Below are positions 1 to 64,000 of a stretch of DNA of 64,000 bases, in pieces. The stretch's first letter is position 1. Every line of letters begins with the position of its first letter. The DNA comes from Halorubrum sp. CSM-61. GTDB lineage: Archaea; Halobacteriota; Halobacteria; Halobacteriales; Haloferacaceae. Location of the stretch: contig NZ_RJJW01000002.1 of assembly GCF_003781945.1 (NCBI RefSeq), positions 378,205 through 442,204 on the forward strand, read 5' to 3'. The translations under genes were made by a program, and so were the position numbers. The notes below the pieces were generated by a model. The model had not been told where the DNA came from, made no database searches, and saw nothing but the letters and a program-made list of their open reading frames with translations.

Positions 1-2
1 AA

Positions 3-161
3 GTGATTCGACATGGAAATCGGAATGCCATCGAACGTGTCTTTTGGGAAATAGAAAGACGAACATCATCGTTTGCAAATAGTTTCAGCAATGTCGCGTT
101 CGAGACAGCTCAAAATTGGCTCGAAGCCCTCGCAGTCTACCACAATTCACGCCAAACTTAA
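3..161 (+). pseudogene. IS6-family transposase, C-terminal fragment
   Basis: The open frame entering from the left edge encodes the end of a DDE transposase. It includes the NAIERVFWEIERRTSSF block that carries the last catalytic glutamate in IS6-type enzymes, and ends AVYHNSRQT before a TAA at 159-161. Only 52 residues lie inside the window, so the gene could be complete upstream. I see no recognisable IS6 terminal inverted repeat in the 147 bases that follow, which suggests a decayed or edge-truncated copy. The family call rests on the remembered C-terminal pattern. Confidence 0.6.
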
Positions 162-308
162 CGCGACCCGTCGCTCATCACCGTTTAAATAGTATATCGC
201 CGCTATCGATCTGGAATACTCACTCCCGATACCGCTCGTCGCGACGCCCCTACTGAGCGATTGCGAATCTACACGCGCCTGCTACAGAGGGCTTCACCAG
301 AGCCGGTG

Positions 309-1043
309 CTACTGGTTCGCCGAGCGGGCGTCGAGCGCGACCGGGATCGAGCGCGCGGCCACGTCGCCCGCGAACGCCTCGCCGTCCGCCTCCAGCTGTT
401 CGAAGGTGTCGTAGTGGATCGGGACGACCAGGTCCGGGTCTATCGCCTCGGCCAGCTCCGCGGCGGCGCGGCGGTCGGAGACGAGCCCCCCGCCGCCGAT
501 GTTCGCGAGGAAGACCGAGACGTCGAGCTCCGCGAACCCGTCGAGCGCGTCGGAGTCGCCGGGCCAGAAGACGGTGCGGTCGCCGAGCCCGAGCAGGAAC
601 CCGCAGCCGAACCCCGGCGGGTGGATCACCGAGCCGTCGGGGTCGGCGTTGGGCCCCTCGGGGTCGTTGTGCGCGGCGACCGACCAGACCGCGACCTCGC
701 CGGCCGGGGTCGCCACGTCGACGCGCGCCTCGTCGTCGACGCGGACCACGTCGTAGTCGGCGGCGAGCGACTCGATCGGCTCCACGTCCCGGTCGATCCC
801 CGCGGGGTCGACAGCCTCGTAGATCACGAGCGTCGCGTCCTCGCGCGCGACCGACCGGATCCCCTCGGGGTCGTAGTGGTGGTCGTGGGTGACGACGACG
901 AGGTGGCCGTCTCGGGCCCAGTAGTCGTCGAGGACGCCGTACCGTCCCGGGTCCGTGTAGGCGACGGGGCCGTCCTCCGGCTCCAGCCGCGCCGTCGCGT
1001 AGCCGAGCCACTCCACCGAGAAGCCGTCGTAGTTGACCGTCAT
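309..1043 (-). CDS. MBL-fold metal-dependent hydrolase
   Basis: A 244-residue cytoplasmic protein of the metallo-beta-lactamase fold, related to the UPF0173-type hydrolases. The motif THDHHYDPEG (about residues 53-62) matches the HxHxDH metal-binding motif in modified form. Further ligands are probably supplied by AAHNDPEG, WPGDSD and the C-terminal PIHYDTF. The ATG at 1041-1043 is chosen because homology starts at once (MTVNYDGFSVEWLGYAT); the open frame runs upstream into the ligase gene with no support. The substrate cannot be read from the sequence. It lies 62 bases downstream of the ligase gene on the same strand, so co-transcription is possible. Confidence 0.75.
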   Translation of the reverse strand: MTVNYDGFSVEWLGYATARLEPEDGPVAYTDPGRYGVLDDYWARDGHLVVVTHDHHYDPEGIRSVAREDATLVIYEAVDPAGIDRDVEPIESLAADYDVVRVDDEARVDVATPAGEVAVWSVAAHNDPEGPNADPDGSVIHPPGFGCGFLLGLGDRTVFWPGDSDALDGFAELDVSVFLANIGGGGLVSDRRAAAELAEAIDPDLVVPIHYDTFEQLEADGEAFAGDVAARSIPVALDARSANQ

Positions 1044-1105
1044 ACGCCGAGATCCGGACGCGGGCGCCTTGAGGGTGGCTATCGGGTCCGCGTTATCCGC
1101 CTCGT

Positions 1106-2956
1106 TCACTCCCCGTCGCCGGCGAGCCGCGCGACCCGCTCGAGCGAGTCGGCGTCGTCGACCGATTTGTCCCCGCGCACGCCGACGAACCGCGGGAACC
1201 GCAGGGCGTAGCCGGACGAGTAGGTCGGCGAAGTCTGGATCTCCTCGTACCCGACTTCGAGGACGACCGCGGGCCGGATCTCGATCTCGGTGCCGTCCTC
1301 GCTCACCACGTGGGGCTCCAGCCGCTCGGTGAGGTCGGCGAGCTCCTCGTCGGTGAGCCCGGTCGCGACCTTCCCGATGGTTGCGAACTCGTCGTCGCCG
1401 CCGGTCCGCACGCCGAGCAGGAACGTCCCGAACAGCTCCGCGCGGCGCCCCTCGCCCCACTCCGCGCCGACCACGACGGCGTCGAGCGTCTCCACGTCCG
1501 GCTTGCGCTTGAGCCAGTCGCGGCCGCGGTCGCCCGGCGTGTACGCCGCCTCGGGGTTCTTCAGCATCACGCCCTCGTGGCCCGCGTCGAGCGCGGCCGC
1601 CTCCGCCGCCTCGACCGCCCCGGGGTCGTTCGCGAACTCGACGCCCGCGGCCGCGTCGGGCAAGACCTCGCCGAGCCGGTCGTGGCGGGCGCGGAGCGGT
1701 TCGTCGAGCAGGTCCTCGCCGTCGGCGTGGAGGCAGTCGAACGCGTGGAGCTGGAGCCCGACCTCCTCGCGCATCCGGTCCACGTCGTGTTTCCGCCGGA
1801 AGCGACGCAGGACCTCCTGGAACGGGAGGGGAGCGCCGTCGTCGTCGACCGCGACGACCTCCCCGTCGAGGATGACCGGGACCGAGACGCGGGACTCGAC
1901 GTACTCGACGACCTCCGGGAGCGCGTCGGTCACGTCATCCATGTTCCGGGAGTAGATCCGCGGACCGAGTCCGTCGGAGTCGTCGCCGCCGGTCTCGTCG
2001 CCGGCGCCCCCGGCATCGTCACCGCCCGACTCCGGCACGTAGTGGACCTGCACCCGCGCCCCGTCGAACTTCGTCTCGACGGCGACCTCGCCGAACGCCT
2101 CGACCGCGTCGGTCGCCGTGCCGGCCTGCGCGAGCATCGCCTGCACCGGTCGACCGACCTCCAGCCCCTCGGCGCGTAGGCCGGCGAAGCCCTCGTCGCG
2201 GGCGAGGACCGCGACGCGCCCGTAGTCGTTGGTCACCTGCAGCGCGCGCTCGACCGCCGCGACAGCCTCGTCGCCGGCGCGGAGGGTCGGATCGTCGGCG
2301 TCGCCGTCGTCGCTCTCGTCGTCATCGACACCTCCGCCGTCGGCCGCCTCGCCCGCGAGAAACGCCTCGGCGATCGCGTCGCGGACGGCCCCCTCGCCGA
2401 CGCCGAGCCGCATCTCGCCGAGCACGAGCCGGGCGAGCACCTTCGCCTCGGCGGGCTCGCACCGGTTGAACAGCCCGAACAGGACGTCGCGCTTGCGGGA
2501 CTCGCTCCCGTCGCCGGCGGCGGCCGCCAGCTCGCGCAGCTCCGCGTCGACCCCGGCGACGGTGAGCTCGTCGCGCCCCTCGCCGAAGGCGGCGAGGCCG
2601 CGCTGGCCGCCGAACTCGAAGCCGGCGGCGACCGCGCCGATCTCGCCTTCCTCGGCCAGCCGCTCTTCCACGTCGTCGGCGGTCACGTTCGGGCCGGCGG
2701 CGCGAGCGATCGCCTCGCGACAGAGGGCCGGGCCCACGTCGAGCGTCCGGGTGTCGTGCGCCGGGAAGACGCGTCCGAGCAGGAACCGGGTGACCGTCGC
2801 GAGGTCGTCGTCCTCGGTGTCGCCGTCGCCGTTCTCGCCGCCCTCGCCGCGATCCCCGGCCGCCGCGAGCAGGTCGGCGACGAGCCGGGTCGTCTCGATG
2901 TCTGCGGGCTCGGTCGCCAGCTCCTCCGCCCGGTCGGCGAGCGCTGCGAACTCCAT
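1106..2956 (-). CDS. lig: ATP-dependent DNA ligase
   Basis: Seals DNA nicks in replication and repair using ATP. The 616-residue length fits archaeal ligases. An N-terminal DNA-binding domain is followed by the adenylation domain. The nucleophilic lysine is in KFDGAR (about residue 296), with downstream motifs SRNMDDVTDALPEV (III), LHAFDCL (IIIa), EGVMLKNP (IV) and WLKRKP (V), then an OB-fold tail ending near GVRGDKSVDDAD. Haloarchaeal acidic inserts are visible (GGDDAGGAGDETGGDDSDG between motifs I and III). The ATG at 2954-2956 is chosen because MEFAALADRAEELA is the natural start; the frame upstream is non-coding in character. It is divergent from the next gene. Confidence 0.95.
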   Translation of the reverse strand: MEFAALADRAEELATEPADIETTRLVADLLAAAGDRGEGGENGDGDTEDDDLATVTRFLLGRVFPAHDTRTLDVGPALCREAIARAAGPNVTADDVEERLAEEGEIGAVAAGFEFGGQRGLAAFGEGRDELTVAGVDAELRELAAAAGDGSESRKRDVLFGLFNRCEPAEAKVLARLVLGEMRLGVGEGAVRDAIAEAFLAGEAADGGGVDDDESDDGDADDPTLRAGDEAVAAVERALQVTNDYGRVAVLARDEGFAGLRAEGLEVGRPVQAMLAQAGTATDAVEAFGEVAVETKFDGARVQVHYVPESGGDDAGGAGDETGGDDSDGLGPRIYSRNMDDVTDALPEVVEYVESRVSVPVILDGEVVAVDDDGAPLPFQEVLRRFRRKHDVDRMREEVGLQLHAFDCLHADGEDLLDEPLRARHDRLGEVLPDAAAGVEFANDPGAVEAAEAAALDAGHEGVMLKNPEAAYTPGDRGRDWLKRKPDVETLDAVVVGAEWGEGRRAELFGTFLLGVRTGGDDEFATIGKVATGLTDEELADLTERLEPHVVSEDGTEIEIRPAVVLEVGYEEIQTSPTYSSGYALRFPRFVGVRGDKSVDDADSLERVARLAGDGE

Positions 2957-3095
2957 GCGCGGAGTCGGCGATCGCTCGGCAAAAGCGCCCCGATACAGAT
3001 GGCGCCGGGATACGCGTCGGTATCGCGACGCGAATCGGTCTCGGACGAGCGAACCGCGTGCCGACCCCTCCCACGCCGCCGATCGGGCGCAGGCC

Positions 3096-3101
3096 TTTTT
3101 A
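3096..3101 (+). promoter_or_regulatory. TATA-like box for the GCS2-type ligase gene
   Basis: TTTTTA 25-30 bases before the ATG at 3126, in the 169-base divergent region shared with the DNA ligase gene. The spacing would give a leaderless or nearly leaderless transcript. Confidence 0.5.
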
Positions 3102-3125
3102 CCGGCCGCGGTCGTCGACCCTCCC

Positions 3126-4685
3126 ATGAGCACCGAGTCCGCCCTCGCCGACGGCGTCCGCGAGGCGCTCGCGGTCGACCCCGACGAGTTCGACGCCCGC
3201 GCCGAGGAGGAGGCGGAGGTCGTCAAGCAGGCGCTCCGCGACGGCGCCTTCGACAACCACCAGTCGATCGTCGGCTTCGAGTACGAGTTCTACGCGGTCG
3301 CCGACGGGCGGTGGAGCGAGGAGTCGCGGGCGGGCGAGTACGCCCTGATGAGAGTCCCCCGTCGGCTGCTGGAGCTGATGGGGTTCGAGAAGGAGCTCGG
3401 GCTCCACAACGCCGAGATGTCGACGAGCCCGCAGCCGCTCTCCGACCACGGGCTCCGGGCGCAGCTCGCGGAGGTCCGGGCGCGGCTGGAGGCCGCGGAG
3501 AACACCGCGGGCGTCGAGGGGATGCGGCTCGTCTCCGACGCCCTCTGGACCATCCCGCCGGCGGGCGAGACGGCCCGCGAGTACCTCACCGACAGCGTCG
3601 ACGTCGACGGGGTCACCGTCGCCGTCAACATGAGCGACGCGGTGCGATACCACGCGATGGCGAACGCGGGCGACGACGGGAACCGCGGGACGGTCCTCGA
3701 GGCGCCGGGGGTGTCGCTGGAGGCGGACACGGTGATGCCCGAGAGCCTCATCACCTCGATACAGCCCCACTACCAGGTCGCGCACGCCGAGACCCTGCCG
3801 CGCCACTTCCGGTACGCGCTCCGGGTCGCCGGCCCCCTGCTCGCGCTCGGGGTCAACTCCCCCTTCTTCCCGCCGGACCTGTACGACGACGACTGGGACG
3901 GCGACCGCGTCCTCGCGGAGGGCGCGACGGAGAACCGGATCCACGTGTTCGAGTCGGTGCTCAACGCTCGCACCGACGAGGGGAAAGTCCGGTTCCCGCG
4001 GGAGTTCCACGACGTCGAGACCGCGGTCGACCGGATCGCGGGCGACGAGACGCTGATTCCGATGCCGGAGCCCGACGGTACCGACCGGTTCGACGATCAG
4101 TTCGCGACGTTCCGGACGAAACACGGCAGCTACTGGCGGTGGGTCCGCCCGGTCTTCGAGGGCGCGAGCCGGTCGAGCGCCAACGCTCGGATCGAGTTCC
4201 GGCCGATCCCGGGCCAGCCCACCGTCCGCGACTCGATCGCCTTTCAGGGGGCGTTCGCCGGGCTGATGCAGGCGCTCCCGCAGCGGGAGCACCCCGTCAT
4301 CGGGCTCGACTGGGAGACCGCCCGCGACAACTTCTACGCCGCGGTCGCCGACGGGCTCGACGCGGAGATCGAGTGGGTCGACCTCGACGGGGAGCGCACG
4401 ACCGACACCGACGCGGTGTACGGGGACCTCCTCGACCACGCCGAGGCGGGCCTCCGGACCGCGGGCTGCCCCGAGGAGGAGGCCGCCGCGTGGCTCGCCC
4501 CGCTCCGGTGGCGGGTGGCGAACCGAACGACTCCGGCGAGCTGGAAGCGGGACCGGGTCCGCGAGCGCCTCGACGCCGGCGAGGAGTTCGAGACCGCCGT
4601 CCACGCCACCCAGCGCGAGTACATCGACCGACAGGCCGAGACGCTGATCGAGGGCGGCTTCTCCGCGTGGATGAACGGGGACTGA
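3126..4685 (+). CDS. Glutamate-cysteine ligase-like (GCS2 superfamily) enzyme
   Basis: A 519-residue protein with the look of the carboxylate-amine/glutamate-cysteine ligase superfamily. It has an early VGFEYEFYAV segment (about residues 48-57) with the acidic metal-binding pattern, the motif LHNAEMSTSPQPL, and a basic/aromatic core GASRSSANARIEFRPIPGQPT (about 350-370) typical of nucleotide/substrate-binding strands in this fold. Haloarchaea use gamma-glutamylcysteine as their main thiol, so a role there is plausible. The protein is longer than the usual roughly 360-residue haloarchaeal GshA, so the exact substrate is uncertain. The promoter is described separately. Confidence 0.6.
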   Translation: MSTESALADGVREALAVDPDEFDARAEEEAEVVKQALRDGAFDNHQSIVGFEYEFYAVADGRWSEESRAGEYALMRVPRRLLELMGFEKELGLHNAEMSTSPQPLSDHGLRAQLAEVRARLEAAENTAGVEGMRLVSDALWTIPPAGETAREYLTDSVDVDGVTVAVNMSDAVRYHAMANAGDDGNRGTVLEAPGVSLEADTVMPESLITSIQPHYQVAHAETLPRHFRYALRVAGPLLALGVNSPFFPPDLYDDDWDGDRVLAEGATENRIHVFESVLNARTDEGKVRFPREFHDVETAVDRIAGDETLIPMPEPDGTDRFDDQFATFRTKHGSYWRWVRPVFEGASRSSANARIEFRPIPGQPTVRDSIAFQGAFAGLMQALPQREHPVIGLDWETARDNFYAAVADGLDAEIEWVDLDGERTTDTDAVYGDLLDHAEAGLRTAGCPEEEAAAWLAPLRWRVANRTTPASWKRDRVRERLDAGEEFETAVHATQREYIDRQAETLIEGGFSAWMNGD

Positions 4686-4951
4686 GGCGCGTGTCGGTCG
4701 CGAGTCGACTGCGAGCTGACCGCGCGCCGGCTTCCCGCGGAACGGAACGAACGTCGATATCCCTTATTAACCGGGTTCCGAAACCACAGCACCCCGATCG
4801 CCTCGGTGTGTGTATAGTGTGTATAAGGATCCTTCGTCTCGTTGGTGTCGGGCGATTTTTCGGATCGGCGCTCGGATCACGAGCTCCTTCGGACGGGCCG
4901 TTTTTGCGACCGGCACAAGTGTTAAGTTCTCGACCCTGCTTTCGTCAGTCG

Positions 4952-6173
4952 ATGACAGACATCACGGAGGATTCGTCGGACGCCCCGGCGGATCGAGTTC
5001 TTCCAGGGCACGATAGCTTCTAACATCGATATCGGTCCTGTACGGATCTTCGACACGACGTTACGAGACGGTGAACAGTCACCGCGCACGTCGTTCAGCT
5101 ACGAGGAGAAACGCCGCATAGCGGCGACGCTGGACGACATGAACACCCACGTCATCGAGGCTGGGTTCCCGGTGAACTCGGACGCGGAGTTCGAGGCCGT
5201 GAGCGACATCGCCGCCGCGACGGACACCACCGTCTGCGGACTGGCGCGGGTCGTCGAGGGCGACATCGACGCCGCCGTCGACTCCGGCGTCGAGATGGTC
5301 CACGTGTTCGTCTCCACCAGCGACGTACAGCTGGAGGACTCGATGCACGCGACCCGGCAGGAGGCGAAACAGCGCGCCGTCGCCGCCGTCGAGCAGGTGA
5401 AAGACGCCGGCGTCGAGTGCATGTTCTCGCCGATGGACGCGACGCGGACCGACCCCGACTACCTGCGGGAGATCGTCGAGGCGGTCAGCGACGCGGGCAC
5501 CGACTGGATCAACATCCCGGACACGTGCGGCGTCGCGATGCCGACGAGCTTCGGGAAGACGGTGAAGGCGGTCGTCGAGGCGACCGACGCCCGCGTCGAC
5601 GTGCACACGCACGACGACTTCGGGATGGCCGCGGCGAACGCGGTCACCGGGTTCGAGAACGGCGCGGAGCAGGCGCAGGTGTCGGTCAACGGGATCGGCG
5701 AGCGCGCCGGCAACGCCGCCTACGAGGAGGTCGTGATGGCGGTCGAATCGGTGTACGGCGTCGACACCGGCATCGACACGACCCAGATCACCAAGCTGGC
5801 CCGGATCGTCGAGGAGGCCTCGGACATCCCGGTGCCGGCGAACAAGCCCGTCACCGGGCGGAACGCGTTCGCCCACGAGTCGGGCATCCACGCCGCGGGC
5901 GTCATCGAGAACGCCGACACGTTCGAGACCGGCGTGATGACCCCGGAGATGGTCGGCGCCGAACGCGAGTTCGTTTTAGGCAAACACACCGGCACCCACA
6001 GCGTGCGCAAGCACCTGGTGGAGGCCGGCTTCGATCCGAGCGACGGCGAGGTCCGGCGCATTACCAAGCGCGTCAAGGAGTACGGCTCCGGCAAGCGTCA
6101 GGTGACCGCCGGCGACGTCGAGCGGTTCGCCGAGGAGGCGGACGTCGACCGCGAGGAGGAGGTCCGGGTCTGA
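4952..6173 (+). CDS. leuA: 2-isopropylmalate synthase, apparent 5' frameshift
   Basis: First committed step of leucine synthesis (acetyl-CoA + 2-ketoisovalerate). The body reads RIFDTTLRDGEQSPRTSF (HMGL active-site arginine and metal-binding aspartate), later HTHDDFGMA, NGIGERAGN and GKHTGTHSVRKHL. The body frame has no ATG, GTG or TTG between a stop at 4953-4955 and the ATG at 5139, and that ATG would delete the catalytic DTTLRDGEQ block. A plausible start, ATG 4952 (MTDITEDSSDAPADRV), is in another frame. The two join if a TCGAG unit at 4993-4997 was once duplicated, restoring RVEFFQGTIAS. It is therefore a sequencing error, a mutation or recoding. The gene is about 406 residues if repaired, and heads the ilv-leu cluster. 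Confidence 0.85.
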
Positions 6174-6278
6174 TGGCCGCCTCCCTGCGCGGGGAGCCCG
6201 CGGAGCGACCGCCGCGCGGTCGCGCGGGCGGAATCGATCGCGCGGTCCGAAGCGATCGCACGGTTCGACCCGCGCCTC

Positions 6279-6298
6279 GGAACCGGCCTTCCGGTTCC
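6279..6298. terminator. Hairpin between leuA and ilvB
   Basis: A perfect 8-bp stem, GGAACCGG/CCGGTTCC, with a CCTT loop. It sits just before the next TATA-like box, so it may end leuA transcripts. There is no T-tract after it, so terminator function is an inference. Confidence 0.4.
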
Positions 6299-6311
6299 GC
6301 TCCCCGACAGG

Positions 6312-6319
6312 GATTTATA
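6312..6319 (+). promoter_or_regulatory. TATA-like box upstream of ilvB leader ORF
   Basis: GATTTATA, centred about 28 bases before the ATG at 6345. This is the distance expected for transcription that begins at or next to that ATG. It gives the ilvB-ilvN-ilvC-leuCDB block its own candidate promoter, separate from leuA. Confidence 0.5.
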
Positions 6320-6344
6320 CCCCGGCTGTGTTGGTGGGGACGAG

Positions 6345-6419
6345 ATGCGACGGCACGCCGCGAACCCGACGACCGCCGACGTCGCCGGAGCCGTCGCGCC
6401 GATCATCGTAGGGGTATAA
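6345..6419 (+). CDS. Candidate leader peptide upstream of ilvB
   Basis: A 24-codon ORF, MRRHAANPTTADVAGAVAPIIVGV. Its ATG lies at leaderless distance from a TATA-like box and its stop is inside a hairpin (6408-6427). The C-terminal residues IIVGV are rich in isoleucine and valine, end products of the downstream enzymes. This resembles an attenuation leader, but such leaders are not established in haloarchaea and the ORF is short, so it is a hypothesis. The rest of 6174-6558 shows no other gene. Confidence 0.35.
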   Translation: MRRHAANPTTADVAGAVAPIIVGV

Positions 6420-6427
6420 CCCCCTAC
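6408..6427. promoter_or_regulatory. Hairpin overlapping leader stop codon
   Basis: The stem GTAGGGG/CCCCTAC (7 bp) with loop TATAAC contains the TAA stop of the leader ORF. A ribosome at the Ile/Val codons would cover its left arm. It is followed by C-rich rather than T-rich sequence. Confidence 0.4.
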
Positions 6428-6558
6428 ACCACCCCTTCCTCACCGACGCCGCGCATCGACGAACGCCGACGGTCGAGTCCGCTCTCGTCCGGCGATTCGG
6501 CGTTCGGACCGACCGACTCTCACACCCGCGAGATGCACCACCGAACACCACCACGACA

Positions 6559-8376
6559 ATGAGCGACACAGCAGCACAGCCACGAGACGACGAGACAGAG
6601 GACCCGCCGGACGCGGACGAGTCGGTCGCGGCCGAGACCGACGGCCCGACCGACACGGACGGTCCCGCCGCGGGACCGGTGTCGACCGGCGCCGAGTCGG
6701 TCGTCGCCGCGCTGGAGGCCGCCGGCGCGGAGACCGCCTTCGGCGTGCAGGGCGGCGCGATCATGCCCGTCTACGACGCGCTGTACGACTCCTCGATCCG
6801 CCACGTGACGATGGCCCACGAGCAGGGCGCGGCCCACGCCGCCGACGCCTACGGCGTCGTGGCGGGCGAGCCGGGCCTCTGTCTGGCGACCTCGGGGCCG
6901 GGCGCGACCAACCTCGTCACCGGGATCGCCGACGCCGACATGGACTCCGACGCGATGCTGGCGCTGACGGGGCAGGTGCCCACCGAGTTCGTCGGCAACG
7001 ACGCGTTCCAGGAGACCGACACGGTCGGCGTCACCCGCCCGATCACGAAGCACAACTACTTCGCGAACGGCGCGGACACCGTCGGCGACACCGTCGGCGA
7101 GGCGTTCGAGCTGGCGCGCGCGGGCCGTCCCGGACCGACGCTCGTCGACCTGCCGAAGGACGTGACGCAGGACGAGACGGACGAGACGCCCGGGCCGGCG
7201 ACGCCGCCGGCCGGCACCGACCCCGACCCGAACGCCGACCCGGACGCGGTCGAGGAGGCCGCTCGGGCCATCGAGGAGGCCGAGCGACCCGTGTGCCTGT
7301 TCGGCGGCGGCGTCATCAAGGCGGACGCGAGCGACGCCGCGCGCACCTTCGCGCGCACGTACGGCGTCCCCGTGACGACGACGATGCCGGGCATCGGCTC
7401 GTTCCCCGAGGACGACGAGCTCTGCCTCTCGTGGGCCGGGATGCACGGCACCGGCTACGCCAACATGGCGATCACCCACACCGACTGCCTGATCGCGGTC
7501 GGCACCCGGTTCGACGACCGGCTGACGGGCGGGATCGACACGTTCGCGCCGGAGGCCGAGGTCGTCCACGTCGACATCGACCCGGCCGAGATCTCGAAGA
7601 ACGTCTACGCCGACTACCCGCTGATCGGCGACGCGGGGCGCGTCCTCGACCAGCTGACCGCCGCGGTCCGCGAGGCGCCCGACGCCGAGGCGTGGCGCGA
7701 GCGCTGTTCCGAGTGGAAGGAGACGTACCCGCTCACGTACGCGACGCCCGACGACGAGCCGCTGAAGCCGCAGTTCGTCGTCGAGGCGTTCGACGAGGCG
7801 ACCGCCGACGACACCATCGTCACCACGGGCGTCGGCCAACACCAGATGTGGGCCTCCCAGTTCTGGACGTACTCGGAGCCCCGGACGTGGGTCTCCTCGC
7901 ACGGGCTGGGGACGATGGGCTACGGCGTGCCCGCCGCGGTCGGCGCGCGCGTCGCGGCCGACAACATGGGCGAGCCGGACCGCGACGTGGTGTGTTTCGA
8001 CGGCGACGGCTCCTTCCTGATGACGATGCAGGAGCTGTCGGTGGCGGTCCGCGAGGACCTCGACGTCACCATCGCGGTGCTGAACAACGAGTACATCGGC
8101 ATGGTGCGCCAGTGGCAGGACGCCTTCTACGAGGGGCGTCACATGGCCTCCGACTACACGTGGATGCCCGAGTTCGACAAGCTCGCCGAGGCGTTCGGCG
8201 CTTTAGGGCTCCGCGTCGACGACTACGACGAGGTCGCGCCCGCGGTCGAGGAGGCCCTCGACTACGACGGGCCGGCCGTGATCGACTTCCACGTCGACCC
8301 CGAGGAGAACGTCCTTCCGATGGTGCCGAGCGGCGGTGCGAACGGGAAGTTCGCCACCGCGGAGGACCAGCTATGA
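6559..8376 (+). CDS. ilvB: Acetolactate synthase, large (catalytic) subunit
   Basis: Thiamine-diphosphate enzyme that condenses pyruvate with pyruvate or 2-ketobutyrate, first shared step of valine, leucine and isoleucine synthesis. At 605 residues it has an acidic 45-50 residue N-terminal extension before the PYR domain. The catalytic glutamate is in [15 protein letters not shown] (near residue 80), the FAD-binding-like central domain includes [11 protein letters not shown], and the ThDP/metal motif is [12 protein letters not shown] through [14 protein letters not shown]. Its TGA overlaps the ATG of ilvN (ATGA), so the two subunits are translationally coupled. Confidence 0.97.
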
Positions 8377-9074
8377 GCGACGACTCGCCCGACTCCCGCG
8401 CCGCGACCGACGGCGGCGCGCCCGAGGCGGACTCCCGGCCGATGCCGAGCGAACAGCCCGGCCCGGCGGAGCGCGACCACCCCGAGGGGCGCCGGAACCT
8501 CGAGGGGATCCGTATCGACCCCGTCCTCGAGGCGGAACACGAGTCCCGCCGCGCCGTCATCTCGGCGCTGGTGGAGGACGAGCCGGGCGTGCTCGCGCGC
8601 GTCTCCGGGCTCGTCTCCCGCCGCCAGTTCAACATCGAGAGCCTGACCGTCGGCCCGACGACCGTGGACGGCCACTCGCGGATCACCATGGTCGTCGAGG
8701 AGACGGACCCCGGCATCGATCAGATCGAGAAGCAGATGGCGAAGCTGAAGCCGGTCATCTCCGTCGGCGAGGTCGCCGGCGACGCGGTCACCTCGGAGCT
8801 CGTCCTGTTGAAGGTCGAGGCCGACGACCCCGCGGCGGTCCACGCCGTCTCCGAGATGTACGACGGCCGGACGGTCGACGCCGGCCCGGAGACGATCACC
8901 GTCGAGCTCACCGGCGACAACGCCAGGATCGACAACGCGATCGGCGCCTTCGAGCGGTTCGGAATCGTCGAGATCGCGCGCACCGGGCCGACCGCTCTCG
9001 CGCGCGGCAACACGCCGACGGCGCCCGGAGAGAAGCCCGGAACGGCCGGCGAACCGACGACGCACGACGACTGA
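8373..9074 (+). CDS. ilvN: Acetolactate synthase, small regulatory subunit
   Basis: The 233-residue regulatory partner of IlvB. After an acidic, probably disordered N-terminus (about 50 residues), an ACT domain begins [26 protein letters not shown] (split here as a valine-sensing ACT fold) with [12 protein letters not shown] second ACT-like C-terminal domain follows ([13 protein letters not shown]...[17 protein letters not shown]). Such subunits confer feedback inhibition by valine. The ATG overlaps the ilvB stop; ilvC follows 38 bases later. The tail [19 protein letters not shown] is low complexity. Confidence 0.95.
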
Positions 9075-9112
9075 CACGCGACGCGAACACACGCGAACCC
9101 ACAACCATACAC

Positions 9113-10171
9113 ATGACCGAAGACGACACGCAGACGTTCGACTCGACAGTATACTACGACGAAGACGCGGACGAGGAGGCGATCGCCCACAAGACCGTGG
9201 CCGTGCTCGGCTACGGGTCGCAGGGCCACGCGCACGCGCAGAACCTCTCCGAGAGCGGGGTCGACGTGATCGTCGGCCTCCGCGAGGACAGCTCCTCGCG
9301 AAGCGCCGCCGAGAGCGACGGGCTCCGCGTGGAGACCCCCGCGGACGCGGCCGCCGAGGCCGACATCGTGAGCGTCCTCGTACCCGACACGGTCCAGCCG
9401 GACGTGTACGAGAACGCCGTCGAGCCGAACCTGGACGCGGGCGACACGCTCCAGTTCGCGCACGGGTTCAACATCCACTACAACCAGATCCAGCCGCCCG
9501 AGGACGTCGACGTGACGATGGTCGCGCCGAAGTCGCCGGGCCACCTCGTGCGCCGGAACTACGAGAACGACGAGGGGACCCCAGGCCTGCTGGCGGTGTA
9601 CCAGGACGCGACCGGCGACGCCCACGACGAGGGGCTCGCCTACGCGGCCGCGATCGGCTGCACCCGCGCCGGCGTCGTCGAGACGTCGTTCCGCGAGGAG
9701 ACCGAGACCGACCTGTTCGGCGAGCAGGCCGTCCTCTGTGGCGGCGTCACCTCGCTCGTGAAGCAGGGGTACGAGACGCTGGTCGACGCCGGCTACTCCC
9801 CGGAGATGGCGTACTTCGAGTGTCTCAACGAGCTCAAGCTCATCGTCGACCTGATGTACGAGGACGGGCTCGGCGGCATGTGGGACTCCGTCTCCGACAC
9901 CGCCGAGTACGGCGGGCTCACGCAGGGCGACGTGGTCGTCGACGAGCACGCCCGCGAGAACATGGAGGAGGTCTTAGAGAAGGTCCAGAACGGCGAGTTC
10001 GCCCGTGAGTGGATCTCCGAGAACCAGGCGGGGCGACCCTCCTACACCCAGCTCCGGACCGCGGAGAAGAACCACGAGATCGAGGCCGTCGGCGAGGAGC
10101 TTCGCGGCCTGTTCGCGTGGCAGGAGGAGAGCGAAGAAGACGAGGAGGAGAGCGCCGAGGTGTCCGCCTGA
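9113..10171 (+). CDS. ilvC: Ketol-acid reductoisomerase
   Basis: Isomerises and reduces acetolactate/acetohydroxybutyrate with NAD(P)H and Mg2+. A 352-residue class I enzyme: the Rossmann motif [13 protein letters not shown] (about residues 34-46), [12 protein letters not shown], then the metal-binding/catalytic helical domain with [13 protein letters not shown] and [18 protein letters not shown] short acidic haloarchaeal C-terminal tail ([15 protein letters not shown]) is present. Its TGA overlaps the ATG of the micro-ORF at 10171 (TGATG). Confidence 0.97.
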
Positions 10172-10245
10172 TGGGCGTACGCGGCGACGCGAACGGGCCC
10201 CACGACACCGCACAGCCCACGCGTCACGCGGGTGAGCGCCCATGA
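10171..10245 (+). CDS. Micro-ORF bridging ilvC and leuC
   Basis: A 24-residue [24 protein letters not shown] plus ERP. Its ATG shares a base with the ilvC stop (TGATG, 10169-10173) and its TGA overlaps the leuC ATG (ATGA, 10242-10245). Overlaps at both ends, exactly filling the gap, suggest either a real small protein or a translational relay carrying ribosomes from ilvC into leuC. No domain is recognised. Confidence 0.5.
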
Positions 10246-11663
10246 GCGAGGGGACGCTGTACGACAAGGTGTGGGACCGCCACAAGGTGACGCGGCTGCC
10301 GACCGGCCAAGACCAGCTGTTCGTCGGGCTCCACCTCGTCCACGAGGTCACCAGCCCGCAGGCGTTCGGCATGCTGAAGGAGCGCGGACAGGAGGTCGCG
10401 TTCCCGAAGCGCACGCACGCGACGGTCGACCACATCGTGCCGACCGGGAACCGCGACCGGCCCTACCGCGACGAGGCGGCCGAGAGCATGATGGCGGAAC
10501 TGGAGGAGAACGTCCGCGGCTCCGGCATCGAGTTCTCCGACCCGGACTCCGGGAATCAGGGGATCGTCCACGTCATCGGGCCGGAGCAGGGGCTCACCCA
10601 GCCGGGCATGACGATCGTCTGCGGGGACTCGCACACGTCGACGCACGGCGCGTTCGGCGCGCTGGCGTTCGGCATCGGAACCTCGCAGATCCGCGACGTG
10701 CTGGCGACCGGCTGCGTCGCGATGGAGAAACAGAAGGTCCGAAAAATCGAGGTCACGGGCGAGCTCGGCGAGGGCGTCACCGCGAAGGACGTCATCCTCA
10801 CGATCATCGGGAAGCTCGGGACCGACGGCGGCGTCGGCCACGTGTACGAGTACGCCGGCGAGGCCATCGAGAGCCTCGGGATGGAGGGGCGGATGTCCAT
10901 CTGTAACATGTCGATCGAGGGCGGCGCCCGCGCGGGGTACGTCAACCCCGACGAGACCACCTACGAGTGGCTGCGGGAGACGGACGCCTTCGCCGACGAC
11001 CCCGAGGAGTTCGAGCGGCTGAAACCCTACTGGGAGTCGATCCGGACCGACGACGACGCCGAGTACGACGACGTGGTCACCATCGACGGCTCGGCGATCG
11101 AGCCGACCGTGACGTGGGGGACCACGCCCGGGCAGACCGCGGGGATCACCGAGCCGATCCCGGACCCCGACGACCTGCCCGAGGAGGACCGAGATACGGC
11201 GCGGCGCGCACAGAAGCACATGCGCGTCGAGCCCGGCGACACGATGGAGGGGTACGACATCGACGTGGCGTTCCTCGGCTCGTGTACCAACGCGCGCCTG
11301 AAGGACCTCCGCGAGGCCGCGGCGTTCGTCGAGGGCCGCGAGGTCGACGACGACGTGCGCGCGATGGTCGTCCCCGGCAGCCAGCGCGTTCGCGACGCCG
11401 CGGAGGCCGAGGGGCTCGACGAGGTGTTCAAGGAGGCCGGCTTCGACTGGCGCGAGCCCGGCTGTTCGATGTGTCTCGGCATGAACGACGACCAGCTGGT
11501 GGGCGACGAGGCGAGCGCCTCCTCGTCGAACCGGAACTTCGTCGGCCGGCAGGGCTCGAAGGACGGGCGCACCGTGCTGATGAGTCCGATCATGGTCGCG
11601 GCCGCGGCGGTGACCGGCGAGGTCACCGATGTCCGCGAGATGGAGGAGGTGGCGACCGTATGA
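10242..11663 (+). CDS. leuC: 3-isopropylmalate dehydratase, large subunit
   Basis: Aconitase-family [4Fe-4S] enzyme isomerising 2- to 3-isopropylmalate with LeuD. At 473 residues it is the normal length. It opens with [13 protein letters not shown], then VDHIVPTGN (substrate region) and [13 protein letters not shown]. The cluster ligands are in [10 protein letters not shown] and, near the end, GCSMCLGMN (two cysteines), followed by [12 protein letters not shown]. It starts inside the micro-ORF stop and ends overlapping the leuD start (ATGA). Confidence 0.97.
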
Positions 11664-12316
11664 GCTCGCCCGAGTTCAGCGACGGCGAGGCGCCGGCCGA
11701 GAAGGTCACCGAGGTCTCCGGCACCGGGATCCCGGTCCGGGGCAACGACATCGACACCGACCAGATCATCCCGGCGCGGTTCATGAAGGTCGTCACCTTC
11801 GACGGGCTGGGCCAGTTCTCCTTCTTCGATCAGCGGTTCGACGACGAGGACGAGGAGAAGGACCACCCGTTCAACGAGGAGCAGTACCGCGGCGCGAACG
11901 TTCTGGTGGTCAACCAGAACTTCGGCTGCGGCTCCTCGCGCGAGCACGCCCCGCAGGCGCTGATGCGCTGGGGGATCGACGCGGTCGTCGGCGAGTCGTT
12001 CGCGGAGATCTTCGCGGGCAACTGCCTCGCGCTCGGCGTCCCCACGGTCACGGCCGATCAGGAGGACATCGAGGCGCTACAGGACTACGTCGAGGCCAAC
12101 CCGGACGCCGAGGTCGACATCGACGTGGCCGCGGAGACGATCGCCTACGGCGACACCGTGATCGACGCGACGGTCCACGACGCCCAGCGGAAGGCGCTCG
12201 TCGAGGGGGTCTGGGACACCACGGCGCTGATGGGCGCGAACGAGGGTGCGGTCCGCGAGACCGCCCGGTCGCTGCCGTACGTTCCGGCCGAGCACATTCC
12301 GGGGGACGAGGCGTGA
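11660..12316 (+). CDS. leuD: 3-isopropylmalate dehydratase, small subunit
   Basis: The 218-residue swivel-domain partner of LeuC. Diagnostic stretches are [15 protein letters not shown] and [19 protein letters not shown], followed by [15 protein letters not shown] roughly 25-residue acidic N-terminal extension precedes the fold. It overlaps leuC by four bases and leuB by four bases (GTGA at 12313), consistent with one polycistronic message. Confidence 0.96.
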
Positions 12317-13311
12317 GCCACGAGGTCGTCGTCATCGAGGGCGACGGGATCGGCCGCGAGGTCGTCCCGGCCGCCGTCGAGGTGCTGGAGGCGCTCCCGG
12401 TCGACTTCGAGTTCGTCGAGGCCGAAGCCGGCGACGCGGTAAAGGCGGAGACCGGCGAGGCGCTCCCGGCGGAGACGTACGAGCTCGCGGCCGAGGCGGA
12501 CGCGACGCTGTTCGGCGCGGCCGGCGAGACCGCCGCCGACGTCATCCTCCCGCTGCGCGATGCGGTCGACTCGTTCGTCAACGTCCGGCCCGCGAAGGCG
12601 TACCCCGGCGTCGACGCGGTCCGGCCGGAGACGGACGTGGTCTTCCTCCGCGAGAACACCGAGGGCGTCTACGCCGGCCACGAGGACCGACTCTCCGACG
12701 ACCTCTCGACGCTGACGCGGGTCGTCACCTCGTCGGCCTCCCGCGAGCTCGCGGAGTTCGCCTGCGAGTTCGTCGCGGACGGTCGGGGGCCCGGCGGCGA
12801 CGCCGAGGAGGGGTTCACCGTCGCGCACAAGGCGAACGTGATGCGCGAGACCGACGGTCGGTTCCGCGAGGAGGTGCTCGCGGTCGCCGAGGCGCGCGGC
12901 GTCGACGCCGACGAGGAGCTGATGGACGCGTTCGCGACGAAGCTCCCGCTCGACCCGAGCCAGTACGGCGTGATCGTCTGTCCGAACCTCGCGGGCGACG
13001 TGCTCTCCGATCTGGCCGCCGGGCTCGTCGGCGGGCTCGGCCTGCTTCCGTCGGCCAACATCGGGCACGACAACGCGCTGTTCGAGCCGGTCCACGGCAC
13101 CGCGCCCGACATCGCCGGCCAGGGAGCAGCCAACCCGACCGCGGCGATCCTCTCGGCCGCCATGCTGCTGGAGTACCTCGGCCACGTCGAGGAGGCTCAG
13201 CGGGTACGCGACGCCGTGGAGGGCGTGCTCTCCGACGGGCCGCGGACCGGCGACCTCGGCGGCGACGCGGCGACCGACGAGGTCACCGCGGCGATCGCCG
13301 ACCGGCTGTAG
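12313..13311 (+). CDS. leuB: 3-isopropylmalate dehydrogenase
   Basis: Oxidatively decarboxylates 3-isopropylmalate, completing the leucine branch. The product has 332 residues. Motifs: [12 protein letters not shown] at the N-terminus, [12 protein letters not shown] (substrate-binding), [12 protein letters not shown], and the metal/NAD region [21 protein letters not shown], then [15 protein letters not shown]. The start is a GTG (12313-12315) overlapping the leuD stop; there is no better ATG. Isocitrate/homoisocitrate dehydrogenases are the alternative, but the operon fixes the role. Last gene of the cluster. Confidence 0.93.
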
Positions 13312-13405
13312 GCCGCGATCGTCGCCGCTTCTTCTGCGTGCCATTCAGTCGCTCGACCGCGGGCGAACCACAAGAAAGGAAACCCTGCGGCCCGTCGGCT
13401 CGCGT

Positions 13406-13786
13406 ATGAGCAACTACGAAGTCGCGATGGAAGCCGCCTGGTTGGTCCGTGACGTCGAGGAGACCGACGACGCCATCGGCGTCGCGGTCAGCGAAGCCGG
13501 AAAGCGACTCAACGAGACGGACAAGCAGTACGTCGAGGTCGAGCCCGGCGTCACCGGCTGTCCGGTCTGCGGGGAGCCGTTCGACGCCGCGTTCCTCGCC
13601 GCGAACACCGCCCTCGTCGGGCTCCTCTTGGAGATCGACATCTTCAACGCCGACAGCGAGGAGCACGCCGAGCGGATCGCGAAAAGCGAGGTCGGCGGCG
13701 CGCTCCGCGACGTTCCCCTCGAGGTCATCGAGGTCATCGAGACCGAGGGCGACGAGGAGGACGCCGACGTCGGCGCCGGGGAGTAA
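13406..13786 (+). CDS. DUF555 (UPF0212) protein
   Basis: A 126-residue conserved archaeal protein of unknown function. It has a single zinc-ribbon-like CPVCGEPF (about residues 52-59) and a conserved start MSNYEVAMEAAWLVRDVEETDDAIGVAVSEAGKRLN, which is the DUF555 signature as I remember it. The C-terminus is acidic. It is a separate unit 94 bases after leuB. Confidence 0.8.
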   Translation: MSNYEVAMEAAWLVRDVEETDDAIGVAVSEAGKRLNETDKQYVEVEPGVTGCPVCGEPFDAAFLAANTALVGLLLEIDIFNADSEEHAERIAKSEVGGALRDVPLEVIEVIETEGDEEDADVGAGE

Positions 13787-13875
13787 GGCTTCGTTCGGTG
13801 GCTTGACCCGGAGACCGCTCCCGCGAAATCGGTCGTTGCCGAAACCTTTTCTAATAACCCGGAGTTATCCAGCGT

Positions 13876-14415
13876 ATGGAACTCCCGACGCCACAGGACC
13901 TCCGCGAGCGGCGGACGACGCTGGAGCTGACGCAGAGCGAGCTCGCGGACGCGGCCGACGTCTCACAGCCCCTCATCGCGCGGATCGAGGGCGGCGACGT
14001 CGACCCGCGGCTCTCGACGCTCCGCCGGATCGTCAACGCGTTACAGGAGGCGGAGGGCGAGGTCGTTCGCGCGAGCGACCTGATGAACGAGACGGTGATC
14101 AGCGTCGCGCCCGACGACGCGGTGCGCGAGGCGGTCGAGTTGATGGAGGAGGAGGCGTACTCGCAGCTCCCGGTGTTACAGAACGGCGTTCCGGTCGGCT
14201 CGATCAGTCAGGGCGACGTGGTCCACGCCGGCGAGAACGTCGGGGACCACCCCGTCAGCGAGGTGATGAGCGAGTCGTTCCCCACGGTCGCGCCGGGCGC
14301 GACCGTCGACGAGGTCCGGAACCTACTCGACCACTACAAGGCGGTGATGGTGACCGACGGCGGCGAAACGGTCGGGATCATCACCGAGGCCGACATCGCC
14401 GCGCACCTGTCGTAG
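13876..14415 (+). CDS. XRE-type HTH and CBS-pair regulator
   Basis: A 179-residue cytoplasmic transcription regulator. The N-terminal Xre helix-turn-helix (DLRERRTTLELTQSELADAADVSQPLIARIEGGDVDP, residues about 8-45) is followed by two CBS repeats (VISVAPDDAVREAVELM...QLPVLQNGVPVGSISQGDVV and SFPTVAPGATVDEVRNLL...AVMVTDGGETVGIITEADI). CBS pairs in such archaeal proteins usually bind adenosyl ligands. The target is unknown. The ATG is preceded by AT-rich sequence (CTAATAACCCGGAGTTAT), a likely promoter. Confidence 0.85.
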   Translation: MELPTPQDLRERRTTLELTQSELADAADVSQPLIARIEGGDVDPRLSTLRRIVNALQEAEGEVVRASDLMNETVISVAPDDAVREAVELMEEEAYSQLPVLQNGVPVGSISQGDVVHAGENVGDHPVSEVMSESFPTVAPGATVDEVRNLLDHYKAVMVTDGGETVGIITEADIAAHLS

Positions 14416-14471
14416 GGCGACGTCTTCGGACGAGACGTCGGCGGAAAACGAGAGGCCCGAGCCGCCCGCGG

Positions 14472-14669
14472 TCACTCCTCCCTGCGCTCCGAGAGCCGCT
14501 CCCAGATCTCCGTGCAGCCGGCCCCGTCCTCGATGTCGTCGAGGTGGCCCGTGCCGTCGTCGGGCTCGGCGTCCGTCTCCTTTTCCGGCTCCGCGTTCTC
14601 TTCCCGCTGGTCGCTCTCGATCGCTTCTCGCTCGTCATCGGTCGTTCGGGGATCGCTCCGCTGCGTCAT
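14472..14669 (-). CDS. Small acidic hypothetical protein
   Basis: A 65-residue, highly charged protein (MTQRSDPRTTDDEREAIESDQ...GHLDDIEDGAGCTEIWERLSERREE). The acidic middle looks disordered, while the C-terminal DGAGCTEIWERLSE looks like a short helix with one cysteine. It overlaps the stop of the upstream small gene by four bases (ATGA), which supports both being translated. Function not recognised. Confidence 0.6.
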   Translation of the reverse strand: MTQRSDPRTTDDEREAIESDQREENAEPEKETDAEPDDGTGHLDDIEDGAGCTEIWERLSERREE

Positions 14670-14794
14670 CGGTCCTCCGGGGCGTCGTCGAAGAGCTCGG
14701 GCGCCACGTCCGCGGACGCGTGCTGTCTGTACTCGCCGTCGTCGACCGGGCTGTCGGGTGGATCGTCACTGGAGTCGGGAACCGAGTCGGTCAT
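14666..14794 (-). CDS. Small acidic protein, coupled to downstream gene
   Basis: A 42-residue ORF (MTDSVPDSSDDPPDSPVDDGEYRQHASADVAPELFDDAPEDR). It has strong haloarchaeal acidity, and its TGA (14666-14668) overlaps the ATG of the next small gene. The overlap plus the composition supports a real two-gene unit. No domain recognised. Confidence 0.5.
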   Translation of the reverse strand: MTDSVPDSSDDPPDSPVDDGEYRQHASADVAPELFDDAPEDR

Positions 14795-14939
14795 TACGAC
14801 GCCGTACACGCGGACGAGCGATAAGTACCGACACACGAGTAAATTGAACCACTACTCCCGGATACCGGATTTCGTGTCCGGTAGTTCGGAAGCTAATTTA
14901 ACGGAGAATCGGCGTGCAGTCGGTCGGTTTCCCATTCTC

Positions 14940-15317
14940 GTGGCGTCATCGAAACGGTCGCCGATTGCGACCACCGCCACCCATTGGGTCGTCGCGAGCG
15001 AATCGGGGGATGTGACAACTCGACTGCGCGTCCTCGACGACGGGGCGTGGATCTCCGTCAACGACGCCCGGGAAGTACGTGTCAGCGAACTGTGGCGCCT
15101 CGACGCGCCGGATCTGTGCGAGTGCGCGCTCAGCGATCTGGTCGTCGAGAACTTCCAGTCGGTCGGCGTCGACGGCCCGACGGTGGAGGTGCGAGTCTAC
15201 GGTCAGTGTATCGCGTGCGGGGTGTCGGGAACTACCGGCTGGATCCCCGTCGGGCGGGTACGCGGTGGCGAGTTCGCCGAACTCGACCGATCCGCGGTTC
15301 GCCGCGTGCGGCGGTGA
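14940..15317 (+). CDS. Cysteine-containing hypothetical protein
   Basis: A 125-residue protein with the GTG start at 14940, the only reasonable start before the conserved-looking core (HWVVASESGDVTTRLRVLDDGAWISVNDAREVRVSELWRLDAPDLCECAL). Two cysteine pairs, CEC (about residue 60) and CIAC (about 90), could bind a metal. I do not assign a function. It lies 92 bases before the siroheme reductase gene on the same strand, so a link to that enzyme is possible but unproven. Confidence 0.55.
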   Translation: MASSKRSPIATTATHWVVASESGDVTTRLRVLDDGAWISVNDAREVRVSELWRLDAPDLCECALSDLVVENFQSVGVDGPTVEVRVYGQCIACGVSGTTGWIPVGRVRGGEFAELDRSAVRRVRR

Positions 15318-15409
15318 GTGTAGCGGCAACACGTGCCAGATCGGTGGGGCACCGGGGAAGGTTGACGCCACGCCGTCAGCTATGTGGGCGTCGGGTGTAG
15401 GGGCTCTCG

Positions 15410-17212
15410 ATGCCAACGGACGTCGAGAACTGGAAATCGGAGGTGTACGGGTCGGAGATCCGCGACCGCCTGTTCGAGTTCGCCGAGGAGGGATACGACT
15501 CGATCCCGGACGACGAGCGGGACGCGTGGTTCGAGCGCTTCAAGTGGTGGGGCCTGTACCACCAGCGGAACGGACAGGAGGGGTACTTCATGATGCGGAT
15601 CGGGACGCCGAACGGCGTGCTCGAACCGGGACAGCTCCGGACCGTCGGCGAGATCGCCGACGAGTACGCCCGCGGCCCCGGGGTGAACCCGATCTTCGGC
15701 GACGCGTACGCGGACTTCACCACCCGGCAGTCGATCCAGCTCCACTGGATCGAGCTGTCGGACGTGCCGGCGATCTTCGAGAAACTGGAGGAGAACGGGC
15801 TCTCGACCCAGCAGGCCTGCGGGGACTCCTGGCGGAACATCGTCGGAAACCCGGTCGCCGGGAAGGACGGACAGGAGGTGATCGACGCGTGGCCGGTCAT
15901 CCGGGAGCTCAACGAGACGTTCAAGGGGAACGACGACCACGCGAACCTCCCGCGGAAGTGGAAGGTGTCCGTGACCGGCTCCGCCGACGGCTCCGGGCAG
16001 GGCGACATCAACGACCTCGCGTTCGAGCCCGCGTACAGGGCGGTCGGCGGAGGCGGTAGCGGATCCGGGGACGGCCGAGACCGCGACGGCGACGGGGGCG
16101 AAAGCGAGGACGCCGTCGGCTTCAACGTCCGCGTCGGCGGCGGCCTCGCGCGCAACGAGCCCCGGCTCGCCCGCGATATCGACGTCTGGGTGCCCCCCGA
16201 GCGGGTGCCGGACGTGGCCGGCGGGCTCTCCGCGCTGTTCCGCGACTACGGCGACCGCGAGGACCGGTACAACGCCCGGATCAAGTTCCTCGTCGACGAG
16301 TGGGGCGCGGAGAAGGTCCGCGAGAGGCTTCAGGAGGAGTACGTCGACTTCGAGTTAGAGACCGCCGGCCGCGACGTGCGCGAGGAGTACACCTACAACG
16401 CGGGCGAGGGCGAGCGCAACGACCTTATCGGCGTTCACGACCAGAAGGACGGGACGAATTTCGTCGGGCTGAACGTGCTCGTCGGGCGGATGGGCGCCGA
16501 CGACGTGCTCGAACTGGCCGACCTCGCCGAGGAGTACGGCTCCGGCGAGGTCCGCCTCTCCCAGCGGCAGAACGTCATCGTCACCGACGTGCCCGACGAC
16601 ACCCTCGACGACTTCCTCGACGAACCGCTGCTCGATCACTACTCACCTTCGCCCTCGCCGTTCATGCGCGGCTCGGTCGCGTGTACCGGCACGGAGTTCT
16701 GCTCGCTGTCGATCGTCGAGACGAAGAACCGGCAGGTCCGGTTCGCCCGCTGGCTGAAGGCGAACGTCGACCTCCCGGCCGACGTCGACGAGTTCCACAT
16801 TCACCTCTCCGGCTGTACGGCCTCGTGCGCGCAGCCGCAGATCGCCGACGTGAGCCTGCGCGGGATGAAGACTCGCAAGAACGGGGACCCCGTCGAGGCG
16901 CTCGACGTGGGCCTCGGCGGCGGGCTCGGCGAGGACCCGCAGTTCGCGCGCTGGGTCACCCAGCGCGTCCCGGTCGACGAGGTGCCGGGCGCGATCGCCA
17001 ATCTGGTCGAGAGCTTCGCCGCCGAGCGCGACGAGGGCGAGTCGTTCCGGGCGTTCGTCGCTCGCCACGACGACGACGAGCTGGACGCCTTCGTGGACCC
17101 CGAGGAGACCGACTACGAGGACCCATTGATGTACAACACGAAGCGCACGTGGTACCCCTACGCCGAGGACGACTCGATGGAGGACGCGCCGCCGACGCCG
17201 GCGGACGACTGA
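15410..17212 (+). CDS. Siroheme [4Fe-4S] nitrite/sulfite reductase
   Basis: A 600-residue ferredoxin-type assimilatory reductase of nitrite or sulfite. It has two ferrodoxin-like half repeats (RQSIQLHWIELSDV and RQNVIVTDVPDD). The siroheme/cluster ligands are in CTGTEFC (about residues 424-430) and GCTASC (about 466-471), fitting the C-x5-C and C-x3-C pattern. An insertion rich in glycine and aspartate (about residues 205-228) separates the halves. No nitrate reductase or transporter gene is adjacent, so sulfite reduction is as likely as nitrite; the sequence alone does not decide. Confidence 0.88.
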   Translation: MPTDVENWKSEVYGSEIRDRLFEFAEEGYDSIPDDERDAWFERFKWWGLYHQRNGQEGYFMMRIGTPNGVLEPGQLRTVGEIADEYARGPGVNPIFGDAYADFTTRQSIQLHWIELSDVPAIFEKLEENGLSTQQACGDSWRNIVGNPVAGKDGQEVIDAWPVIRELNETFKGNDDHANLPRKWKVSVTGSADGSGQGDINDLAFEPAYRAVGGGGSGSGDGRDRDGDGGESEDAVGFNVRVGGGLARNEPRLARDIDVWVPPERVPDVAGGLSALFRDYGDREDRYNARIKFLVDEWGAEKVRERLQEEYVDFELETAGRDVREEYTYNAGEGERNDLIGVHDQKDGTNFVGLNVLVGRMGADDVLELADLAEEYGSGEVRLSQRQNVIVTDVPDDTLDDFLDEPLLDHYSPSPSPFMRGSVACTGTEFCSLSIVETKNRQVRFARWLKANVDLPADVDEFHIHLSGCTASCAQPQIADVSLRGMKTRKNGDPVEALDVGLGGGLGEDPQFARWVTQRVPVDEVPGAIANLVESFAAERDEGESFRAFVARHDDDELDAFVDPEETDYEDPLMYNTKRTWYPYAEDDSMEDAPPTPADD

Positions 17213-17258
17213 CGGTACCGGATCGCCCACTCCACGTGAACGCCGTCGTGGCCCGCAC

Positions 17259-17879
17259 TCAGTCGGACACGCGGAAGGTCCGCGTGGTGTCTCTGTCGCC
17301 TCGGACGACGTCGACCTCGGCGAGGCCCAGCGAGGTGAAGACCCGGCTCCAGTCCCGGTAGTAGAGGGGGGTGTCGTCGTCGACGTAGTTCACGTCCGGA
17401 TCGGACGGCGACGATTCGCGTACCGGCTTCTCGATCTCCGCCGTGACGAGGAGGTCGTCGGTGATCCGAGCGATCTCCTCGAAGACCCACTCGACGTCGG
17501 GATGGAGGTGTTGGAGCGTTTCGACCGAGTAGACCGCGTCGAACCGCCCGTCGTCGAACCCCTCGATGACGTCCTCTATCGCGCCGCAGTGAAACGTTCC
17601 CTCGGCGGCGAGGTCGGGATAGGTCTCCCGCATCGTGTCGAACGCCTCGCAGTTGATGTCGACGCCCGAGAGGTTCCCGAAGCCGTCGGCGGCGAGGTGG
17701 TGGAGGTGACGGCCCGAGCCGCAGCCGAGTTCGAGGACGGCCGCGTCGCGGCCGAGGTGCTCGCGGAGGGTATCGCGGACCAGCGCACTCGTCTCGTTGG
17801 GACCGTAATGCGCGTAGTACGCCGGCGAGTATTCGCCCGTCCGGTTCGTCCACGTGTCTCGGACGGTATCGGGATTCAC
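17259..17879 (-). CDS. Class I SAM-dependent methyltransferase
   Basis: A 206-residue protein with motif I LELGCGSGRHLHHLA (about residues 49-63), an acidic motif II (LSGVDINCEAF), and DAVYSVETLQHLHPDVEWVFEEIARI as the motif-IV region typical of Methyltransf_11/25 proteins. The substrate is not evident. It is convergent with the reductase gene (46 bases apart). Confidence 0.8.
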   Translation of the reverse strand: MNPDTVRDTWTNRTGEYSPAYYAHYGPNETSALVRDTLREHLGRDAAVLELGCGSGRHLHHLAADGFGNLSGVDINCEAFDTMRETYPDLAAEGTFHCGAIEDVIEGFDDGRFDAVYSVETLQHLHPDVEWVFEEIARITDDLLVTAEIEKPVRESSPSDPDVNYVDDDTPLYYRDWSRVFTSLGLAEVDVVRGDRDTTRTFRVSD

Positions 17880-18012
17880 GTGTAGTGACGCTGGACGGAG
17901 ATGTATAACCTCGTCGGACGGGGGCTCACGCTCTCGAAAGGGCGCTCCCAGTCGCCAATCCGATTTCGTCGCTGACCGGACGCGTCGAGATCACAATAAA
18001 CGCCGACTGCGA

Positions 18013-18192
18013 CTATCTATAAACGATGTGCGGTGGCGCGTGCCTGCGAGGCCGCACCGCGGTCGAGGCGAGCGGTTCGAGGAGGATGTCGATGACGTCG
18101 TTACAGCCGACGCCGAGCCCTCGGACGTCGTCGTCTTCCATCAGGTCGTAGGTCACGCGGTCCGGACGGCCGCTGTCGCGGACCGCCGCCGT
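18013..18192 (-). pseudogene. XdhC/CoxI-family remnant
   Basis: The minus frame reads VRDSGRPDRVTYDLMEDDDVRGLGVGCNDVIDILLEPL, which matches the core of XdhC-type molybdenum-hydroxylase maturation proteins (YDL-x-DDD-x-GLG-x-GC-G/N-x-ID-x-LLEPL). It is bounded by an upstream in-frame stop near 18190 and ends at 18013 after unrelated sequence, with no start codon or C-terminal Rossmann domain. It is a decayed fragment. The rest of 17880-18195 holds nothing else I can support. Confidence 0.6.
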
Positions 18193-18195
18193 CCG

Positions 18196-19119
18196 CTACC
18201 GCCCGCTGTCCAGGTACGGTTCACAGACGAGTTCGACACCCTCCTCGAAGCCGATCTCGGGCTCCCAGCCGGTGGCCTCGCGGAACGCCGCGTAGTCGGC
18301 CATGGTGTCGTGGACGTAGCCGTCGAAGGGGCACTCGACGTACTCCGGGTCGACGTCGGTGCCGAGCGCGTTGTTGATCAGCGCGACCATCTCGTTGAAC
18401 GAGTAGGCCTCTTGGGTGCCGACGTTGTACACGCCCGTCAGCTCGCGGTCGGCGGCGAGCTCGCAGGCGCGGGCCACGTCCGAGACGTGCGTGAAGTCGC
18501 GCGTTTGCGTGCCGTCGCCGAACAGCTCCGGGGCCTCGCCCGAGGCGATCTTGTCCGCGAACTGCGCCACCGTGTTGGCGTACTCGCCCTTGTGCTCCTC
18601 GTTGCCGGCGAACCCCTGGTAGACGGAGAAGAAGCGCAGGCCGGCCACGTTCATCTCGTGGTGGTTGGCGTAGTACTCGGCGTAGCGCTCGCGGGCCAGT
18701 TTGGAGGCCTCGTAGGCCGTGTGCGCCTCCACGTCCATGCTCTCGGGCGAGGGCTCGGTGCGGCTCCCGTAGATCGAGGAGGTCGAGGCGTAGACGACGG
18801 TGTCACAGCCCTCCTTTCGGGCGCGCTCGACCGCGTTGACGAACCCCTCGACGTTGACGCGACAGCCGCGCTGGGGGTCCTCCTCGTGCATGTTCCGCGA
18901 GGAGAGCGCGGCGAGGTGAAAGAGCACGTCGACGTCGGCGGGGAAGTCGTCGTCGAGGACCGACGCCTCGACGAACTCGACTTCGTCGTCGAGGTTCTCG
19001 GGCGTCCCGAGGTACGTGTCGTCGACCGCGATCACGTCGTTGTCGGCCGCGAGTCGGTTCGCGAGGTTCGAGCCGATGAAGCCCGCGCCGCCCGTGACGA
19101 GGACGCGTTTGTCCTGCAT
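18196..19119 (-). CDS. NAD-dependent nucleotide-sugar epimerase
   Basis: A 307-residue extended SDR enzyme. The Rossmann motif is VTGGAGFIGSNLANRL (residues about 8-23) and HLAALSSR is the NAD-binding loop. The catalytic Ser/Tyr/Lys are in YASTSSIYGSR and AYEASKLARERY, and the substrate side is FGDGTQTRDFTHVSDVARA. It belongs to the GalE/UDP-glucose 4-epimerase-like group; the exact sugar is not determinable. The start is the ATG at 19117-19119, giving MQDKRVLVTGGAG. Confidence 0.88.
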   Translation of the reverse strand: MQDKRVLVTGGAGFIGSNLANRLAADNDVIAVDDTYLGTPENLDDEVEFVEASVLDDDFPADVDVLFHLAALSSRNMHEEDPQRGCRVNVEGFVNAVERARKEGCDTVVYASTSSIYGSRTEPSPESMDVEAHTAYEASKLARERYAEYYANHHEMNVAGLRFFSVYQGFAGNEEHKGEYANTVAQFADKIASGEAPELFGDGTQTRDFTHVSDVARACELAADRELTGVYNVGTQEAYSFNEMVALINNALGTDVDPEYVECPFDGYVHDTMADYAAFREATGWEPEIGFEEGVELVCEPYLDSGR

Positions 19120-19239
19120 GGGTGTACGTCGTCGGGGCAGGGGAATTACCGCTTCGGTCTGGTTCGGTCTGGTTCGGTCACCTGCTCGGAGGCGAGCGCG
19201 GGGGACAACAGTCAAGGCACCGAAGCGAATCGTCCGAGT

Positions 19240-21081
19240 ATGGCGATTTTCGAGGTGTCGGGCGTCGCCGTCGTCTTCCTGCTCATCATCGCCGTGTTGG
19301 TGGCGTTCGTCACCGAGGTCGTCCCCAACGACGTGACCGCGATCGGCGTCGTCGCCGCGCTCGTCATTCTCGAGCCGTGGACCGGCGTCGGTTCGCGGGC
19401 CGCGATCTCCGGGTTCGCCAACCCCGCGACTGTCACGATCATCGCGATGTACATGCTCAGCGCGGGCGTCCAGAACACGGGCGTCGTCGAACGGCTCGGC
19501 GTGTACCTGGCCGAGCTCACCGCCGGGCGGGAGTTCCGCGCGCTCGTCGCCACCGTCTGTACGACCGGCCCCATCGCGGGGTTCGTGAACAACACGCCGG
19601 TCGTCGCCGTCTTCATTCCGATGGTCACCGGGCTCGCCGAGAACTCGAAGGTGAGCCCCTCGAAGCTCCTCCTCCCGCTGTCGTACGCCGCCATCCTCGG
19701 CGGCACGCTCACCCTCATCGGCACGTCGACGAACATCCTCGCCAGCGACTTCGCTCGCCTCCTCATCGACGGCCGCGACGGGATCGGGATGTTCGAGTTC
19801 ACGGGGCTCGGCGCCGTCCTGCTCGTCGTGGGGCTCGCGTACCTGCTGACCGTCGGCCGGCGCCTCACGCCCGCTCGCGTCCCCGTGGACAGCGACCCCC
19901 TCTCCGAGTTCGACCTCGACGACTACCTCACGCACCTGTACGTCCGGCCGGGATCGGCCGCGGTCGGCCTGTCCGTCGAGGCGTTCGACAGCGCCCACCC
20001 GGACGTGCGTATCCTGCAGGTCCGCCGCGACGGCGAGGCGTACGCCGGCCCGCACTCCGATCGAGTCATCGAGGCAGGCGACGGGGTGATCGTCCACGGC
20101 CCCGTACAGGCGGTCACGCGGTTCCGTGAGGCGGCGACGCTCGGGCGGCGGGCCCGCGAGGCGGTGACCGAAGACACGTTCGAGTCGGCGGTCACCGACG
20201 GGATGCTCGCGAAAGCGGTCGTCCCCGAAAACTCGCCGTTCGTCGGTGAGACCGTCGCCGAGACGGGGCTCCACGACTACCACGAGACGAGCGTGCTCGC
20301 CGTGCGCCGGGGCGGCGACCTGTTCCGCACGGACCTCGCCGCGCACGCGCTGGAGGCGGGCGACCTGCTGTTGGTGCGGACGACGCCGGCGTCCGTCCGG
20401 TACTTCACGGATACCGGCGACCTCGTCGTCGCCGACGAGCGCGCGCTCGATCGGTTGGCCGACGCGGACATCGACGAGATCGCACCGCTGTCGCCGAAGA
20501 CGCCGATCGCCGTCGGTGTTCTCGTCGGCGTCGTCGCGCTCGCCGCTCTCGACATGCTCCCGATAGTGATCGCGGCGCTGGCCGGCGTCGTCGCGATGGT
20601 GGTCACCGGCTGTCTGACGACTGCCGACGCTTACGACGCGGTGTCGTGGAACGTGATATTCCTCCTGGCCGGGGTCATCCCGCTCGGGATCGCGTTGGAG
20701 TCCACGGGCGGCGCGGCCCTCGTCTCGGAGTTCCTCGTCGCGACCGACGGGTACCTCCCGACGGTGGGCGTCATGTTCCTCCTGTACGTCGTCGCCGGCG
20801 TGCTGGCGAGCGTCATCACGCCGGTGGCGACGGCGGTGCTGATGATCCCGGTCGGCGTCAGCGCGGCCGCGCAGCTCGGGACCAACGAGTTCGCGTTCCT
20901 GCTCGCGGTGATGTTCGCGTCGGCGACCTCGTTCATGACGCCGGTCGGCTACCAGACGAACCTCATGGTGTACGGCCCCGGCGGCTACGAGTTCACTGAC
21001 TTCCTGCGGGTCGGCGGCCCGCTCCAGCTGCTTCTCGCCGTGGTCGCGACCGCGGGCATCGCCGTCATCTGGGGGGTCTAA
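19240..21081 (+). CDS. SLC13-type permease with two TrkA-C domains
   Basis: A 613-residue membrane protein of the divalent anion:Na+ symporter/ArsB-like fold. About 5-6 hydrophobic segments come before residue 205, including GFVNNTPVVAVFIPMV and TLIGTSTNILASDFA, the paired re-entrant NNTP/GTSTN signatures. Two soluble TrkA-C domains follow (about 225-290 and 305-395), then a second membrane half with ITPVATAVLMIPV and FMTPVGYQTNLMVYGPGGY. The TrkA-C domains suggest nucleotide control. Substrate (sulfate, phosphate or dicarboxylate) is unknown. It is divergent from the epimerase gene. Confidence 0.88.
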   Translation: MAIFEVSGVAVVFLLIIAVLVAFVTEVVPNDVTAIGVVAALVILEPWTGVGSRAAISGFANPATVTIIAMYMLSAGVQNTGVVERLGVYLAELTAGREFRALVATVCTTGPIAGFVNNTPVVAVFIPMVTGLAENSKVSPSKLLLPLSYAAILGGTLTLIGTSTNILASDFARLLIDGRDGIGMFEFTGLGAVLLVVGLAYLLTVGRRLTPARVPVDSDPLSEFDLDDYLTHLYVRPGSAAVGLSVEAFDSAHPDVRILQVRRDGEAYAGPHSDRVIEAGDGVIVHGPVQAVTRFREAATLGRRAREAVTEDTFESAVTDGMLAKAVVPENSPFVGETVAETGLHDYHETSVLAVRRGGDLFRTDLAAHALEAGDLLLVRTTPASVRYFTDTGDLVVADERALDRLADADIDEIAPLSPKTPIAVGVLVGVVALAALDMLPIVIAALAGVVAMVVTGCLTTADAYDAVSWNVIFLLAGVIPLGIALESTGGAALVSEFLVATDGYLPTVGVMFLLYVVAGVLASVITPVATAVLMIPVGVSAAAQLGTNEFAFLLAVMFASATSFMTPVGYQTNLMVYGPGGYEFTDFLRVGGPLQLLLAVVATAGIAVIWGV

Positions 21082-21280
21082 TCGCGTGTTCTCCGTGGGA
21101 CGTTCGCCGGCGAACGAACTGACGCTCGGCGCGGCGGTCGTTCTCGGAAGGAGAGTGTCACGGACGAGTGAAGGAGTCCCGTAGCCGACGGATATCTCGC
21201 ACCCCGGATTCTCCGTCTGATCTCGAGTCCGGCGTCGAGAGCGCTATTCGCTGCTCACTAAATGAATAGTCTACAGCAGA

Positions 21281-21286
21281 TTTATT
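21281..21286 (+). promoter_or_regulatory. TATA-like box for HTH regulator
   Basis: TTTATT, about 28 bases before the ATG at 21311, in an otherwise gene-free 229-base stretch. Its spacing suggests a nearly leaderless transcript. Confidence 0.5.
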
Positions 21287-21310
21287 TCGTTGGGGTGCCG
21301 ATAGAGAGGT

Positions 21311-21841
21311 ATGACGGTCGGCGATCCACCTGCGAACTCCGAGCTCGCGAAGGGATTCAGTGAGGAGCTAACGTCCGCGCCGGCCGACGAGCGGGTGTAC
21401 CGCGTCGCGCTCCAGTTGTACGAGCCAGCGGGGGTCTCGGAGATCGCCGAGCGGGCTTCGTGTGCGCCGGACACCGCCCGCCGACATCTCAATCGGCTCG
21501 CCGACATCGGCGTCGTCGAACTCGTTTCCGAGACGCCGGCCGCGTACGTGCGGAACGAATCGTACTTCGAGTGGCGTCTCCGCGAGCGCCTCGCCTCTCA
21601 GTCGATGCGTGATCTCCGTGAGACGCTCGCCGACCTCGCTTCTCAGGAACAGGCGCTTCGAGAGCAGTTCGGCGCGGACGCCCCCGGCGCGGTCGACGCG
21701 CTCGATCACGCCGACTACGACGACATCGAAGACGTCTGGCTCGCGTTGAGCGAGTGGCAGACCGTTCGCCGACGGATCGAACGACTGGAGGCAGTTCGGC
21801 AGAAGCGATCCGACCCCTCGTTCGAGGGAGAACCCGCGTAA
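21311..21841 (+). CDS. Winged-HTH regulator (haloarchaeal DUF7342-like)
   Basis: A 176-residue DNA-binding protein. The wHTH spans about residues 30-85 (VYRVALQLYEPAGVSEIAERASCAPDTARRHLNRLADIGVVELV), with a C-terminal helical part rich in Arg/Leu that may form a coiled coil (SQSMRDLRETLADLASQEQAL, SEWQTVRRRIERLEAV). The next gene begins two bases after its stop, so the two form an operon. Such HTH/partner pairs recur in haloarchaea and look like toxin-antitoxin units; that reading is an inference. Confidence 0.7.
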   Translation: MTVGDPPANSELAKGFSEELTSAPADERVYRVALQLYEPAGVSEIAERASCAPDTARRHLNRLADIGVVELVSETPAAYVRNESYFEWRLRERLASQSMRDLRETLADLASQEQALREQFGADAPGAVDALDHADYDDIEDVWLALSEWQTVRRRIERLEAVRQKRSDPSFEGEPA

Positions 21842-21843
21842 TC

Positions 21844-22269
21844 GTGGCCGGTTCTGACGCGTCTCGCGTCGTCGACGAGGCGACGCTTCGATACGTCGGA
21901 CGGCTGTTCGGGCGTCAAGACGAAGTCGAAGGTACGTCGCTGTTCCCGGCCACCAAGCCCGAGAGTCTCGTCGTTCGCCTCGATACCGCACGGTATCCGG
22001 ACGACGTCGACGAGATCGCCCTCGAGATCCGCGCGTACACGAACGGCGAGTTCCACGTCTCGTACCTCGAGGAGTTCGCGGGAGATCGGCGACGGTGTCG
22101 GTGGGACCGACACGACCAACCACACAACGCGCGCGACCATTTTCACCCGCTACCGGACGCGGGAACGGCGGCCGCAGTCGACCGGACGTATTCGGCGGAT
22201 CTCACGCGCGTTCTCGAGGAGACAGTCCTTCCGTGGATCGACGAGCGACTCGGGGCGCTCTGGGGGTGA
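21844..22269 (+). CDS. Haloarchaeal protein of HTH-partner (TumE-like?) type
   Basis: A 141-residue protein starting at GTG 21844, two bases after the HTH gene. Its core LRIDT-like strand LVVRLDTARYPDDVDEIALEIRAYTNGEFHVSYLEEF is followed by a histidine-rich CRWDRHDQPHNARDHFHPLPD and a C-terminal LPWIDERLGALWG. The His-rich block resembles that of the TumE-like protein at 43384-43692 (YDNSPYHRDIGRHHRHAPDG), which suggests a toxin partner. That is a pattern comparison, not a confirmed homology. Confidence 0.6.
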   Translation: MAGSDASRVVDEATLRYVGRLFGRQDEVEGTSLFPATKPESLVVRLDTARYPDDVDEIALEIRAYTNGEFHVSYLEEFAGDRRRCRWDRHDQPHNARDHFHPLPDAGTAAAVDRTYSADLTRVLEETVLPWIDERLGALWG

Positions 22270-22375
22270 CCGCTTTGGTCTGCCGCGACAGGCGACACGC
22301 GGCACGACGGCGCTTTCCACGCGCGAATTCGACAGCGACCCGAAACGTCTTTTCGCCCGGCGCCGAAGCCGCGGT

Positions 22376-23698
22376 ATGTTCGGAACGAGCGGCGTCCGGG
22401 GACGAGTCGGCGAGGAGATCACGGCCGACCTCGCGCTCGACGTCGGGCGCGCGCTGGCGACCGACGGCGCCGAGACCGTCGTCCTCGGGCGCGACGCCCG
22501 CGAGAGCGGACGCACGCTGAGCCGGGCGATATCGGCCGGCGTCACGGAGTGCGGCGGCGACGTGATCGACGCGGGCGTCCAGCCGACCCCGACCGTCGCG
22601 CGGAGCGTCGTCCGGGAAGGGGCCGACGCCGGCGTCGTCGTCACCGCCTCGCACAACCCGGCGCCCGACAACGGGCTCAAGCTCTGGGCGGCCGACGGGC
22701 GGGCGTTCGGCGAGGACGCGAACGACCGGATCGCCGAGATCGTCCGCGAGGAGGCGTTCGACCTCGCCGCGTGGGACGGACTCGGCGACCACCGCGAGGG
22801 CGACGCCGCGCGCGACCGACACGAGCGCGCGCTCCGGGAGTCCGTCGCGATCCCCGAGGACCTCTCCGTCGTCGTCGACCTCGGCAACGGGGTGGGGCGG
22901 GTCACCGCCGACGCGCTCCACGCGGCCGGCTGCGACGTGGAAACGCTCAACGGCCAGCGCGACGGCCGGTTCCCGGGGCGGCCCAGCGAGCCCACGGCCG
23001 AGAACTGCCGGACGGCCTGCGAACTTGTCGAGGCCACCGACGCCGACCTCGGGGTCGTCCACGACGGCGACGCCGACCGCATGATGGCGATCGACGAGCG
23101 CGGCCGGTTCGTCTCCGGCGACGCGCTGCTGGCGCTCTTCGGCCGGCGCGAGGCCGGAGCGGGCGACCGCGTGGCGGTCCCCGTCGACACGAGCCTCCTC
23201 GTCGCGGACGCGCTCGCCGAGGTCGGCGCGGACGTGACCTACACGCCGGTCGGCGACGCGTACGTCGCGGCCGAGACCGCGAACCCCGGCGTCGCGTTCG
23301 GCGGCGAGCCGAGCGGCGCGTGGATCTGGCCCGAGCAGACGCGGTGTCCCGACGGCCCCCTCGCCGCCTGCACGCTGGCCGCGCTGGTCGGCGCGGAGGG
23401 CTCGCTGGCCGCGATGGTCGACGGGCTCCCGACGTACCCGATCCGTCGGGATTCGGTACGGACCGACGCGAAGGAGGCGATCGTCGAACGCGTCGCGGCG
23501 CTCGCCCGCGACCGGTTCGACGACGTGTCAGCGCTCGACGGGATCCGGGTGGAGACGGAGACGGGCTGGTTCCTCGTGCGGGCGAGCGGCACCGAGCCGC
23601 TGGTGCGGATCACCGCCGAGGCGCGCGACGCGAGCGACGCCGACGACCTCTTCGAGACGGCGCGGGACCTCATCGATCGGGCCGGCGAGACGGTCTAG
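22376..23698 (+). CDS. glmM: Phosphoglucosamine mutase
   Basis: A 440-residue alpha-D-phosphohexomutase converting glucosamine-6-P to glucosamine-1-P (or acting on mannose phosphates). It has FGTSGVRGRVGEE at the start, the phosphoserine loop VTASHNPAPDNGLKLW (about residues 88-103), the metal loop HDGDADRMMAID, the sugar loop GGEPSGAWIW, and the phosphate-binding loop RASGTEPLVRI. The nearby glmU and glmS genes favour the UDP-GlcNAc pathway over phosphomannomutase activity. Its start follows a promoter-like region at 22270-22375. Confidence 0.85.
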   Translation: MFGTSGVRGRVGEEITADLALDVGRALATDGAETVVLGRDARESGRTLSRAISAGVTECGGDVIDAGVQPTPTVARSVVREGADAGVVVTASHNPAPDNGLKLWAADGRAFGEDANDRIAEIVREEAFDLAAWDGLGDHREGDAARDRHERALRESVAIPEDLSVVVDLGNGVGRVTADALHAAGCDVETLNGQRDGRFPGRPSEPTAENCRTACELVEATDADLGVVHDGDADRMMAIDERGRFVSGDALLALFGRREAGAGDRVAVPVDTSLLVADALAEVGADVTYTPVGDAYVAAETANPGVAFGGEPSGAWIWPEQTRCPDGPLAACTLAALVGAEGSLAAMVDGLPTYPIRRDSVRTDAKEAIVERVAALARDRFDDVSALDGIRVETETGWFLVRASGTEPLVRITAEARDASDADDLFETARDLIDRAGETV

Positions 23699-23888
23699 GC
23701 CCTTTCTACAGATATTATTTACACAAAATTCTAGACCTAATATATTTGGCCATCGCTTTACCCCTTCAGAGGGCGAAGCGGAAGCATCGAGGGATCCGCT
23801 ATCAGCGAAACAGCAGTACTACATCTATCGGCACGCCTCGGATTACTGCGGTCGGTCCGTCCGGAACCGGAGGGCTGGCGTTTAGATC

Positions 23889-26435
23889 ATGGGCTTTAGC
23901 GATTCCGTCACGGACGCTCACTTCGACGCTCTCGCCGAGACGCTGTCGGACGCGCTCGTCGTGATCGATTCGCGGAATCGGATTCGGTTCGCCAATCCCG
24001 CCCTCGACGACCTTCTCGGGTACCTCCCCGAGGAGGTAGAGGGTGAGCTACTGACGGTGTTGATGCCGGAACGCCTCGAAGACCGGCACTTAGAAGCCGT
24101 AGACCGGTACCTCACGACGGGGGAACGGACCCTCGATTGGGAGGGCGTCGAACTGCAGGGCCGACACAGAGACGGTCACGAGGTGCCGCTCAGCGTCTCG
24201 TTCAGCGAGTTCACGCTCGACGACGAGCGGTACTTCACGGGCGTGCTCCGGGACGTCTCCGCCCGCCGGGAGCTCGAGTCCGAACGAGACCTGCTTCGCG
24301 CCGCGAAGGACGCGATCGCCGAATCCGCGGGCCTCTCCGAGGGACTCACATCGGACATCCTGCGGACCATCCCGACGGGGGTCACCGTCCTCGACGTCCG
24401 CGGGGAGTTCGAGTACGCGAACGAACAGGCGGAGGAACTGCTGCGGATCGAACCCGACGAGCAGGGGCGATACCCCTCGCCCGGAGAGATACCCCTCGCC
24501 CTTCGCGACGTCGACGGGAACGCCCTCTCAGACGCCGAACACCCGTACCGGGCGGTGCTTCGCGGGGGCGAAGAAACAACGCGCGATATCGGAGTTGAGT
24601 ATTCCGACGGCGAACGGCGCTGGCTCTCCGTTCACGGGACGCCGCTTCGCGGCCCCGACGGCGACGTGACGAAAGCGATGTTCGCCCTCGAGGACGTCAC
24701 CGACCGGGTTCGACAAGCCGACCGACTCGAACGGCTGAACGAGGTCGCCCAGGAGCTGACCGAAGTCGAGTCGTTCGACGCCGCCTGCGAGCGCGCCGTG
24801 ACCGCGGCGAGAGACGTGCTGGGTCTTCCGATCACGTCCATCGAGCGGTACGACCCCGAGTCGGGCCGTCTCGAACCCTGCGCACACACGCCGGAAGCCG
24901 TCGATCTCGTCGGAGACGGCCCCTTGCTCGCCGCGGAACGCGACCCGACGTGGCAGGCGTTCGTGGGGAACGAGGCGCGCGTCTACGACGACCTCGAGGC
25001 GGAAGCCGGGGTGGACGCCGAGGAGACGCCGCTATCGAGCGCGATCGTCCTGCCGCTGGACGAGTACGGCGTGTTCGTCAGCGGGGCGACCGAGCCGGAC
25101 GCGCACTCCGAGACGGACGTCCGCCTCGCGAAGACCCTCGCCGGAAACGTGACCGCGGCCTTTCACCGGTTGGACCGCGAGATGGAGCTCCGCGAGCAGA
25201 AGTCGGAGTTGAAGGAGAAAAACGAGCAGTTACAGCGCGTGCAACGCGTCAACCGGGAGATCCGCGACATCACGCAAGCGCTCATGGGCGCGACCTCCAA
25301 AGACGAGATCAAGCGGCTCGTCGTGGACCGGTTGGCGAACAGCGACCCGTACCGATTCGTCTGGTTCGGAGAGCGCGATTTCGCCACCGACAGCATCGTC
25401 GCGTCGGCCTCGGCCGGCGTCGAAGAGGGGTACCTCGACGCCGTCGAGGTCACGGCCGACACGAGCGAGACGGGGCAGGGACCGGCGGGCCGGGCAATCC
25501 GGACGGGCGAACCGCAGATCCAGAACGACCTCCGGTCCGACCCGCCGTTCGAGCCGTGGCGACAGGAGGCGATGCAACGCGGCTACCGCGCGAGCATCGC
25601 CGTCCCGGTGATGTACAACGAGACGGTGTACGGGCTGTTGAACCTCTACGCGAACGAGCCCGGCGTCTTCACCGAGATGGAGGCGGCCGTGCTGGCGGAG
25701 CTCGGCGAGGTGATCGGGTACGCGCTCAACGCCATGGAGCGCTACAACGCGCTCGTCTCCGAGGAGTCGATCGAACTCGAGTTCCTCATCCGAGACTTCT
25801 CGGACCCGCTCATGAGCCTGCTCCGCGAACGCGGCGGGAGCGCTCGGCTCGAACACCTCGGTAACCGCGAAGCGGGCTCACTGCGGGTCTTCGTGGCGTT
25901 CTCCGGCCTCGATTTCGAGGCTATCGACTCGTTTTCCAGGGAACGCCTCGGCGGGAAGGACCTGACGCTCGTCCGGAACCGAGACGGCGAGCTGATCGTC
26001 GAGATACACCTCCCGAACGACTCGTTCCTCGTCTCGCTCATCGATCGCGGCGCGATACCCACCGATATCAGCGCGACGCCGGATGAGGGACGCACCACCG
26101 TGCGGATCCCGAAGTCCGCGTCCGTCCGGGAGTACGTAGAACTGTTCAGAGACCGGTACGGCGACGAGGTCGAACTCGTCGCGCGCCGGGACTCGTCCGA
26201 CCCGGTTCGGACGCAGGCGGAGTTCGAGCGCGCGTACGTCGATCGGCTCACCGAGCGACAGCGGGAAGTGCTACAGACGGCGTACTTCGCCGGCTACTTC
26301 GAACAGCCGCGGAAGAACTCCGCCAGGGAGATCGCCGACATGCTGAGCGTGTCCCAGCCCACGGTGAGCCGTCACTTACGGAACAGCCAGCAGACGCTCT
26401 TCTCGCTGCTGTTCGGCGACGACGGGAGCGGCTGA
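23889..26435 (+). CDS. PAS-PAS-GAF-GAF sensor regulator with Bat-type HTH
   Basis: An 848-residue soluble one-component regulator. Approximate domain order: PAS 10-130 (DALVVIDSRNRIRFANPALDDLLGY), PAS 155-275 (TVLDVRGEFEYANEQAEELL), GAF 290-430, coiled coil 430-462 (EMELREQKSELKEKNEQLQRV), GAF 465-620 (GQGPAGRAIRTGEPQIQNDL), Bat-specific module 630-780, and C-terminal HTH_10 from about 790 (LTERQREVLQTAYFAGYFEQPRK...REIADMLSVSQPTVSRHLRNS). It probably senses a small molecule, light or redox and activates local genes. Upstream AT-rich 23715-23745 is the likely promoter. Confidence 0.88.
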   Translation: MGFSDSVTDAHFDALAETLSDALVVIDSRNRIRFANPALDDLLGYLPEEVEGELLTVLMPERLEDRHLEAVDRYLTTGERTLDWEGVELQGRHRDGHEVPLSVSFSEFTLDDERYFTGVLRDVSARRELESERDLLRAAKDAIAESAGLSEGLTSDILRTIPTGVTVLDVRGEFEYANEQAEELLRIEPDEQGRYPSPGEIPLALRDVDGNALSDAEHPYRAVLRGGEETTRDIGVEYSDGERRWLSVHGTPLRGPDGDVTKAMFALEDVTDRVRQADRLERLNEVAQELTEVESFDAACERAVTAARDVLGLPITSIERYDPESGRLEPCAHTPEAVDLVGDGPLLAAERDPTWQAFVGNEARVYDDLEAEAGVDAEETPLSSAIVLPLDEYGVFVSGATEPDAHSETDVRLAKTLAGNVTAAFHRLDREMELREQKSELKEKNEQLQRVQRVNREIRDITQALMGATSKDEIKRLVVDRLANSDPYRFVWFGERDFATDSIVASASAGVEEGYLDAVEVTADTSETGQGPAGRAIRTGEPQIQNDLRSDPPFEPWRQEAMQRGYRASIAVPVMYNETVYGLLNLYANEPGVFTEMEAAVLAELGEVIGYALNAMERYNALVSEESIELEFLIRDFSDPLMSLLRERGGSARLEHLGNREAGSLRVFVAFSGLDFEAIDSFSRERLGGKDLTLVRNRDGELIVEIHLPNDSFLVSLIDRGAIPTDISATPDEGRTTVRIPKSASVREYVELFRDRYGDEVELVARRDSSDPVRTQAEFERAYVDRLTERQREVLQTAYFAGYFEQPRKNSAREIADMLSVSQPTVSRHLRNSQQTLFSLLFGDDGSG

Positions 26436-26530
26436 CCGTATCAGTATACGCCCCCAACCTCTCCGAGCCCTCTGCAGATACGGCGAACGGATAACCGGGG
26501 ATAGCGCATACGACCAACGAGAAGCAAGCC

Positions 26531-26863
26531 ATGACTTCAACGATCGGTAGCAACAAGTCGGAATCCGTGAGTCAGAGAGTCATCGCGGAAGTCGCGGAGA
26601 CGGCCGGGATGGACCCGCTAGAGATGGAGCCGCTGTACACCCGGATCGACCCGGACTGTCTGGAGACGATCTTTTCCGGGGAGTCCCGAACGGCCGCCCG
26701 GAACCAGGGTGAGATCTCGTTCTCGATGGCCGGCTGTCAGGTCACCGTGGGGGCCGACGGAACCGTCGACGCCACGGCACTCGATGAGACGACAGAGAGA
26801 GCGGTGTCGAGAGGACAGGCGAGCGACGCGGACGCGTCGAGCGTGGCGGAACCAATGGACTGA
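26531..26863 (+). CDS. HalOD1 output-domain protein
   Basis: A 110-residue protein. Residues about 12-85 (SVSQRVIAEVAETAGMDPLEMEPLYTRIDPDCLETIF...GEISFSMAGCQVTVGADGTVDA) carry the haloarchaeal HalOD1 pattern, with the PLY and DPD...L landmarks. HalOD1 proteins are thought to be signalling outputs. Its position directly after the PAS/GAF/Bat regulator suggests related signalling, though they are separated by about 95 bases and may not be co-transcribed. Confidence 0.8.
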   Translation: MTSTIGSNKSESVSQRVIAEVAETAGMDPLEMEPLYTRIDPDCLETIFSGESRTAARNQGEISFSMAGCQVTVGADGTVDATALDETTERAVSRGQASDADASSVAEPMD

Positions 26864-26915
26864 GCGGGAGGGGACGTGAGCCCGGATAACTCCCGATCAG
26901 AGGGTAAGGACGGAA

Positions 26916-27116
26916 ATGGCTGAAGGAGACAGCTCAGCGCCCGACGACCCGTCGGAAACCGGCGGCGAAGCGACCGAGGCCACTCGCTGCGCGACGTGCG
27001 GCGCGCGGATCGGTTCGACGGCGTGGCACCCGGTGGCGGCGCGGTTCGACGACGGGGAGTTCACCCTGTACGCGTTCTGCAGCATCGAATGCCGGGAGGA
27101 GTGGAACCGGCCCTGA
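26916..27116 (+). CDS. Small zinc-ribbon protein (DUF7576-like)
   Basis: A 66-residue protein. A short acidic N-terminus is followed by RCATCGARI (C-x2-C) and FCSIECREEW (C-x3-C), a treble-clef or zinc-ribbon arrangement seen in many haloarchaeal small proteins. Role unknown. The gene starts 52 bases after the HalOD1 gene on the same strand and could be its operon partner. Confidence 0.7.
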   Translation: MAEGDSSAPDDPSETGGEATEATRCATCGARIGSTAWHPVAARFDDGEFTLYAFCSIECREEWNRP

Positions 27117-27206
27117 AAAGCGGACTTCGACGGAGCCACGAGCTCGGAGTGAGAACTCGCACCGCGACCGCAGCCGATAAGCCCCGCCCCGCCGTCGACT
27201 CCGGGC

Positions 27207-28430
27207 ATGTACGGAGTCGTGCTCGCGGCAGGCCGCGGGACCCGGATGCGACCGCTGACGGACCGCCGCCCGAAACCCCTCCTGCCGGTCGGAGACCGCT
27301 CGCTGCTCGAACGCGTGTTCGACACTGCCGCCGACGTCGTCGAGGAGTTCGTCGTCGTCACCGGCTACCGCGGCGAGGCGATCCGCGAGGCAGTCGGCGA
27401 GTCGTACCGGAGTCATCCGGTCCACTACGTCGAGCAGGCGGAGGCGCTGGGGACGGCTCACGCCGTCTTGCAGGCCGAGGCCGTCGTCGACGACGACTTC
27501 CTCGTGCTCAACGGCGACGTGGTCGTGGACGCGTCGCTCCCGCGCGCGCTCGCCGAGGCGGACGGGACGGCGGTCGCGGCGACCGAAGTGGCGGACCCGC
27601 GGGCGTACGGCGTGCTCTCGACCGCCGCCGACGGGTCGCTCGCCGGAATCGTCGAGAAGCCCGACGACCCGCCGACGACCCTCGCGAACGTCGGCTGCTA
27701 CGCGTTCGAACCCGACGTGTTCGAGTATATCGACAGGACACCCGAGAGCGAGCGCGGCGAGTACGAGATCACGACGACGATCGATCTCCTGCTCGGCGAC
27801 GGCCGCCGGATCGACGTGGCGCCCTACGACGGCCCGTGGCTCGACGTCGGCCGTCCGTGGGAGCTGCTGGAGGCCAACGAGCTGGCGCTCGCGGAGTTGG
27901 AGGAGTCGGACTGGTCGACGGACGCGGCGGTCGCCGGCGCCGTCGAGGAGGGCGTACACCTCCACGGACCGGTCGTCGTCGAGGAGGGGGCCAGGGTGCG
28001 GTCGGGCGCCTACGTGGAGGGTCCGGCGCTGATCCGCGAGGGCGCGGAGGTCGGCCCGAACGCGTACGTCCGCGGGTCGACGGTGGTCGGTCCGGGCGCG
28101 CACGTCGGCCACTCGGTCGAGGTGAAGAACTCGGTGCTCATGGCCGACGCGTCGGTCGGCCACCTCTCGTACGTCGGCGACTCCGTTCTGGGGCGGGGCG
28201 TGAACTTCGGCGCCGGCACGAACGTCGCCAACCTGCGGCACGACGACGCGAACGTCCGGGTGACCGTCAAGGGCGACCGCGTGGACACCGGCCGTCGAAA
28301 GCTCGGCGCGATCGTCGGCGACGGCGCCAAGACCGGGATCAACACGTCGCTGAACGCCGGCGTCAAACTGGGCGCGGGCGAGACGACCGGACCCGGGGAG
28401 GTGCTGACTCGCGATCGAGTGTCGGAGTAG
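27207..28430 (+). CDS. glmU: Bifunctional sugar-1-P nucleotidylyltransferase/acetyltransferase
   Basis: A 407-residue protein. The N-terminal nucleotidylyltransferase part shows LAAGRGTRMRPLTDRRPKPLLPV, LNGDVV, and VEKP. The C-terminal left-handed beta-helix includes VEVKNSVLMADASVGHLSYVGDSVLGRGVNFGAGTNVANLRHDD, which matches the GlmU acetyltransferase block containing the catalytic-His region. This supports UDP-N-acetylglucosamine synthesis from GlmM product. A second, more diverged copy lies at 38942. The accessory island begins directly after this gene's stop. Confidence 0.85.
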   Translation: MYGVVLAAGRGTRMRPLTDRRPKPLLPVGDRSLLERVFDTAADVVEEFVVVTGYRGEAIREAVGESYRSHPVHYVEQAEALGTAHAVLQAEAVVDDDFLVLNGDVVVDASLPRALAEADGTAVAATEVADPRAYGVLSTAADGSLAGIVEKPDDPPTTLANVGCYAFEPDVFEYIDRTPESERGEYEITTTIDLLLGDGRRIDVAPYDGPWLDVGRPWELLEANELALAELEESDWSTDAAVAGAVEEGVHLHGPVVVEEGARVRSGAYVEGPALIREGAEVGPNAYVRGSTVVGPGAHVGHSVEVKNSVLMADASVGHLSYVGDSVLGRGVNFGAGTNVANLRHDDANVRVTVKGDRVDTGRRKLGAIVGDGAKTGINTSLNAGVKLGAGETTGPGEVLTRDRVSE

Positions 28431-28460
28431 CTCAGAGCAACGTCGGCGCGACGGGCACTC

Positions 28461-28685
28461 TCAAGATGAGAGCGTCTCGGGCGCGAGACGTGTAACGACA
28501 CCGTCGAAGTCGTCGTCGAAGCTCAACACACAGTCGATATCGTGGTGTTCGACATGAGCGACCATCATCGCGTCGGTGAAGCTCAGCTCGTGTTCGGTTT
28601 CTCTCCGGTGTACTGCCACGGCACGATCGAACAGTGACGGCGGCGTGTACAGAAGCTCGATCGCGGAGGGATATCCCTCACCACC
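28461..28685 (-). pseudogene. VapC-type PIN toxin, C-terminal half only
   Basis: Encodes GYPSAIELLYTPPSLFDRAV...VHRRETEHELSFTDAMMVAHVEHHDIDCVLSFDDDFDGVVTRLAPE, nearly identical in pattern to the C-terminal half of the intact VapC at 42022-42474. Homology stops near 28685; beyond it the frame encodes unrelated residues, so the N-terminal PIN half, including the FVDTG aspartate, is missing. No antitoxin gene is adjacent. It is a broken copy, probably a leftover of recombination. Confidence 0.75.
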
Positions 28686-28712
28686 CGTTGGTCGAGAGGT
28701 GTTCGACGAGCT

Positions 28713-28838
28713 CGAAACGTGGCACCGAAGGTTTGGTGGCAAGGAGCCGACCGAGCGGTGAGATACGCGCTCTTTTCGCGTTCCGGGTTCACCGACGACT
28801 TGCGTCTCGTCGCCGCCGATCGGTCCGATTTATGGTAG
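28713..28838 (+). pseudogene. Possible ATPase (DUF234) C-terminal remnant
   Basis: A plus-strand frame reads NVAPKVWWQGADRAVRYALFSRSGFTDDLRLVAADRSDLW before a TAG at 28836-28838. The LFSRSGFTDDL block recalls the C-terminal DUF234 domain of archaeal AAA ATPases. There is no start and no ATPase core. It abuts the vapC remnant, so both are truncated at the same place. Homology is judged by eye only. Confidence 0.4.
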
Positions 28839-28940
28839 AGTAGTTCACTCAACTGGCGAGGACCCGCCAAATCACAACATCGGTGGCACGGCGATCAGGT
28901 CGCAGAGTACACATATACTATTTAAGTGAGTGAACCACCG

Positions 28941-28958
28941 CGTGGCTCATGAGCCACG
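28941..28958. repeat. Perfect 18-bp palindrome
   Basis: CGTGGCTCATGAGCCACG reads the same on both strands. It lies 12 bases beyond the 3' end of the DUF7344-type gene, so it may be a transcription end or a protein-binding site. No evidence decides between these. Confidence 0.5.
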
Positions 28959-28970
28959 AGATGAGTTCCG

Positions 28971-29369
28971 TCACTTCCTTCGTGGGGTGTCTGCGAGCGA
29001 CGATCCGGCAGTTGTGAGCGTGTACACCGCACCCGCGAACGCGGGGCCGGGGACGAACACATCTGACTGGTCGTCTGCAGACGCGATGACACCCGCCTGT
29101 TCGAGTGGCCCGAGGTGCGACCGTTTCAGATTCGTTCGAACAGTTCTCACGTGTGCGGTTGAGAGTGTCGTTCGTTCCGCGTCCGCTTCCAGAATGGCGA
29201 TCACCTCTGCGAGTTGTTGGAGGTGAACACGACTCCACGGTGCGAGTGCGAGTGTGAGCACGACAGCACGCTTGCGATGCTGGCTGAGTAGATAGAACAG
29301 ATCGGTTTTGCGGTACAGCGGGAGATCAGCAGGGTCACCGGGGCCATCGTACTGCTCTCCCTCACTCAT
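28971..29369 (-). CDS. DUF7344-type winged-helix regulator
   Basis: A 132-residue protein resembling haloarchaeal DUF7344 regulators. The stretch DLFYLLSQHRKRAVVLTLALAPWSRVHLQQLAEVIAILEADAERTTLS is the usual helix-turn-helix start, then VRTNLKRSHLGPLEQAGVIASADDQSDVFVPGPAF is the wing and beta part. Likely a DNA-binding regulator of neighbours. It overlaps the stop of the upstream small gene by 8 bases and follows it on the same strand, so they form a two-gene unit. Confidence 0.65.
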   Translation of the reverse strand: MSEGEQYDGPGDPADLPLYRKTDLFYLLSQHRKRAVVLTLALAPWSRVHLQQLAEVIAILEADAERTTLSTAHVRTVRTNLKRSHLGPLEQAGVIASADDQSDVFVPGPAFAGAVYTLTTAGSSLADTPRRK

Positions 29370-29655
29370 CGGATTGTCCTCGCTCGATCCTCATCAGCCG
29401 CAGATCGACGCGATCGATGACTTCACGCCCGACTGGTCGCCAGGTGCAGCCGGTCCACTCGTCTTCGAAACGCCACCATCCACGTCCAGTTTGTCGCGGT
29501 TCGAATCGAAACCGACGGCGCGGCCCGCTCTGGATCGTGAACCGAACCTCGAACCCAGACGTATACCTCGGGCGATCATCGGTCGCTGGATCAGACAGAC
29601 TGTACAACTCGTCGAGATCCACGCTCGTGGTGGATCGGGAGGTTTCTCTAGTCAT
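29362..29655 (-). CDS. Small basic/aromatic hypothetical protein, paralogue A
   Basis: A 97-residue protein with a core FTIQSGPRRRFRFEPRQTGRGWWRFEDEWTGCTWRPVGREVIDRVDL. A related protein at 31060-31341 shares the pattern RRRxRYxPRxGxxWxRxExxWxxxxWRxVxxxxVxxxD, so the pair are paralogues. Function unknown; the pattern (Arg/Trp-rich beta strands) could suit nucleic-acid binding, but that is speculation. The ATG at 29653-29655 is preferred over an upstream GTG at 29691. It overlaps the DUF7344 gene start. Confidence 0.55.
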   Translation of the reverse strand: MTRETSRSTTSVDLDELYSLSDPATDDRPRYTSGFEVRFTIQSGPRRRFRFEPRQTGRGWWRFEDEWTGCTWRPVGREVIDRVDLRLMRIERGQSDE

Positions 29656-29724
29656 ACCTCGCGGGAGGGACTGTCGAGTTATCTCCCGCACCGCTATCGG
29701 GGGATAGAAACCAGTCTGCGACGG

Positions 29725-30180
29725 CTACCTTTCAGGGAGATCAATGTCGTCAGGCACAAGCGAAAATCCTAGTGTTCTGAAATCACTGTCGAAGGCAAAG
29801 ATGTGTTCAATATCGTGCGTATCTGCGAGAACACTACTTGTGTGATCCACAAATGAAATGTCTTGGTCATCGTAATCCACAAACTGCTCTGTTGCGGTCT
29901 CAAAAGCGGATTTGCTAGCCGGAACGATATTCACACTATCAGAATTCCGGATCGCAGTGAGTGCTCTCGTCGCAGTGTCATGGCCGAGCTTGTAGAGGGC
30001 TAATGTCGCGAACTCAGAGAGAACAGCTTGAGACGTGAATATAGGTCGATAAGACAATTTCCCCGTCTGAATGCCGTTAAAAAATCGAATTGTCTCTTCG
30101 TGGTGAGTGTCATTTTGATCAGCTCGGGCATAGAATGCGCCAGTATCGATGAACACTGGCGTCGCGCTTACGGTATTCAT
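29725..30180 (-). CDS. PIN-domain toxin (VapC-like)
   Basis: A 151-residue PIN ribonuclease. It has an early VFIDTGAFYARADQND (first acidic residues), a middle LSEFATLAL, and a C-terminal QDISFVDHTSSVLADTHDIEHIFAFDSDF with the later acidic set. Such toxins cut tRNA or mRNA unless neutralised. The ATG overlaps the stop of the HTH gene (ATGA at 30177-30180), the typical antitoxin-first order. Its amino-acid sequence differs from the VapC at 42022, so they are distinct PIN families. Confidence 0.8.
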   Translation of the reverse strand: MNTVSATPVFIDTGAFYARADQNDTHHEETIRFFNGIQTGKLSYRPIFTSQAVLSEFATLALYKLGHDTATRALTAIRNSDSVNIVPASKSAFETATEQFVDYDDQDISFVDHTSSVLADTHDIEHIFAFDSDFRTLGFSLVPDDIDLPER

Positions 30181-30533
30181 GCTGATCGCTTGCCATACAA
30201 GATTTCATCGACGTTTTCGGAAACATCCGATTTTCCCGAAGCGCCTGGTTTGAAGTTCCAGATTGGATCGTCTGGGTTGATTTCTTGTTCAGATTCCTGT
30301 TCGTTAATTTTCCACCACACAACCCTTCCTGCAGTCTTTCGACTTGCAACCTGCTCTTGATCTTCGAGTGTACGAAGCTTTCGGCGGGCGGTTTCTCGTG
30401 AGCAGTCAAGCGCATTTGCAACATCACCAGAAGTCACGACGGGTCCGTCTACTCTCGTGAATACACCAAGTACATCTTCAAGTATGACTCTCTCTGTGAA
30501 TCGGCCGGTGTCTTCTCGCTTGTCGTTGCTCAT
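30177..30533 (-). CDS. HTH-type antitoxin for PIN toxin
   Basis: A 118-residue protein with a winged helix in the N-terminal half (VILEDVLGVFTRVDGPVVTSGDVANALDCSRETARRKLRTLEDQEQVASRK). Its C-terminus, SDVSENVDEILYGKRSA, resembles the C-terminal tail of the VapB antitoxin at 42471 (DEDDIDEILYG). That suggests a DNA-binding domain joined to a toxin-neutralising tail, with autoregulation of the operon. The ATG at 30531-30533 is used. Function as antitoxin is inferred from the overlap with the PIN gene. Confidence 0.7.
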   Translation of the reverse strand: MSNDKREDTGRFTERVILEDVLGVFTRVDGPVVTSGDVANALDCSRETARRKLRTLEDQEQVASRKTAGRVVWWKINEQESEQEINPDDPIWNFKPGASGKSDVSENVDEILYGKRSA

Positions 30534-30655
30534 ATCGCAGGTACGCTCCAACAAGGGATAATCCTTGTGGTGTTCCCAACACGGGAATACCACGTGGTCC
30601 TGTCGAACACCAGTGGTCTGCAGGAAGTGCAAAAAAGGACCCACGACACGTCCTA

Positions 30656-31063
30656 TTGCATGTGAGCCCCCGAACATTCCGACAGGCGGTATTCGAGGAG
30701 ATGGACCCTGAATGTCTCCTCTGTGGACGATCGCCAACAGATGGGTACGAGCGGAAGCAATCGCTGTCTGTCCATCACGTGAATGGCGACGACACCGACA
30801 ACCGTCCCAAAAACGGGATCCTTGTCTGTCAAAGCTGTCACGTCCACATCCATCGCACCGATGAACCGCCGTATCGCAAGTGGCATCGACAACTCCCAAT
30901 CGAACACCGCCACGTCTGGAACCAGCATACAGAACTTTCATACACTGGCCCACGACTCACTCGGGAACAGGCCGAACGCCTCTACGGTGATGAAGGTGGA
31001 ACGCCGGAGGCGGTCCGGTATTTCGATCCGGATGACGAACGCGATCCGAGCGTGCGTGACTAG
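30656..31063 (+). CDS. HNH endonuclease
   Basis: A 135-residue zinc-containing nuclease. It has CLLCGRSP (C-x2-C), the HNH core SLSVHHVNGDDTDNRPKNGILVCQSCHVHIHR, then RQLPIEHRHVWNQHTELSYTGPRLTREQA. The paired cysteines and the HH...N...H arrangement are classic. The start is TTG 30656 or GTG 30662; no ATG fits well before residue 16. It is convergent with and slightly overlaps the small hypothetical at 31060. It could be a mobile-element or defence nuclease. Confidence 0.75.
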   Translation: MHVSPRTFRQAVFEEMDPECLLCGRSPTDGYERKQSLSVHHVNGDDTDNRPKNGILVCQSCHVHIHRTDEPPYRKWHRQLPIEHRHVWNQHTELSYTGPRLTREQAERLYGDEGGTPEAVRYFDPDDERDPSVRD

Positions 31064-31341
31064 CGCTCAACGGGTGGTCGAGCCCACTGATCGAGGGCTG
31101 TGACTGTCCGCTGGGTGACACGGCGCCAGTCGTGTGACTCCCAACGTTCTTCGATCCGACACCACGACTCGCCGGCTCGTGGCACATATCGGATGCGACG
31201 CCGTGTTCCTGACTCGTCAGTAAACTCCGTGATTTGTTCGTATCGACCGTTCGGCGTCATCGCCTGTTTCGGTACTGCTGTACTCTGGGGTTCACACCGC
31301 TGTGTTGGAGCCGACTTCGACTCTGTATAGGGCTGATTCAT
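31060..31341 (-). CDS. Small basic/aromatic hypothetical protein, paralogue B
   Basis: A 93-residue protein with core GTRRRIRYVPRAGESWCRIEERWESHDWRRVTQRTVTALDQ, paralogous to the protein at 29362-29655 by the shared RRRxRxxPR and WxRxExxW patterns. The start is the ATG at 31339-31341; a GTG 18 bases upstream is also possible. The N-terminal 35 residues are unlike its paralogue. Function unknown. Confidence 0.5.
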   Translation of the reverse strand: MNQPYTESKSAPTQRCEPQSTAVPKQAMTPNGRYEQITEFTDESGTRRRIRYVPRAGESWCRIEERWESHDWRRVTQRTVTALDQWARPPVER

Positions 31342-31517
31342 TGGTAGTCTCGGAGGCACTGATGAACAACCTCCACAATCTCTGGGTGATAAAAATCAAT
31401 CTGGAGCTCACTGGACCTCACTTACGGTCGGAATCCGACTGGTGATCGATGGCAATTGATTCTGTACTGGACAGGAAATCATTCAGAACTAGAGACCCCC
31501 ACTTTGGGAGTCTGTCG

Positions 31518-31547
31518 TCGACACACTACCCTCCGATAGTGTGTCGA
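31518..31547. repeat. Inverted repeat in an array of ACACACTA boxes
   Basis: An 11-bp stem (TCGACACACTA / TAGTGTGTCGA) with an 8-base loop. The octamer ACACACTA recurs at 31612-31619 and, inverted, at 31559-31566, giving four copies within 100 bases, next to the palindrome CACTAGTG (31556-31563). This could be an operator or replication-related array. The surrounding 31342-32603 holds no other convincing gene except a possible small zinc protein at 31944-32060. Confidence 0.5.
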
Positions 31548-31943
31548 TCACGTCCCACTAGTGTGTGGAGATACCACCCCAACGACCACTAAATCATCCC
31601 CCGGTGGGCTGACACACTACCGATACCCGACTGAATATAACAATCATCATGGCTGCACACAGGTATTGTGAGAAACCGGATTGCCGTCGGCCACCACGGA
31701 GGGGAGTCCCATCGGTCGAGACCACCTGTTCAGACGGCGACAATTGATCGACATATCTCCCATTGGAGATGGTATCGCCAGACATCCCGAAACTCCCAAT
31801 CGCTCAGATCGACACCCACCGATCACACCGTCTGACTCGCCGACCAGTCCAACTCTGATCGGTGTCGCTTCTCTCATGACGACCCATCGCTGTCGCGCTT
31901 GACCAAGACGAGACCACAAGGGTGATCCGACCACCCAAACAGG

Positions 31944-32060
31944 TCACCCCGAATTAACACCCATTACTACCCGAATCGTCTTGGAGAGAAGGTCCAAACG
32001 CTCGTGGTGGTTTCCACAGATCGCACAGTAGGTGGGACAGCTTTCATCTTCACTCGACAT
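31944..32060 (-). CDS. Candidate zinc-finger micro-protein
   Basis: A 38-residue ORF (MSSEDESCPTYCAICGNHHER... ending VVMGVNSG). The cluster C-x3-C-x2-C-x2-HH could bind zinc, and small CxxC proteins are frequent in haloarchaea. It is short, lies in a gene-poor stretch, and has no neighbours to support it. Confidence 0.4.
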   Translation of the reverse strand: MSSEDESCPTYCAICGNHHERLDLLSKTIRVVMGVNSG

Positions 32061-32603
32061 ATACTGATCAGATAGATTTTGCAGATCGATTCGCCGGTTG
32101 GATCCGATTACGAATACCGTCCACACCCAAGTTGACCCGGACGATCACTCCCACTCCGATCACGATCTACTCCGAGACGAATTTGCTCTCTGGTCGTCTA
32201 GTGAATGGTCTCACACTGACTCAGGTCTCCCCTCTCGATCATCGGTCCCGGTCTCTTACACAGTGTATCATCAGTTCAGATATGATCTTCTGTGGGGTCT
32301 CCCCCTGGCGTAGTTGGTTGGTGTGTTTTCTCACCTTTAGTGGCTGTATTATTAGTATATTCAGTCGGATCAGCCTAGTGTGTCGTCTTTGCGTCTTGCG
32401 ATTTACTATGTAGTACTGTGGTACTGAAACAGACTGCAACACGGTAGGGTGTGATGGTGAATCTAGTACAGTCCGGTTGTATTCTGCGAGTCATTCCACA
32501 GTTATCAGATGTTTTGAGCAGCGCCAACGACGGCTACCACATCTCACCTATCCGCCCTGAAAAGTGCGCCTTCCATCTCGAATGGTCCGTACGCCCAGAC
32601 ACC

Positions 32604-33395
32604 TTACCAGCACCGCAGTCGGTGTCCACGCAGGGGGATGAGCCGACGGGTCAGTCCGACACTCACAGCGGTAAAGCCAGTGACGCCGGCCCACGTCAGC
32701 CAGTATGCACGAAGTAGCATCCCATCATCAACAGGGTGTCCCTCGAATAGCTGTGCGAGTATCGTGAGTGTGCCGAGCGCGAAGACGATCAGACAGAGAC
32801 TTCCAGTCAGGATCTCGTTTCGGAATAGCTGTCGCGTCACGCCACGGAATCCGTCTGTTGGCCACGCCAGCGGGAGCCTACGCCACAGCCCCCGAGTCGA
32901 CTGCTTGAATTTCTGGACGGTCGTAGCTGACCGGTTGTCGACGTGCTCGGTGAAGACGCTGCCGAGTTCACGGTGCGGCATCATCAACTGGAGATATTGA
33001 GCAGATCCCTCGTTCGTGAGAAGCCCGGTGTGTCGGAGCTGCCACAGTCGATCACGGAGTTGGTGTTCACTCAGACGTCCCTCACAGAGCACGCGGAGAT
33101 CTTCGACCGTGTACAACTCACCGCGGACGTCTCGGGTCTTTCGACGGGTCGCCGTCTCCAGTTGCATGAGGTGATACACAGCAAGCGGTGAGAGTGACTC
33201 GCGATTGTGGAGGCGTCGTGCCGGTATCGCCGATGGGTATTCGAGCGGTTCGTGTTCGGTGTCATATTCGTTGAACGCCTCGATCCGTCGCTGATCTGCC
33301 GGGCAGAGCAACCGATCCGAGTCATGCTGGTAGTGGTTCTCGATGGTGACCGTGTTCTCATCGTCCGGCGGCGGAGAGCGGTTGTACTTGTGCAT
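32604..33395 (-). CDS. Hypothetical protein with wHTH-like region and two TM helices
   Basis: A 263-residue protein. The middle (YHLMQLETATRRKTRDVRGELYTVEDLRVLCEGRLSEHQLRDRLWQLRHTGLLTNEGSAQYLQL) resembles a winged helix. The C-terminus has two hydrophobic stretches (LTGSLCLIVFALGTLTILAQL and RAYWLTWAGVTGFTAVSVGL) separated by a short loop, indicating membrane anchoring. A membrane-tethered DNA-binding or sensing protein is possible. Not recognised as a named family. It lies in the island with no operon partner. Confidence 0.55.
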   Translation of the reverse strand: MHKYNRSPPPDDENTVTIENHYQHDSDRLLCPADQRRIEAFNEYDTEHEPLEYPSAIPARRLHNRESLSPLAVYHLMQLETATRRKTRDVRGELYTVEDLRVLCEGRLSEHQLRDRLWQLRHTGLLTNEGSAQYLQLMMPHRELGSVFTEHVDNRSATTVQKFKQSTRGLWRRLPLAWPTDGFRGVTRQLFRNEILTGSLCLIVFALGTLTILAQLFEGHPVDDGMLLRAYWLTWAGVTGFTAVSVGLTRRLIPLRGHRLRCW

Positions 33396-33512
33396 TAGTT
33401 TTCTCTTTCAGCCAATAATAATGAATATTATTCGGCATATCTGAAATTTTGGAACAGTGAACATGTTTTGAAGGCTCTGTTAGAACCCGTTTCTTCAGAT
33501 ACGATACAGTTT

Positions 33513-33704
33513 GACATCCTCCCCGCCCTGAAGGGGGAGGTTTTAGGTGGTTGTTCACTCCCCCATCCCACATCGTGCGTACGAACCCGGTATCGTCTCT
33601 TCGGACCTCGTTCGGCAGGCGAGAAGTTGCTAATGGGGACGCGGGACCGGCCCGCTGTCCCACACTGGGATCCTCGCGCTTTAGCGCGGGATGGTTGTCA
33701 AAAC
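33513..33704. mobile_element. Miniature IS200/IS605-like element
   Basis: Two hairpin ends about 190 bases apart enclose no transposase. The left end is CATCCTCCCCGCCCTGAA then GGGGGAGG, the right end is TCGCGCTTTAGCGCGGGATGG followed by TTGTCAAA. These match the hairpin ends I recall for haloarchaeal IS200/IS605-type elements, so this looks like a non-autonomous derivative (MITE). The boundaries are approximate. Confidence 0.6.
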
Positions 33705-33859
33705 AGCACCAAGATCGTAGGTCCTCCGTGTCCTACACACACTAATATATATCTTCCGGCCATCACGATGCGATTCGACCTGCGGCGCGCTGTTTTATAA
33801 GGCGATTCCCTCACAGCGAATGCCACAATCGGAGACACCACCCCACGACTGTGGCATCG

Positions 33860-34465
33860 ATGAACGACCACAACACACCGCTTATGCAATCACACAACCC
33901 CACGCCGTTCCTGTTTGAACCACAGGAGACGCACCGCCCGGACTCACAGCGACACTCCTCGTCACCGGGTGAGGTACAGATACTTGCAGATGACACAGAC
34001 GCCACCTTCACCGAGTTAGCGGATCCGTCTCACGATGCACTCGTGGACGCCATCCGCGAGTGTGAAGCTTCGTCTGTTCGGATCTACGCCGAGACGACTG
34101 CGGACGGCACACACCTCATCGCCACTCTCTGTCGGGATCCGATCAGCTACGAGTCGCGATTCAGGGTGTATAGCCACGAACACGGACCGTCGATGCCGAT
34201 CCTGGCGACGACTCAACACACGGGGACGCTCGAGCGATATGAACGCGCACTCGAGTGGTTCCTCGAGGCGTTCACCGTCACGGAGGACGGCGCAGTCACG
34301 GACACAGCGCCCTTCGAGCATCGCTTCGAAACGTGGACACAGAACGTGTTCGGTGCTGCCAGTCCGAATCGGACGTGGATCGGTCGCATCCTCGCCGGCG
34401 AGTCTCGTATCGAGCGAACGCCTGAGACGATCGAGGGGATCCGCTGGCGCGAACACGCCGACTAG
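33860..34465 (+). CDS. Hypothetical protein, first gene of an unknown cassette
   Basis: A 201-residue protein from the ATG at 33860 (a GTG at 33851 is also in frame). N-terminal 40 residues look disordered (MNDHNTPLMQSHNPTPFLFEPQETHRPDSQ); the rest looks globular (SVRIYAETTADGTHLIATLCRD...ALEWFLEAFTVTEDGAVTD...TWIGRILAGESRIERTPETIEGIRW). No family recognised. The next gene starts nine bases after its stop, so they are probably co-transcribed. A TATA-like TTTTATAA lies at 33792-33799. Confidence 0.6.
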   Translation: MNDHNTPLMQSHNPTPFLFEPQETHRPDSQRHSSSPGEVQILADDTDATFTELADPSHDALVDAIRECEASSVRIYAETTADGTHLIATLCRDPISYESRFRVYSHEHGPSMPILATTQHTGTLERYERALEWFLEAFTVTEDGAVTDTAPFEHRFETWTQNVFGAASPNRTWIGRILAGESRIERTPETIEGIRWREHAD

Positions 34466-34474
34466 AGGACACGC

Positions 34475-36580
34475 ATGTCCGACACTGCTCGCGACCCACC
34501 CACACGCCCGTTGTTTTGTCGAGCGACTGCCGTCGAACTCCTCCCCTGTGGCGTCGATGACGCGTCGTACCGACTCGATCAGGATCTCGGGACGCCACTC
34601 GTAGAGAGTGTCGAACGCACACTCGAGGAGACGAACGGATCGGTCGAGTTGTTCTGTGTGAGCCGCCCGACGTACACTGGGGTAATCGCCACCGCGACAC
34701 CACAGCGTCCACACAACACCGGACGAGCCGCACCGAACCGATCGGCCGATACTGCATCGGCGACTGACACGCTGTGTGAGGAGTTCTCCGAGACGCTGCC
34801 GGCGTGGATCGGCCTCGTTCGCGGTCCCCTTTCTCTGGACGCGCTCGGGTACGCCCCGCTGCGGACGGCGCGTGTGGTCGCGACGGATCGGGCTGCGGGC
34901 TCGTCGCTCGGTGGGGCACTCACCGAACTGTTAGACAGCAACCACCAGCGCGGGATCACGACGATCACACAGCTGCTGATCACAACAGGTGCGGACGGTC
35001 GCTTCGAGGTGACGCTTCGCGTCGGCGAAGCCACCGGTCGGCCACAACCGCTCGGTCGGCACGCGCTCACAGCGACCGTCGACGCTCCCGAACCGGACGG
35101 ACTGGCACGCGTTCTTCCGACCGGCCTTCGATCCAGTCGGACGCTGGCCGCTGATGCGTGGACGACACGGCCCTCTCGGTTGGAACCAGAGGACACGCGG
35201 TCGGTGCTTCACGCGAGAGCGGCCGACGACTGGCGGCTCCACAGGCGATCACGCCGACAGATCCCAGACGGCTCGCCTGCCGACCGCCGACGGTTAGCGC
35301 TGCTCACGAGCGGCGATGAGTACGACGCACTGTTGGCTGGCCAGCCAGCCACGGCGCTGTATGACCCGCTCGCTGTCGAGCCCACGCTTCGGTTGGATGC
35401 ATCTGGACTGCGATCGGTACTCGCTGTCGTTCCGCTGTACTCGGGGTGTCGCTGGCCGGGATCACGTCGGTCGCTCGCTGTCGAGCCAGAGACCGTCCTG
35501 TCGACGCCCGTGGGATCGCCAGCCCCCGACACACGCGACGAACCGACGGGTGGTGAGATCGATTCTGTTCGGTCGCAGCCACCGTCGCTCACCGCGATGG
35601 CCACTCGATGGCTGACCGAAGCCGGCTGTGCGGTGACTGTGGCCCCTGATCGAACGTGGGGAGAACCACAGCTCACGGGCGCACCAGCGGGAGCGACGAC
35701 GCCAGTCGTCATCGTGGATCCAACTGCCACACGTGCGGAGACGCCGATCGAGACCGCCGGCGAGCTACTCTTGGCTGCCAACCAGGCGGTACAGGCGGGC
35801 GAACGACTCTTCGTCGTCACGCCCTCGAAAGCGGCCGCACACTGGGCCACTGACGTCCTCGCGGTCCCGTTCATTCAAAGCGAGACGGCGACACGTGTGG
35901 CCACGCTTCCGGCTCCCGTCACAGACACCCGCGGTGGTATCGTTCTGACGGGCACGAGGAACCCGCCCCGCTGGACGGTCGACGCTTGTGGCACACGCCG
36001 ACTCACGAGCGGCGATCGATGTCTCGCTGAAAGCCCGTGTCACCGCTCGCCTGCATCGCTCACATATGCGGCCTCGCGTGCCGTGGTTGATGGCCCGCAC
36101 GTGACGGTCATCCATCCCGACGGAGCCACCGAATCGTATGCGTCGATGACCGCCTGTCGCGAGCAGTATCGGGTCGTTCGGTGGCCCATCGAACCCGTTC
36201 GGCCGACGTTTCTCGGATCGGTGACGGTCGTGTATCGTGATGGACACCGCTTTCGCACGCTCACACCGCGTCGGCGGTGGGACGCGCCGTGTGGACTCGA
36301 CACGGATCTTGAAGCGGCGATTGGAACCTTCATCGACCGCTACACCGTCCCGTCGACGACGCCACTCGGTCGGCCATCGTTCGAGCGAACGCTCGACCGC
36401 TGGCTACACCACCAGATACCGTGTCAGACACCGAATGTCTCGTTGGGAGGGCAGTTACCACACGGTATCGATGCGATACGAACGGACGGCGGCCGTCTCA
36501 CGCTCCAACACCGGTCGTGGCGAGTGCCCGCTCCATCGGCGACCCAGGCGCTGTGTACGACGCCGTCAGACCAGTCATAA
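34475..36580 (+). CDS. Large hypothetical protein, degenerate paralogue of next gene
   Basis: A 701-residue soluble protein not recognised by family. Its second half matches the next protein in layout: a nuclease-like region (about residues 385-450: TPIETAGELLLAANQAVQAGERLFVVTPSKAAAHWATDVLA) aligns by eye with TKPAKLLTNLARAVTHGYSVIIVTPSRGDARQ. Its end (FIDRYTVPSTTPLGRPSFERTLDRWLHH, about 620-650) aligns with FIEQMTVESDGDTIRLQTLRQVFLKWY. The E-x-E...K set seen in the other protein is missing here. It is preceded by the small gene and followed 16 bases later by its partner. Confidence 0.6.
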   Translation: MSDTARDPPTRPLFCRATAVELLPCGVDDASYRLDQDLGTPLVESVERTLEETNGSVELFCVSRPTYTGVIATATPQRPHNTGRAAPNRSADTASATDTLCEEFSETLPAWIGLVRGPLSLDALGYAPLRTARVVATDRAAGSSLGGALTELLDSNHQRGITTITQLLITTGADGRFEVTLRVGEATGRPQPLGRHALTATVDAPEPDGLARVLPTGLRSSRTLAADAWTTRPSRLEPEDTRSVLHARAADDWRLHRRSRRQIPDGSPADRRRLALLTSGDEYDALLAGQPATALYDPLAVEPTLRLDASGLRSVLAVVPLYSGCRWPGSRRSLAVEPETVLSTPVGSPAPDTRDEPTGGEIDSVRSQPPSLTAMATRWLTEAGCAVTVAPDRTWGEPQLTGAPAGATTPVVIVDPTATRAETPIETAGELLLAANQAVQAGERLFVVTPSKAAAHWATDVLAVPFIQSETATRVATLPAPVTDTRGGIVLTGTRNPPRWTVDACGTRRLTSGDRCLAESPCHRSPASLTYAASRAVVDGPHVTVIHPDGATESYASMTACREQYRVVRWPIEPVRPTFLGSVTVVYRDGHRFRTLTPRRRWDAPCGLDTDLEAAIGTFIDRYTVPSTTPLGRPSFERTLDRWLHHQIPCQTPNVSLGGQLPHGIDAIRTDGGRLTLQHRSWRVPAPSATQALCTTPSDQS

Positions 36581-36596
36581 TACCGATCACCAATTC

Positions 36597-38894
36597 ATGG
36601 CAACAAAACCGATAGACGAGATACGAACCCCATTCGCACAGCGAACAGACAGCGATCAGATCCTTGGTCCCGGTCGGATCTGGTGTGTTCGGATCATGCT
36701 CCCGGGTCACAGCGATCCGGACCTTCGAACAGCGACGGCGTTTCCAATGGACGGCATCGTCGAGGAGATCCTCGAGGACATCCCGGCGCTTGCAGCCGTC
36801 GAACAACTGACTGCCCCCGGAGCGATACAACAGGAACACTTCCTGGTCGGCTACTCGAACGATCGCAACCACGAACGAGCCATCGAGAAGGCGCTCGGCA
36901 ACCAGGGAAAGCCCGTCACGGCGTACGGAGAGGGAGCGAGCGCGACGCCCACCACGAAGGGACGAGCCCCCTCGTCGATCGCCTCCAAAATGCATGAGAT
37001 TGTCAAATCGGGGATCCCGGACAATATCAAAACGCAGCTCTGTCAAGTCGATCTCACGCCGCTGGGACTGCTCCCCCGTCCGACCTCGCGGGTCCTGTTA
37101 GCCGAGAACATGCATCTCACACGGATCGATACGGTCGGCCAGAGTGCTCTCGTTTCGCTCGTCCGAACGCTCAACGCGCGGCGGATGCCGTATCTCCACG
37201 GGACGCTCCTCACGCGAGCGGGCAGTAGCGGGAGCCACGACTACCTCGGGGCCTCCCGACTCGTCGTGTTCGGAACAGATAACGGAATCGTCACCGACGA
37301 CGACGTCCGGACGTACGCCGAGACGGTCGATGAAGACTTTCGGATCTCGACGTATTTCGGCACCCACGTCCGCGACAATTTCGATCTCCCTGTCGAGAGT
37401 CATCACACGTACGCCACCAACGCGACCTCGCATCCGTCGCCAGTCGAGCAGATGGACGATCAAAGCATTCGACAGTCCACGATACGCGATCTTCAGTCCG
37501 GCTTCACCGAGTATCGAAGCCTACTCAACGGGCAGATGAACGCCGACCAGCGGTACCGACAGCTGTTCGGCTGCTACGGCGTGTTGCGGCTTCGGAGCTG
37601 TGATCTGATCAACTTCTTCGCTGTGATCCCGGCGTACTTCGACGTCTCCCCGTGGGGACGCGCGATGACGGCGTCACCGATCGGGGTGTCGGTCGTCGAC
37701 TTTGATGAACCACTTGCGGGGACCCGACACAGCTTCGGGACCGAACACCCCGGTGACACGACACGCTCTCTACAGAACACGAACGAAGAATCGATACCCC
37801 ATCAAGAACTCGTCTCCGACTGGGCCCTCTCGCTCATCCGCAACGGTCACGAAATCCTCGCGATCGATCAAGACGACGTCGATATTGACTTTCCCGAGGA
37901 CGAAGATCCGACCGAGACGACCTTCTTCGATGACGCATCACGACCGGATATCGTGAGTCGGAAAGACGGGCGCATATACTGTCATGAGATCGAATACGGA
38001 AACAAAACGAAGCCAGCAAAGCTGTTGACGAATCTCGCACGCGCTGTGACACACGGGTATTCGGTCATCATCGTCACGCCGTCGCGAGGGGATGCCCGTC
38101 AAAAGTACATCAACGAAAACGACCCCGACCGGTTGGGGCCACTGCTCGAATCGTATCGTGATGTCGATGCTAATGGCGTGATCTGCTATACGCTGAATGC
38201 GACCGTTCAGCCGTCTGAAGACGTGACGATGCTGCTTCCATCCGGGACAGACACGTCTCGCTGGCGTCGGACGCCCGACGATCGCCACGAACTGATCGTC
38301 GACGGTGACGTCGTCGCCGAGGGGCCAGCCGATGAGAGCGTCGACACGTATTCTTACACCTGTCCGCGGGTGTACGAACGGGGCTCCGGGTACGTTCTCG
38401 AGTCTGCCTCGGGCGAAGTCATCCGCGAACAGCCGACAAAGGACGCTGCGAGCGGTGATCTCACGCCGATCCGAAAGCCGTTCCCGATCCTCAAGCGGCA
38501 TCATCTCACACAGACGACCGTCATGTACAAATCAGGAGATCAGTTCACCGAGTTCGCGTACCAACCCGAGTGGGCGCTCACGTACCAGAGCTCCAACTCG
38601 CGACGGTACGAAGCGGCTGCGAACGCGTTCATCGAACAGATGACTGTCGAATCAGACGGCGATACGATCCGGCTTCAGACGCTGCGGCAGGTGTTCCTGA
38701 AGTGGTATACAGCCCAGACGGATCTGAATTCGCCGAATGACACGTGGTTCGGCCGCGCAGTTAACGCCAGCTACGACGTTGACGACAGTGACACGCATAA
38801 CAAACGCTTAGAGAATCGGACGTTCCGGTTCTCGAACGACGTGGTATCGCCAGATCTGCCGTTCGTCGATGACGAGGGAGATATCGATATGTGA
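36597..38894 (+). CDS. Large hypothetical protein with PD-(D/E)XK-like motif
   Basis: A 765-residue soluble protein. The N-terminal half is unfamiliar. Around residues 449-480, RPDIVSRKDGRIYCHEIEYGNKTKPAKLLTNLARAV gives the D...E-x-E...K spacing of PD-(D/E)XK nucleases, followed by the strand YSVIIVTPS. The C-terminal domain (about 620-765) has helices and conserved Trp/Phe (FIEQMTVES...LRQVFLKWYTAQ) that could be a winged helix. Its partner gene precedes it by 16 bases. Nuclease activity is a hypothesis. The gene ends 47 bases before the next core gene. Confidence 0.6.
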   Translation: MATKPIDEIRTPFAQRTDSDQILGPGRIWCVRIMLPGHSDPDLRTATAFPMDGIVEEILEDIPALAAVEQLTAPGAIQQEHFLVGYSNDRNHERAIEKALGNQGKPVTAYGEGASATPTTKGRAPSSIASKMHEIVKSGIPDNIKTQLCQVDLTPLGLLPRPTSRVLLAENMHLTRIDTVGQSALVSLVRTLNARRMPYLHGTLLTRAGSSGSHDYLGASRLVVFGTDNGIVTDDDVRTYAETVDEDFRISTYFGTHVRDNFDLPVESHHTYATNATSHPSPVEQMDDQSIRQSTIRDLQSGFTEYRSLLNGQMNADQRYRQLFGCYGVLRLRSCDLINFFAVIPAYFDVSPWGRAMTASPIGVSVVDFDEPLAGTRHSFGTEHPGDTTRSLQNTNEESIPHQELVSDWALSLIRNGHEILAIDQDDVDIDFPEDEDPTETTFFDDASRPDIVSRKDGRIYCHEIEYGNKTKPAKLLTNLARAVTHGYSVIIVTPSRGDARQKYINENDPDRLGPLLESYRDVDANGVICYTLNATVQPSEDVTMLLPSGTDTSRWRRTPDDRHELIVDGDVVAEGPADESVDTYSYTCPRVYERGSGYVLESASGEVIREQPTKDAASGDLTPIRKPFPILKRHHLTQTTVMYKSGDQFTEFAYQPEWALTYQSSNSRRYEAAANAFIEQMTVESDGDTIRLQTLRQVFLKWYTAQTDLNSPNDTWFGRAVNASYDVDDSDTHNKRLENRTFRFSNDVVSPDLPFVDDEGDIDM

Positions 38895-38911
38895 GTGGAC
38901 ACCGCGTGCAA

Positions 38912-38917
38912 TTTAAA
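38912..38917 (+). promoter_or_regulatory. TATA-like box for glmU-like/glmS operon
   Basis: TTTAAA, 25-30 bases before the ATG at 38942. It shows that the operon kept its own promoter next to the island edge. Confidence 0.55.
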
Positions 38918-38941
38918 CCGCGGGCGGGCGACGGCTGTAAC

Positions 38942-40132
38942 ATGAGCGACGATTCCGTGACCGCGGTGATCCTCGCCGCGGGCGAGGGCCGGCGGTTGGA
39001 GCCGCTGACGAACCGGCGGCCGAAACCGATGGTGTCCGTGGCGAACCGTCCGCTGTTAGAGCACGTCGTCGAGGCCGTCGCCGCGGCCGGCGTCGACCGG
39101 ATCGCCCTCGTCGTCGGCTACAGACAGGAGCGCATCCGGAACCACTTCGGCGACGGCGACGACTGGGGCGTGACGATCGAGTACGTCGAGCAGTCGACGC
39201 AGTTGGGGACCGGCCACGCCGTGTTACAGGCCGAGCCGGTCGTCGACGGGCCCTTCATCGTGCTCAACGGCGACCGGATCGTCGATCCCGCGGTCGTCTC
39301 CCGAGTTCGCGACCGCGCGCGCGACGGAGACCACCCGGCGATGACGGTCACGACTGCAGAACACCCCCGAGAGTACGGCGTGGTGAGCCTCGACGGCGAC
39401 CGGGTGACCGGAATCGACGAAAAACCCGAGGGGCCGGTCGAGACGAACCGGATCAACGCCGGCGTCTACGCCTTCTCGCCGGCCGTGTTCGACGCGATCC
39501 GCGAGACGCACGCGCCGGGTGAGCTGGCGATCACGGCGACGCTCAACGAGCTCGCGTCGGCGGGGGACCTGACCGCGGTCAGGTACAACGGTCGCTGGCT
39601 CGACGTGTCGAACCTCTGGGACCTGCTGACGGTCAACGCCGCGCTGATCGGCGAGCCCGAACGGACGGAGCCCGAACGGACGGAGCCCGCCGACCCCGCC
39701 CTCGACGAGTCGGTGACGGTCGCCGACGACGTGGCGCTCGCGGGCAACGTCCGCGTCGGGCCGAACGTCACGATCGGCGGGAGCACCGCGATCGGGAGCA
39801 ACGCGACGATCGAGGCGAGTGCGGTCGTCGAGAACGCGGTGATCTTCCCCGACGCCGTGATCGGGGCCGGGGCGGTCGTTCGCGACGCGATCGTCGCCGG
39901 CAACGCGCGCATCGGGCCGAACGCGACGATCGCCGGTGGTCCCGCGACCGTCGTCGTCGGCGACGCGGTCCATCGCGACGTCGACTTCGGTGGCGTGGTC
40001 GGCGACAACGCGACCGTGGGCGGCGGCGCGACGCTCACCGACGGCGCGGTCGTCGGCGACGACGTCCGGGCCGACGCGGGCGTCGTGATCGACGGGCGCA
40101 TCGAGTCGGACGCGGTCGTCCGGAGGGGGTAG
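38942..40132 (+). CDS. GlmU-like sugar-1-P nucleotidylyltransferase, second copy
   Basis: A 396-residue protein. Nucleotidylyltransferase motifs AGEGRRLEPLTNRRPKPMVSV, LNGDRI and IDEKPEG are present; the C-terminal half is a hexapeptide-repeat beta helix (VGPNVTIGGSTAIGSNATIEASAVVENAVI). The GlmU acetyltransferase block (GHLSYVGD... NLRHDD) seen in the first copy is not evident, so this copy may only transfer nucleotidyl groups. A tandem PERTE repeat lies in the linker (39657-39686). It is followed two bases later by glmS. Confidence 0.85.
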   Translation: MSDDSVTAVILAAGEGRRLEPLTNRRPKPMVSVANRPLLEHVVEAVAAAGVDRIALVVGYRQERIRNHFGDGDDWGVTIEYVEQSTQLGTGHAVLQAEPVVDGPFIVLNGDRIVDPAVVSRVRDRARDGDHPAMTVTTAEHPREYGVVSLDGDRVTGIDEKPEGPVETNRINAGVYAFSPAVFDAIRETHAPGELAITATLNELASAGDLTAVRYNGRWLDVSNLWDLLTVNAALIGEPERTEPERTEPADPALDESVTVADDVALAGNVRVGPNVTIGGSTAIGSNATIEASAVVENAVIFPDAVIGAGAVVRDAIVAGNARIGPNATIAGGPATVVVGDAVHRDVDFGGVVGDNATVGGGATLTDGAVVGDDVRADAGVVIDGRIESDAVVRRG

Positions 40133-40134
40133 TC

Positions 40135-42009
40135 ATGTGCGGTATCATCGGATACGTCGGTACTGGTGTCGGCAAAGACGGCGACGACGCGGCCAGCGAC
40201 GGAGGTACTATCGACGGTGTGGGCGCGATCGTCCACAAGGGGCTTCGCAACTTGGAGTACCGCGGGTACGACTCGGCGGGCGTCGCGCTCGTGGGCGAGT
40301 CGAGCGGGCTCACCGTCGCGAAGCGGTCGGGCGAGGTCGACGGGCTGACCGTGCCGGACGTGCCGGACGCGACCCACGGCGTCGGTCACACGCGCTGGAG
40401 TACGCACGGGCCGCCCACGGACGCGAACGCGCACCCGCACACCGACTGCGCGGGCGACGTGGCGGTCGTCCACAACGGGATCGTCGAGAACTACGAGGAA
40501 CTCAAAGCGGAGCTGTCCGACCACGAGTTCACGAGCGACACGGACACCGAGGTCATCCCGCACCTGATCGAGGAGGAACTCGCGGGGGCCAGCGACGAGG
40601 ACGGCGAGGGGGGCGACCTGCTGGCTGCGGTGCGGAACGTCGAGGACCGACTGGTGGGAAGCTACGCGATCTGCGCGGTCCGCGAGGGCGACGACCGGAT
40701 CGTCGTGGCGCGTCGCGGAAGCCCGCTCGTGTTGGGCCGCGGCGAGGACGCCGCGTTCGTCGCCAGCGACGTGACGGCCTTCCTCGAACACACCCGCGAC
40801 GTGACGTACCTGGAGGACGGCGACGTGGCCGCGCTCGAGGCCGGAGACGTGTCGATCTTTCATCACGGCGAGCCGGTCGAGCGCGCGGTCGAGACCGTCT
40901 CGTGGGAGGCGGACGCCGCCGAGAAGGGCGGCTACGAGCACTACATGCGCAAGGAGATCCACGAGCAGCCCTCGTCGCTGCGGCAGACGCTCGCCGGGCG
41001 GCTCGACGTCGACGCCGGCGACGTGGATCTGGACGTGTCGTTCCCGCCGGGCTTCCTCGCCGACCTGGAGGAGATCCGGATCGTCGCCTGCGGAACCTCT
41101 TACTACGCGGGGCGGTACGCCGCGCAGCTGTTCGAGGAGCTCGCGGGGGTGCGCGCGACCGTCGAGATCGCCAGCGAGTACGAGTTCGGCGCGGGGCGGA
41201 CCCCGGACCGGACGCTCGTCGTCGCGGTCACACAAAGCGGGGAGACGGCCGACACCCTCGGGGCGGTGCGTCGCGCGAACGCCGCGGGCGCGCGGACGTT
41301 CGCGGTGACGAACACCCTGGGGAGCACGGTGACGCGGGAGGTCGACGGAACGGCGTTCATCCGGGCCGGCCCGGAGATCGGCGTGGCGGCGACGAAGACG
41401 TTCGCCTCGCAGGTCGCGACGCTCGCGATGCTCGCGGTGGCCGTGGGCCGCGATCGGGGGGCGCTTGGGGCCGCCGACGCGCGGTCGGTGTTAGATGACC
41501 TCCGGGGCCTCCCGGGCGCGGTCCAGCAGGTGCTTGACGAGGAGGCGCAGGTGCGTGAGGCCGCCCGCGAGTACCAGGACAGCGAGGCGTTCTTCTTCGT
41601 CGGGCGAGCGTTGGGGGTGCCCGTGGCCCTTGAGGGTGCGTTGAAGCTCAAGGAGATCTCCTACGACCACGCCGAGGGGTTCGCGGCGGGTGAACTCAAA
41701 CACGGACCCCTCGCGCTGGTGACGCCCGAGACGCCCGTGTTGGCCGTGTTGACGGACGGCGCTCGGGCGAACGAGACGATGAACAACGTTACCGAAGCGC
41801 AGACGCGCGGCGCGCCGGCGTTGGGGTGCGTGTCGGAAGGCGAGGAGTTCGGGACGCTGGACGTGTCCTTCGAGGTGCCCGACGTGGGCGTCGTCGAGCC
41901 GATAGTGGCGAACGTGTACCTGCAGTTATTCGCGTATCACGTGGCGAACGAGAAGGGGCGGTCGATCGACAAGCCGCGGAATCTGGCGAAGAGCGTGACG
42001 GTGGAGTAA
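40135..42009 (+). CDS. glmS: Glutamine-fructose-6-phosphate aminotransferase
   Basis: A 624-residue class II amidotransferase making glucosamine-6-P from fructose-6-P and glutamine, first step to UDP-GlcNAc. The N-terminal nucleophile Cys2 is in MCGIIGYVG, with RGYDSAGVAL, HTRWSTHGPP and HNGIVENYEEL. Two SIS isomerase domains follow (ACGTSYYAGRYAAQLFE and YQDSEAFFFVGRALGVPVALEGALKLKEISYDHAEGFAAGELKHGP). The C-terminal signature KPRNLAKSVTVE is intact. It is transcribed with the upstream GlmU-like gene (three-base gap). Confidence 0.96.
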   Translation: MCGIIGYVGTGVGKDGDDAASDGGTIDGVGAIVHKGLRNLEYRGYDSAGVALVGESSGLTVAKRSGEVDGLTVPDVPDATHGVGHTRWSTHGPPTDANAHPHTDCAGDVAVVHNGIVENYEELKAELSDHEFTSDTDTEVIPHLIEEELAGASDEDGEGGDLLAAVRNVEDRLVGSYAICAVREGDDRIVVARRGSPLVLGRGEDAAFVASDVTAFLEHTRDVTYLEDGDVAALEAGDVSIFHHGEPVERAVETVSWEADAAEKGGYEHYMRKEIHEQPSSLRQTLAGRLDVDAGDVDLDVSFPPGFLADLEEIRIVACGTSYYAGRYAAQLFEELAGVRATVEIASEYEFGAGRTPDRTLVVAVTQSGETADTLGAVRRANAAGARTFAVTNTLGSTVTREVDGTAFIRAGPEIGVAATKTFASQVATLAMLAVAVGRDRGALGAADARSVLDDLRGLPGAVQQVLDEEAQVREAAREYQDSEAFFFVGRALGVPVALEGALKLKEISYDHAEGFAAGELKHGPLALVTPETPVLAVLTDGARANETMNNVTEAQTRGAPALGCVSEGEEFGTLDVSFEVPDVGVVEPIVANVYLQLFAYHVANEKGRSIDKPRNLAKSVTVE

Positions 42010-42021
42010 GTCCGTCTCCGG

Positions 42022-42474
42022 TCAACTATCACGATTACCGAGGACGAGCGTCTCCGGCACGAGGCGGTCGACGATGCCGTCGAAATCGTCGTCGAAGCTC
42101 AACACACGGTCGATATCGTGGTGTTCCACGTGTGCCACCGTCATCGCGTCGGTGAAGCTGAGCTGGTGTTCCGTGTATTTCCGGTGTCCTGCCACGGCGC
42201 GATCGAACAGTGACGGCGACGTGTGGAGAAGCTCGATCGCGGAGGGATATCCGTCACCACGAATGCGTCGTCCGACCTCGAGTCCGGCGTCGCTATCTCC
42301 GGTTCGGCGGTGCGTGAGCGTGACCACCTCGTCATAGACGTAGTCGCTCGTCATCACGTGGCCGTATTCCGTCGAGGTGAGGACCTCGTTTAGTGCCTCA
42401 AAGCCCACGTCATGGCGACTGGCGTCCGTGTCGTGGTGCGCGTAGAACACGCCAGTGTCCACGAAGACGCTCAT
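42022..42474 (-). CDS. vapC: PIN-domain toxin VapC
   Basis: A 150-residue PIN ribonuclease toxin: MSVFVDTGVFYAHHDTDASRH (catalytic Asp), MTSDYVYDEVVTLTHRR, and LSFTDAMTVAHVEHHDIDRVLSFDDDFD with the remaining acidic residues. The ATG overlaps the VapB stop (ATGA). The intact paralogue of the half gene at 28461-28685. It is convergent with glmS and may be in a recombination-prone spot. Confidence 0.88.
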   Translation of the reverse strand: MSVFVDTGVFYAHHDTDASRHDVGFEALNEVLTSTEYGHVMTSDYVYDEVVTLTHRRTGDSDAGLEVGRRIRGDGYPSAIELLHTSPSLFDRAVAGHRKYTEHQLSFTDAMTVAHVEHHDIDRVLSFDDDFDGIVDRLVPETLVLGNRDS

Positions 42475-42746
42475 CCGTACAGAATCTCGTCGATGTCGTC
42501 TTCGTCCGTCTCGACACCCGAGGTGATCCGCCCTTCGTTGAACTGGTCGATCTCTGCTTCAGTCAACTTCGGAGCCCCATCGCGAAACGAATCGATGAAC
42601 TCGGAGCGCGAGTCGACGACCGTGTCGATCAGCTCCGATAGGAGCTCTTGTTGTGTAACCTTCTTGCCGGTCTTCAGTCGAATTTCCGCCTGAAGCTCTT
42701 CGAGTTTCGATTTCGCCTCATCGTCCATTTTCACGGCTGTCGACAT
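42471..42746 (-). CDS. vapB: Antitoxin VapB
   Basis: A 91-residue haloarchaeal antitoxin. The N-terminal region (MSTAVKMDDEAKSKLEELQAEIRLKTGKKVTQQELLSELIDTVVDSR) is a ribbon-helix-helix-like DNA-binding part; the acidic C-terminal tail (VETDEDDIDEILYG) should wrap VapC. The ATG at 42744-42746 is preceded on this strand by AAAAGTTAACT at about 25-30 bases, a likely promoter. The alternative upstream start would add a non-conserved stretch. Confidence 0.85.
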   Translation of the reverse strand: MSTAVKMDDEAKSKLEELQAEIRLKTGKKVTQQELLSELIDTVVDSRSEFIDSFRDGAPKLTEAEIDQFNEGRITSGVETDEDDIDEILYG

Positions 42747-42902
42747 ACACGATGGTTCTTTCTCCAACGTAGTTAACTTTTCCACTGATCCGAGAATCGA
42801 CCTCGTCAAACACACTCGTAAAGCGCGGCCGTCTCTAAATCACGGTCCGATATCTTCGTGGATTTGTCGTCTAGTTGTATCTACAGGCTGAGCAGGCCGA
42901 GT

Positions 42903-42925
42903 GCCTCGGGGCTTGACTCCGAGGC
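42903..42925. mobile_element. Relic end of an IS200/IS605-type element
   Basis: GCCTCGG...CCGAGGC hairpin (stem 7 bp) around GGCTTGACT. Its reverse complement, with the flanking GTGAACCGCC, resembles the right end of the TnpB element (46333-46360, GTGAACTCACCCCGGGGTCAATCCCCGAGG). A solo end is left between vapB and the next toxin-antitoxin pair; no transposase is nearby. Confidence 0.5.
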
Positions 42926-42935
42926 GGTTCACCCG

Positions 42936-43403
42936 TCATGCCGACGCGGTCGACCCCGACCCGTCACCGCGTGGGAGACCGAATTCGACTTCGATCCGAA
43001 CCGTGTCGTACGGGACGAACGGCTTCTTCGCCCGGCCGTCCGCTTCGAAGTGGATGATGTCGTACTCGGCCAGCAGGTGCAGATCGTCGTGAACATCGTG
43101 GACATCGCGGTTGAGCCGGCTCGCCAGCCCGCGTATGCTCTCGGGTGGCTGCTCCATCACCGCTTCGAGTAGTTCCATCCGGCGCTCAGTGAGCAGCCGA
43201 CGGAGCCGTGTACGGTCTTCGAAGTTGACGACGTGGGGGACCGACTTGCCCTCGTCCCACTGCTCGGCGCGCTCGATCGCTGCTGTCTGCGCCTGCTCCG
43301 CTGGGAGCGACGTGATGCGGAGGGTGGACGGGTATTCGACCTCATCTGGCTCGGGCGTGAAATCGTCGTGTGCGGGTTCTGTGTCAGTCGGTTCGTTGCT
43401 CAT
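42936..43403 (-). CDS. HTH regulator, HVO_A0114-type (TumA-like antitoxin)
   Basis: A 155-residue wHTH protein. The region DRTRLRRLLTERRMELLEAVMEQPPESIRGLASRLNRDVHDVHDDLHLLAEYDIIHFEADGRAKKPFVPYDTVRIEVEF matches the HVO_A0114 group of haloarchaeal regulators. The start of this gene overlaps the 3' end of the TumE-like gene, giving toxin-antitoxin order. It probably represses its operon. Confidence 0.75.
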   Translation of the reverse strand: MSNEPTDTEPAHDDFTPEPDEVEYPSTLRITSLPAEQAQTAAIERAEQWDEGKSVPHVVNFEDRTRLRRLLTERRMELLEAVMEQPPESIRGLASRLNRDVHDVHDDLHLLAEYDIIHFEADGRAKKPFVPYDTVRIEVEFGLPRGDGSGSTASA

Positions 43404-43692
43404 AGATTTCGGTCACCTCGTTTTGGAAATCGTCGATCAGTCCAGCGAGACCTGTGAACTCGAGTCTCGTAATCTCGCCATCGGGTGCGTGGCGATGATG
43501 TCGACCGATATCGCGGTGGTATGGCGAGTTGTCGTACCGCAGGAGTGTGTCGCCGTCTGGATTTATATACTGGAAACTGTACTTGAGTCCCTGCGGGAAC
43601 TCTTCGCTCTCGGGAACCTGCCACGCGATCATCTCGTATCGACTTCCGTCCGGTTTCTCGGCTTGCTCCCGATACACGACCGTAGCAGGCAT
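43384..43692 (-). CDS. TumE-like toxin (DUF6516)
   Basis: A 102-residue protein. The core LRYDNSPYHRDIGRHHRHAPDGEI is the histidine-rich signature of TumE/DUF6516-type toxins, with a following helix LTGLIDDF-like segment. The ATG at 43690-43692 is chosen (MPATVVYREQ); an upstream TTG gives a longer but unsupported form. The following gene starts inside its 3' end. Neutralisation by the HTH partner is inferred. Confidence 0.7.
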   Translation of the reverse strand: MPATVVYREQAEKPDGSRYEMIAWQVPESEEFPQGLKYSFQYINPDGDTLLRYDNSPYHRDIGRHHRHAPDGEITRLEFTGLAGLIDDFQNEVTEIYEQRTD

Positions 43693-43813
43693 CGCTTCCC
43701 CTATGTTGTGATCGTACCCCAACGATATTAAAATGTGATGGTGAACCGGAACTGTACCGTATCCGGACTGTCACAAATTGCGTCGGCTCTGTCGAGTCCG
43801 CTCAGCGGCCAGA

Positions 43814-44623
43814 TCACTTCGCCAGTTCCGCTTGCAGTTCGGTTGCCGCCCGCTCGAACTGGTCACTGAGATACGGCGTTCCCGACTCCACCCGCTCCTC
43901 GAGGAAGGCGAGGGCATCCGTGGCTTCGTCGGCCTCCCGGTCTGCGGCCGCAGCGCACTCGACGTACCCGTCGAGCGCTCGCGCAAAGGCCTGTGAGAAC
44001 TGATCGTACGCGCCGTCGACGCGGTCCATGTTGTCGTCGAGCGACTCGACAAGCGCCCGGAAGACCACGGCCGACGACGCGTCTCGGCCCTGCTCGCGAT
44101 ACTCGTCCGCGAGGTCGAACCACTCCGAGAAGTCGATCGGCTCGAAGACCACGTAGTACTCGGGGTTCGTCTCCTCGAACCGCCGGTCGACGGCGGCGCG
44201 CAGGTCGTCGACCGACCGCGTCGACGTCTCGCCGAAGCGAGCGAAAAACCGCTCGCGGAGGGCGGCGTCGGTCGCCAGCGTGTCGCGGAGGAACGCTCGT
44301 AGGGTCTCCGGGTCCGCAGCCTCGAGCGCGGCGTCGAGTCGGTCGCCCTCGTCAGCCGGGACCTCGTCGAGACACCGAAGCAGGACGGCGACGACGTGCT
44401 TGCACGCTCCCGGTCCGTCGTACGGACAATCGCACCACGGGTCGAACCCGTCGGCCGCGAGGTTGACGCGAACGTCGTACTGGCGGCTTCCGCTCACGAC
44501 GGCACTCACGGTGGTGTCGACGCGATGTATCTCGCGGACGCGGTTCTCGGAGAGGTAGTTCTCTCCGCGCTCGAACACCGCGTCCGTACAGAGGTCTCGG
44601 ACCCCGCCCTCGGTCACGTCCAT
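43814..44623 (-). CDS. SWIM zinc-finger protein
   Basis: A 269-residue protein. The SWIM motif C-x-C...C-x-H is CDCPYDGPGACKHVVAVLLRCL (about residues 64-85, CxC then CxH). The rest is helical and acidic. SWIM domains bind DNA or proteins; some haloarchaeal copies accompany DNA-repair or restriction genes, but none is next to this gene. Likely independent of the upstream origin region. Confidence 0.75.
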   Translation of the reverse strand: MDVTEGGVRDLCTDAVFERGENYLSENRVREIHRVDTTVSAVVSGSRQYDVRVNLAADGFDPWCDCPYDGPGACKHVVAVLLRCLDEVPADEGDRLDAALEAADPETLRAFLRDTLATDAALRERFFARFGETSTRSVDDLRAAVDRRFEETNPEYYVVFEPIDFSEWFDLADEYREQGRDASSAVVFRALVESLDDNMDRVDGAYDQFSQAFARALDGYVECAAAADREADEATDALAFLEERVESGTPYLSDQFERAATELQAELAK

Positions 44624-44860
44624 GGCCAGGAGCCGTGTTCCGCGGCTGTCCGGAAAAGTTTGCGCTTGGATCGCTGGAAGCCACCATGGTCAGTACATCT
44701 GCTTGTCAGCCATTCGATGGCTTTCGGACACCCCTCGTTTCGTCTGTTCTTCGGTTCACTTGGCACTCTCCATCGACGGAAAGCTGACGAGTACACGGGC
44801 ACCAGCAACTGACACAACTCCGGCCGCTGGCTGCGTTGCGTGCGTTCTCTCGCTTCAGAC

Positions 44861-45096
44861 CCACACCTCACACCGAGTGAACACCGAAACGTGACCCACC
44901 GGGGGTAATGGGTCGGACGCCCACACCTCATACCGAGTGTAGATACGATAGAGCCGTTCATATCGACTCGCCGTTCTCGTCTTCACTCGGTTTTAGGTGT
45001 GAGATACCTAAATCAAAAGTATATAAAATCACAGTATATTCACTCATATTTGGTTTTAGTCCGCTAATTCACTATCTCACTCGGTTTTAGGTCGCT
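44861..45096. repeat. Origin recognition repeats upstream of orc1
   Basis: A 19-bp repeat CCACACCTCACACCGAGTG occurs at 44861-44879 and CCACACCTCATACCGAGTG at 44921-44939 (60 bases apart). In the opposite orientation CACTCGGTTTTAGGTGTGA is at 44984-45002 and CACTCGGTTTTAGGTCGCT at 45078-45096, plus a diverged half at 45048-45064. Between them, 45003-45060 is strongly AT-rich, a good unwinding element. The last repeat abuts the orc1 TATA-like box, so Orc1 binding may repress its own gene. Confidence 0.8.
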
Positions 45097-45100
45097 AGAT

Positions 45101-45106
45101 TTTTAT
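45101..45106 (+). promoter_or_regulatory. TATA-like box for orc1
   Basis: TTTTAT, 24-29 bases before the ATG at 45130 and directly after the last origin repeat (45078-45096), so origin-bound Orc1 would occlude transcription initiation. Confidence 0.55.
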
Positions 45107-45129
45107 CGGCGTACACGAGTGATTGAACC

Positions 45130-46326
45130 ATGCCGGAGGCCGAGGATATCTTCGAAACCGGGGACGTGTTCAGGGATCGACAGCTCGTTCGCGTGGGGCA
45201 CGTGCCTGAACTGGATCGCGTCGTCGGTCGAGACCGGGAGATCGAGGCTGTCGGTAGCGCGCTCGCACCGGCAATCCACGGTGGGCCGCCCGAGACCACG
45301 ATCGTCTACGGGAAGACCGGCACCGGAAAGTCACTCGTTGCGAGGTGTGTGATTCGTGAAGGACGACGACAGGCCGCCGAAAACGGCCACACGCTGGCCT
45401 CGGCGTATGTCGACTGCTCCGACTACGGGACGGAGACGCAGGCGAGTCGAGAGATGGCTCGTGGTCTTCAGTCGACACTCGGCGAATCGGCGGCTGATAC
45501 ATCGATTCCACGAAAGGGGATCGCCGCGGCAGATTATCGGGATATCACGTGGGAACTGCTCGCAGCACACGACGTCGACGCATTCGTCGTCGTGCTCGAT
45601 GAGATCGACAAACTCGAAAGCGACGATCTGCTTCGGAGTCTCTCCCGTGCCCGTGAGAGCGGAAAGTCCGACACGATGATCGGCGTGATCTGTATCAGCA
45701 ACAAGATCGAGTACCGCGACCGACTCGACGAACGAGTCGACTCGTCTCTCCAGGACAACGAACTCGTCTTCGACCCGTACGACGCCACCCAGCTCCGGTC
45801 TATCCTCGATCACCGCCGGGACGCCTTCGCCGAGGGAGTTCTCGAGGAGGGCGTCATCTCGAAGACCGCGGCGCTCGCCGCGCGCGAGCACGGTGACGCC
45901 AGAAAGGCCATCGACGTCCTCTATGAGGCCGGCCGCCTCGCTGAAAAGGAAGGCGGCGAGATCGTCACCGAAGCGCACGTCGACGCTTCCCTTAAAAAAG
46001 CGGAGATCAACCGGTTTCAGCGGCTCGTGGGGGGGCAGACCCCCCACGTGAAACACATCCTCCGCGCGCTTGCGTTGTTGACTGCGGAGACGGAGGGCAC
46101 GCAGTTTCGTACTGCGGAGGTGTACGACGCCTACGAGAACGTCGTTACGCAAACGGAATCGTCTCCACTGAGCTACGATCGAGTCCAGCGACTCCTCAAA
46201 GAACAGGCGTTTTTGGGGATCACCGAGAGCGAACACACCGGTGGTGGCCACGGTGAAGGGAGCTATCGCGTCCACCGGCTACTCCGATCCCCGGAGGTCG
46301 TCGTCGAGGCACTCGACCGCAACTAG
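45130..46326 (+). CDS. orc1: Orc1/Cdc6 replication initiator
   Basis: A 398-residue AAA+ initiator. Walker A GKTGTGKS (residues 61-68), Walker B AFVVVLDEIDKL (about 153-164), sensor region VICISNKIEYRDRLDERVDSSL with the arginine-rich tail, and a C-terminal winged helix (about 300-398). It binds the adjacent repeats to unwind the origin and load the replicative helicase. Many haloarchaea carry several orc genes, each with its own repeats, so this origin may be secondary. A TnpB element begins right after its stop codon. Confidence 0.92.
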   Translation: MPEAEDIFETGDVFRDRQLVRVGHVPELDRVVGRDREIEAVGSALAPAIHGGPPETTIVYGKTGTGKSLVARCVIREGRRQAAENGHTLASAYVDCSDYGTETQASREMARGLQSTLGESAADTSIPRKGIAAADYRDITWELLAAHDVDAFVVVLDEIDKLESDDLLRSLSRARESGKSDTMIGVICISNKIEYRDRLDERVDSSLQDNELVFDPYDATQLRSILDHRRDAFAEGVLEEGVISKTAALAAREHGDARKAIDVLYEAGRLAEKEGGEIVTEAHVDASLKKAEINRFQRLVGGQTPHVKHILRALALLTAETEGTQFRTAEVYDAYENVVTQTESSPLSYDRVQRLLKEQAFLGITESEHTGGGHGEGSYRVHRLLRSPEVVVEALDRN

Positions 46327-46342
46327 TGAACTCACCCCGGGG

Positions 46343-47581
46343 TCAATCCCCGAGGCTTCCTGCTTCAACGACGCGCTTTGCATCCACACGCTCTCGCTGA
46401 GGTGTGAACGTAGGGAGCGCAGTCTGCACAGGCGTTGATTCGGAGCGTCCCGCCCCTAACTGATTCAAACCGCGAGTGAGAACGTTCTTCGCCGCGTTGA
46501 GGTCGCGGTCTTCAGTATGGCCACACGCCGGACACGAATGCTCGCGAACCCAGATTGGCTTATCCGTTTCGACGCCACAGGACGCGCACTCTTTCGTCGT
46601 CCCGCGAGGTTCGACCGCCTCAACGTGCGTGCCGTGCAATTCACCTTTGTACTCCAACAACTCGATGAATCGCGACCACGCGGCGTCTTGCTTGTTTTTC
46701 GCGTTCTGGCTGGTTTCCAGCATGGGATTCACGTCCAAGTCTTCGACAGCCACGACATCGTACTCTTGGACGAGCCACGTCGTGAGTTTGTGCTGGTAGT
46801 CTCGCACCTTTCGCTTGATCGCGCGTTTGGCTCGGGCCACTTGTTGTCGTTGTTTCTCCCAATTGTTTGAGCCGTGTTCTTTTCGGGCAAGTTTTCGCTG
46901 TTCGCGCGCGTAGCGGTCGTACTCATCTGTCAGGTCAAGCGTATCCACGGACAGGTTTTCCGAGGTGTGGATGTAGCTGGTGATGCCAAGGTCAACACCG
47001 ACACAGTCTTCGGGGTCAATCTCGCCCAGTGACGGTTTCACGGGTGTGCCTTCTACAGAGGTCACCAGTGAGACGTACCATTCGCCCGTGGTCTCTTTTT
47101 TCAGGATAACCTCATCAATGTCCTGTGCCGCTGGGACTGTGCGGTCTGCGCGGATTTTGAACCAGCCGATCTTTTCGAGGCGGAGCCGCACGAATCGGCC
47201 GTCGCCCGTGTTGTGATCCACGTTGTAGCGACGGGATTGATTGTACGACACCGACCGAAATTCACCCGCGCCTTGCCACTTCAACCGTCCGACGTTGTAG
47301 CCTTTATTTCGGCGTTCTTTCAGTGTTTCCAGATCGCTATGTATCTGGCTGATGGCCTGTTGTGCGGCGTGTCGGGAGGGTTCCGCAAAGGTCGGCCATC
47401 GGTCTGCCCATTCGGTGAGTTTGCCGTGCTGGTCATAGTCAGATGGCCGGTCGTTGTAGTCCGAATTGTAGTAGTCTCGGACGGCGTGGTTGCGAATCTG
47501 TCGGAGGGTGTCGATCTGGTGCCACGCTTCGCTCGCCACGTCGTTGTGTAGGTATGCGCGGAAGCGTAGCGCGTGTTTCAT
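46343..47581 (-). CDS. tnpB: TnpB RNA-guided nuclease (IS1341-type)
   Basis: A 412-residue TnpB. RuvC acidic residues are in GVDLGITSY (D), AVEDLDVNPM (E) and EDRDLNAAKN (D); the zinc-finger ligands are ECASCG...SCPACGH. An N-terminal OrfB_IS605-type region opens MKHALRFRAYLHNDVASEAW. It is full length, so it could be active, with the guide taken from the sequence beyond the right end. Most TnpB copies act in element maintenance. It follows the AbrB-like gene by five bases. Confidence 0.93.
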   Translation of the reverse strand: MKHALRFRAYLHNDVASEAWHQIDTLRQIRNHAVRDYYNSDYNDRPSDYDQHGKLTEWADRWPTFAEPSRHAAQQAISQIHSDLETLKERRNKGYNVGRLKWQGAGEFRSVSYNQSRRYNVDHNTGDGRFVRLRLEKIGWFKIRADRTVPAAQDIDEVILKKETTGEWYVSLVTSVEGTPVKPSLGEIDPEDCVGVDLGITSYIHTSENLSVDTLDLTDEYDRYAREQRKLARKEHGSNNWEKQRQQVARAKRAIKRKVRDYQHKLTTWLVQEYDVVAVEDLDVNPMLETSQNAKNKQDAAWSRFIELLEYKGELHGTHVEAVEPRGTTKECASCGVETDKPIWVREHSCPACGHTEDRDLNAAKNVLTRGLNQLGAGRSESTPVQTALPTFTPQRERVDAKRVVEAGSLGD

Positions 47582-47586
47582 CGTTC

Positions 47587-47715
47587 TCAGTCGAGTTTTT
47601 CGACGGTGAGTTTCAGCTGGTCGCCTTCCTCCAGATCAAGTCCGTCTCGGACTTCTTCTGGGATTGTGACGACACCCCGTTGTCGCAGTTTCGGGTAGCA
47701 TTCCATTTGCCCCAT
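47587..47715 (-). CDS. Small AbrB/SpoVT-type DNA-binding protein
   Basis: A 42-residue swapped-hairpin AbrB domain (MGQMECYPKLRQRGVVTIPEEVRDGLDLEEGDQLKLTVEKLD). The motif RGVVTIPEEVRDGLDLEEGDQL is typical. It ends five bases upstream of tnpB and shares the element, so it probably regulates tnpB expression. The start is the ATG at 47713-47715. Confidence 0.8.
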   Translation of the reverse strand: MGQMECYPKLRQRGVVTIPEEVRDGLDLEEGDQLKLTVEKLD

Positions 47716-47802
47716 ACTGAACTATACAGACTCAAGCAGAATAATGCTGTCGGCTTCACCCCCCGGGGTCAAGCCCCGGGGCAGTCACCTCGACTGCCTG
47801 TA

Positions 47803-47887
47803 CACTCGGTACGAGGTGTGGGGGACCCAGTCGAGAGCCAACCGATACCGGACTCCCGTACGAGATGTCACTCGGTACGAGGTGTGG
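47803..47887. repeat. Second cluster of origin repeats
   Basis: CACTCGGTACGAGGTGTGG occurs exactly at 47803-47821 and 47869-47887 (66 bases apart), the same 19-mer consensus as upstream of orc1 (the reverse complement is CCACACCTCGTACCGAGTG). A weaker partial copy lies around 47858-47868. They lie just past the TnpB element and before the nucleotidyltransferase gene. Confidence 0.75.
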
Positions 47888-47970
47888 GGCGGGCCACCCC
47901 GTCGGCAGCGTTTCTCTCACCGAGTAGTGGGCACCGACTCCTCCGCGAGCCTGCTGCGTCGCCACACTAC

Positions 47971-48750
47971 CTACGAGTCAACGGCTGCCCCGTCCGTTTC
48001 TACGGACTCCGACTCTGGTTCGGTGTCAGAGCCACCCTCCGTTTCGTCGAGCCGTTCCTCGGCGCGGTCGCGGTCCTCGGGGTATCCGACGTCGATCCGC
48101 CAGCCGTCGAGGCGGATGGCGTCGATGGTGCGGCCGGACTGGATGAGCAGATCGATCGCGTCGGGGAGCTCGTACTCGCCGCGGTCGGAGGGCTGGACGA
48201 GGTGGCACGCGTGGAAGATCGCGGGCGTGAACGTGTAGAAGCCCGTCATCACGAGGTTGCTCGGCGGGTCGTCCGGTTTCTCGACGACTTCGACGACCTC
48301 GCCGTACTCGTTGGTGTCTAACACGCCGTATCGGCTCGCCTCTTCGTAGGGCACCTCCTCGACGAGGAACGCTGCGTCGGCGCGGTCCTCTCGCTGGCGG
48401 TTCACCACGTCGCCGAGGTTCCCGCGGAACACGTTGTCGCCGAGCATCAGCATGAAGTTGCCATCGATGTGGGGTTCCGCTTGGAGAATGGCGTGTGCGA
48501 GCCCCAGCTGCTCGCGCTGGTGGGTGTACGTGATCGGGACGCCCTCGTACTCGTCGCCGTACCGGTCGATGATCTGTTCGGCCTTGTAGCCGACCACGAC
48601 GACGAGTTCGGTCGCGCCAGCGCCGATCAGGTTGTCGAACACGTCCTCGAGGAGAGGCGTTCCGTTCACCTCGACGAGCACTTTTGGCTTGTCGTCGGTA
48701 AGCGGGCGGAGTCGCGTGCCCTTGCCGGCGGCGAGTACGACTGCTTGCAT
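47971..48750 (-). CDS. aglF: AglF-type sugar-1-P uridylyl/thymidylyltransferase
   Basis: A 259-residue nucleotidylyltransferase. It has AAGKGTRLRPLTDDKPKVLVEV, LMLGDNVFRGNLGDVV, EKPDDPPSNLVMTGFYTFTP, and SDRGEYELPDAIDLLI. These match H. volcanii AglF from memory, which makes UDP-glucuronic acid precursors for N-glycosylation. An acidic 25-residue tail (EGGSDTEPESESVETDG) follows. It opens the glycan cluster and is divergent from the epimerase at 48885. Confidence 0.88.
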   Translation of the reverse strand: MQAVVLAAGKGTRLRPLTDDKPKVLVEVNGTPLLEDVFDNLIGAGATELVVVVGYKAEQIIDRYGDEYEGVPITYTHQREQLGLAHAILQAEPHIDGNFMLMLGDNVFRGNLGDVVNRQREDRADAAFLVEEVPYEEASRYGVLDTNEYGEVVEVVEKPDDPPSNLVMTGFYTFTPAIFHACHLVQPSDRGEYELPDAIDLLIQSGRTIDAIRLDGWRIDVGYPEDRDRAEERLDETEGGSDTEPESESVETDGAAVDS

Positions 48751-48884
48751 GGCTCGTAGATATCGAGGTGGTGGGAAATACTTTGTGAGCGAGATATCGC
48801 TTCGAAAAACGGGATCTCACGCGCTTCTCGTATTCGCGAGTAGCGTTCCACAATTCCTTTGACTGTCCTGTTGTATCGTCGTGC

Positions 48885-49871
48885 ATGGACGTTCTCGTCA
48901 CTGGCGGTGCGGGATTCATCGGCGGTCACCTCGCAGAAACCTTCGCTGCGGATGGCCACGATGTCGTCGTGCTCGATAACTTCGAGCCGTACTACGATCT
49001 CGGGATCAAAGAGCACAACGTTGAGGTCGGCCGAGAGGCTGCGAAGTCTTCCTCGGGAAGTTACGAACTCGTTAGGGGATCGACGACCGACGCCGAACTC
49101 GTCGAGGATCTCGTCTCAGACACAGATGTCGTCTACCATCAGGCCGCACAGGCGGGGGTTCGGACGAGCGTGAAGGAGCCTCGAAAGGTGAATTCGTATA
49201 ACGTCGAGGGGACGCTCAACGTGCTCGATGCGGCCCGGGACAGCGACGTAACGCGCGTCGTCAACGCGTCATCGTCAAGCGTGTACGGCAAGCCGGAGTA
49301 TCTCCCCTACGACGAGGAGCACCCGACGACCCCGATCTCGCCGTACGGCGCGTCGAAACTCGCCGCCGAACACTACGTCCGGGTGTACAACGAGGTGTAC
49401 GGGCTGCCGACGGTGTCGCTCCGGTACTTCACGGTGTACGGCCCGCGGATGCGGCCAAACATGGCGATCACGAACTTCGTCTCTCGGTGTCTCCACGGTG
49501 AGCCACCGGTCGTCTACGGTGACGGTTCGCAGACTAGGGATTTCACCTACATCGAGGACGTGATCGACGCCAATCGGCGATTGCTGACTGACGACAGCGC
49601 CGACGGTGAAGTGATGAATATCGGCTCGACAGACAACATCGACATTCTCACGCTCGCAAAGGAGGTCCGGGATGCCATCGACGAGTCGCTGGAGATCACG
49701 TTCGATGATCGACACGCGAGTGACGCCGAGCACACCCACGCAGATATTTCGAAAGCCAACGAACTGATCGGTTACGAACCGACGAAGGATATTCGCGAGG
49801 GGGTCGGGTCCTTCATCGAGTGGTACCAAGCGAACGAAGCGTGGTACGATCCGTTGGTTAGAGAATCGTAG
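48885..49871 (+). CDS. NAD-dependent epimerase (GalE-like)
   Basis: A 328-residue extended SDR: LVTGGAGFIGGHLAETF, YHQAAQAGVRTS, NASSSSVYGKPEY with catalytic Ser/Tyr, YGASKLAAEHYVRVYNEV (Tyr-x3-Lys), and GDGSQTRDFTYIEDVI. It probably epimerises a UDP-sugar (glucose/glucuronate/N-acetylhexosamine). The exact sugar is unclear. It is divergent from aglF with about 134 bases between, likely shared promoter region, and starts the rightward block of the cluster. Confidence 0.85.
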   Translation: MDVLVTGGAGFIGGHLAETFAADGHDVVVLDNFEPYYDLGIKEHNVEVGREAAKSSSGSYELVRGSTTDAELVEDLVSDTDVVYHQAAQAGVRTSVKEPRKVNSYNVEGTLNVLDAARDSDVTRVVNASSSSVYGKPEYLPYDEEHPTTPISPYGASKLAAEHYVRVYNEVYGLPTVSLRYFTVYGPRMRPNMAITNFVSRCLHGEPPVVYGDGSQTRDFTYIEDVIDANRRLLTDDSADGEVMNIGSTDNIDILTLAKEVRDAIDESLEITFDDRHASDAEHTHADISKANELIGYEPTKDIREGVGSFIEWYQANEAWYDPLVRES

Positions 49872-49999
49872 AATAGTCCCAGTGAACCCGCCTGACTGCG
49901 AGAGCGGGTTCCTGCCGATGCGGTTGAAACCTACCGCTTCACCGTTAGTTGTAAACAGCAATCTTATGGGTTTCACCGATGGAAGTTCAGTAACTCGTA

Positions 50000-51796
50000 A
50001 TGCCCACTGACTCAGAGCAGCTTTCGATTAAAGAGAAGATTCGGACACTTAAGCGAGTAGCTCAATACCGACCAGCTTTCACGTTTGGACTCATCCTCCT
50101 CGGCGGTTTCGTCGCGCTGTTTGAGGGCATCGGACTCGGATTCATATACCCGATCATTGAGACAGCTCAATCCGAGAATCCGGCTCAAGTGAGCGGTCCG
50201 GTGATGGAAGCGTTCATCGGTGTGTACCAATTTCTTGATATTCCATTCTCGTTAGGATATCTGATCGCCGGTGTCGCGGTCGTGATGATTGTCCGGTACA
50301 CGATGTCGTTCGTCGCAAGATGGCTGTCCGTTGTCCTCGCGAAGCGCTACGAGAAACACTTACGCACACAGGCGTTCGACGGAGCACTTGACGCAGAGGT
50401 CGGATACTACGACGAGGAGGGAACAGACGATATTCTCAATGCGATCATCACGGAAACCCGCTACTCGGGTCGCGTAATCAAAAGCGGGGTCCGACTGATG
50501 AAAACGCTGTTTCTCGTCTTGATGTACGTGGGCGTGATGTTCTATATTGCACCATCGATGACGCTGTTGGCGATGGTCTTACTTGGCGGAATCACACTGT
50601 TCCTCCGAGTCGTTATCGAGCCTGCAGTCACGGTCGGATCGCGGGTCGCGGAAGCGAACGAGCGCGTACAGGAGTCGGTTCAAGCCGGTACACAGGGGAT
50701 TCGGGACGTGAAGCTGTTCGGTCTCAGAGACGAGGTGTTCTCGACGTTTTCCGAGTCGATCGAACAGTACGCCAGCTCGGAAGTCGACCTCGGTCGAAAC
50801 AAGGCGGCGATCCAGAATCTGTTCGAACTGTCAGCAGCGATCACGATCTTCGTGTTGATCTACGTTGGCTTCACGTTTACCGGTCTCGCCCTCGGTGAGC
50901 TCGGAATCTTCCTGATTGCGATGTTCCAGCTCGCTCCGCGAGTGAGTACGCTCAACAGCGTCTACTATCAGGTCGAAGGATACCTCTCACACGCGGTTCG
51001 AACCAACGAGTTCCTCGACCAGCTCGATAGCCGACAGGAAAACAGCGGTGACCGATCGATCTCACGGGTATCTGAGATCGAGTTCGACGACGTCCACTTC
51101 GCGTACGACGATGACGAACAGGTGCTACGGGGCCTATCGTTTGATGTCGAAAAGGGTGAGTTCGTCGCGTTCGTCGGCCAGTCGGGTGCTGGGAAGTCAA
51201 CAATAGTCTCGCTACTCGCTCGGATGTACGACCCCGATCGGGGAGAGATCCGGGGCGACGGCGTCCCGATCGACGAATACGACATCGCGGAGTGGCGGGA
51301 ACGGATCGCGGTCGTCCGCCAACAGCCGTACATCTTCACCGATACGTTGGAAAACAACGTGACGATCGGGAACCGCGAGGCGACACGGGCAGATGTCGAA
51401 CGCGTCTGCGAGATCGCGAGAGTCGACGAATTCGTCGACGACCTTCCCAACGGATACGACTCGCAGCTGGGTGACGACGGTGTTCGACTGTCAGGCGGAC
51501 AGCGTCAGCGAGTAGCGTTGGCGCGTGCGCTACTGAAGGACGCAGACTTCCTCGTGTTGGATGAGGCGACGAGTGACTTAGACTCGAATCTGGAAAAAGA
51601 GGTACAAGGTGCGATCGAATCGATGGATCGCGAATACGGAATTATCGCTATCGCGCACCGTCTTTCGACGGTGAAAAATGCAGATCGTATTTATACAGTT
51701 GACGGTGGCAAAATTATTGAATCGGGAACTCACGAACAATTGCTTGCAGAAGAGGGAGATTACGCTGAGTTGTACACCATCCAATCTAAATCCTAA
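50000..51796 (+). CDS. ABC transporter, fused permease and ATPase
   Basis: A 598-residue MsbA/PglK-like exporter half. About six membrane helices lie before residue 330 (AFTFGLILLGGFVALFEGIGLGFIY, LGYLIAGVAVVMIVRYTMSFVA, LFLVLMYVGVMFYIAPSMTLLAMVLLGGI). The ATPase has Walker A GQSGAGKS (residues about 393-400), signature LSGGQRQR, Walker B FLVLDEATS. It would homodimerise and likely flips a lipid-linked glycan or related substrate across the membrane. Its place in the glycan cluster supports this. Confidence 0.9.
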   Translation: MPTDSEQLSIKEKIRTLKRVAQYRPAFTFGLILLGGFVALFEGIGLGFIYPIIETAQSENPAQVSGPVMEAFIGVYQFLDIPFSLGYLIAGVAVVMIVRYTMSFVARWLSVVLAKRYEKHLRTQAFDGALDAEVGYYDEEGTDDILNAIITETRYSGRVIKSGVRLMKTLFLVLMYVGVMFYIAPSMTLLAMVLLGGITLFLRVVIEPAVTVGSRVAEANERVQESVQAGTQGIRDVKLFGLRDEVFSTFSESIEQYASSEVDLGRNKAAIQNLFELSAAITIFVLIYVGFTFTGLALGELGIFLIAMFQLAPRVSTLNSVYYQVEGYLSHAVRTNEFLDQLDSRQENSGDRSISRVSEIEFDDVHFAYDDDEQVLRGLSFDVEKGEFVAFVGQSGAGKSTIVSLLARMYDPDRGEIRGDGVPIDEYDIAEWRERIAVVRQQPYIFTDTLENNVTIGNREATRADVERVCEIARVDEFVDDLPNGYDSQLGDDGVRLSGGQRQRVALARALLKDADFLVLDEATSDLDSNLEKEVQGAIESMDREYGIIAIAHRLSTVKNADRIYTVDGGKIIESGTHEQLLAEEGDYAELYTIQSKS

Positions 51797-52013
51797 CTTG
51801 AGGTTTAATACCACTCTTATCTAGATGATCTACGATATTGATTCCATGATTCATCTAGATTTGTGGCGGTTTTTAAAACCAAACATATCCGTATCTGGCA
51901 GATAGCTATCTGTTATGTAATTTTGATAACACCGACATATATCGTTTGAAGACTCAGTAGGTACCGCTTCAGCAATCGAATGATACATACTCTTTGGTAA
52001 TTTTGTTTGCTGC

Positions 52014-53075
52014 ATGGATATTGAGTCACAGTTTGCAGAACGCCCGGTCTTTGTCACCGGCGCTGACGGATTTGTTGGGTCGCATCTCACGGAACAACTT
52101 GTGAAATACGGCGCAAATGTGCACGTATTTGTTCGTGCAACCTCAAGCGGAGAGCTACGAAACATCCGCCATCTTCGCGATGATATAACGGTTCATCGCG
52201 GTGATCTCCGGGACAAGCACTCGGTTAAGCGAGCAATGGAATCGCTTGAAGAATACTCCGACATTATCGTCTTTCATCTCGCTGCGCAAGCACATGTTGG
52301 TGACTCATGGGAACGACCTTATGAGACGATTGACACGAACGTTACTGGCACGTTAAATTTGCTTCAGACAGTTGTCGATCTCGATCTCGATCTCTCAAAG
52401 TTTGACACTGCCGGTACCTCCGAAGAATACGGCAATGTAGATATACAGATGGAAGACAAGCACGAATATGACGAAGACGGACGCGTGCTACTCAGTGAAC
52501 GATCGCCTGTGAACCCAACTTCGGTCTATGCGACATCCAAACTTGCCGCCGATTTTCTCACGATGAATTATTATGATGCATATGATGTGCCGGGTGTCAC
52601 AACCCGAATGTTCAACAATTACGGCCCGCGGCAGAATCCGAGGTACATTACCGGAACGATCATCACGCAGGCACTAGAGCGAGATATCGTCGAGCTTGGG
52701 AACCTTACCCCAAAGCGGGACATGTGTTTCGTATCCGATGGGGTTCGCGGTCACATGCATGTGGCATTAGAAGGTAATCCCGGCGAAGAGTACGTCTACG
52801 GCTACGGAGAAAATATTTCGATGCGCGAATGGACAAACCTGCTTTTAGAGGTCGGTAGCGAGGAGGGATACTGGGAGAACCCCGAGATCGTTCAGCGCGA
52901 AGACCGATATCGCCCCGGTGATAGCGATGTGGAAGAGCTACTCGTCGGCTACGAGAAACTGAACGATGAGACCGGGTGGGAACCAGAGATATCCTGGCGT
53001 GAGGGAGCAAAACAGACGATCGAATGGTATGCAGCAAATAAGGAGAACTGGTACGGACGGGTGGATTGGCGATGA
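52014..53075 (+). CDS. GDP-mannose 4,6-dehydratase-like enzyme
   Basis: A 353-residue short-chain dehydratase/epimerase. It has [48 protein letters not shown] (typical of GDP-mannose dehydratase and related), TAGTSEEYG, and the [16 protein letters not shown] catalytic helix. It forms a pair with the next gene, overlapping by four bases (ATGA), as in the GDP-fucose/GDP-colitose pathway. Substrate is probably a nucleoside-diphosphate hexose. Confidence 0.8.
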
Positions 53076-54025
53076 CTAGAGAACACCGTAAGTTCTGGGA
53101 CGACCGAACGGTGATGATAACTGGCGGTGCGGGGTTTCTGGGTAGCCATCTCGTCGAGGAGCTCAATTCTCGGTCCGATAACGTCGATATCTTCGTCCCC
53201 CGAAGCGAGGAATACGACCTGCGAGAGAAACCGGATATCAAACGCGCCTTCGAAGATTCCGATGCAGATACCGTCATCCATTTAGCCGCAACTGTCGGTG
53301 GTATCGGTGCCAATCAAGAAAATCCTGGCCGGTACTTCTACGACAACGCTACCATGGGTATCGAATTGATTGAACAGGCACGCCAACATAATGTGGATAA
53401 ATTTACTATTTTAGGAACAATATGTGCGTATCCGAAACACACGCCGGTCCCGTTCAGCGAGGAAGATCTCTGGAACGGTTATCCAGAGGAGACGAATGCC
53501 CCGTATGGAATCGCGAAGAAAGCACTTCTCACGCAGTCTAAGGCCTATCGCAAACAGTGGGGATTCAACAGCATCTATCTGCTTCCCGTGAACCTCTACG
53601 GACCGAGAGACGATTTCGATCTCCAGACATCGCACGTCATTCCGGCAATCATCCGGAAGTGTATCGAGGCCCGCGAACAGAACAAAGACGCGATTACCGC
53701 TTGGGGAACTGGTGAACCCACCCGGGAGTTCCTCTACGTCAAGGATGCAGCCAAAGGTATCTTGGATGCCACGGAACAGTATAATTCATCAGATCCGGTT
53801 AACCTCGGAAGTGGAGAGGAAATATCGATTCGAGAGCTTATCGAACTGATTGCTGAGATGACCGGCTTTGAGGGCGAAATAAACTGGGACACATCCAAGC
53901 CGGACGGTCAGCCGCGAAGGAAACTGGACACATCACGAGCAAAAGAACGCTTTGGGTGGGAGGCTTCAACGAGATTGCGAGACGGACTGGAAGAAACAAT
54001 TGAGTGGTATGAGTTCCAGAATTAA
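53072..54025 (+). CDS. GDP-L-fucose synthase-like epimerase-reductase
   Basis: A 317-residue [59 protein letters not shown] (the GDP-fucose synthase 'VGGI...N' region), and [20 protein letters not shown] (catalytic Tyr-x3-Lys). Its start overlaps the stop of the dehydratase, indicating one pathway. Together the pair could make GDP-fucose or a similar deoxy sugar for the surface glycan. Confidence 0.82.
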
Positions 54026-54135
54026 ATGATAATTCCAGATAGATATAATAAAGAGAATATAAAAAATCGCTCGCAACCCCTAATACGCTGCTAGAGGAGG
54101 CTGCGCGCCTCACCGACGGGGCGCTCAGACCCATC

Positions 54136-54984
54136 TTGAATCGGTACTACGAGGCGACATCACTGCCAGGCGTTGACGTAATGTCGGAGGACTGGGACAC
54201 ACTCGTCCTCCTCGACGCTTGCCGCTATGACACGTTTTCTGATGTCTCAACTCTTAATGGTAATCTCCAGTCCGTCCAGTCAAAAGGTTCCTGGAGTTGG
54301 GAGTTCATGGAGGAGAACTTTGAGGGCCGTGACCTTCACGATACGGTGTACGTGACAGCAAACCCATATGCCGAGGATCTCTCCCACGATATCTTTCACA
54401 CCATAGAAAGCGTGCTCAGCGAATGGAAAGATGATCTCGGTACCGTCCTCCCGGCTGATGTCACCCAGGCCGCTATCGAAGCATCTGAGACGTACCCAAA
54501 CAAGCGACTTATCGTCCACTATATGCAGCCACACCAGCCTTGGATAGGACCGACAGCCGACGCAATCTGTGAGCGTGCCGAAGTCAGCGGCTGGATGCAT
54601 AACCGTGTCGAGGGCGACCACGGTCGTGGTGAGTTCGGACTGGTACGCGACGGTGTCATCTCGCACGACGAGATGGAGCAAGCATATCAGGAGAGCCTCG
54701 AAATCACTCTTGATCACGTCCAGCAGCTCCTCGATACCGTGCCCGGCCGCAGCGTCGTAACGGCTGATCACGCTGAACTCCTCGGTGAGCGCATTATTCC
54801 TCTCACTCGGCGGCGGTACGGCCATCCCATGAACCTGAAGTGCAAGACCCTTCGCCGTGTCCCGTGGCTGGAGATTCCGAGCGAGACGCGCCGTGACGTT
54901 TCTCCCGACCCGCCGGTCGAGTCGACGATGACCCTCGAATCTCGCGAAGACCGGCTAACTGCCCTCGGTTACCTCGACGACTGA
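54136..54984 (+). CDS. Alkaline-phosphatase-superfamily (sulfatase-like) protein
   Basis: A 282-residue protein from the TTG at 54136. The conserved sulfatase-fold blocks are SEDWDTLVLLDACRYDTF (metal aspartate), PNKRLIVHYMQPHQPWIG, and SVVTADHAELLG. It is a paralogue of the protein at 57651-58547. The frame extends upstream to 54052 without an ATG/GTG, and reads coding-like residues (LLEEAARLTDGALRPIL) that may be part of the gene, so the 5' end may be truncated or the start non-standard. Function: phosphate- or sulfate-ester transfer on glycans is an inference. Confidence 0.7.
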   Translation: MNRYYEATSLPGVDVMSEDWDTLVLLDACRYDTFSDVSTLNGNLQSVQSKGSWSWEFMEENFEGRDLHDTVYVTANPYAEDLSHDIFHTIESVLSEWKDDLGTVLPADVTQAAIEASETYPNKRLIVHYMQPHQPWIGPTADAICERAEVSGWMHNRVEGDHGRGEFGLVRDGVISHDEMEQAYQESLEITLDHVQQLLDTVPGRSVVTADHAELLGERIIPLTRRRYGHPMNLKCKTLRRVPWLEIPSETRRDVSPDPPVESTMTLESREDRLTALGYLDD

Positions 54985-55083
54985 TCCATCGGAGACGGCT
55001 ACGCGCCTAGCGAAACGGATCACGGGAATCATCCCAATCCATCCAAAAGGTCTAACTTGACTTCAGAGAGATGTTGATCCCAA

Positions 55084-55866
55084 ATGAATGATCTCCTTTC
55101 CAAAGCCTACAAAAAGTATCAGAGCGAGGGATTCATACAACTCCTCAAGGGAATGAGCCGTTTCGTCGGCGGACCGGTTCACCATCGATATAATGCGTTT
55201 TACCACAATGAGCTCCGTGAGCGATTGCCGACTCGGTACAACATAGTCACACTCAACGGTGTCGAGTGCCTAATCGAGCGCTCGCCACTAGATCGGTTCG
55301 TGCCATTCTACGAGCCTCCGTGGCCTACGACTGACGAGCCAGCCTACGAGGCAACCGAAGCAGACGCGGTTCGATCCTATTGCTCAACTGGGGACAAAGT
55401 AGTGGTTATCGGAGGAGGACTTGGCGTCACTGCCGTCCTCGCTGCGCGCGAAATCGGTCCAGAAGGTGTTGTCGACGTGTACGAGCCCTCTAGCGAGGCC
55501 TACGACCGAATCCAGGCGACCGTAGCCCACAACGATCTTGAAGATGTAATAAATATACACCACGCCAGTGTCTCATCCAAGACTAATCCCAGTTTCACCT
55601 ACCGGAGCGATATCAAACGTCGTGTGGTAGCTCCAAAGGATCTCCCGGATGCAGATGTCTACGAGATGGACTGCGAGGGAGCAGAGATCCCTATCTTGGA
55701 GAACTTGGTCGTCCGCCCAGATATCCTGTTGGTTGAGACCCACCGAAACCACAGCGAGGTCGTCTCGTTGCTTGACGATCTCGATTATGAGATAGAGGAT
55801 GTCGTCAGCGACGGCCACAACCAGTGGGAGGGTGCGACTCACGTCCGTGCGAAATTCCGACGATGA
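55084..55866 (+). CDS. FkbM-family methyltransferase
   Basis: A 260-residue SAM-dependent methyltransferase. VVVIGGGLGVTAVLAAREIGPEGVVDVYEPSSEAYDRIQATVAHNDL is the SAM-binding motif; VYEMDCEGAEIPILENL is the FkbM-specific acidic loop. FkbM enzymes methylate sugar hydroxyls, fitting the glycan cluster. It starts 99 bases after the sulfatase-like gene. Confidence 0.8.
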   Translation: MNDLLSKAYKKYQSEGFIQLLKGMSRFVGGPVHHRYNAFYHNELRERLPTRYNIVTLNGVECLIERSPLDRFVPFYEPPWPTTDEPAYEATEADAVRSYCSTGDKVVVIGGGLGVTAVLAAREIGPEGVVDVYEPSSEAYDRIQATVAHNDLEDVINIHHASVSSKTNPSFTYRSDIKRRVVAPKDLPDADVYEMDCEGAEIPILENLVVRPDILLVETHRNHSEVVSLLDDLDYEIEDVVSDGHNQWEGATHVRAKFRR

Positions 55867-56235
55867 TCAAGGAAGAAATCATCCATACACGCATCCTCTC
55901 AGACAAGTTCCAAACTGCAGTCAGGATACCTCGATCCGTTTGATAGACCTCGTCGTCGTCCGTGACAGCGCGAGACTGCTGGGCGAATAACAAATGAATC
56001 GACTCATGGGAAGTGGTTCACTCCGTGGGTGTGTCCGCAAGAGAGGATTGCTCCGTGAGATGAGGACAGGATTCAATGAGTGGTTCCTACGATAATCGTT
56101 GAGTGATACGCACATAATCGCGAGGCGATCTCACAGTAGATGGACGTTTTCAGAGCCATCCAGTGGATTCAGTCTCTAGTTTGATTTGTCGGTACATCAC
56201 CACACTATCCAACAGATATCGGTGGTTTCGACAGT
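55867..56235. other. Intergenic stretch, no supported gene
   Basis: A 369-base stretch between convergent genes. A short plus-strand frame ending RLIDLVVVRDSARLLGE (stop near 55990) looks like the tail of some glycan gene but has no start or length; it could be a remnant. I see no clear promoter, repeat or RNA. Confidence 0.4.
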
Positions 56236-57282
56236 TCAGACTCTACTGTGGAACAGTGTCTCAATTTGATCCAATCGGTCGGAAATAGTGTGACGCTCGG
56301 CGACGAGTTCAGCTCCGCGGCGACGACGATCGAGGTAGGAGTCAGGGTCATCCAAGTAAGCCTTGGCCTTCTGTGTAAAATCGTCACGGGAGTGGAATAT
56401 CACGCTGTTGGACTCATCAAAACCCACCCGTTCTAGATCCCGACAGTACTGCGCAAACAGCAGCGAGCCGCCGGCGGCAATTTCGTAGTACTTCGGGACA
56501 ACGTACTGCCAATTGTCTTTCAACGACCCTGCGGCCACTTGACAGTCAAAATTACGGAGCCACTCATAATATTCTTCGTTGCTCATTACCTTGTTCTGCG
56601 TCCCGGAGTTCTGGTAGCCGTCAACCATCGGTTGTTCGCGGACCCAGTCTCGCAATTCATAGGCCTCACTACCCCCCGCGCCGGAAACTCGGAGCACATC
56701 ATCGTCCCGATACTCGATATCTGTTGGATCCACAACGAACTTCTCGGGAACTGGCCACGGGAAGTGCTCAAGCCGCTCTTCCTCAAGGCCAGGTAAGTGG
56801 TGAAGTACGGGATAGTAGTAAGGGCTCACTACGCGGTCAATCTCGTTGTCTTTGATGTAGTGCTCAAGAAATTCCGATCGATTATGTGGATCGCTGACGA
56901 AAAGTAAGACAGTCTGGTCCAAGTCGGTGTCGTACTTTAGCGTCGGTCCCTTCTTGTTTCGGGAGCCGAAGGCAAACAAGTACTCCAGATTGTCGGATTT
57001 ACGATCGTAGGACCGTTGGCTGGTGACAATCTGGGCATCGAAGCGTTCCACGAAGCGCTTCACAAAGAATGGGTACCAAGCTGCAGTCCAATGATCTCGC
57101 TTGTGTAGCCCCCAGTTCAGGACGAGTCCATACTTTGAGTTGTTGTCTCTCTGGTGGAACTCTTTCCGAATGTTCGATTCGGCGTATCGAAGCTGATTCC
57201 CCCAACTGACTAGCTCACGTCGCACCTTGCTGGGATCTCGAATACCCCTGCGAAGTTCACTGAGCGTGTAGGGGAGATCCAT
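56236..57282 (-). CDS. CgeB-like glycosyltransferase
   Basis: A 348-residue GT-B protein. The C-terminal half (VVPKYYEIAAGGSLLFAQYCRDLERVGFDESNSVIFHSRDDFTQKAKAYLDDPDSYLDRRRRGAELVAERHTISDRLDQIETLF) matches the CgeB/GT1-type spore-protein domain: E-AxGG, then the DPD-x-RRRRGAELV helix. The N-terminal half is unusual and probably binds the acceptor. Transfers a sugar for the surface glycan. The ATG at 57280-57282 is clear. Confidence 0.75.
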   Translation of the reverse strand: MDLPYTLSELRRGIRDPSKVRRELVSWGNQLRYAESNIRKEFHQRDNNSKYGLVLNWGLHKRDHWTAAWYPFFVKRFVERFDAQIVTSQRSYDRKSDNLEYLFAFGSRNKKGPTLKYDTDLDQTVLLFVSDPHNRSEFLEHYIKDNEIDRVVSPYYYPVLHHLPGLEEERLEHFPWPVPEKFVVDPTDIEYRDDDVLRVSGAGGSEAYELRDWVREQPMVDGYQNSGTQNKVMSNEEYYEWLRNFDCQVAAGSLKDNWQYVVPKYYEIAAGGSLLFAQYCRDLERVGFDESNSVIFHSRDDFTQKAKAYLDDPDSYLDRRRRGAELVAERHTISDRLDQIETLFHSRV

Positions 57283-57650
57283 TGTGTTGAGTCTGTTGTC
57301 TGAGAGACGGGTTCACTTCTTGAAGCTGTCGGAGTACGGTTGGTTATGTTCTGTTGGATCCATATAAGCTAGAGAGATTAGGTTTTTGACCATCCGATTC
57401 AGTACTGCTGCTAACAAGATTCAGCTACTGACTTCTCGTGGGAGAAGTGAAATTTATATTCAGAAATGTGAACAGTCTATTAATTCGATAGTTAGAGAGA
57501 ATCTATTATTACTGTGGATATATTGATCCCCTCAACGTCATCCGCTTCAATAAAGCAGCTTGAACAGTTTATGCATCATAATTACTATCCTGATCATGTA
57601 AATTTTTAACGTGCAAACATCAGGTGATGGGTGTTAATATAGATCGTGTG
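57283..57650. other. AT-rich intergenic stretch
   Basis: About 368 bases upstream of the CgeB-like gene and downstream of a leftward sulfatase-like gene. It is AT-rich and contains no convincing ORF or repeat. It probably holds the promoter for the CgeB-like gene near its right-hand side. Confidence 0.4.
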
Positions 57651-58547
57651 TCAATTTGCATACCCTAAATCTTTCAGTCTGTCTGTAACCTGACTTGCTA
57701 TCTGCTGCTCCACTTGATCCGCTAGCTCTCCCTCAATTTTTGGTCTAGAATTACTTTCTGTTACTAGCCAAGGTACTTTCACCAGACTATTCGTATAAAC
57801 TCCGCCAGGATGACCAAAAACACCGAATTCTCCGAATGCATTTCCATGGTCTGATGTTACAACAGACTTACCTCGTAACTCTCCAAGGAGGTGATCTACT
57901 TGTGGTAAAGCTAACTCCAGATTTTCTCGATACGCTTTCCAGACGAGTTCCTGTTCCAACGACCCTGATTCAAGTAGGTCCCAAACAGAGTGTACCTCAT
58001 GTCCTCCCTCAATTATTCCATCACCAGTGACTGATCGATGATCGATATCTTGTCCTGTTTCTCCAATAAAGGGATAGTGTGGCTGGACATAATGAATTAT
58101 TAATCTCTTATTCGGGTATTTGTTTTGTGCCTCAATGGCGGCATCAGTTACACTTTCTGGAGGGACCGTGTCCAACTCCTCTCTCCACTCTGTTTCCCAG
58201 AGCCGAATACAATCATGAAATTGGCTACCAATTTCGTGACGCTGGACCTGTGGATTTGCAGCGATATAGACGGTATCTGGGAAGTGCTCATCTGCAAAGT
58301 TATGTTTAAGAAACCCGCTCGTACTGGAATCGCTTGAGATAACAGATGTGAGCTCTCCGTCGATCGTGTTCACCTCCTCAAAAAGGTCGTACCGACAAGC
58401 ATCGAGAATAATCAGGTTATCCCAGTCTTCCTCCATGACCTTGATACCGGTCATCCCGCGAATTTTTCGGTGATAGATCCGGTTCAGTTCCAAGAGGGCT
58501 TTCCGTGGATTCTTAACCGCAGTGACAATGTCTTTAATATCGTACAT
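57651..58547 (-). CDS. Alkaline-phosphatase-superfamily (sulfatase-like) protein
   Basis: A 298-residue protein with a complete N-terminus (MYDIKDIVTAVKNPRKALLELNRIYHRKIRG). Conserved blocks EEDWDNLIILDACRYDLF, NKRLIIHYVQPHYPFIGE, GKSVVTSDHGNAFGE and GHPGG match its paralogue at 54136. No signal peptide is seen. Its partner is the glycosyltransferase 15 bases upstream on the same strand. Cleavage or transfer of phosphate/sulfate groups is likely; the substrate is unknown. Confidence 0.75.
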   Translation of the reverse strand: MYDIKDIVTAVKNPRKALLELNRIYHRKIRGMTGIKVMEEDWDNLIILDACRYDLFEEVNTIDGELTSVISSDSSTSGFLKHNFADEHFPDTVYIAANPQVQRHEIGSQFHDCIRLWETEWREELDTVPPESVTDAAIEAQNKYPNKRLIIHYVQPHYPFIGETGQDIDHRSVTGDGIIEGGHEVHSVWDLLESGSLEQELVWKAYRENLELALPQVDHLLGELRGKSVVTSDHGNAFGEFGVFGHPGGVYTNSLVKVPWLVTESNSRPKIEGELADQVEQQIASQVTDRLKDLGYAN

Positions 58548-58562
58548 ACAATCGATCTCGCG

Positions 58563-59648
58563 TTAGCGGGCCTCAGAGCCTAATTCTGATTCGATACGGT
58601 CGACAACCGCATCGATACCGTGCTTCTCGCTCGCATACTGTCGCGCGTTCTCACCTAAGAACTTTCGACGCCCAGGCTCAGCGATCAGCTGTGACACCTG
58701 AGACACCATCTCGTCGAGCGATTCGCATCGGGCGCCGATCTCGTGTCGTTGTAACACGGCGTCCGGGTCCGTTTTGAGTGTCATCACAGGTGTCCGGTGC
58801 ATCCAAGATTGAATAAACGTGTTGGGAAACCCTTCCGTATCGCCAGTGTGAACGTAGATCGACGCTTTCGCGAAGTACTCGTTACTCTCGACGATTCCAC
58901 ACCCCCCGTGATATTCGAGATTATCCTGCTCCGCCGCTCGCCGTCGAACCGTCTCGTGTAACTCGTCGTCGATCGGTCGACCGACCATCCAGAACTGACA
59001 AGGGAGATCGCGACATCGATCTGCGACTTCGAGGAACAGTTCCGGGTTCTTTACCGACTTCAGGTTGGAAAGCCAGAGCACGATCGGTGGAGATTCTTTG
59101 TCGATCTCGCCCTCCGGAACCGCGTGTCCGTTTCCGACGAGGACGCTTTCGATTCCGTGGTTGTCACGGAGTAGTTGTTGTTGACGCTCGTTCTGTGCGA
59201 AGACGTGGTCCGGCACCCGAAGTAATGCTCTGTAAACCGCATAGCGACCGGTGTTAACCAGTCGACGAGCGATCGGTTTCGAATCACGATACGGACCACC
59301 GGCGAACAGCGGCTCGCATTGGATGTCCCGCGAAATGTTGTACACGAACGTAGAGTCGATCTGTCGTTTGGCCCGTGCTAAGAGCGGTAAGTCGGTCGCG
59401 AGCCTGAAGTAGCAGGTGTCCGGATCGATCTGCTTCAGCTGCTCAATCACCTTTCTACCCCCTACACCTTCCATCCGATGGACGGTGATTCCGTCGTCCT
59501 GGGTGGTACTCGTCTCTATGGAGGAGTGAGCCACGTAGTGTACTTCGTGACCTCGCTTACCGAGCTCGCGGGCTATCAGATACGCCTGATACTCAGCGCC
59601 ACCCGGTACGTCTTTCGGGTAGTTCCGGAGGACCGCACAGAATCTCAT
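58563..59648 (-). CDS. GT4-family glycosyltransferase
   Basis: A 361-residue GT-B enzyme. DVPGGAEYQAYLIARELGKRGHEVHYV is the usual N-terminal donor-fold start; WLSNLKSVKNPELFLEVADRC, then YHGGCGIVESNEYFAKASIYVHTGDTEGFPNTFIQSW holds the E-x7-E region. The ATG at 59646-59648 starts MRFCAVLRNYPKDVPGGAEY; an upstream GTG is possible. Transfers a sugar onto a lipid-linked glycan. Confidence 0.85.
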   Translation of the reverse strand: MRFCAVLRNYPKDVPGGAEYQAYLIARELGKRGHEVHYVAHSSIETSTTQDDGITVHRMEGVGGRKVIEQLKQIDPDTCYFRLATDLPLLARAKRQIDSTFVYNISRDIQCEPLFAGGPYRDSKPIARRLVNTGRYAVYRALLRVPDHVFAQNERQQQLLRDNHGIESVLVGNGHAVPEGEIDKESPPIVLWLSNLKSVKNPELFLEVADRCRDLPCQFWMVGRPIDDELHETVRRRAAEQDNLEYHGGCGIVESNEYFAKASIYVHTGDTEGFPNTFIQSWMHRTPVMTLKTDPDAVLQRHEIGARCESLDEMVSQVSQLIAEPGRRKFLGENARQYASEKHGIDAVVDRIESELGSEAR

Positions 59649-59687
59649 TGCGACCACATCGATCTCGGACTCATGTCAGTTGTACTG

Positions 59688-60596
59688 TCAGGCAGGAGGC
59701 TGTCCACGGTAATATCGTATCCGATCCCGCATATTCATCGCGGAAGCTTGGATTTTCGGTGGAAGCGAAAGGAGAATCCGTTTTCCGACGGTCTCGATGG
59801 CCTCTTGCGATGATTGAACTCCGGAGTTCGAGCGTAACCAATTAGTCTCACCGTTCATCACCTGTTCGAAGTCCCACTTGTCGAGAAAGTACTGCTTCGA
59901 CTCGTGGATCCGTGTCCAGCTTCTGCGCTTGGCACGATAGCTCTCATCGCCACCGGGGTAATGCCTGAACATAATTTCGGGACAGACGCCGAACGACCAG
60001 TCGGTCCGTCTCTTATGACCCACGAAAAAATCGGTGTGCTCCCAGCCGATCGTGTACTCCGAGTCCCAGCAGTAGTCTTCCAGACATTCGCGTCGAAACA
60101 TCGCCACATTCTGAATCTGATCGAATTCCACGAGTGGCAGCCCCGAAACCTTCTGTACCTGTTTTGGACTCTGAATATCCTTGAGAAGTACCGGTCCCCG
60201 CTTGAACAGATCGTAACAGTCACTTCGAATTCGGTCACTTTCGATCAACACGCCGCCGACACCCCCCAGATCGGGTCGATGCTGCAGTATTGTCTGTAAC
60301 TGGCCGACATTGTGTGGAATTTCGACGTCGCTGTCGACTATCAGTAGATACGGCTCATTGCTTTCCTCCACGATCTCCCGACGACTATGTCCAAGTCCCG
60401 AATCGTATTTCAAGTCCAGTACGTTGAGCTCAAATGGATACTCCCTGTCGTAGATCTCGCGCTTGCGGTCGGTTATCTCACCGTTGTCCCCGACGTAGAC
60501 AGTCTCGATTAGGGAGTGCTCGTCGATCGAATCCAATAAGTCCCGAATTTTTTCCGCCCGCTGGAAGACGACCGTCCCTACTGCAATCTCATCCAT
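59688..60596 (-). CDS. GT2-family glycosyltransferase
   Basis: A 302-residue GT-A enzyme. VGTVVFQRAEKIRDLLDSIDEHSLIETVYVGDNGE, then LLIVDSDVEIPHNVGQL is the DXD metal site, and the middle FRRECLEDYCWDSEYTIGWEHTDFFVGHKRRTDW is the acceptor side (EHTDF). The ATG at 60594-60596 is chosen; GTG at 60608 is in frame. Catalyses sugar transfer in the cluster. Confidence 0.83.
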   Translation of the reverse strand: MDEIAVGTVVFQRAEKIRDLLDSIDEHSLIETVYVGDNGEITDRKREIYDREYPFELNVLDLKYDSGLGHSRREIVEESNEPYLLIVDSDVEIPHNVGQLQTILQHRPDLGGVGGVLIESDRIRSDCYDLFKRGPVLLKDIQSPKQVQKVSGLPLVEFDQIQNVAMFRRECLEDYCWDSEYTIGWEHTDFFVGHKRRTDWSFGVCPEIMFRHYPGGDESYRAKRRSWTRIHESKQYFLDKWDFEQVMNGETNWLRSNSGVQSSQEAIETVGKRILLSLPPKIQASAMNMRDRIRYYRGQPPA

Positions 60597-60628
60597 CTTG
60601 TTAATCACCTGTTCGGGAACATCCCTAT

Positions 60629-62035
60629 TTACATCTCGTGGTCGAGATATCCCATGTCAGCGAGCCGCTTCCGGGTTGCCTCATCGATATCGATGTCTTC
60701 ACGGTGCCCTACCGGTTGTCCTTCCGTTTCGAGCCACTCGGTCAGCTGTGCATCGAGTCGTTCGGCAACCTCGGGATGATCGTCAATAACGTTCTCGATC
60801 TCATTAGGTAGACGGTATAATTGAGGCTCATCTGGCCGCTGAACGTATTTGAAACGCCCGTCCTGAATCAACGAGTACGGCTCAGTAGGGAACCGCGAGG
60901 TATTGTACTCAGAATTGTGTTCCAGCAGTGGTTTCAGCGAGTCCTGAGGTGACTGGCTGATTGCATACTCACGACGTTCCTCACGCAGATCGACACCCTG
61001 TACAGTCTCCGTCTCGGCACCGGCCGCTGAGAGCAGCGTCGAAAGGACATCTGAATGCTGGATAACTCCCTCGTCAGAGAGATCGGAGAGCCCCTGTACG
61101 ACCATCGGCACGTGTAACACGCCATTGTGCATGCTGTACTTGTGGGCGAGCATATCGTCCTCGCCGAACAGCTCCCCGTGGTCGGCGGTGATCACGACGA
61201 TTGTGTCACCCAGTTCCTCTTGTACACAATCGTACAGCATACCTACTCGATCGTCGGTGTAAGCGATCTCGGCGTCGTACATCGCTTTGAGTGCCGCCAG
61301 CTCCTCCTCACTCAAGTTACACCCATTTGCGGCTATCTCGATGAGATTGTGATGGACATCCATCGCAATCTCCGCGGCTTCGGAACCGCTCATTGGGAGG
61401 TCCTCAGTGAAACGGTCGAGATACGGTAGCGGTGGGTAGTACGCTCGGTGGGGTTCGTTGTAGTGGACGTACATGAAGAGTGGCTCCTCGGCCTGTTGAA
61501 CCCGTTCTTTTGCGAGCTCAGTGGTGAGGTACGCACCCGAATGCGCGTGAGTGTCCGTCGAGAACCCGACCGAGTGGCTCCGGATGTTTCGGGCGAACTT
61601 CAGAACGTTCCGGAGGCCAGCACTCCGGAGAATTTCGGCCGGCGACGATCCGAGCAGTACGAACTCATCAAACCCTCTATCAACGCCCGTAAGTGACCCT
61701 GCATACCCGTTATTCGAAATGCCGACAGTGTTGTACCCTACGTCGTGAAACAGCTCGGCAGCGAGTGGAAGATCGTCAGGAAACGCTGATGATTCTTGGT
61801 AGTAGGTTCCGTGCCGGGAGGGATAGGTTCCACTCAGGATAGAGGGGACCGATGTCGCAGATGCACGAGCGTGTGAGAAACACGATGAGAATGAAACGCC
61901 ATCAGATTTGTTAGCTATGTTCTGTATGCGTGGGGTTGTCTCTCGGTCATACCCACCCATTGTAGTGTGGTCCTGTCGGACGCTATCAAGCGTGAGCCAG
62001 ATGACGTTCGGTTTATCTGTCATTTCATCCACCAT
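60629..62035 (-). CDS. Sulfatase family protein
   Basis: A 468-residue protein of the alkaline-phosphatase superfamily. VIWLTLDSVRQDHTTMGGY (metal Asp), SHARASATSVPSILSGTYPSRHG (the SxPS-type nucleophile region, where Ser replaces the usual Cys), TADHGELFGEDDMLAHKYSMHNGVLHVPMVVQG, and an end LADMGYLDHEM. The ATG at 62033-62035 shares a base with the upstream gene's stop (TGATG), so they are coupled. Sulfatase, phosphatase or phosphoglycerol-type transferase activity cannot be told apart here. Confidence 0.82.
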   Translation of the reverse strand: MVDEMTDKPNVIWLTLDSVRQDHTTMGGYDRETTPRIQNIANKSDGVSFSSCFSHARASATSVPSILSGTYPSRHGTYYQESSAFPDDLPLAAELFHDVGYNTVGISNNGYAGSLTGVDRGFDEFVLLGSSPAEILRSAGLRNVLKFARNIRSHSVGFSTDTHAHSGAYLTTELAKERVQQAEEPLFMYVHYNEPHRAYYPPLPYLDRFTEDLPMSGSEAAEIAMDVHHNLIEIAANGCNLSEEELAALKAMYDAEIAYTDDRVGMLYDCVQEELGDTIVVITADHGELFGEDDMLAHKYSMHNGVLHVPMVVQGLSDLSDEGVIQHSDVLSTLLSAAGAETETVQGVDLREERREYAISQSPQDSLKPLLEHNSEYNTSRFPTEPYSLIQDGRFKYVQRPDEPQLYRLPNEIENVIDDHPEVAERLDAQLTEWLETEGQPVGHREDIDIDEATRKRLADMGYLDHEM

Positions 62036-63006
62036 CACATGTAACCAAGATCATCGAGTTGCTCTCGTACAGCTTCGGATCCGAGCCCATCTTGCCGGTC
62101 GTTCCGAGGTTTGGGTGTGTGCTCGCCTGTCTCAAGCAGTTCCTCGATTGCGGCCCGAACATCAAGTACACTCTCGACGCTGTTAACCACACTGGGGTCA
62201 GTCGCAGCGATCATCGCCTCCTCGGTGTGCAGGCCGTCCTGTAGACCGTGGTCGCTCACCAGTACTAGTTCGTCTTCTTTATCCAGATCACCACGAAGTT
62301 CACCGACGAACTCGTTTACTTCCTCATAAGCTCGATCCTGGAGTGCCGGGCGGCTATGAGTAACGTGACCAATGAGATCTAAGCCACTGGTGTAGCCGAA
62401 AACGAGCTCGTGTTCCCGACTACGGAGTGCCCGGCGAACACGCGCGATGCGGATCATCATCATCTCTAGACACTGCTCGTAGAACGCGACCGGATCGGCA
62501 GATGTGTGGCCGCCTTTCGCGTCACTGTCTCGCTTAAAGAGATCGCCCATATGACGTCGAAGTTGGTGCTCCCTGTCTTCGGTATCAGGATCGACGACGT
62601 AATTCGGAATCCCAATAGCGGCCGATTCACGACCACGGAACACCGTTTCGAGATCGTTGTCAGCGTAGTATGTTGCTGGCGTCCGAAAGGCGTCGGCCCC
62701 GGTATTGGTGAGTAGCCAGTTCCCGAGTCGCGTCTGGAGTCCACTGGGAAGCACGTAGTCGGCAACCGAACTCAGTGCGGCAACAATTGGATTCTCCCAG
62801 GTCACTCCATCGTCGAGAACGAGCCCGTGATCCGTCGGTGAAAGGCCTGTAATAATTGTCGGCCACAGCTCGTGTGTGCTTGGCTCACCGCTGGACGAGA
62901 CAATGGTCTCGATAGACCGGTGTGCATCCAGTGTTAGATGAGGATGTTTGTCGGAGTCGACAAGGTCGGGATCGAGAGCGTCGATACCCAAAACGACGAG
63001 AGTCAT
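62035..63006 (-). CDS. Alkaline phosphatase family phosphodiesterase
   Basis: A 323-residue protein. Nucleophile region STHELWPTIITGLSPTDHGLV, early metal Asp GIDALDPDLV, and late ligands GLDLIGHVTHSRP and LVSDHGLQDG are all present. The profile matches type I phosphodiesterase/nucleotide pyrophosphatase-like AlkP proteins. The gene couples to the following sulfatase (shared base). Acts on the glycan or a lipid-linked phosphate; inferred from context. Confidence 0.8.
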   Translation of the reverse strand: MTLVVLGIDALDPDLVDSDKHPHLTLDAHRSIETIVSSSGEPSTHELWPTIITGLSPTDHGLVLDDGVTWENPIVAALSSVADYVLPSGLQTRLGNWLLTNTGADAFRTPATYYADNDLETVFRGRESAAIGIPNYVVDPDTEDREHQLRRHMGDLFKRDSDAKGGHTSADPVAFYEQCLEMMMIRIARVRRALRSREHELVFGYTSGLDLIGHVTHSRPALQDRAYEEVNEFVGELRGDLDKEDELVLVSDHGLQDGLHTEEAMIAATDPSVVNSVESVLDVRAAIEELLETGEHTPKPRNDRQDGLGSEAVREQLDDLGYM

Positions 63007-63067
63007 GTGCGCCCACTAGGTCAGGAGGTGAATGAACTATTCGGTTCGACTGCATAATACAGAATCG

Positions 63068-64000
63068 TCATTTCGAGATAGATATTTCTCCTAAAATCGT
63101 TTGGTACCGGTCGACTGCAGCCGTAAAGCTGTACTCCTCACAGATGAGTTCACGCCCGGTCGCACTGATTCGGTCGAGGTCAGTACGTCCGAGAATCTCC
63201 ACGATGTCGTCTCGGATGACTGTTGCCCGGTCACTCTCCATCAAAAATCCGGTCTCATCGTTACGGACGATATCCGGAACACCGGAAACCGGTGTTGCAT
63301 AGACTGGCGTTCCACACCCCATAGCTTCCAATATGACCGTCGGTAGACCCTCAGTCGGCGCTGACGGCAACACAAGCAACTGTAACTCGCTCAATACCCC
63401 CGGCACTTCGTCGTGATCGACCCAGCCGGTGAACTCCACCGAGCCCTCCTCGATCTCGTCGGCGAGTTCACGTTCTAGTTCCGCACGGAGATCCCCGTCT
63501 CCGATAAATCGGAACGTGATTTCAGCAGGTAGATCTTTTGCGGCGGTCGCCAGCGTACGAACATTCTTTTCTTGATCTAATCTCCCCAAAAATCCCACAA
63601 CCATCTCGCGATCTTCGTAGGGTATCTGCGGCGAGAAAGGTTCGGTGTCGATGTACCGCGCTCCTTTCGGATACAGTTTCTCGTTGAACTTCATCAGACC
63701 GAGTTCTTCCGCCATCGACGGCGTGTAGGTGATGATCGCGTTCGAGAGACGATATCCGAGGGCCTCTAATGTACTAACGACTCCAGCGAGGATCGTTGCG
63801 ATCGGTGTAGGCACTTGCTGTTCCCATTGAACGCGTAACGTGAGTGGGACGTCTCCTCGCGGTTCCAAGATCACAGTTCGACCGATTAGTCGAGCAAAGG
63901 CGATCGGAAGCAGGTATGCTGTCGCTCCGAAAAACAGCACGACCTCCTCATCGCGCTGTGCGATAACGCGGCACATTCGCAACTGATTAAATATAAACCG
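63068..64000 (-). CDS. GT4-family glycosyltransferase, partial
   Basis: The C-terminal 310 residues of a GT-B enzyme whose start lies beyond the right edge. The frame runs on past the last base (FIFNQLRMCRVIAQRDEEVVLFFGATAYLLP). Motifs: EPRGDVPLTLRVQWE, ITYTPSMAEELGL, VVGFLGRLDQEKN, and LPSAPTEGLPTVILEAMGCGTPVYATPVSGVPDIV with the E-x7-E pair. An internal TTG at 63980-63982 is not the start. Likely a mannosyl- or glucosyltransferase in the same cluster. Confidence 0.85.
   Translation of the reverse strand, partial: RFIFNQLRMCRVIAQRDEEVVLFFGATAYLLPIAFARLIGRTVILEPRGDVPLTLRVQWEQQVPTPIATILAGVVSTLEALGYRLSNAIITYTPSMAEELGLMKFNEKLYPKGARYIDTEPFSPQIPYEDREMVVGFLGRLDQEKNVRTLATAAKDLPAEITFRFIGDGDLRAELERELADEIEEGSVEFTGWVDHDEVPGVLSELQLLVLPSAPTEGLPTVILEAMGCGTPVYATPVSGVPDIVRNDETGFLMESDRATVIRDDIVEILGRTDLDRISATGRELICEEYSFTAAVDRYQTILGEISISK

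Follow-up and report, generated by a model that had tools for sequence, protein, structure and literature searches.

What do three consecutive genes at the edge of an accessory island in Halorubrum sp. CSM-61 encode, and on what DNA might their products act? The genes, here called S, A (protein P0002) and B (protein P0003), lie in a row on the plus strand of the window, that is, the whole stretch of 64,000 nucleotides that was analysed. They are separated by 9 bp (S–A) and 16 bp (A–B; Table 1). None of the three proteins matched an entry in Pfam, NCBIfam, PADLOC or PHROGs, no meaningful sequence match was obtained in the PDB, and no PADLOC anti-phage defence model was matched. Hits of P0003 to PTPS_related and Erm37 in family look-ups were insignificant and were dropped.

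Table 1. Coordinates of the S-A-B genes, their domains and predicted site residues, the surrounding island, and haloarchaeal ATPases that carry the same nuclease module (L numbers denote other loci).
Feature	Position	Strand	Description
S	33860..34465	+	201 aa; N-terminus without assignment, C-terminal RFX/D5-type winged-helix domain common to A and B
A (P0002)	34475..36580	+	pseudo-nuclease paralogue of 701 aa with, in order, a VirB4-like N-terminal domain, a degenerate PD-(D/E)XK-like region, a beta-rich domain and a C-terminal domain
B (P0003)	36597..38894	+	765-aa predicted nuclease
B, domain 1	residues ~20-373		VirB4-like N-terminal domain
B, domain 2	residues ~395-500		PD-(D/E)XK-like
B, domain 3	residues ~520-630		beta-rich
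B, domain 4	residues ~668-746		RFX/D5-type winged helix
B, predicted nuclease site	H402, D451, E464, E466, K472
Divergent 263-aa protein	32604..33395	-	probable winged helix in the N-terminal part; C-terminal segment hydrophobic, predicted to be a membrane helix
Accessory island	28427..38900		10.5 kb; S-A-B operon at its right end
ATPases with nuclease tail, examples	L051 8572-13011; L074 108-4508; L079 4876-9162		haloarchaeal
VirB4/TraC-type gene, then nuclease-tailed coupling protein	L079 1223-9162; L080 923-8879; L078 2725-8023

The A-B pair and the small protein S

A and B are paralogous from end to end. Profile–profile comparison with hhalign gave a probability of 100 and an E value of 7.7e-64 over 664 columns at 17% identity. 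The initial annotation, made from the letters of the window, had seen a likeness in the nuclease-like and C-terminal regions; this holds over the full length. Neither of the outcomes that it had set against its own reading, a lack of likeness between A and B or a match to some unrelated family that is well known, arose.

In a tblastn-type search, 22 of 170 genomes of the family contained relatives of B, and many of these genomes had several. Gene calling in 20 fetched loci yielded 37 proteins of a single cluster; most loci have two of them, side by side on the same strand. The tree of these 37 proteins splits into two clades, one P0002-like (A) and one P0003-like (B), and each locus contributes one of each. 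All 21 full-length A genes found with an A profile in 16 genomes adjoin a B gene on the same strand. The co-occurrence in other haloarchaea that the annotation had proposed to look for is thus borne out for A and B. Across 19 loci the tree of A mirrors that of B: their distance matrices correlate with r = 0.934, a value reached by none of 20000 permutations. Both genes of every pair lie on one strand; A precedes B in one group and follows it in the other. Such co-divergence also reflects the common vertical history of linked genes; it therefore supports a lasting unit and not, by itself, a physical complex.

A contig scan of genomes with P0003 alone returned nothing, while the clade alignment recovered eight named loci. 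Named loci with the pair belong to Halorubrum, Halovenus, Halobiforma and Natrialba, and the two-gene layout is the same in at least four haloarchaeal families. At the level of the order, 11 of 293 genomes, from four families, were found to have a full-length B. The nuclease module is far more widespread, occurring in 125 of the 293 haloarchaeal genomes and in 51 of 78 genera. Searches of the plasmid and phage collections gave no match, and scans of viral contigs with three clade alignments gave no match.

Strict pairing and co-divergence would suit a toxin–antitoxin-like or abortive unit, in which a toxic nuclease B is held inactive by A (or S), as would the richness of the islands in toxin–antitoxin genes. 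However, A is a full-length paralogue of 650–760 residues, unlike a small antitoxin. The inverted gene order in the second clade and a few loci where B seems to lack an A partner (L036 and L053) also speak against such a unit, which we regard as improbable. At four further loci (L044, L050, L056 and L058) the A partner seems to consist of the C-terminal half only, with the pseudo-nuclease and the winged helix; in L050 it lies on the opposite strand.

Homology of S to the C-terminal domain of the two large proteins spans its last ~80 residues (hhalign P = 5.6e-11), hence S is related to the pair; it matches positions 641–724 of the B HMM with an E value of 1.8e-7. S stands directly 5' of A in only 4 of ~26 pair loci (the window, L085, L087 and L088) and by itself elsewhere in L092 and L088. 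We therefore consider S optional. The small third partner first proposed for the two large proteins is real as a gene order in those four loci, but not as an obligatory component. Just upstream of S in the window (33510–33702) lie 31-nt inverted repeats, 77% complementary and 131 nt apart, with TTTGACA...TGTCAAA ends. The segment resembles a miniature IS200/IS605- or TnpB-type element.

Nuclease-site residues and selection

The active-site constellation of the PD-(D/E)XK superfamily, D...(D/E)-x-(K/E)...K, is present in B. Residues H402, D451, E464, E466 and N479 are found in all 20 B proteins that cover the site. K472 is kept in 18 and replaced by R in one more (K/R in 19 of 20), and R482 is also invariant in B. 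The equivalents of H402, D451, E464, E466, K472 and N479 are absent in 15 of 15 A proteins. The initial annotation had noted D...E-x-E...K in the 765-residue protein and its lack in the 701-residue one, and had proposed an active/inactive pair of paralogues; the catalytic columns, kept in 20/20 B and 0/15 A, and the profile–profile paralogy back both statements. Judged from these residues, B is likely a DNA-cutting nuclease and A its catalytically dead twin. The model of B residues 395–510 has low pLDDT; it places helix, strand, strand and helix in the expected order, without a structural match in that part.

For seven pairs of relatives, dN/dS was 0.19–0.33 for A and 0.13–0.24 for B. A is under purifying selection despite the loss of its catalytic residues. 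These values bear on whether the locus is a decaying ATPase–nuclease remnant that is kept by hitch-hiking and has no present function. Some loci are indeed broken (a fragment in L035; disrupted frames in L042, L048 and L056), as decay would predict. Yet purifying selection acts on both genes, the active site of B is conserved, and at least four haloarchaeal families share the two-gene layout, so that we find this explanation highly improbable.

Domain architecture and ATPase relatives

The initial annotation could assign the large proteins to no known family. Relatives do exist: they are haloarchaeal ATPases of the HerA, VirB4 and type IV (T4) coupling-protein types, from which A and B differ by the missing ATPase. 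In profile comparisons with the tails of these ATPases, the C-terminal half of B gave an E value of 9.5e-25 and that of A 9.2e-8. One of them, in L051, is a HerA/T4SS-type ATPase of 1479 aa. Past its motor it carries a segment with homology to the B nuclease (E = 4.5e-26) and a Pox_D5 domain, here above the cut-off; the homologous ATPase tails in general score with Pox_D5. In L078, L079 and L080, the B-type nuclease module forms the end of TrwB/TraG-domain coupling proteins, directly downstream of VirB4/TraC-type genes.

The ATPases are built from an N-domain, the motor, the nuclease, a beta-rich domain and a winged helix, with Walker A at residues 424–611 in those frames that were checked. 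A and B have the same order minus the motor. No P-loop ATPase (Walker A/B) was matched by Pfam in P0002 or P0003, and in the models a short linker of low confidence joins the N-half to the nuclease.

The structure models are mediocre, with a mean pLDDT of 64 for B and 67 for A, and the nuclease region is poorly modelled. The best match of B, over residues 15–373, was to the N-terminal domain of the VirB4 protein TrwK, with a Z score of 10.9 (223–236 residues). For A, TrwK/VirB4 was matched over residues 10–327 with Z = 9.2 and an ESX-3 component with Z = 9.8; such values of 9–11 are only slightly above the typical background of 7–8. Foldseek against the PDB gave no significant match and no E value below 0.04. 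Structural matches to FAD oxidases (Z ~5–6) were dropped, as they lie below the VirB4 matches and reflect a common arrangement. Structure prediction, proposed earlier as a check on the two proteins, delivered a match of both models to TrwK but none for the nuclease region of B.

Profiles of the N-terminal domains were also compared with one another. Against the N-domains of 16 haloarchaeal ATPases, the joint A+B profile scored 39.3 (P = 2.7e-4), whereas 40 column-shuffled controls reached at most 18.9. With separate profiles the match was weak (probability 14%), and it exceeded the controls only with the joint profile. A false Walker motif set the cut in part of these 16 N-domains, an error that should make the score lower rather than higher. 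From the models and profiles we conclude with moderate confidence that A and B carry a VirB4-type N-terminal domain.

At the other end, B residues 668–746 matched RFX5 (Z = 8.8), RFX1 (Z = 8.0) and the ASFV PrimPol (Z = 7.6), and the C-terminus of B is accordingly modelled as an RFX-like winged-helix fold. A PDB sequence search with A returned only the designed beta-propeller proteins Cake and Scone-E, with E values up to 0.002 in an alignment of 27 residues within the beta-rich part; we took this as a match of composition. The beta-rich part of A may be propeller-like or have another beta fold.

The homology of the C-terminal halves to HerA/VirB4/coupling-protein ATPase tails, together with the VirB4-like N-half, makes A and B look like such ATPase–nucleases with the motor removed. 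We infer that the motor was lost in A and B, and not gained by their ATPase relatives.

Genomic setting and proposed role

The island is flanked by an NTP-transferase gene that ends near 28426 and by glmU-glmS from 38901. In at least five genomes of the same genus these flanking genes lie 9–20 bp apart (139 bp in L146), so the stretch between them in the window is an insertion. B stops 6 bp short of its right edge. The same site holds other cargo in further genomes, ~7 kb in L145, L150 and L152 and a vapB-like gene in L147. No terminal repeats of the island were recognised by eye. The cassette had been described as part of an island with toxins, and it does lie in an accessory island with toxin-type genes whose site is empty in those at least five genomes. 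Just past glmU-glmS, the window has an Orc1/Cdc6 gene (45130–46326) and a TnpB-type transposase gene (46343–47581).

Four kinds of neighbour recur at 27 pair loci, at distances of up to 7 kb: TnpB-type genes at 14 loci, an Mrr-nuclease operon at 10, HNH at 8 and Orc1/Cdc6 at 7; Fic, AbiEi, HepT, MazF and PIN genes are scattered among the neighbours. A hand count in 16 genomes placed 12 of the 18 full-length Mrr copies no more than 14 kb from an A-B pair. The Mrr operon, found in L041 (7290–11838) and also in L040, L042, L031, L032, L034 and L037, encodes an HTH-like protein of ~105 aa, a zinc-finger-like protein of ~157 aa, an HVO_A0261_N protein of ~939 aa, a protein of ~85 aa and an Mrr_cat protein of ~217 aa. 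It is possibly a separate defence-type system. In L031 (1800–5759), and likewise in G115:C146, G107:C26 and G131:C12, a full Mrr_cat gene is followed by several tandem partial 3' copies, reminiscent of silent cassettes or orphans.

In 10 pair loci, including the window, layout and hydropathy show a divergent gene as the nearest upstream neighbour, with a product whose C-terminus is hydrophobic. These proteins fall into three sequence groups without detectable mutual homology, and only those of L040 and L041 have Pfam support (HTH_DeoR) for a winged helix. A fourth component or a regulator is a possible role for them.

The fetched loci have no T4SS genes beside the pairs, except for one HerA-type ATPase in L036. 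There (12975–18970), the ATPase, which by eye has a different restriction-like tail, is followed by an NrS-1-type primase, and a lone B lies 2 kb away in divergent orientation. We rejected a split motor–nuclease pair for this locus, as it is a single case with the two genes 2 kb apart and divergent, and with a different tail on the ATPase. A search for oriT or iteron repeats in the upstream regions near eight loci found nothing conserved or shared.

Our best explanation, in which we have middling confidence, is that S-A-B encodes a nuclease of two subunits, carried by the island, and that A and B descend from haloarchaeal conjugation/HerA-type ATPase–nucleases without having kept the motor; the most likely role is interference with mobile DNA. 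In this mechanism, A and B would form a hetero-oligomer through their N-terminal domains, with A as a scaffold or gate. DNA would be bound by the winged helices (and by S at loci that have it) and cleaved or nicked by B. The targets would be incoming mobile DNA, whether conjugative elements, plasmids or viruses. By one possible route, A-B would engage or co-assemble with a homologous transfer motor, and the pair of each locus would recognise particular elements.

The same architecture could serve transfer. B might be a relaxase-like nickase and A and S accessories of a relaxosome, so that the island or a resident element borrows co-resident transfer machinery and docks through the VirB4-like domain. 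The fusion of the nuclease module to T4 coupling proteins directly downstream of VirB4-type genes, its wide spread in haloarchaea, and the presumed DNA-binding domain shared by S, A and B all favour such a mobilisation module. So does the literature, in which archaeal conjugative plasmids have no known relaxase homologue (PMC9905601), and MOBC, one bacterial relaxase family, consists of PD-(D/E)XK-related enzymes (PMC12857230). Against it, the pairs in the fetched loci lack accompanying T4SS genes, no conserved repeat or oriT-like element was found in the upstream regions examined, and plasmid-borne copies were not found. Moreover, P0003 has no match to the MOBC profile PF13814 (Replic_Relax) at E values up to 1, and no match above the cut-off was obtained in 21 haloarchaeal genomes. 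Mobilisation is the foremost alternative, although we think it rather unlikely.

Of the two roles on the DNA of mobile elements, interference appears the more probable. It is favoured by the patchy, multi-copy, island-borne distribution and the lack of transfer genes beside the pairs, as well as by the empty island site, the Fic, AbiEi, HepT, MazF, PIN and Mrr-operon neighbours, and the absence of matches in the plasmid, phage and viral-contig searches. A point against is that winged helices and the Orc1/Cdc6 neighbours at 7 of 27 loci fit a replicon or mobile element equally well. The function in defence or in a mobile element that was suggested at the outset may hold.

A broader idea unites the two settings of the module. 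The nuclease of B and of the coupling-protein tails could be the missing archaeal equivalent of a relaxase, and A-B its free-standing forms, in which the dead twin controls nicking for self-transfer of the island or for attack on elements that rely on the same chemistry. The appeal of the relaxase reading lies in the unfilled place in archaeal conjugative plasmids and the PD-(D/E)XK kinship of MOBC cited above; as a whole we rate this idea doubtful. The nuclease tail of coupling proteins beside VirB4 genes is a candidate relaxase substitute in conjugation loci.

If the best explanation above is right, S-A-B is a previously unannotated haloarchaeal system made of two protein families without a Pfam, NCBIfam or PADLOC entry, in which a conjugation/HerA-type ATPase–nuclease has been recycled without its motor and paired with an inactive copy. 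It would also offer a testable candidate for the acknowledged archaeal relaxase gap (PMC9905601). In a literature search that covered few subscription journals, we found no published description of the A-B pair or of the nuclease tail of haloarchaeal coupling proteins.

Among known systems, the closest are the haloarchaeal HerA/VirB4/T4 coupling-type ATPases. Their nuclease, beta-rich and Pox_D5/RFX-type domains are homologous to those of A and B and stand in the same order, they share with B the signature H...Q...PD...E-x-E...K/RP...N, and their N-domain is distantly related. In contrast, A and B lack the P-loop ATPase, have a dead second copy beside the active one, and have no adjoining VirB4 or coupling-protein gene in the fetched loci. 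TrwK of R388 is the structural match to the N-terminal domain of both models, at ~8–11% identity; unlike it, A and B have no ATPase and have a nuclease and a winged helix appended. The MOBC relaxases (TraX of pAD1 and MobC of CloDF13) are PD-(D/E)XK-related and set a precedent for such a nuclease in conjugation (PMC12857230), but no profile similarity to B is detectable and no oriT was found at the A-B loci examined. NurA–HerA and TdtA/NurA-like systems associate a nuclease with a motor of the HerA family, for repair in archaea and for transjugation in Thermus (PMC9905601, PMC5365140). NurA, however, is an RNase H-fold nuclease, whereas that of A-B is PD-(D/E)XK-like and its motor is missing. 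PifC and Osa, products of accessory genes for fertility inhibition, target rival coupling proteins (PMC5696584); by functional analogy only, they provide a model for how A-B might interfere with mobile elements.
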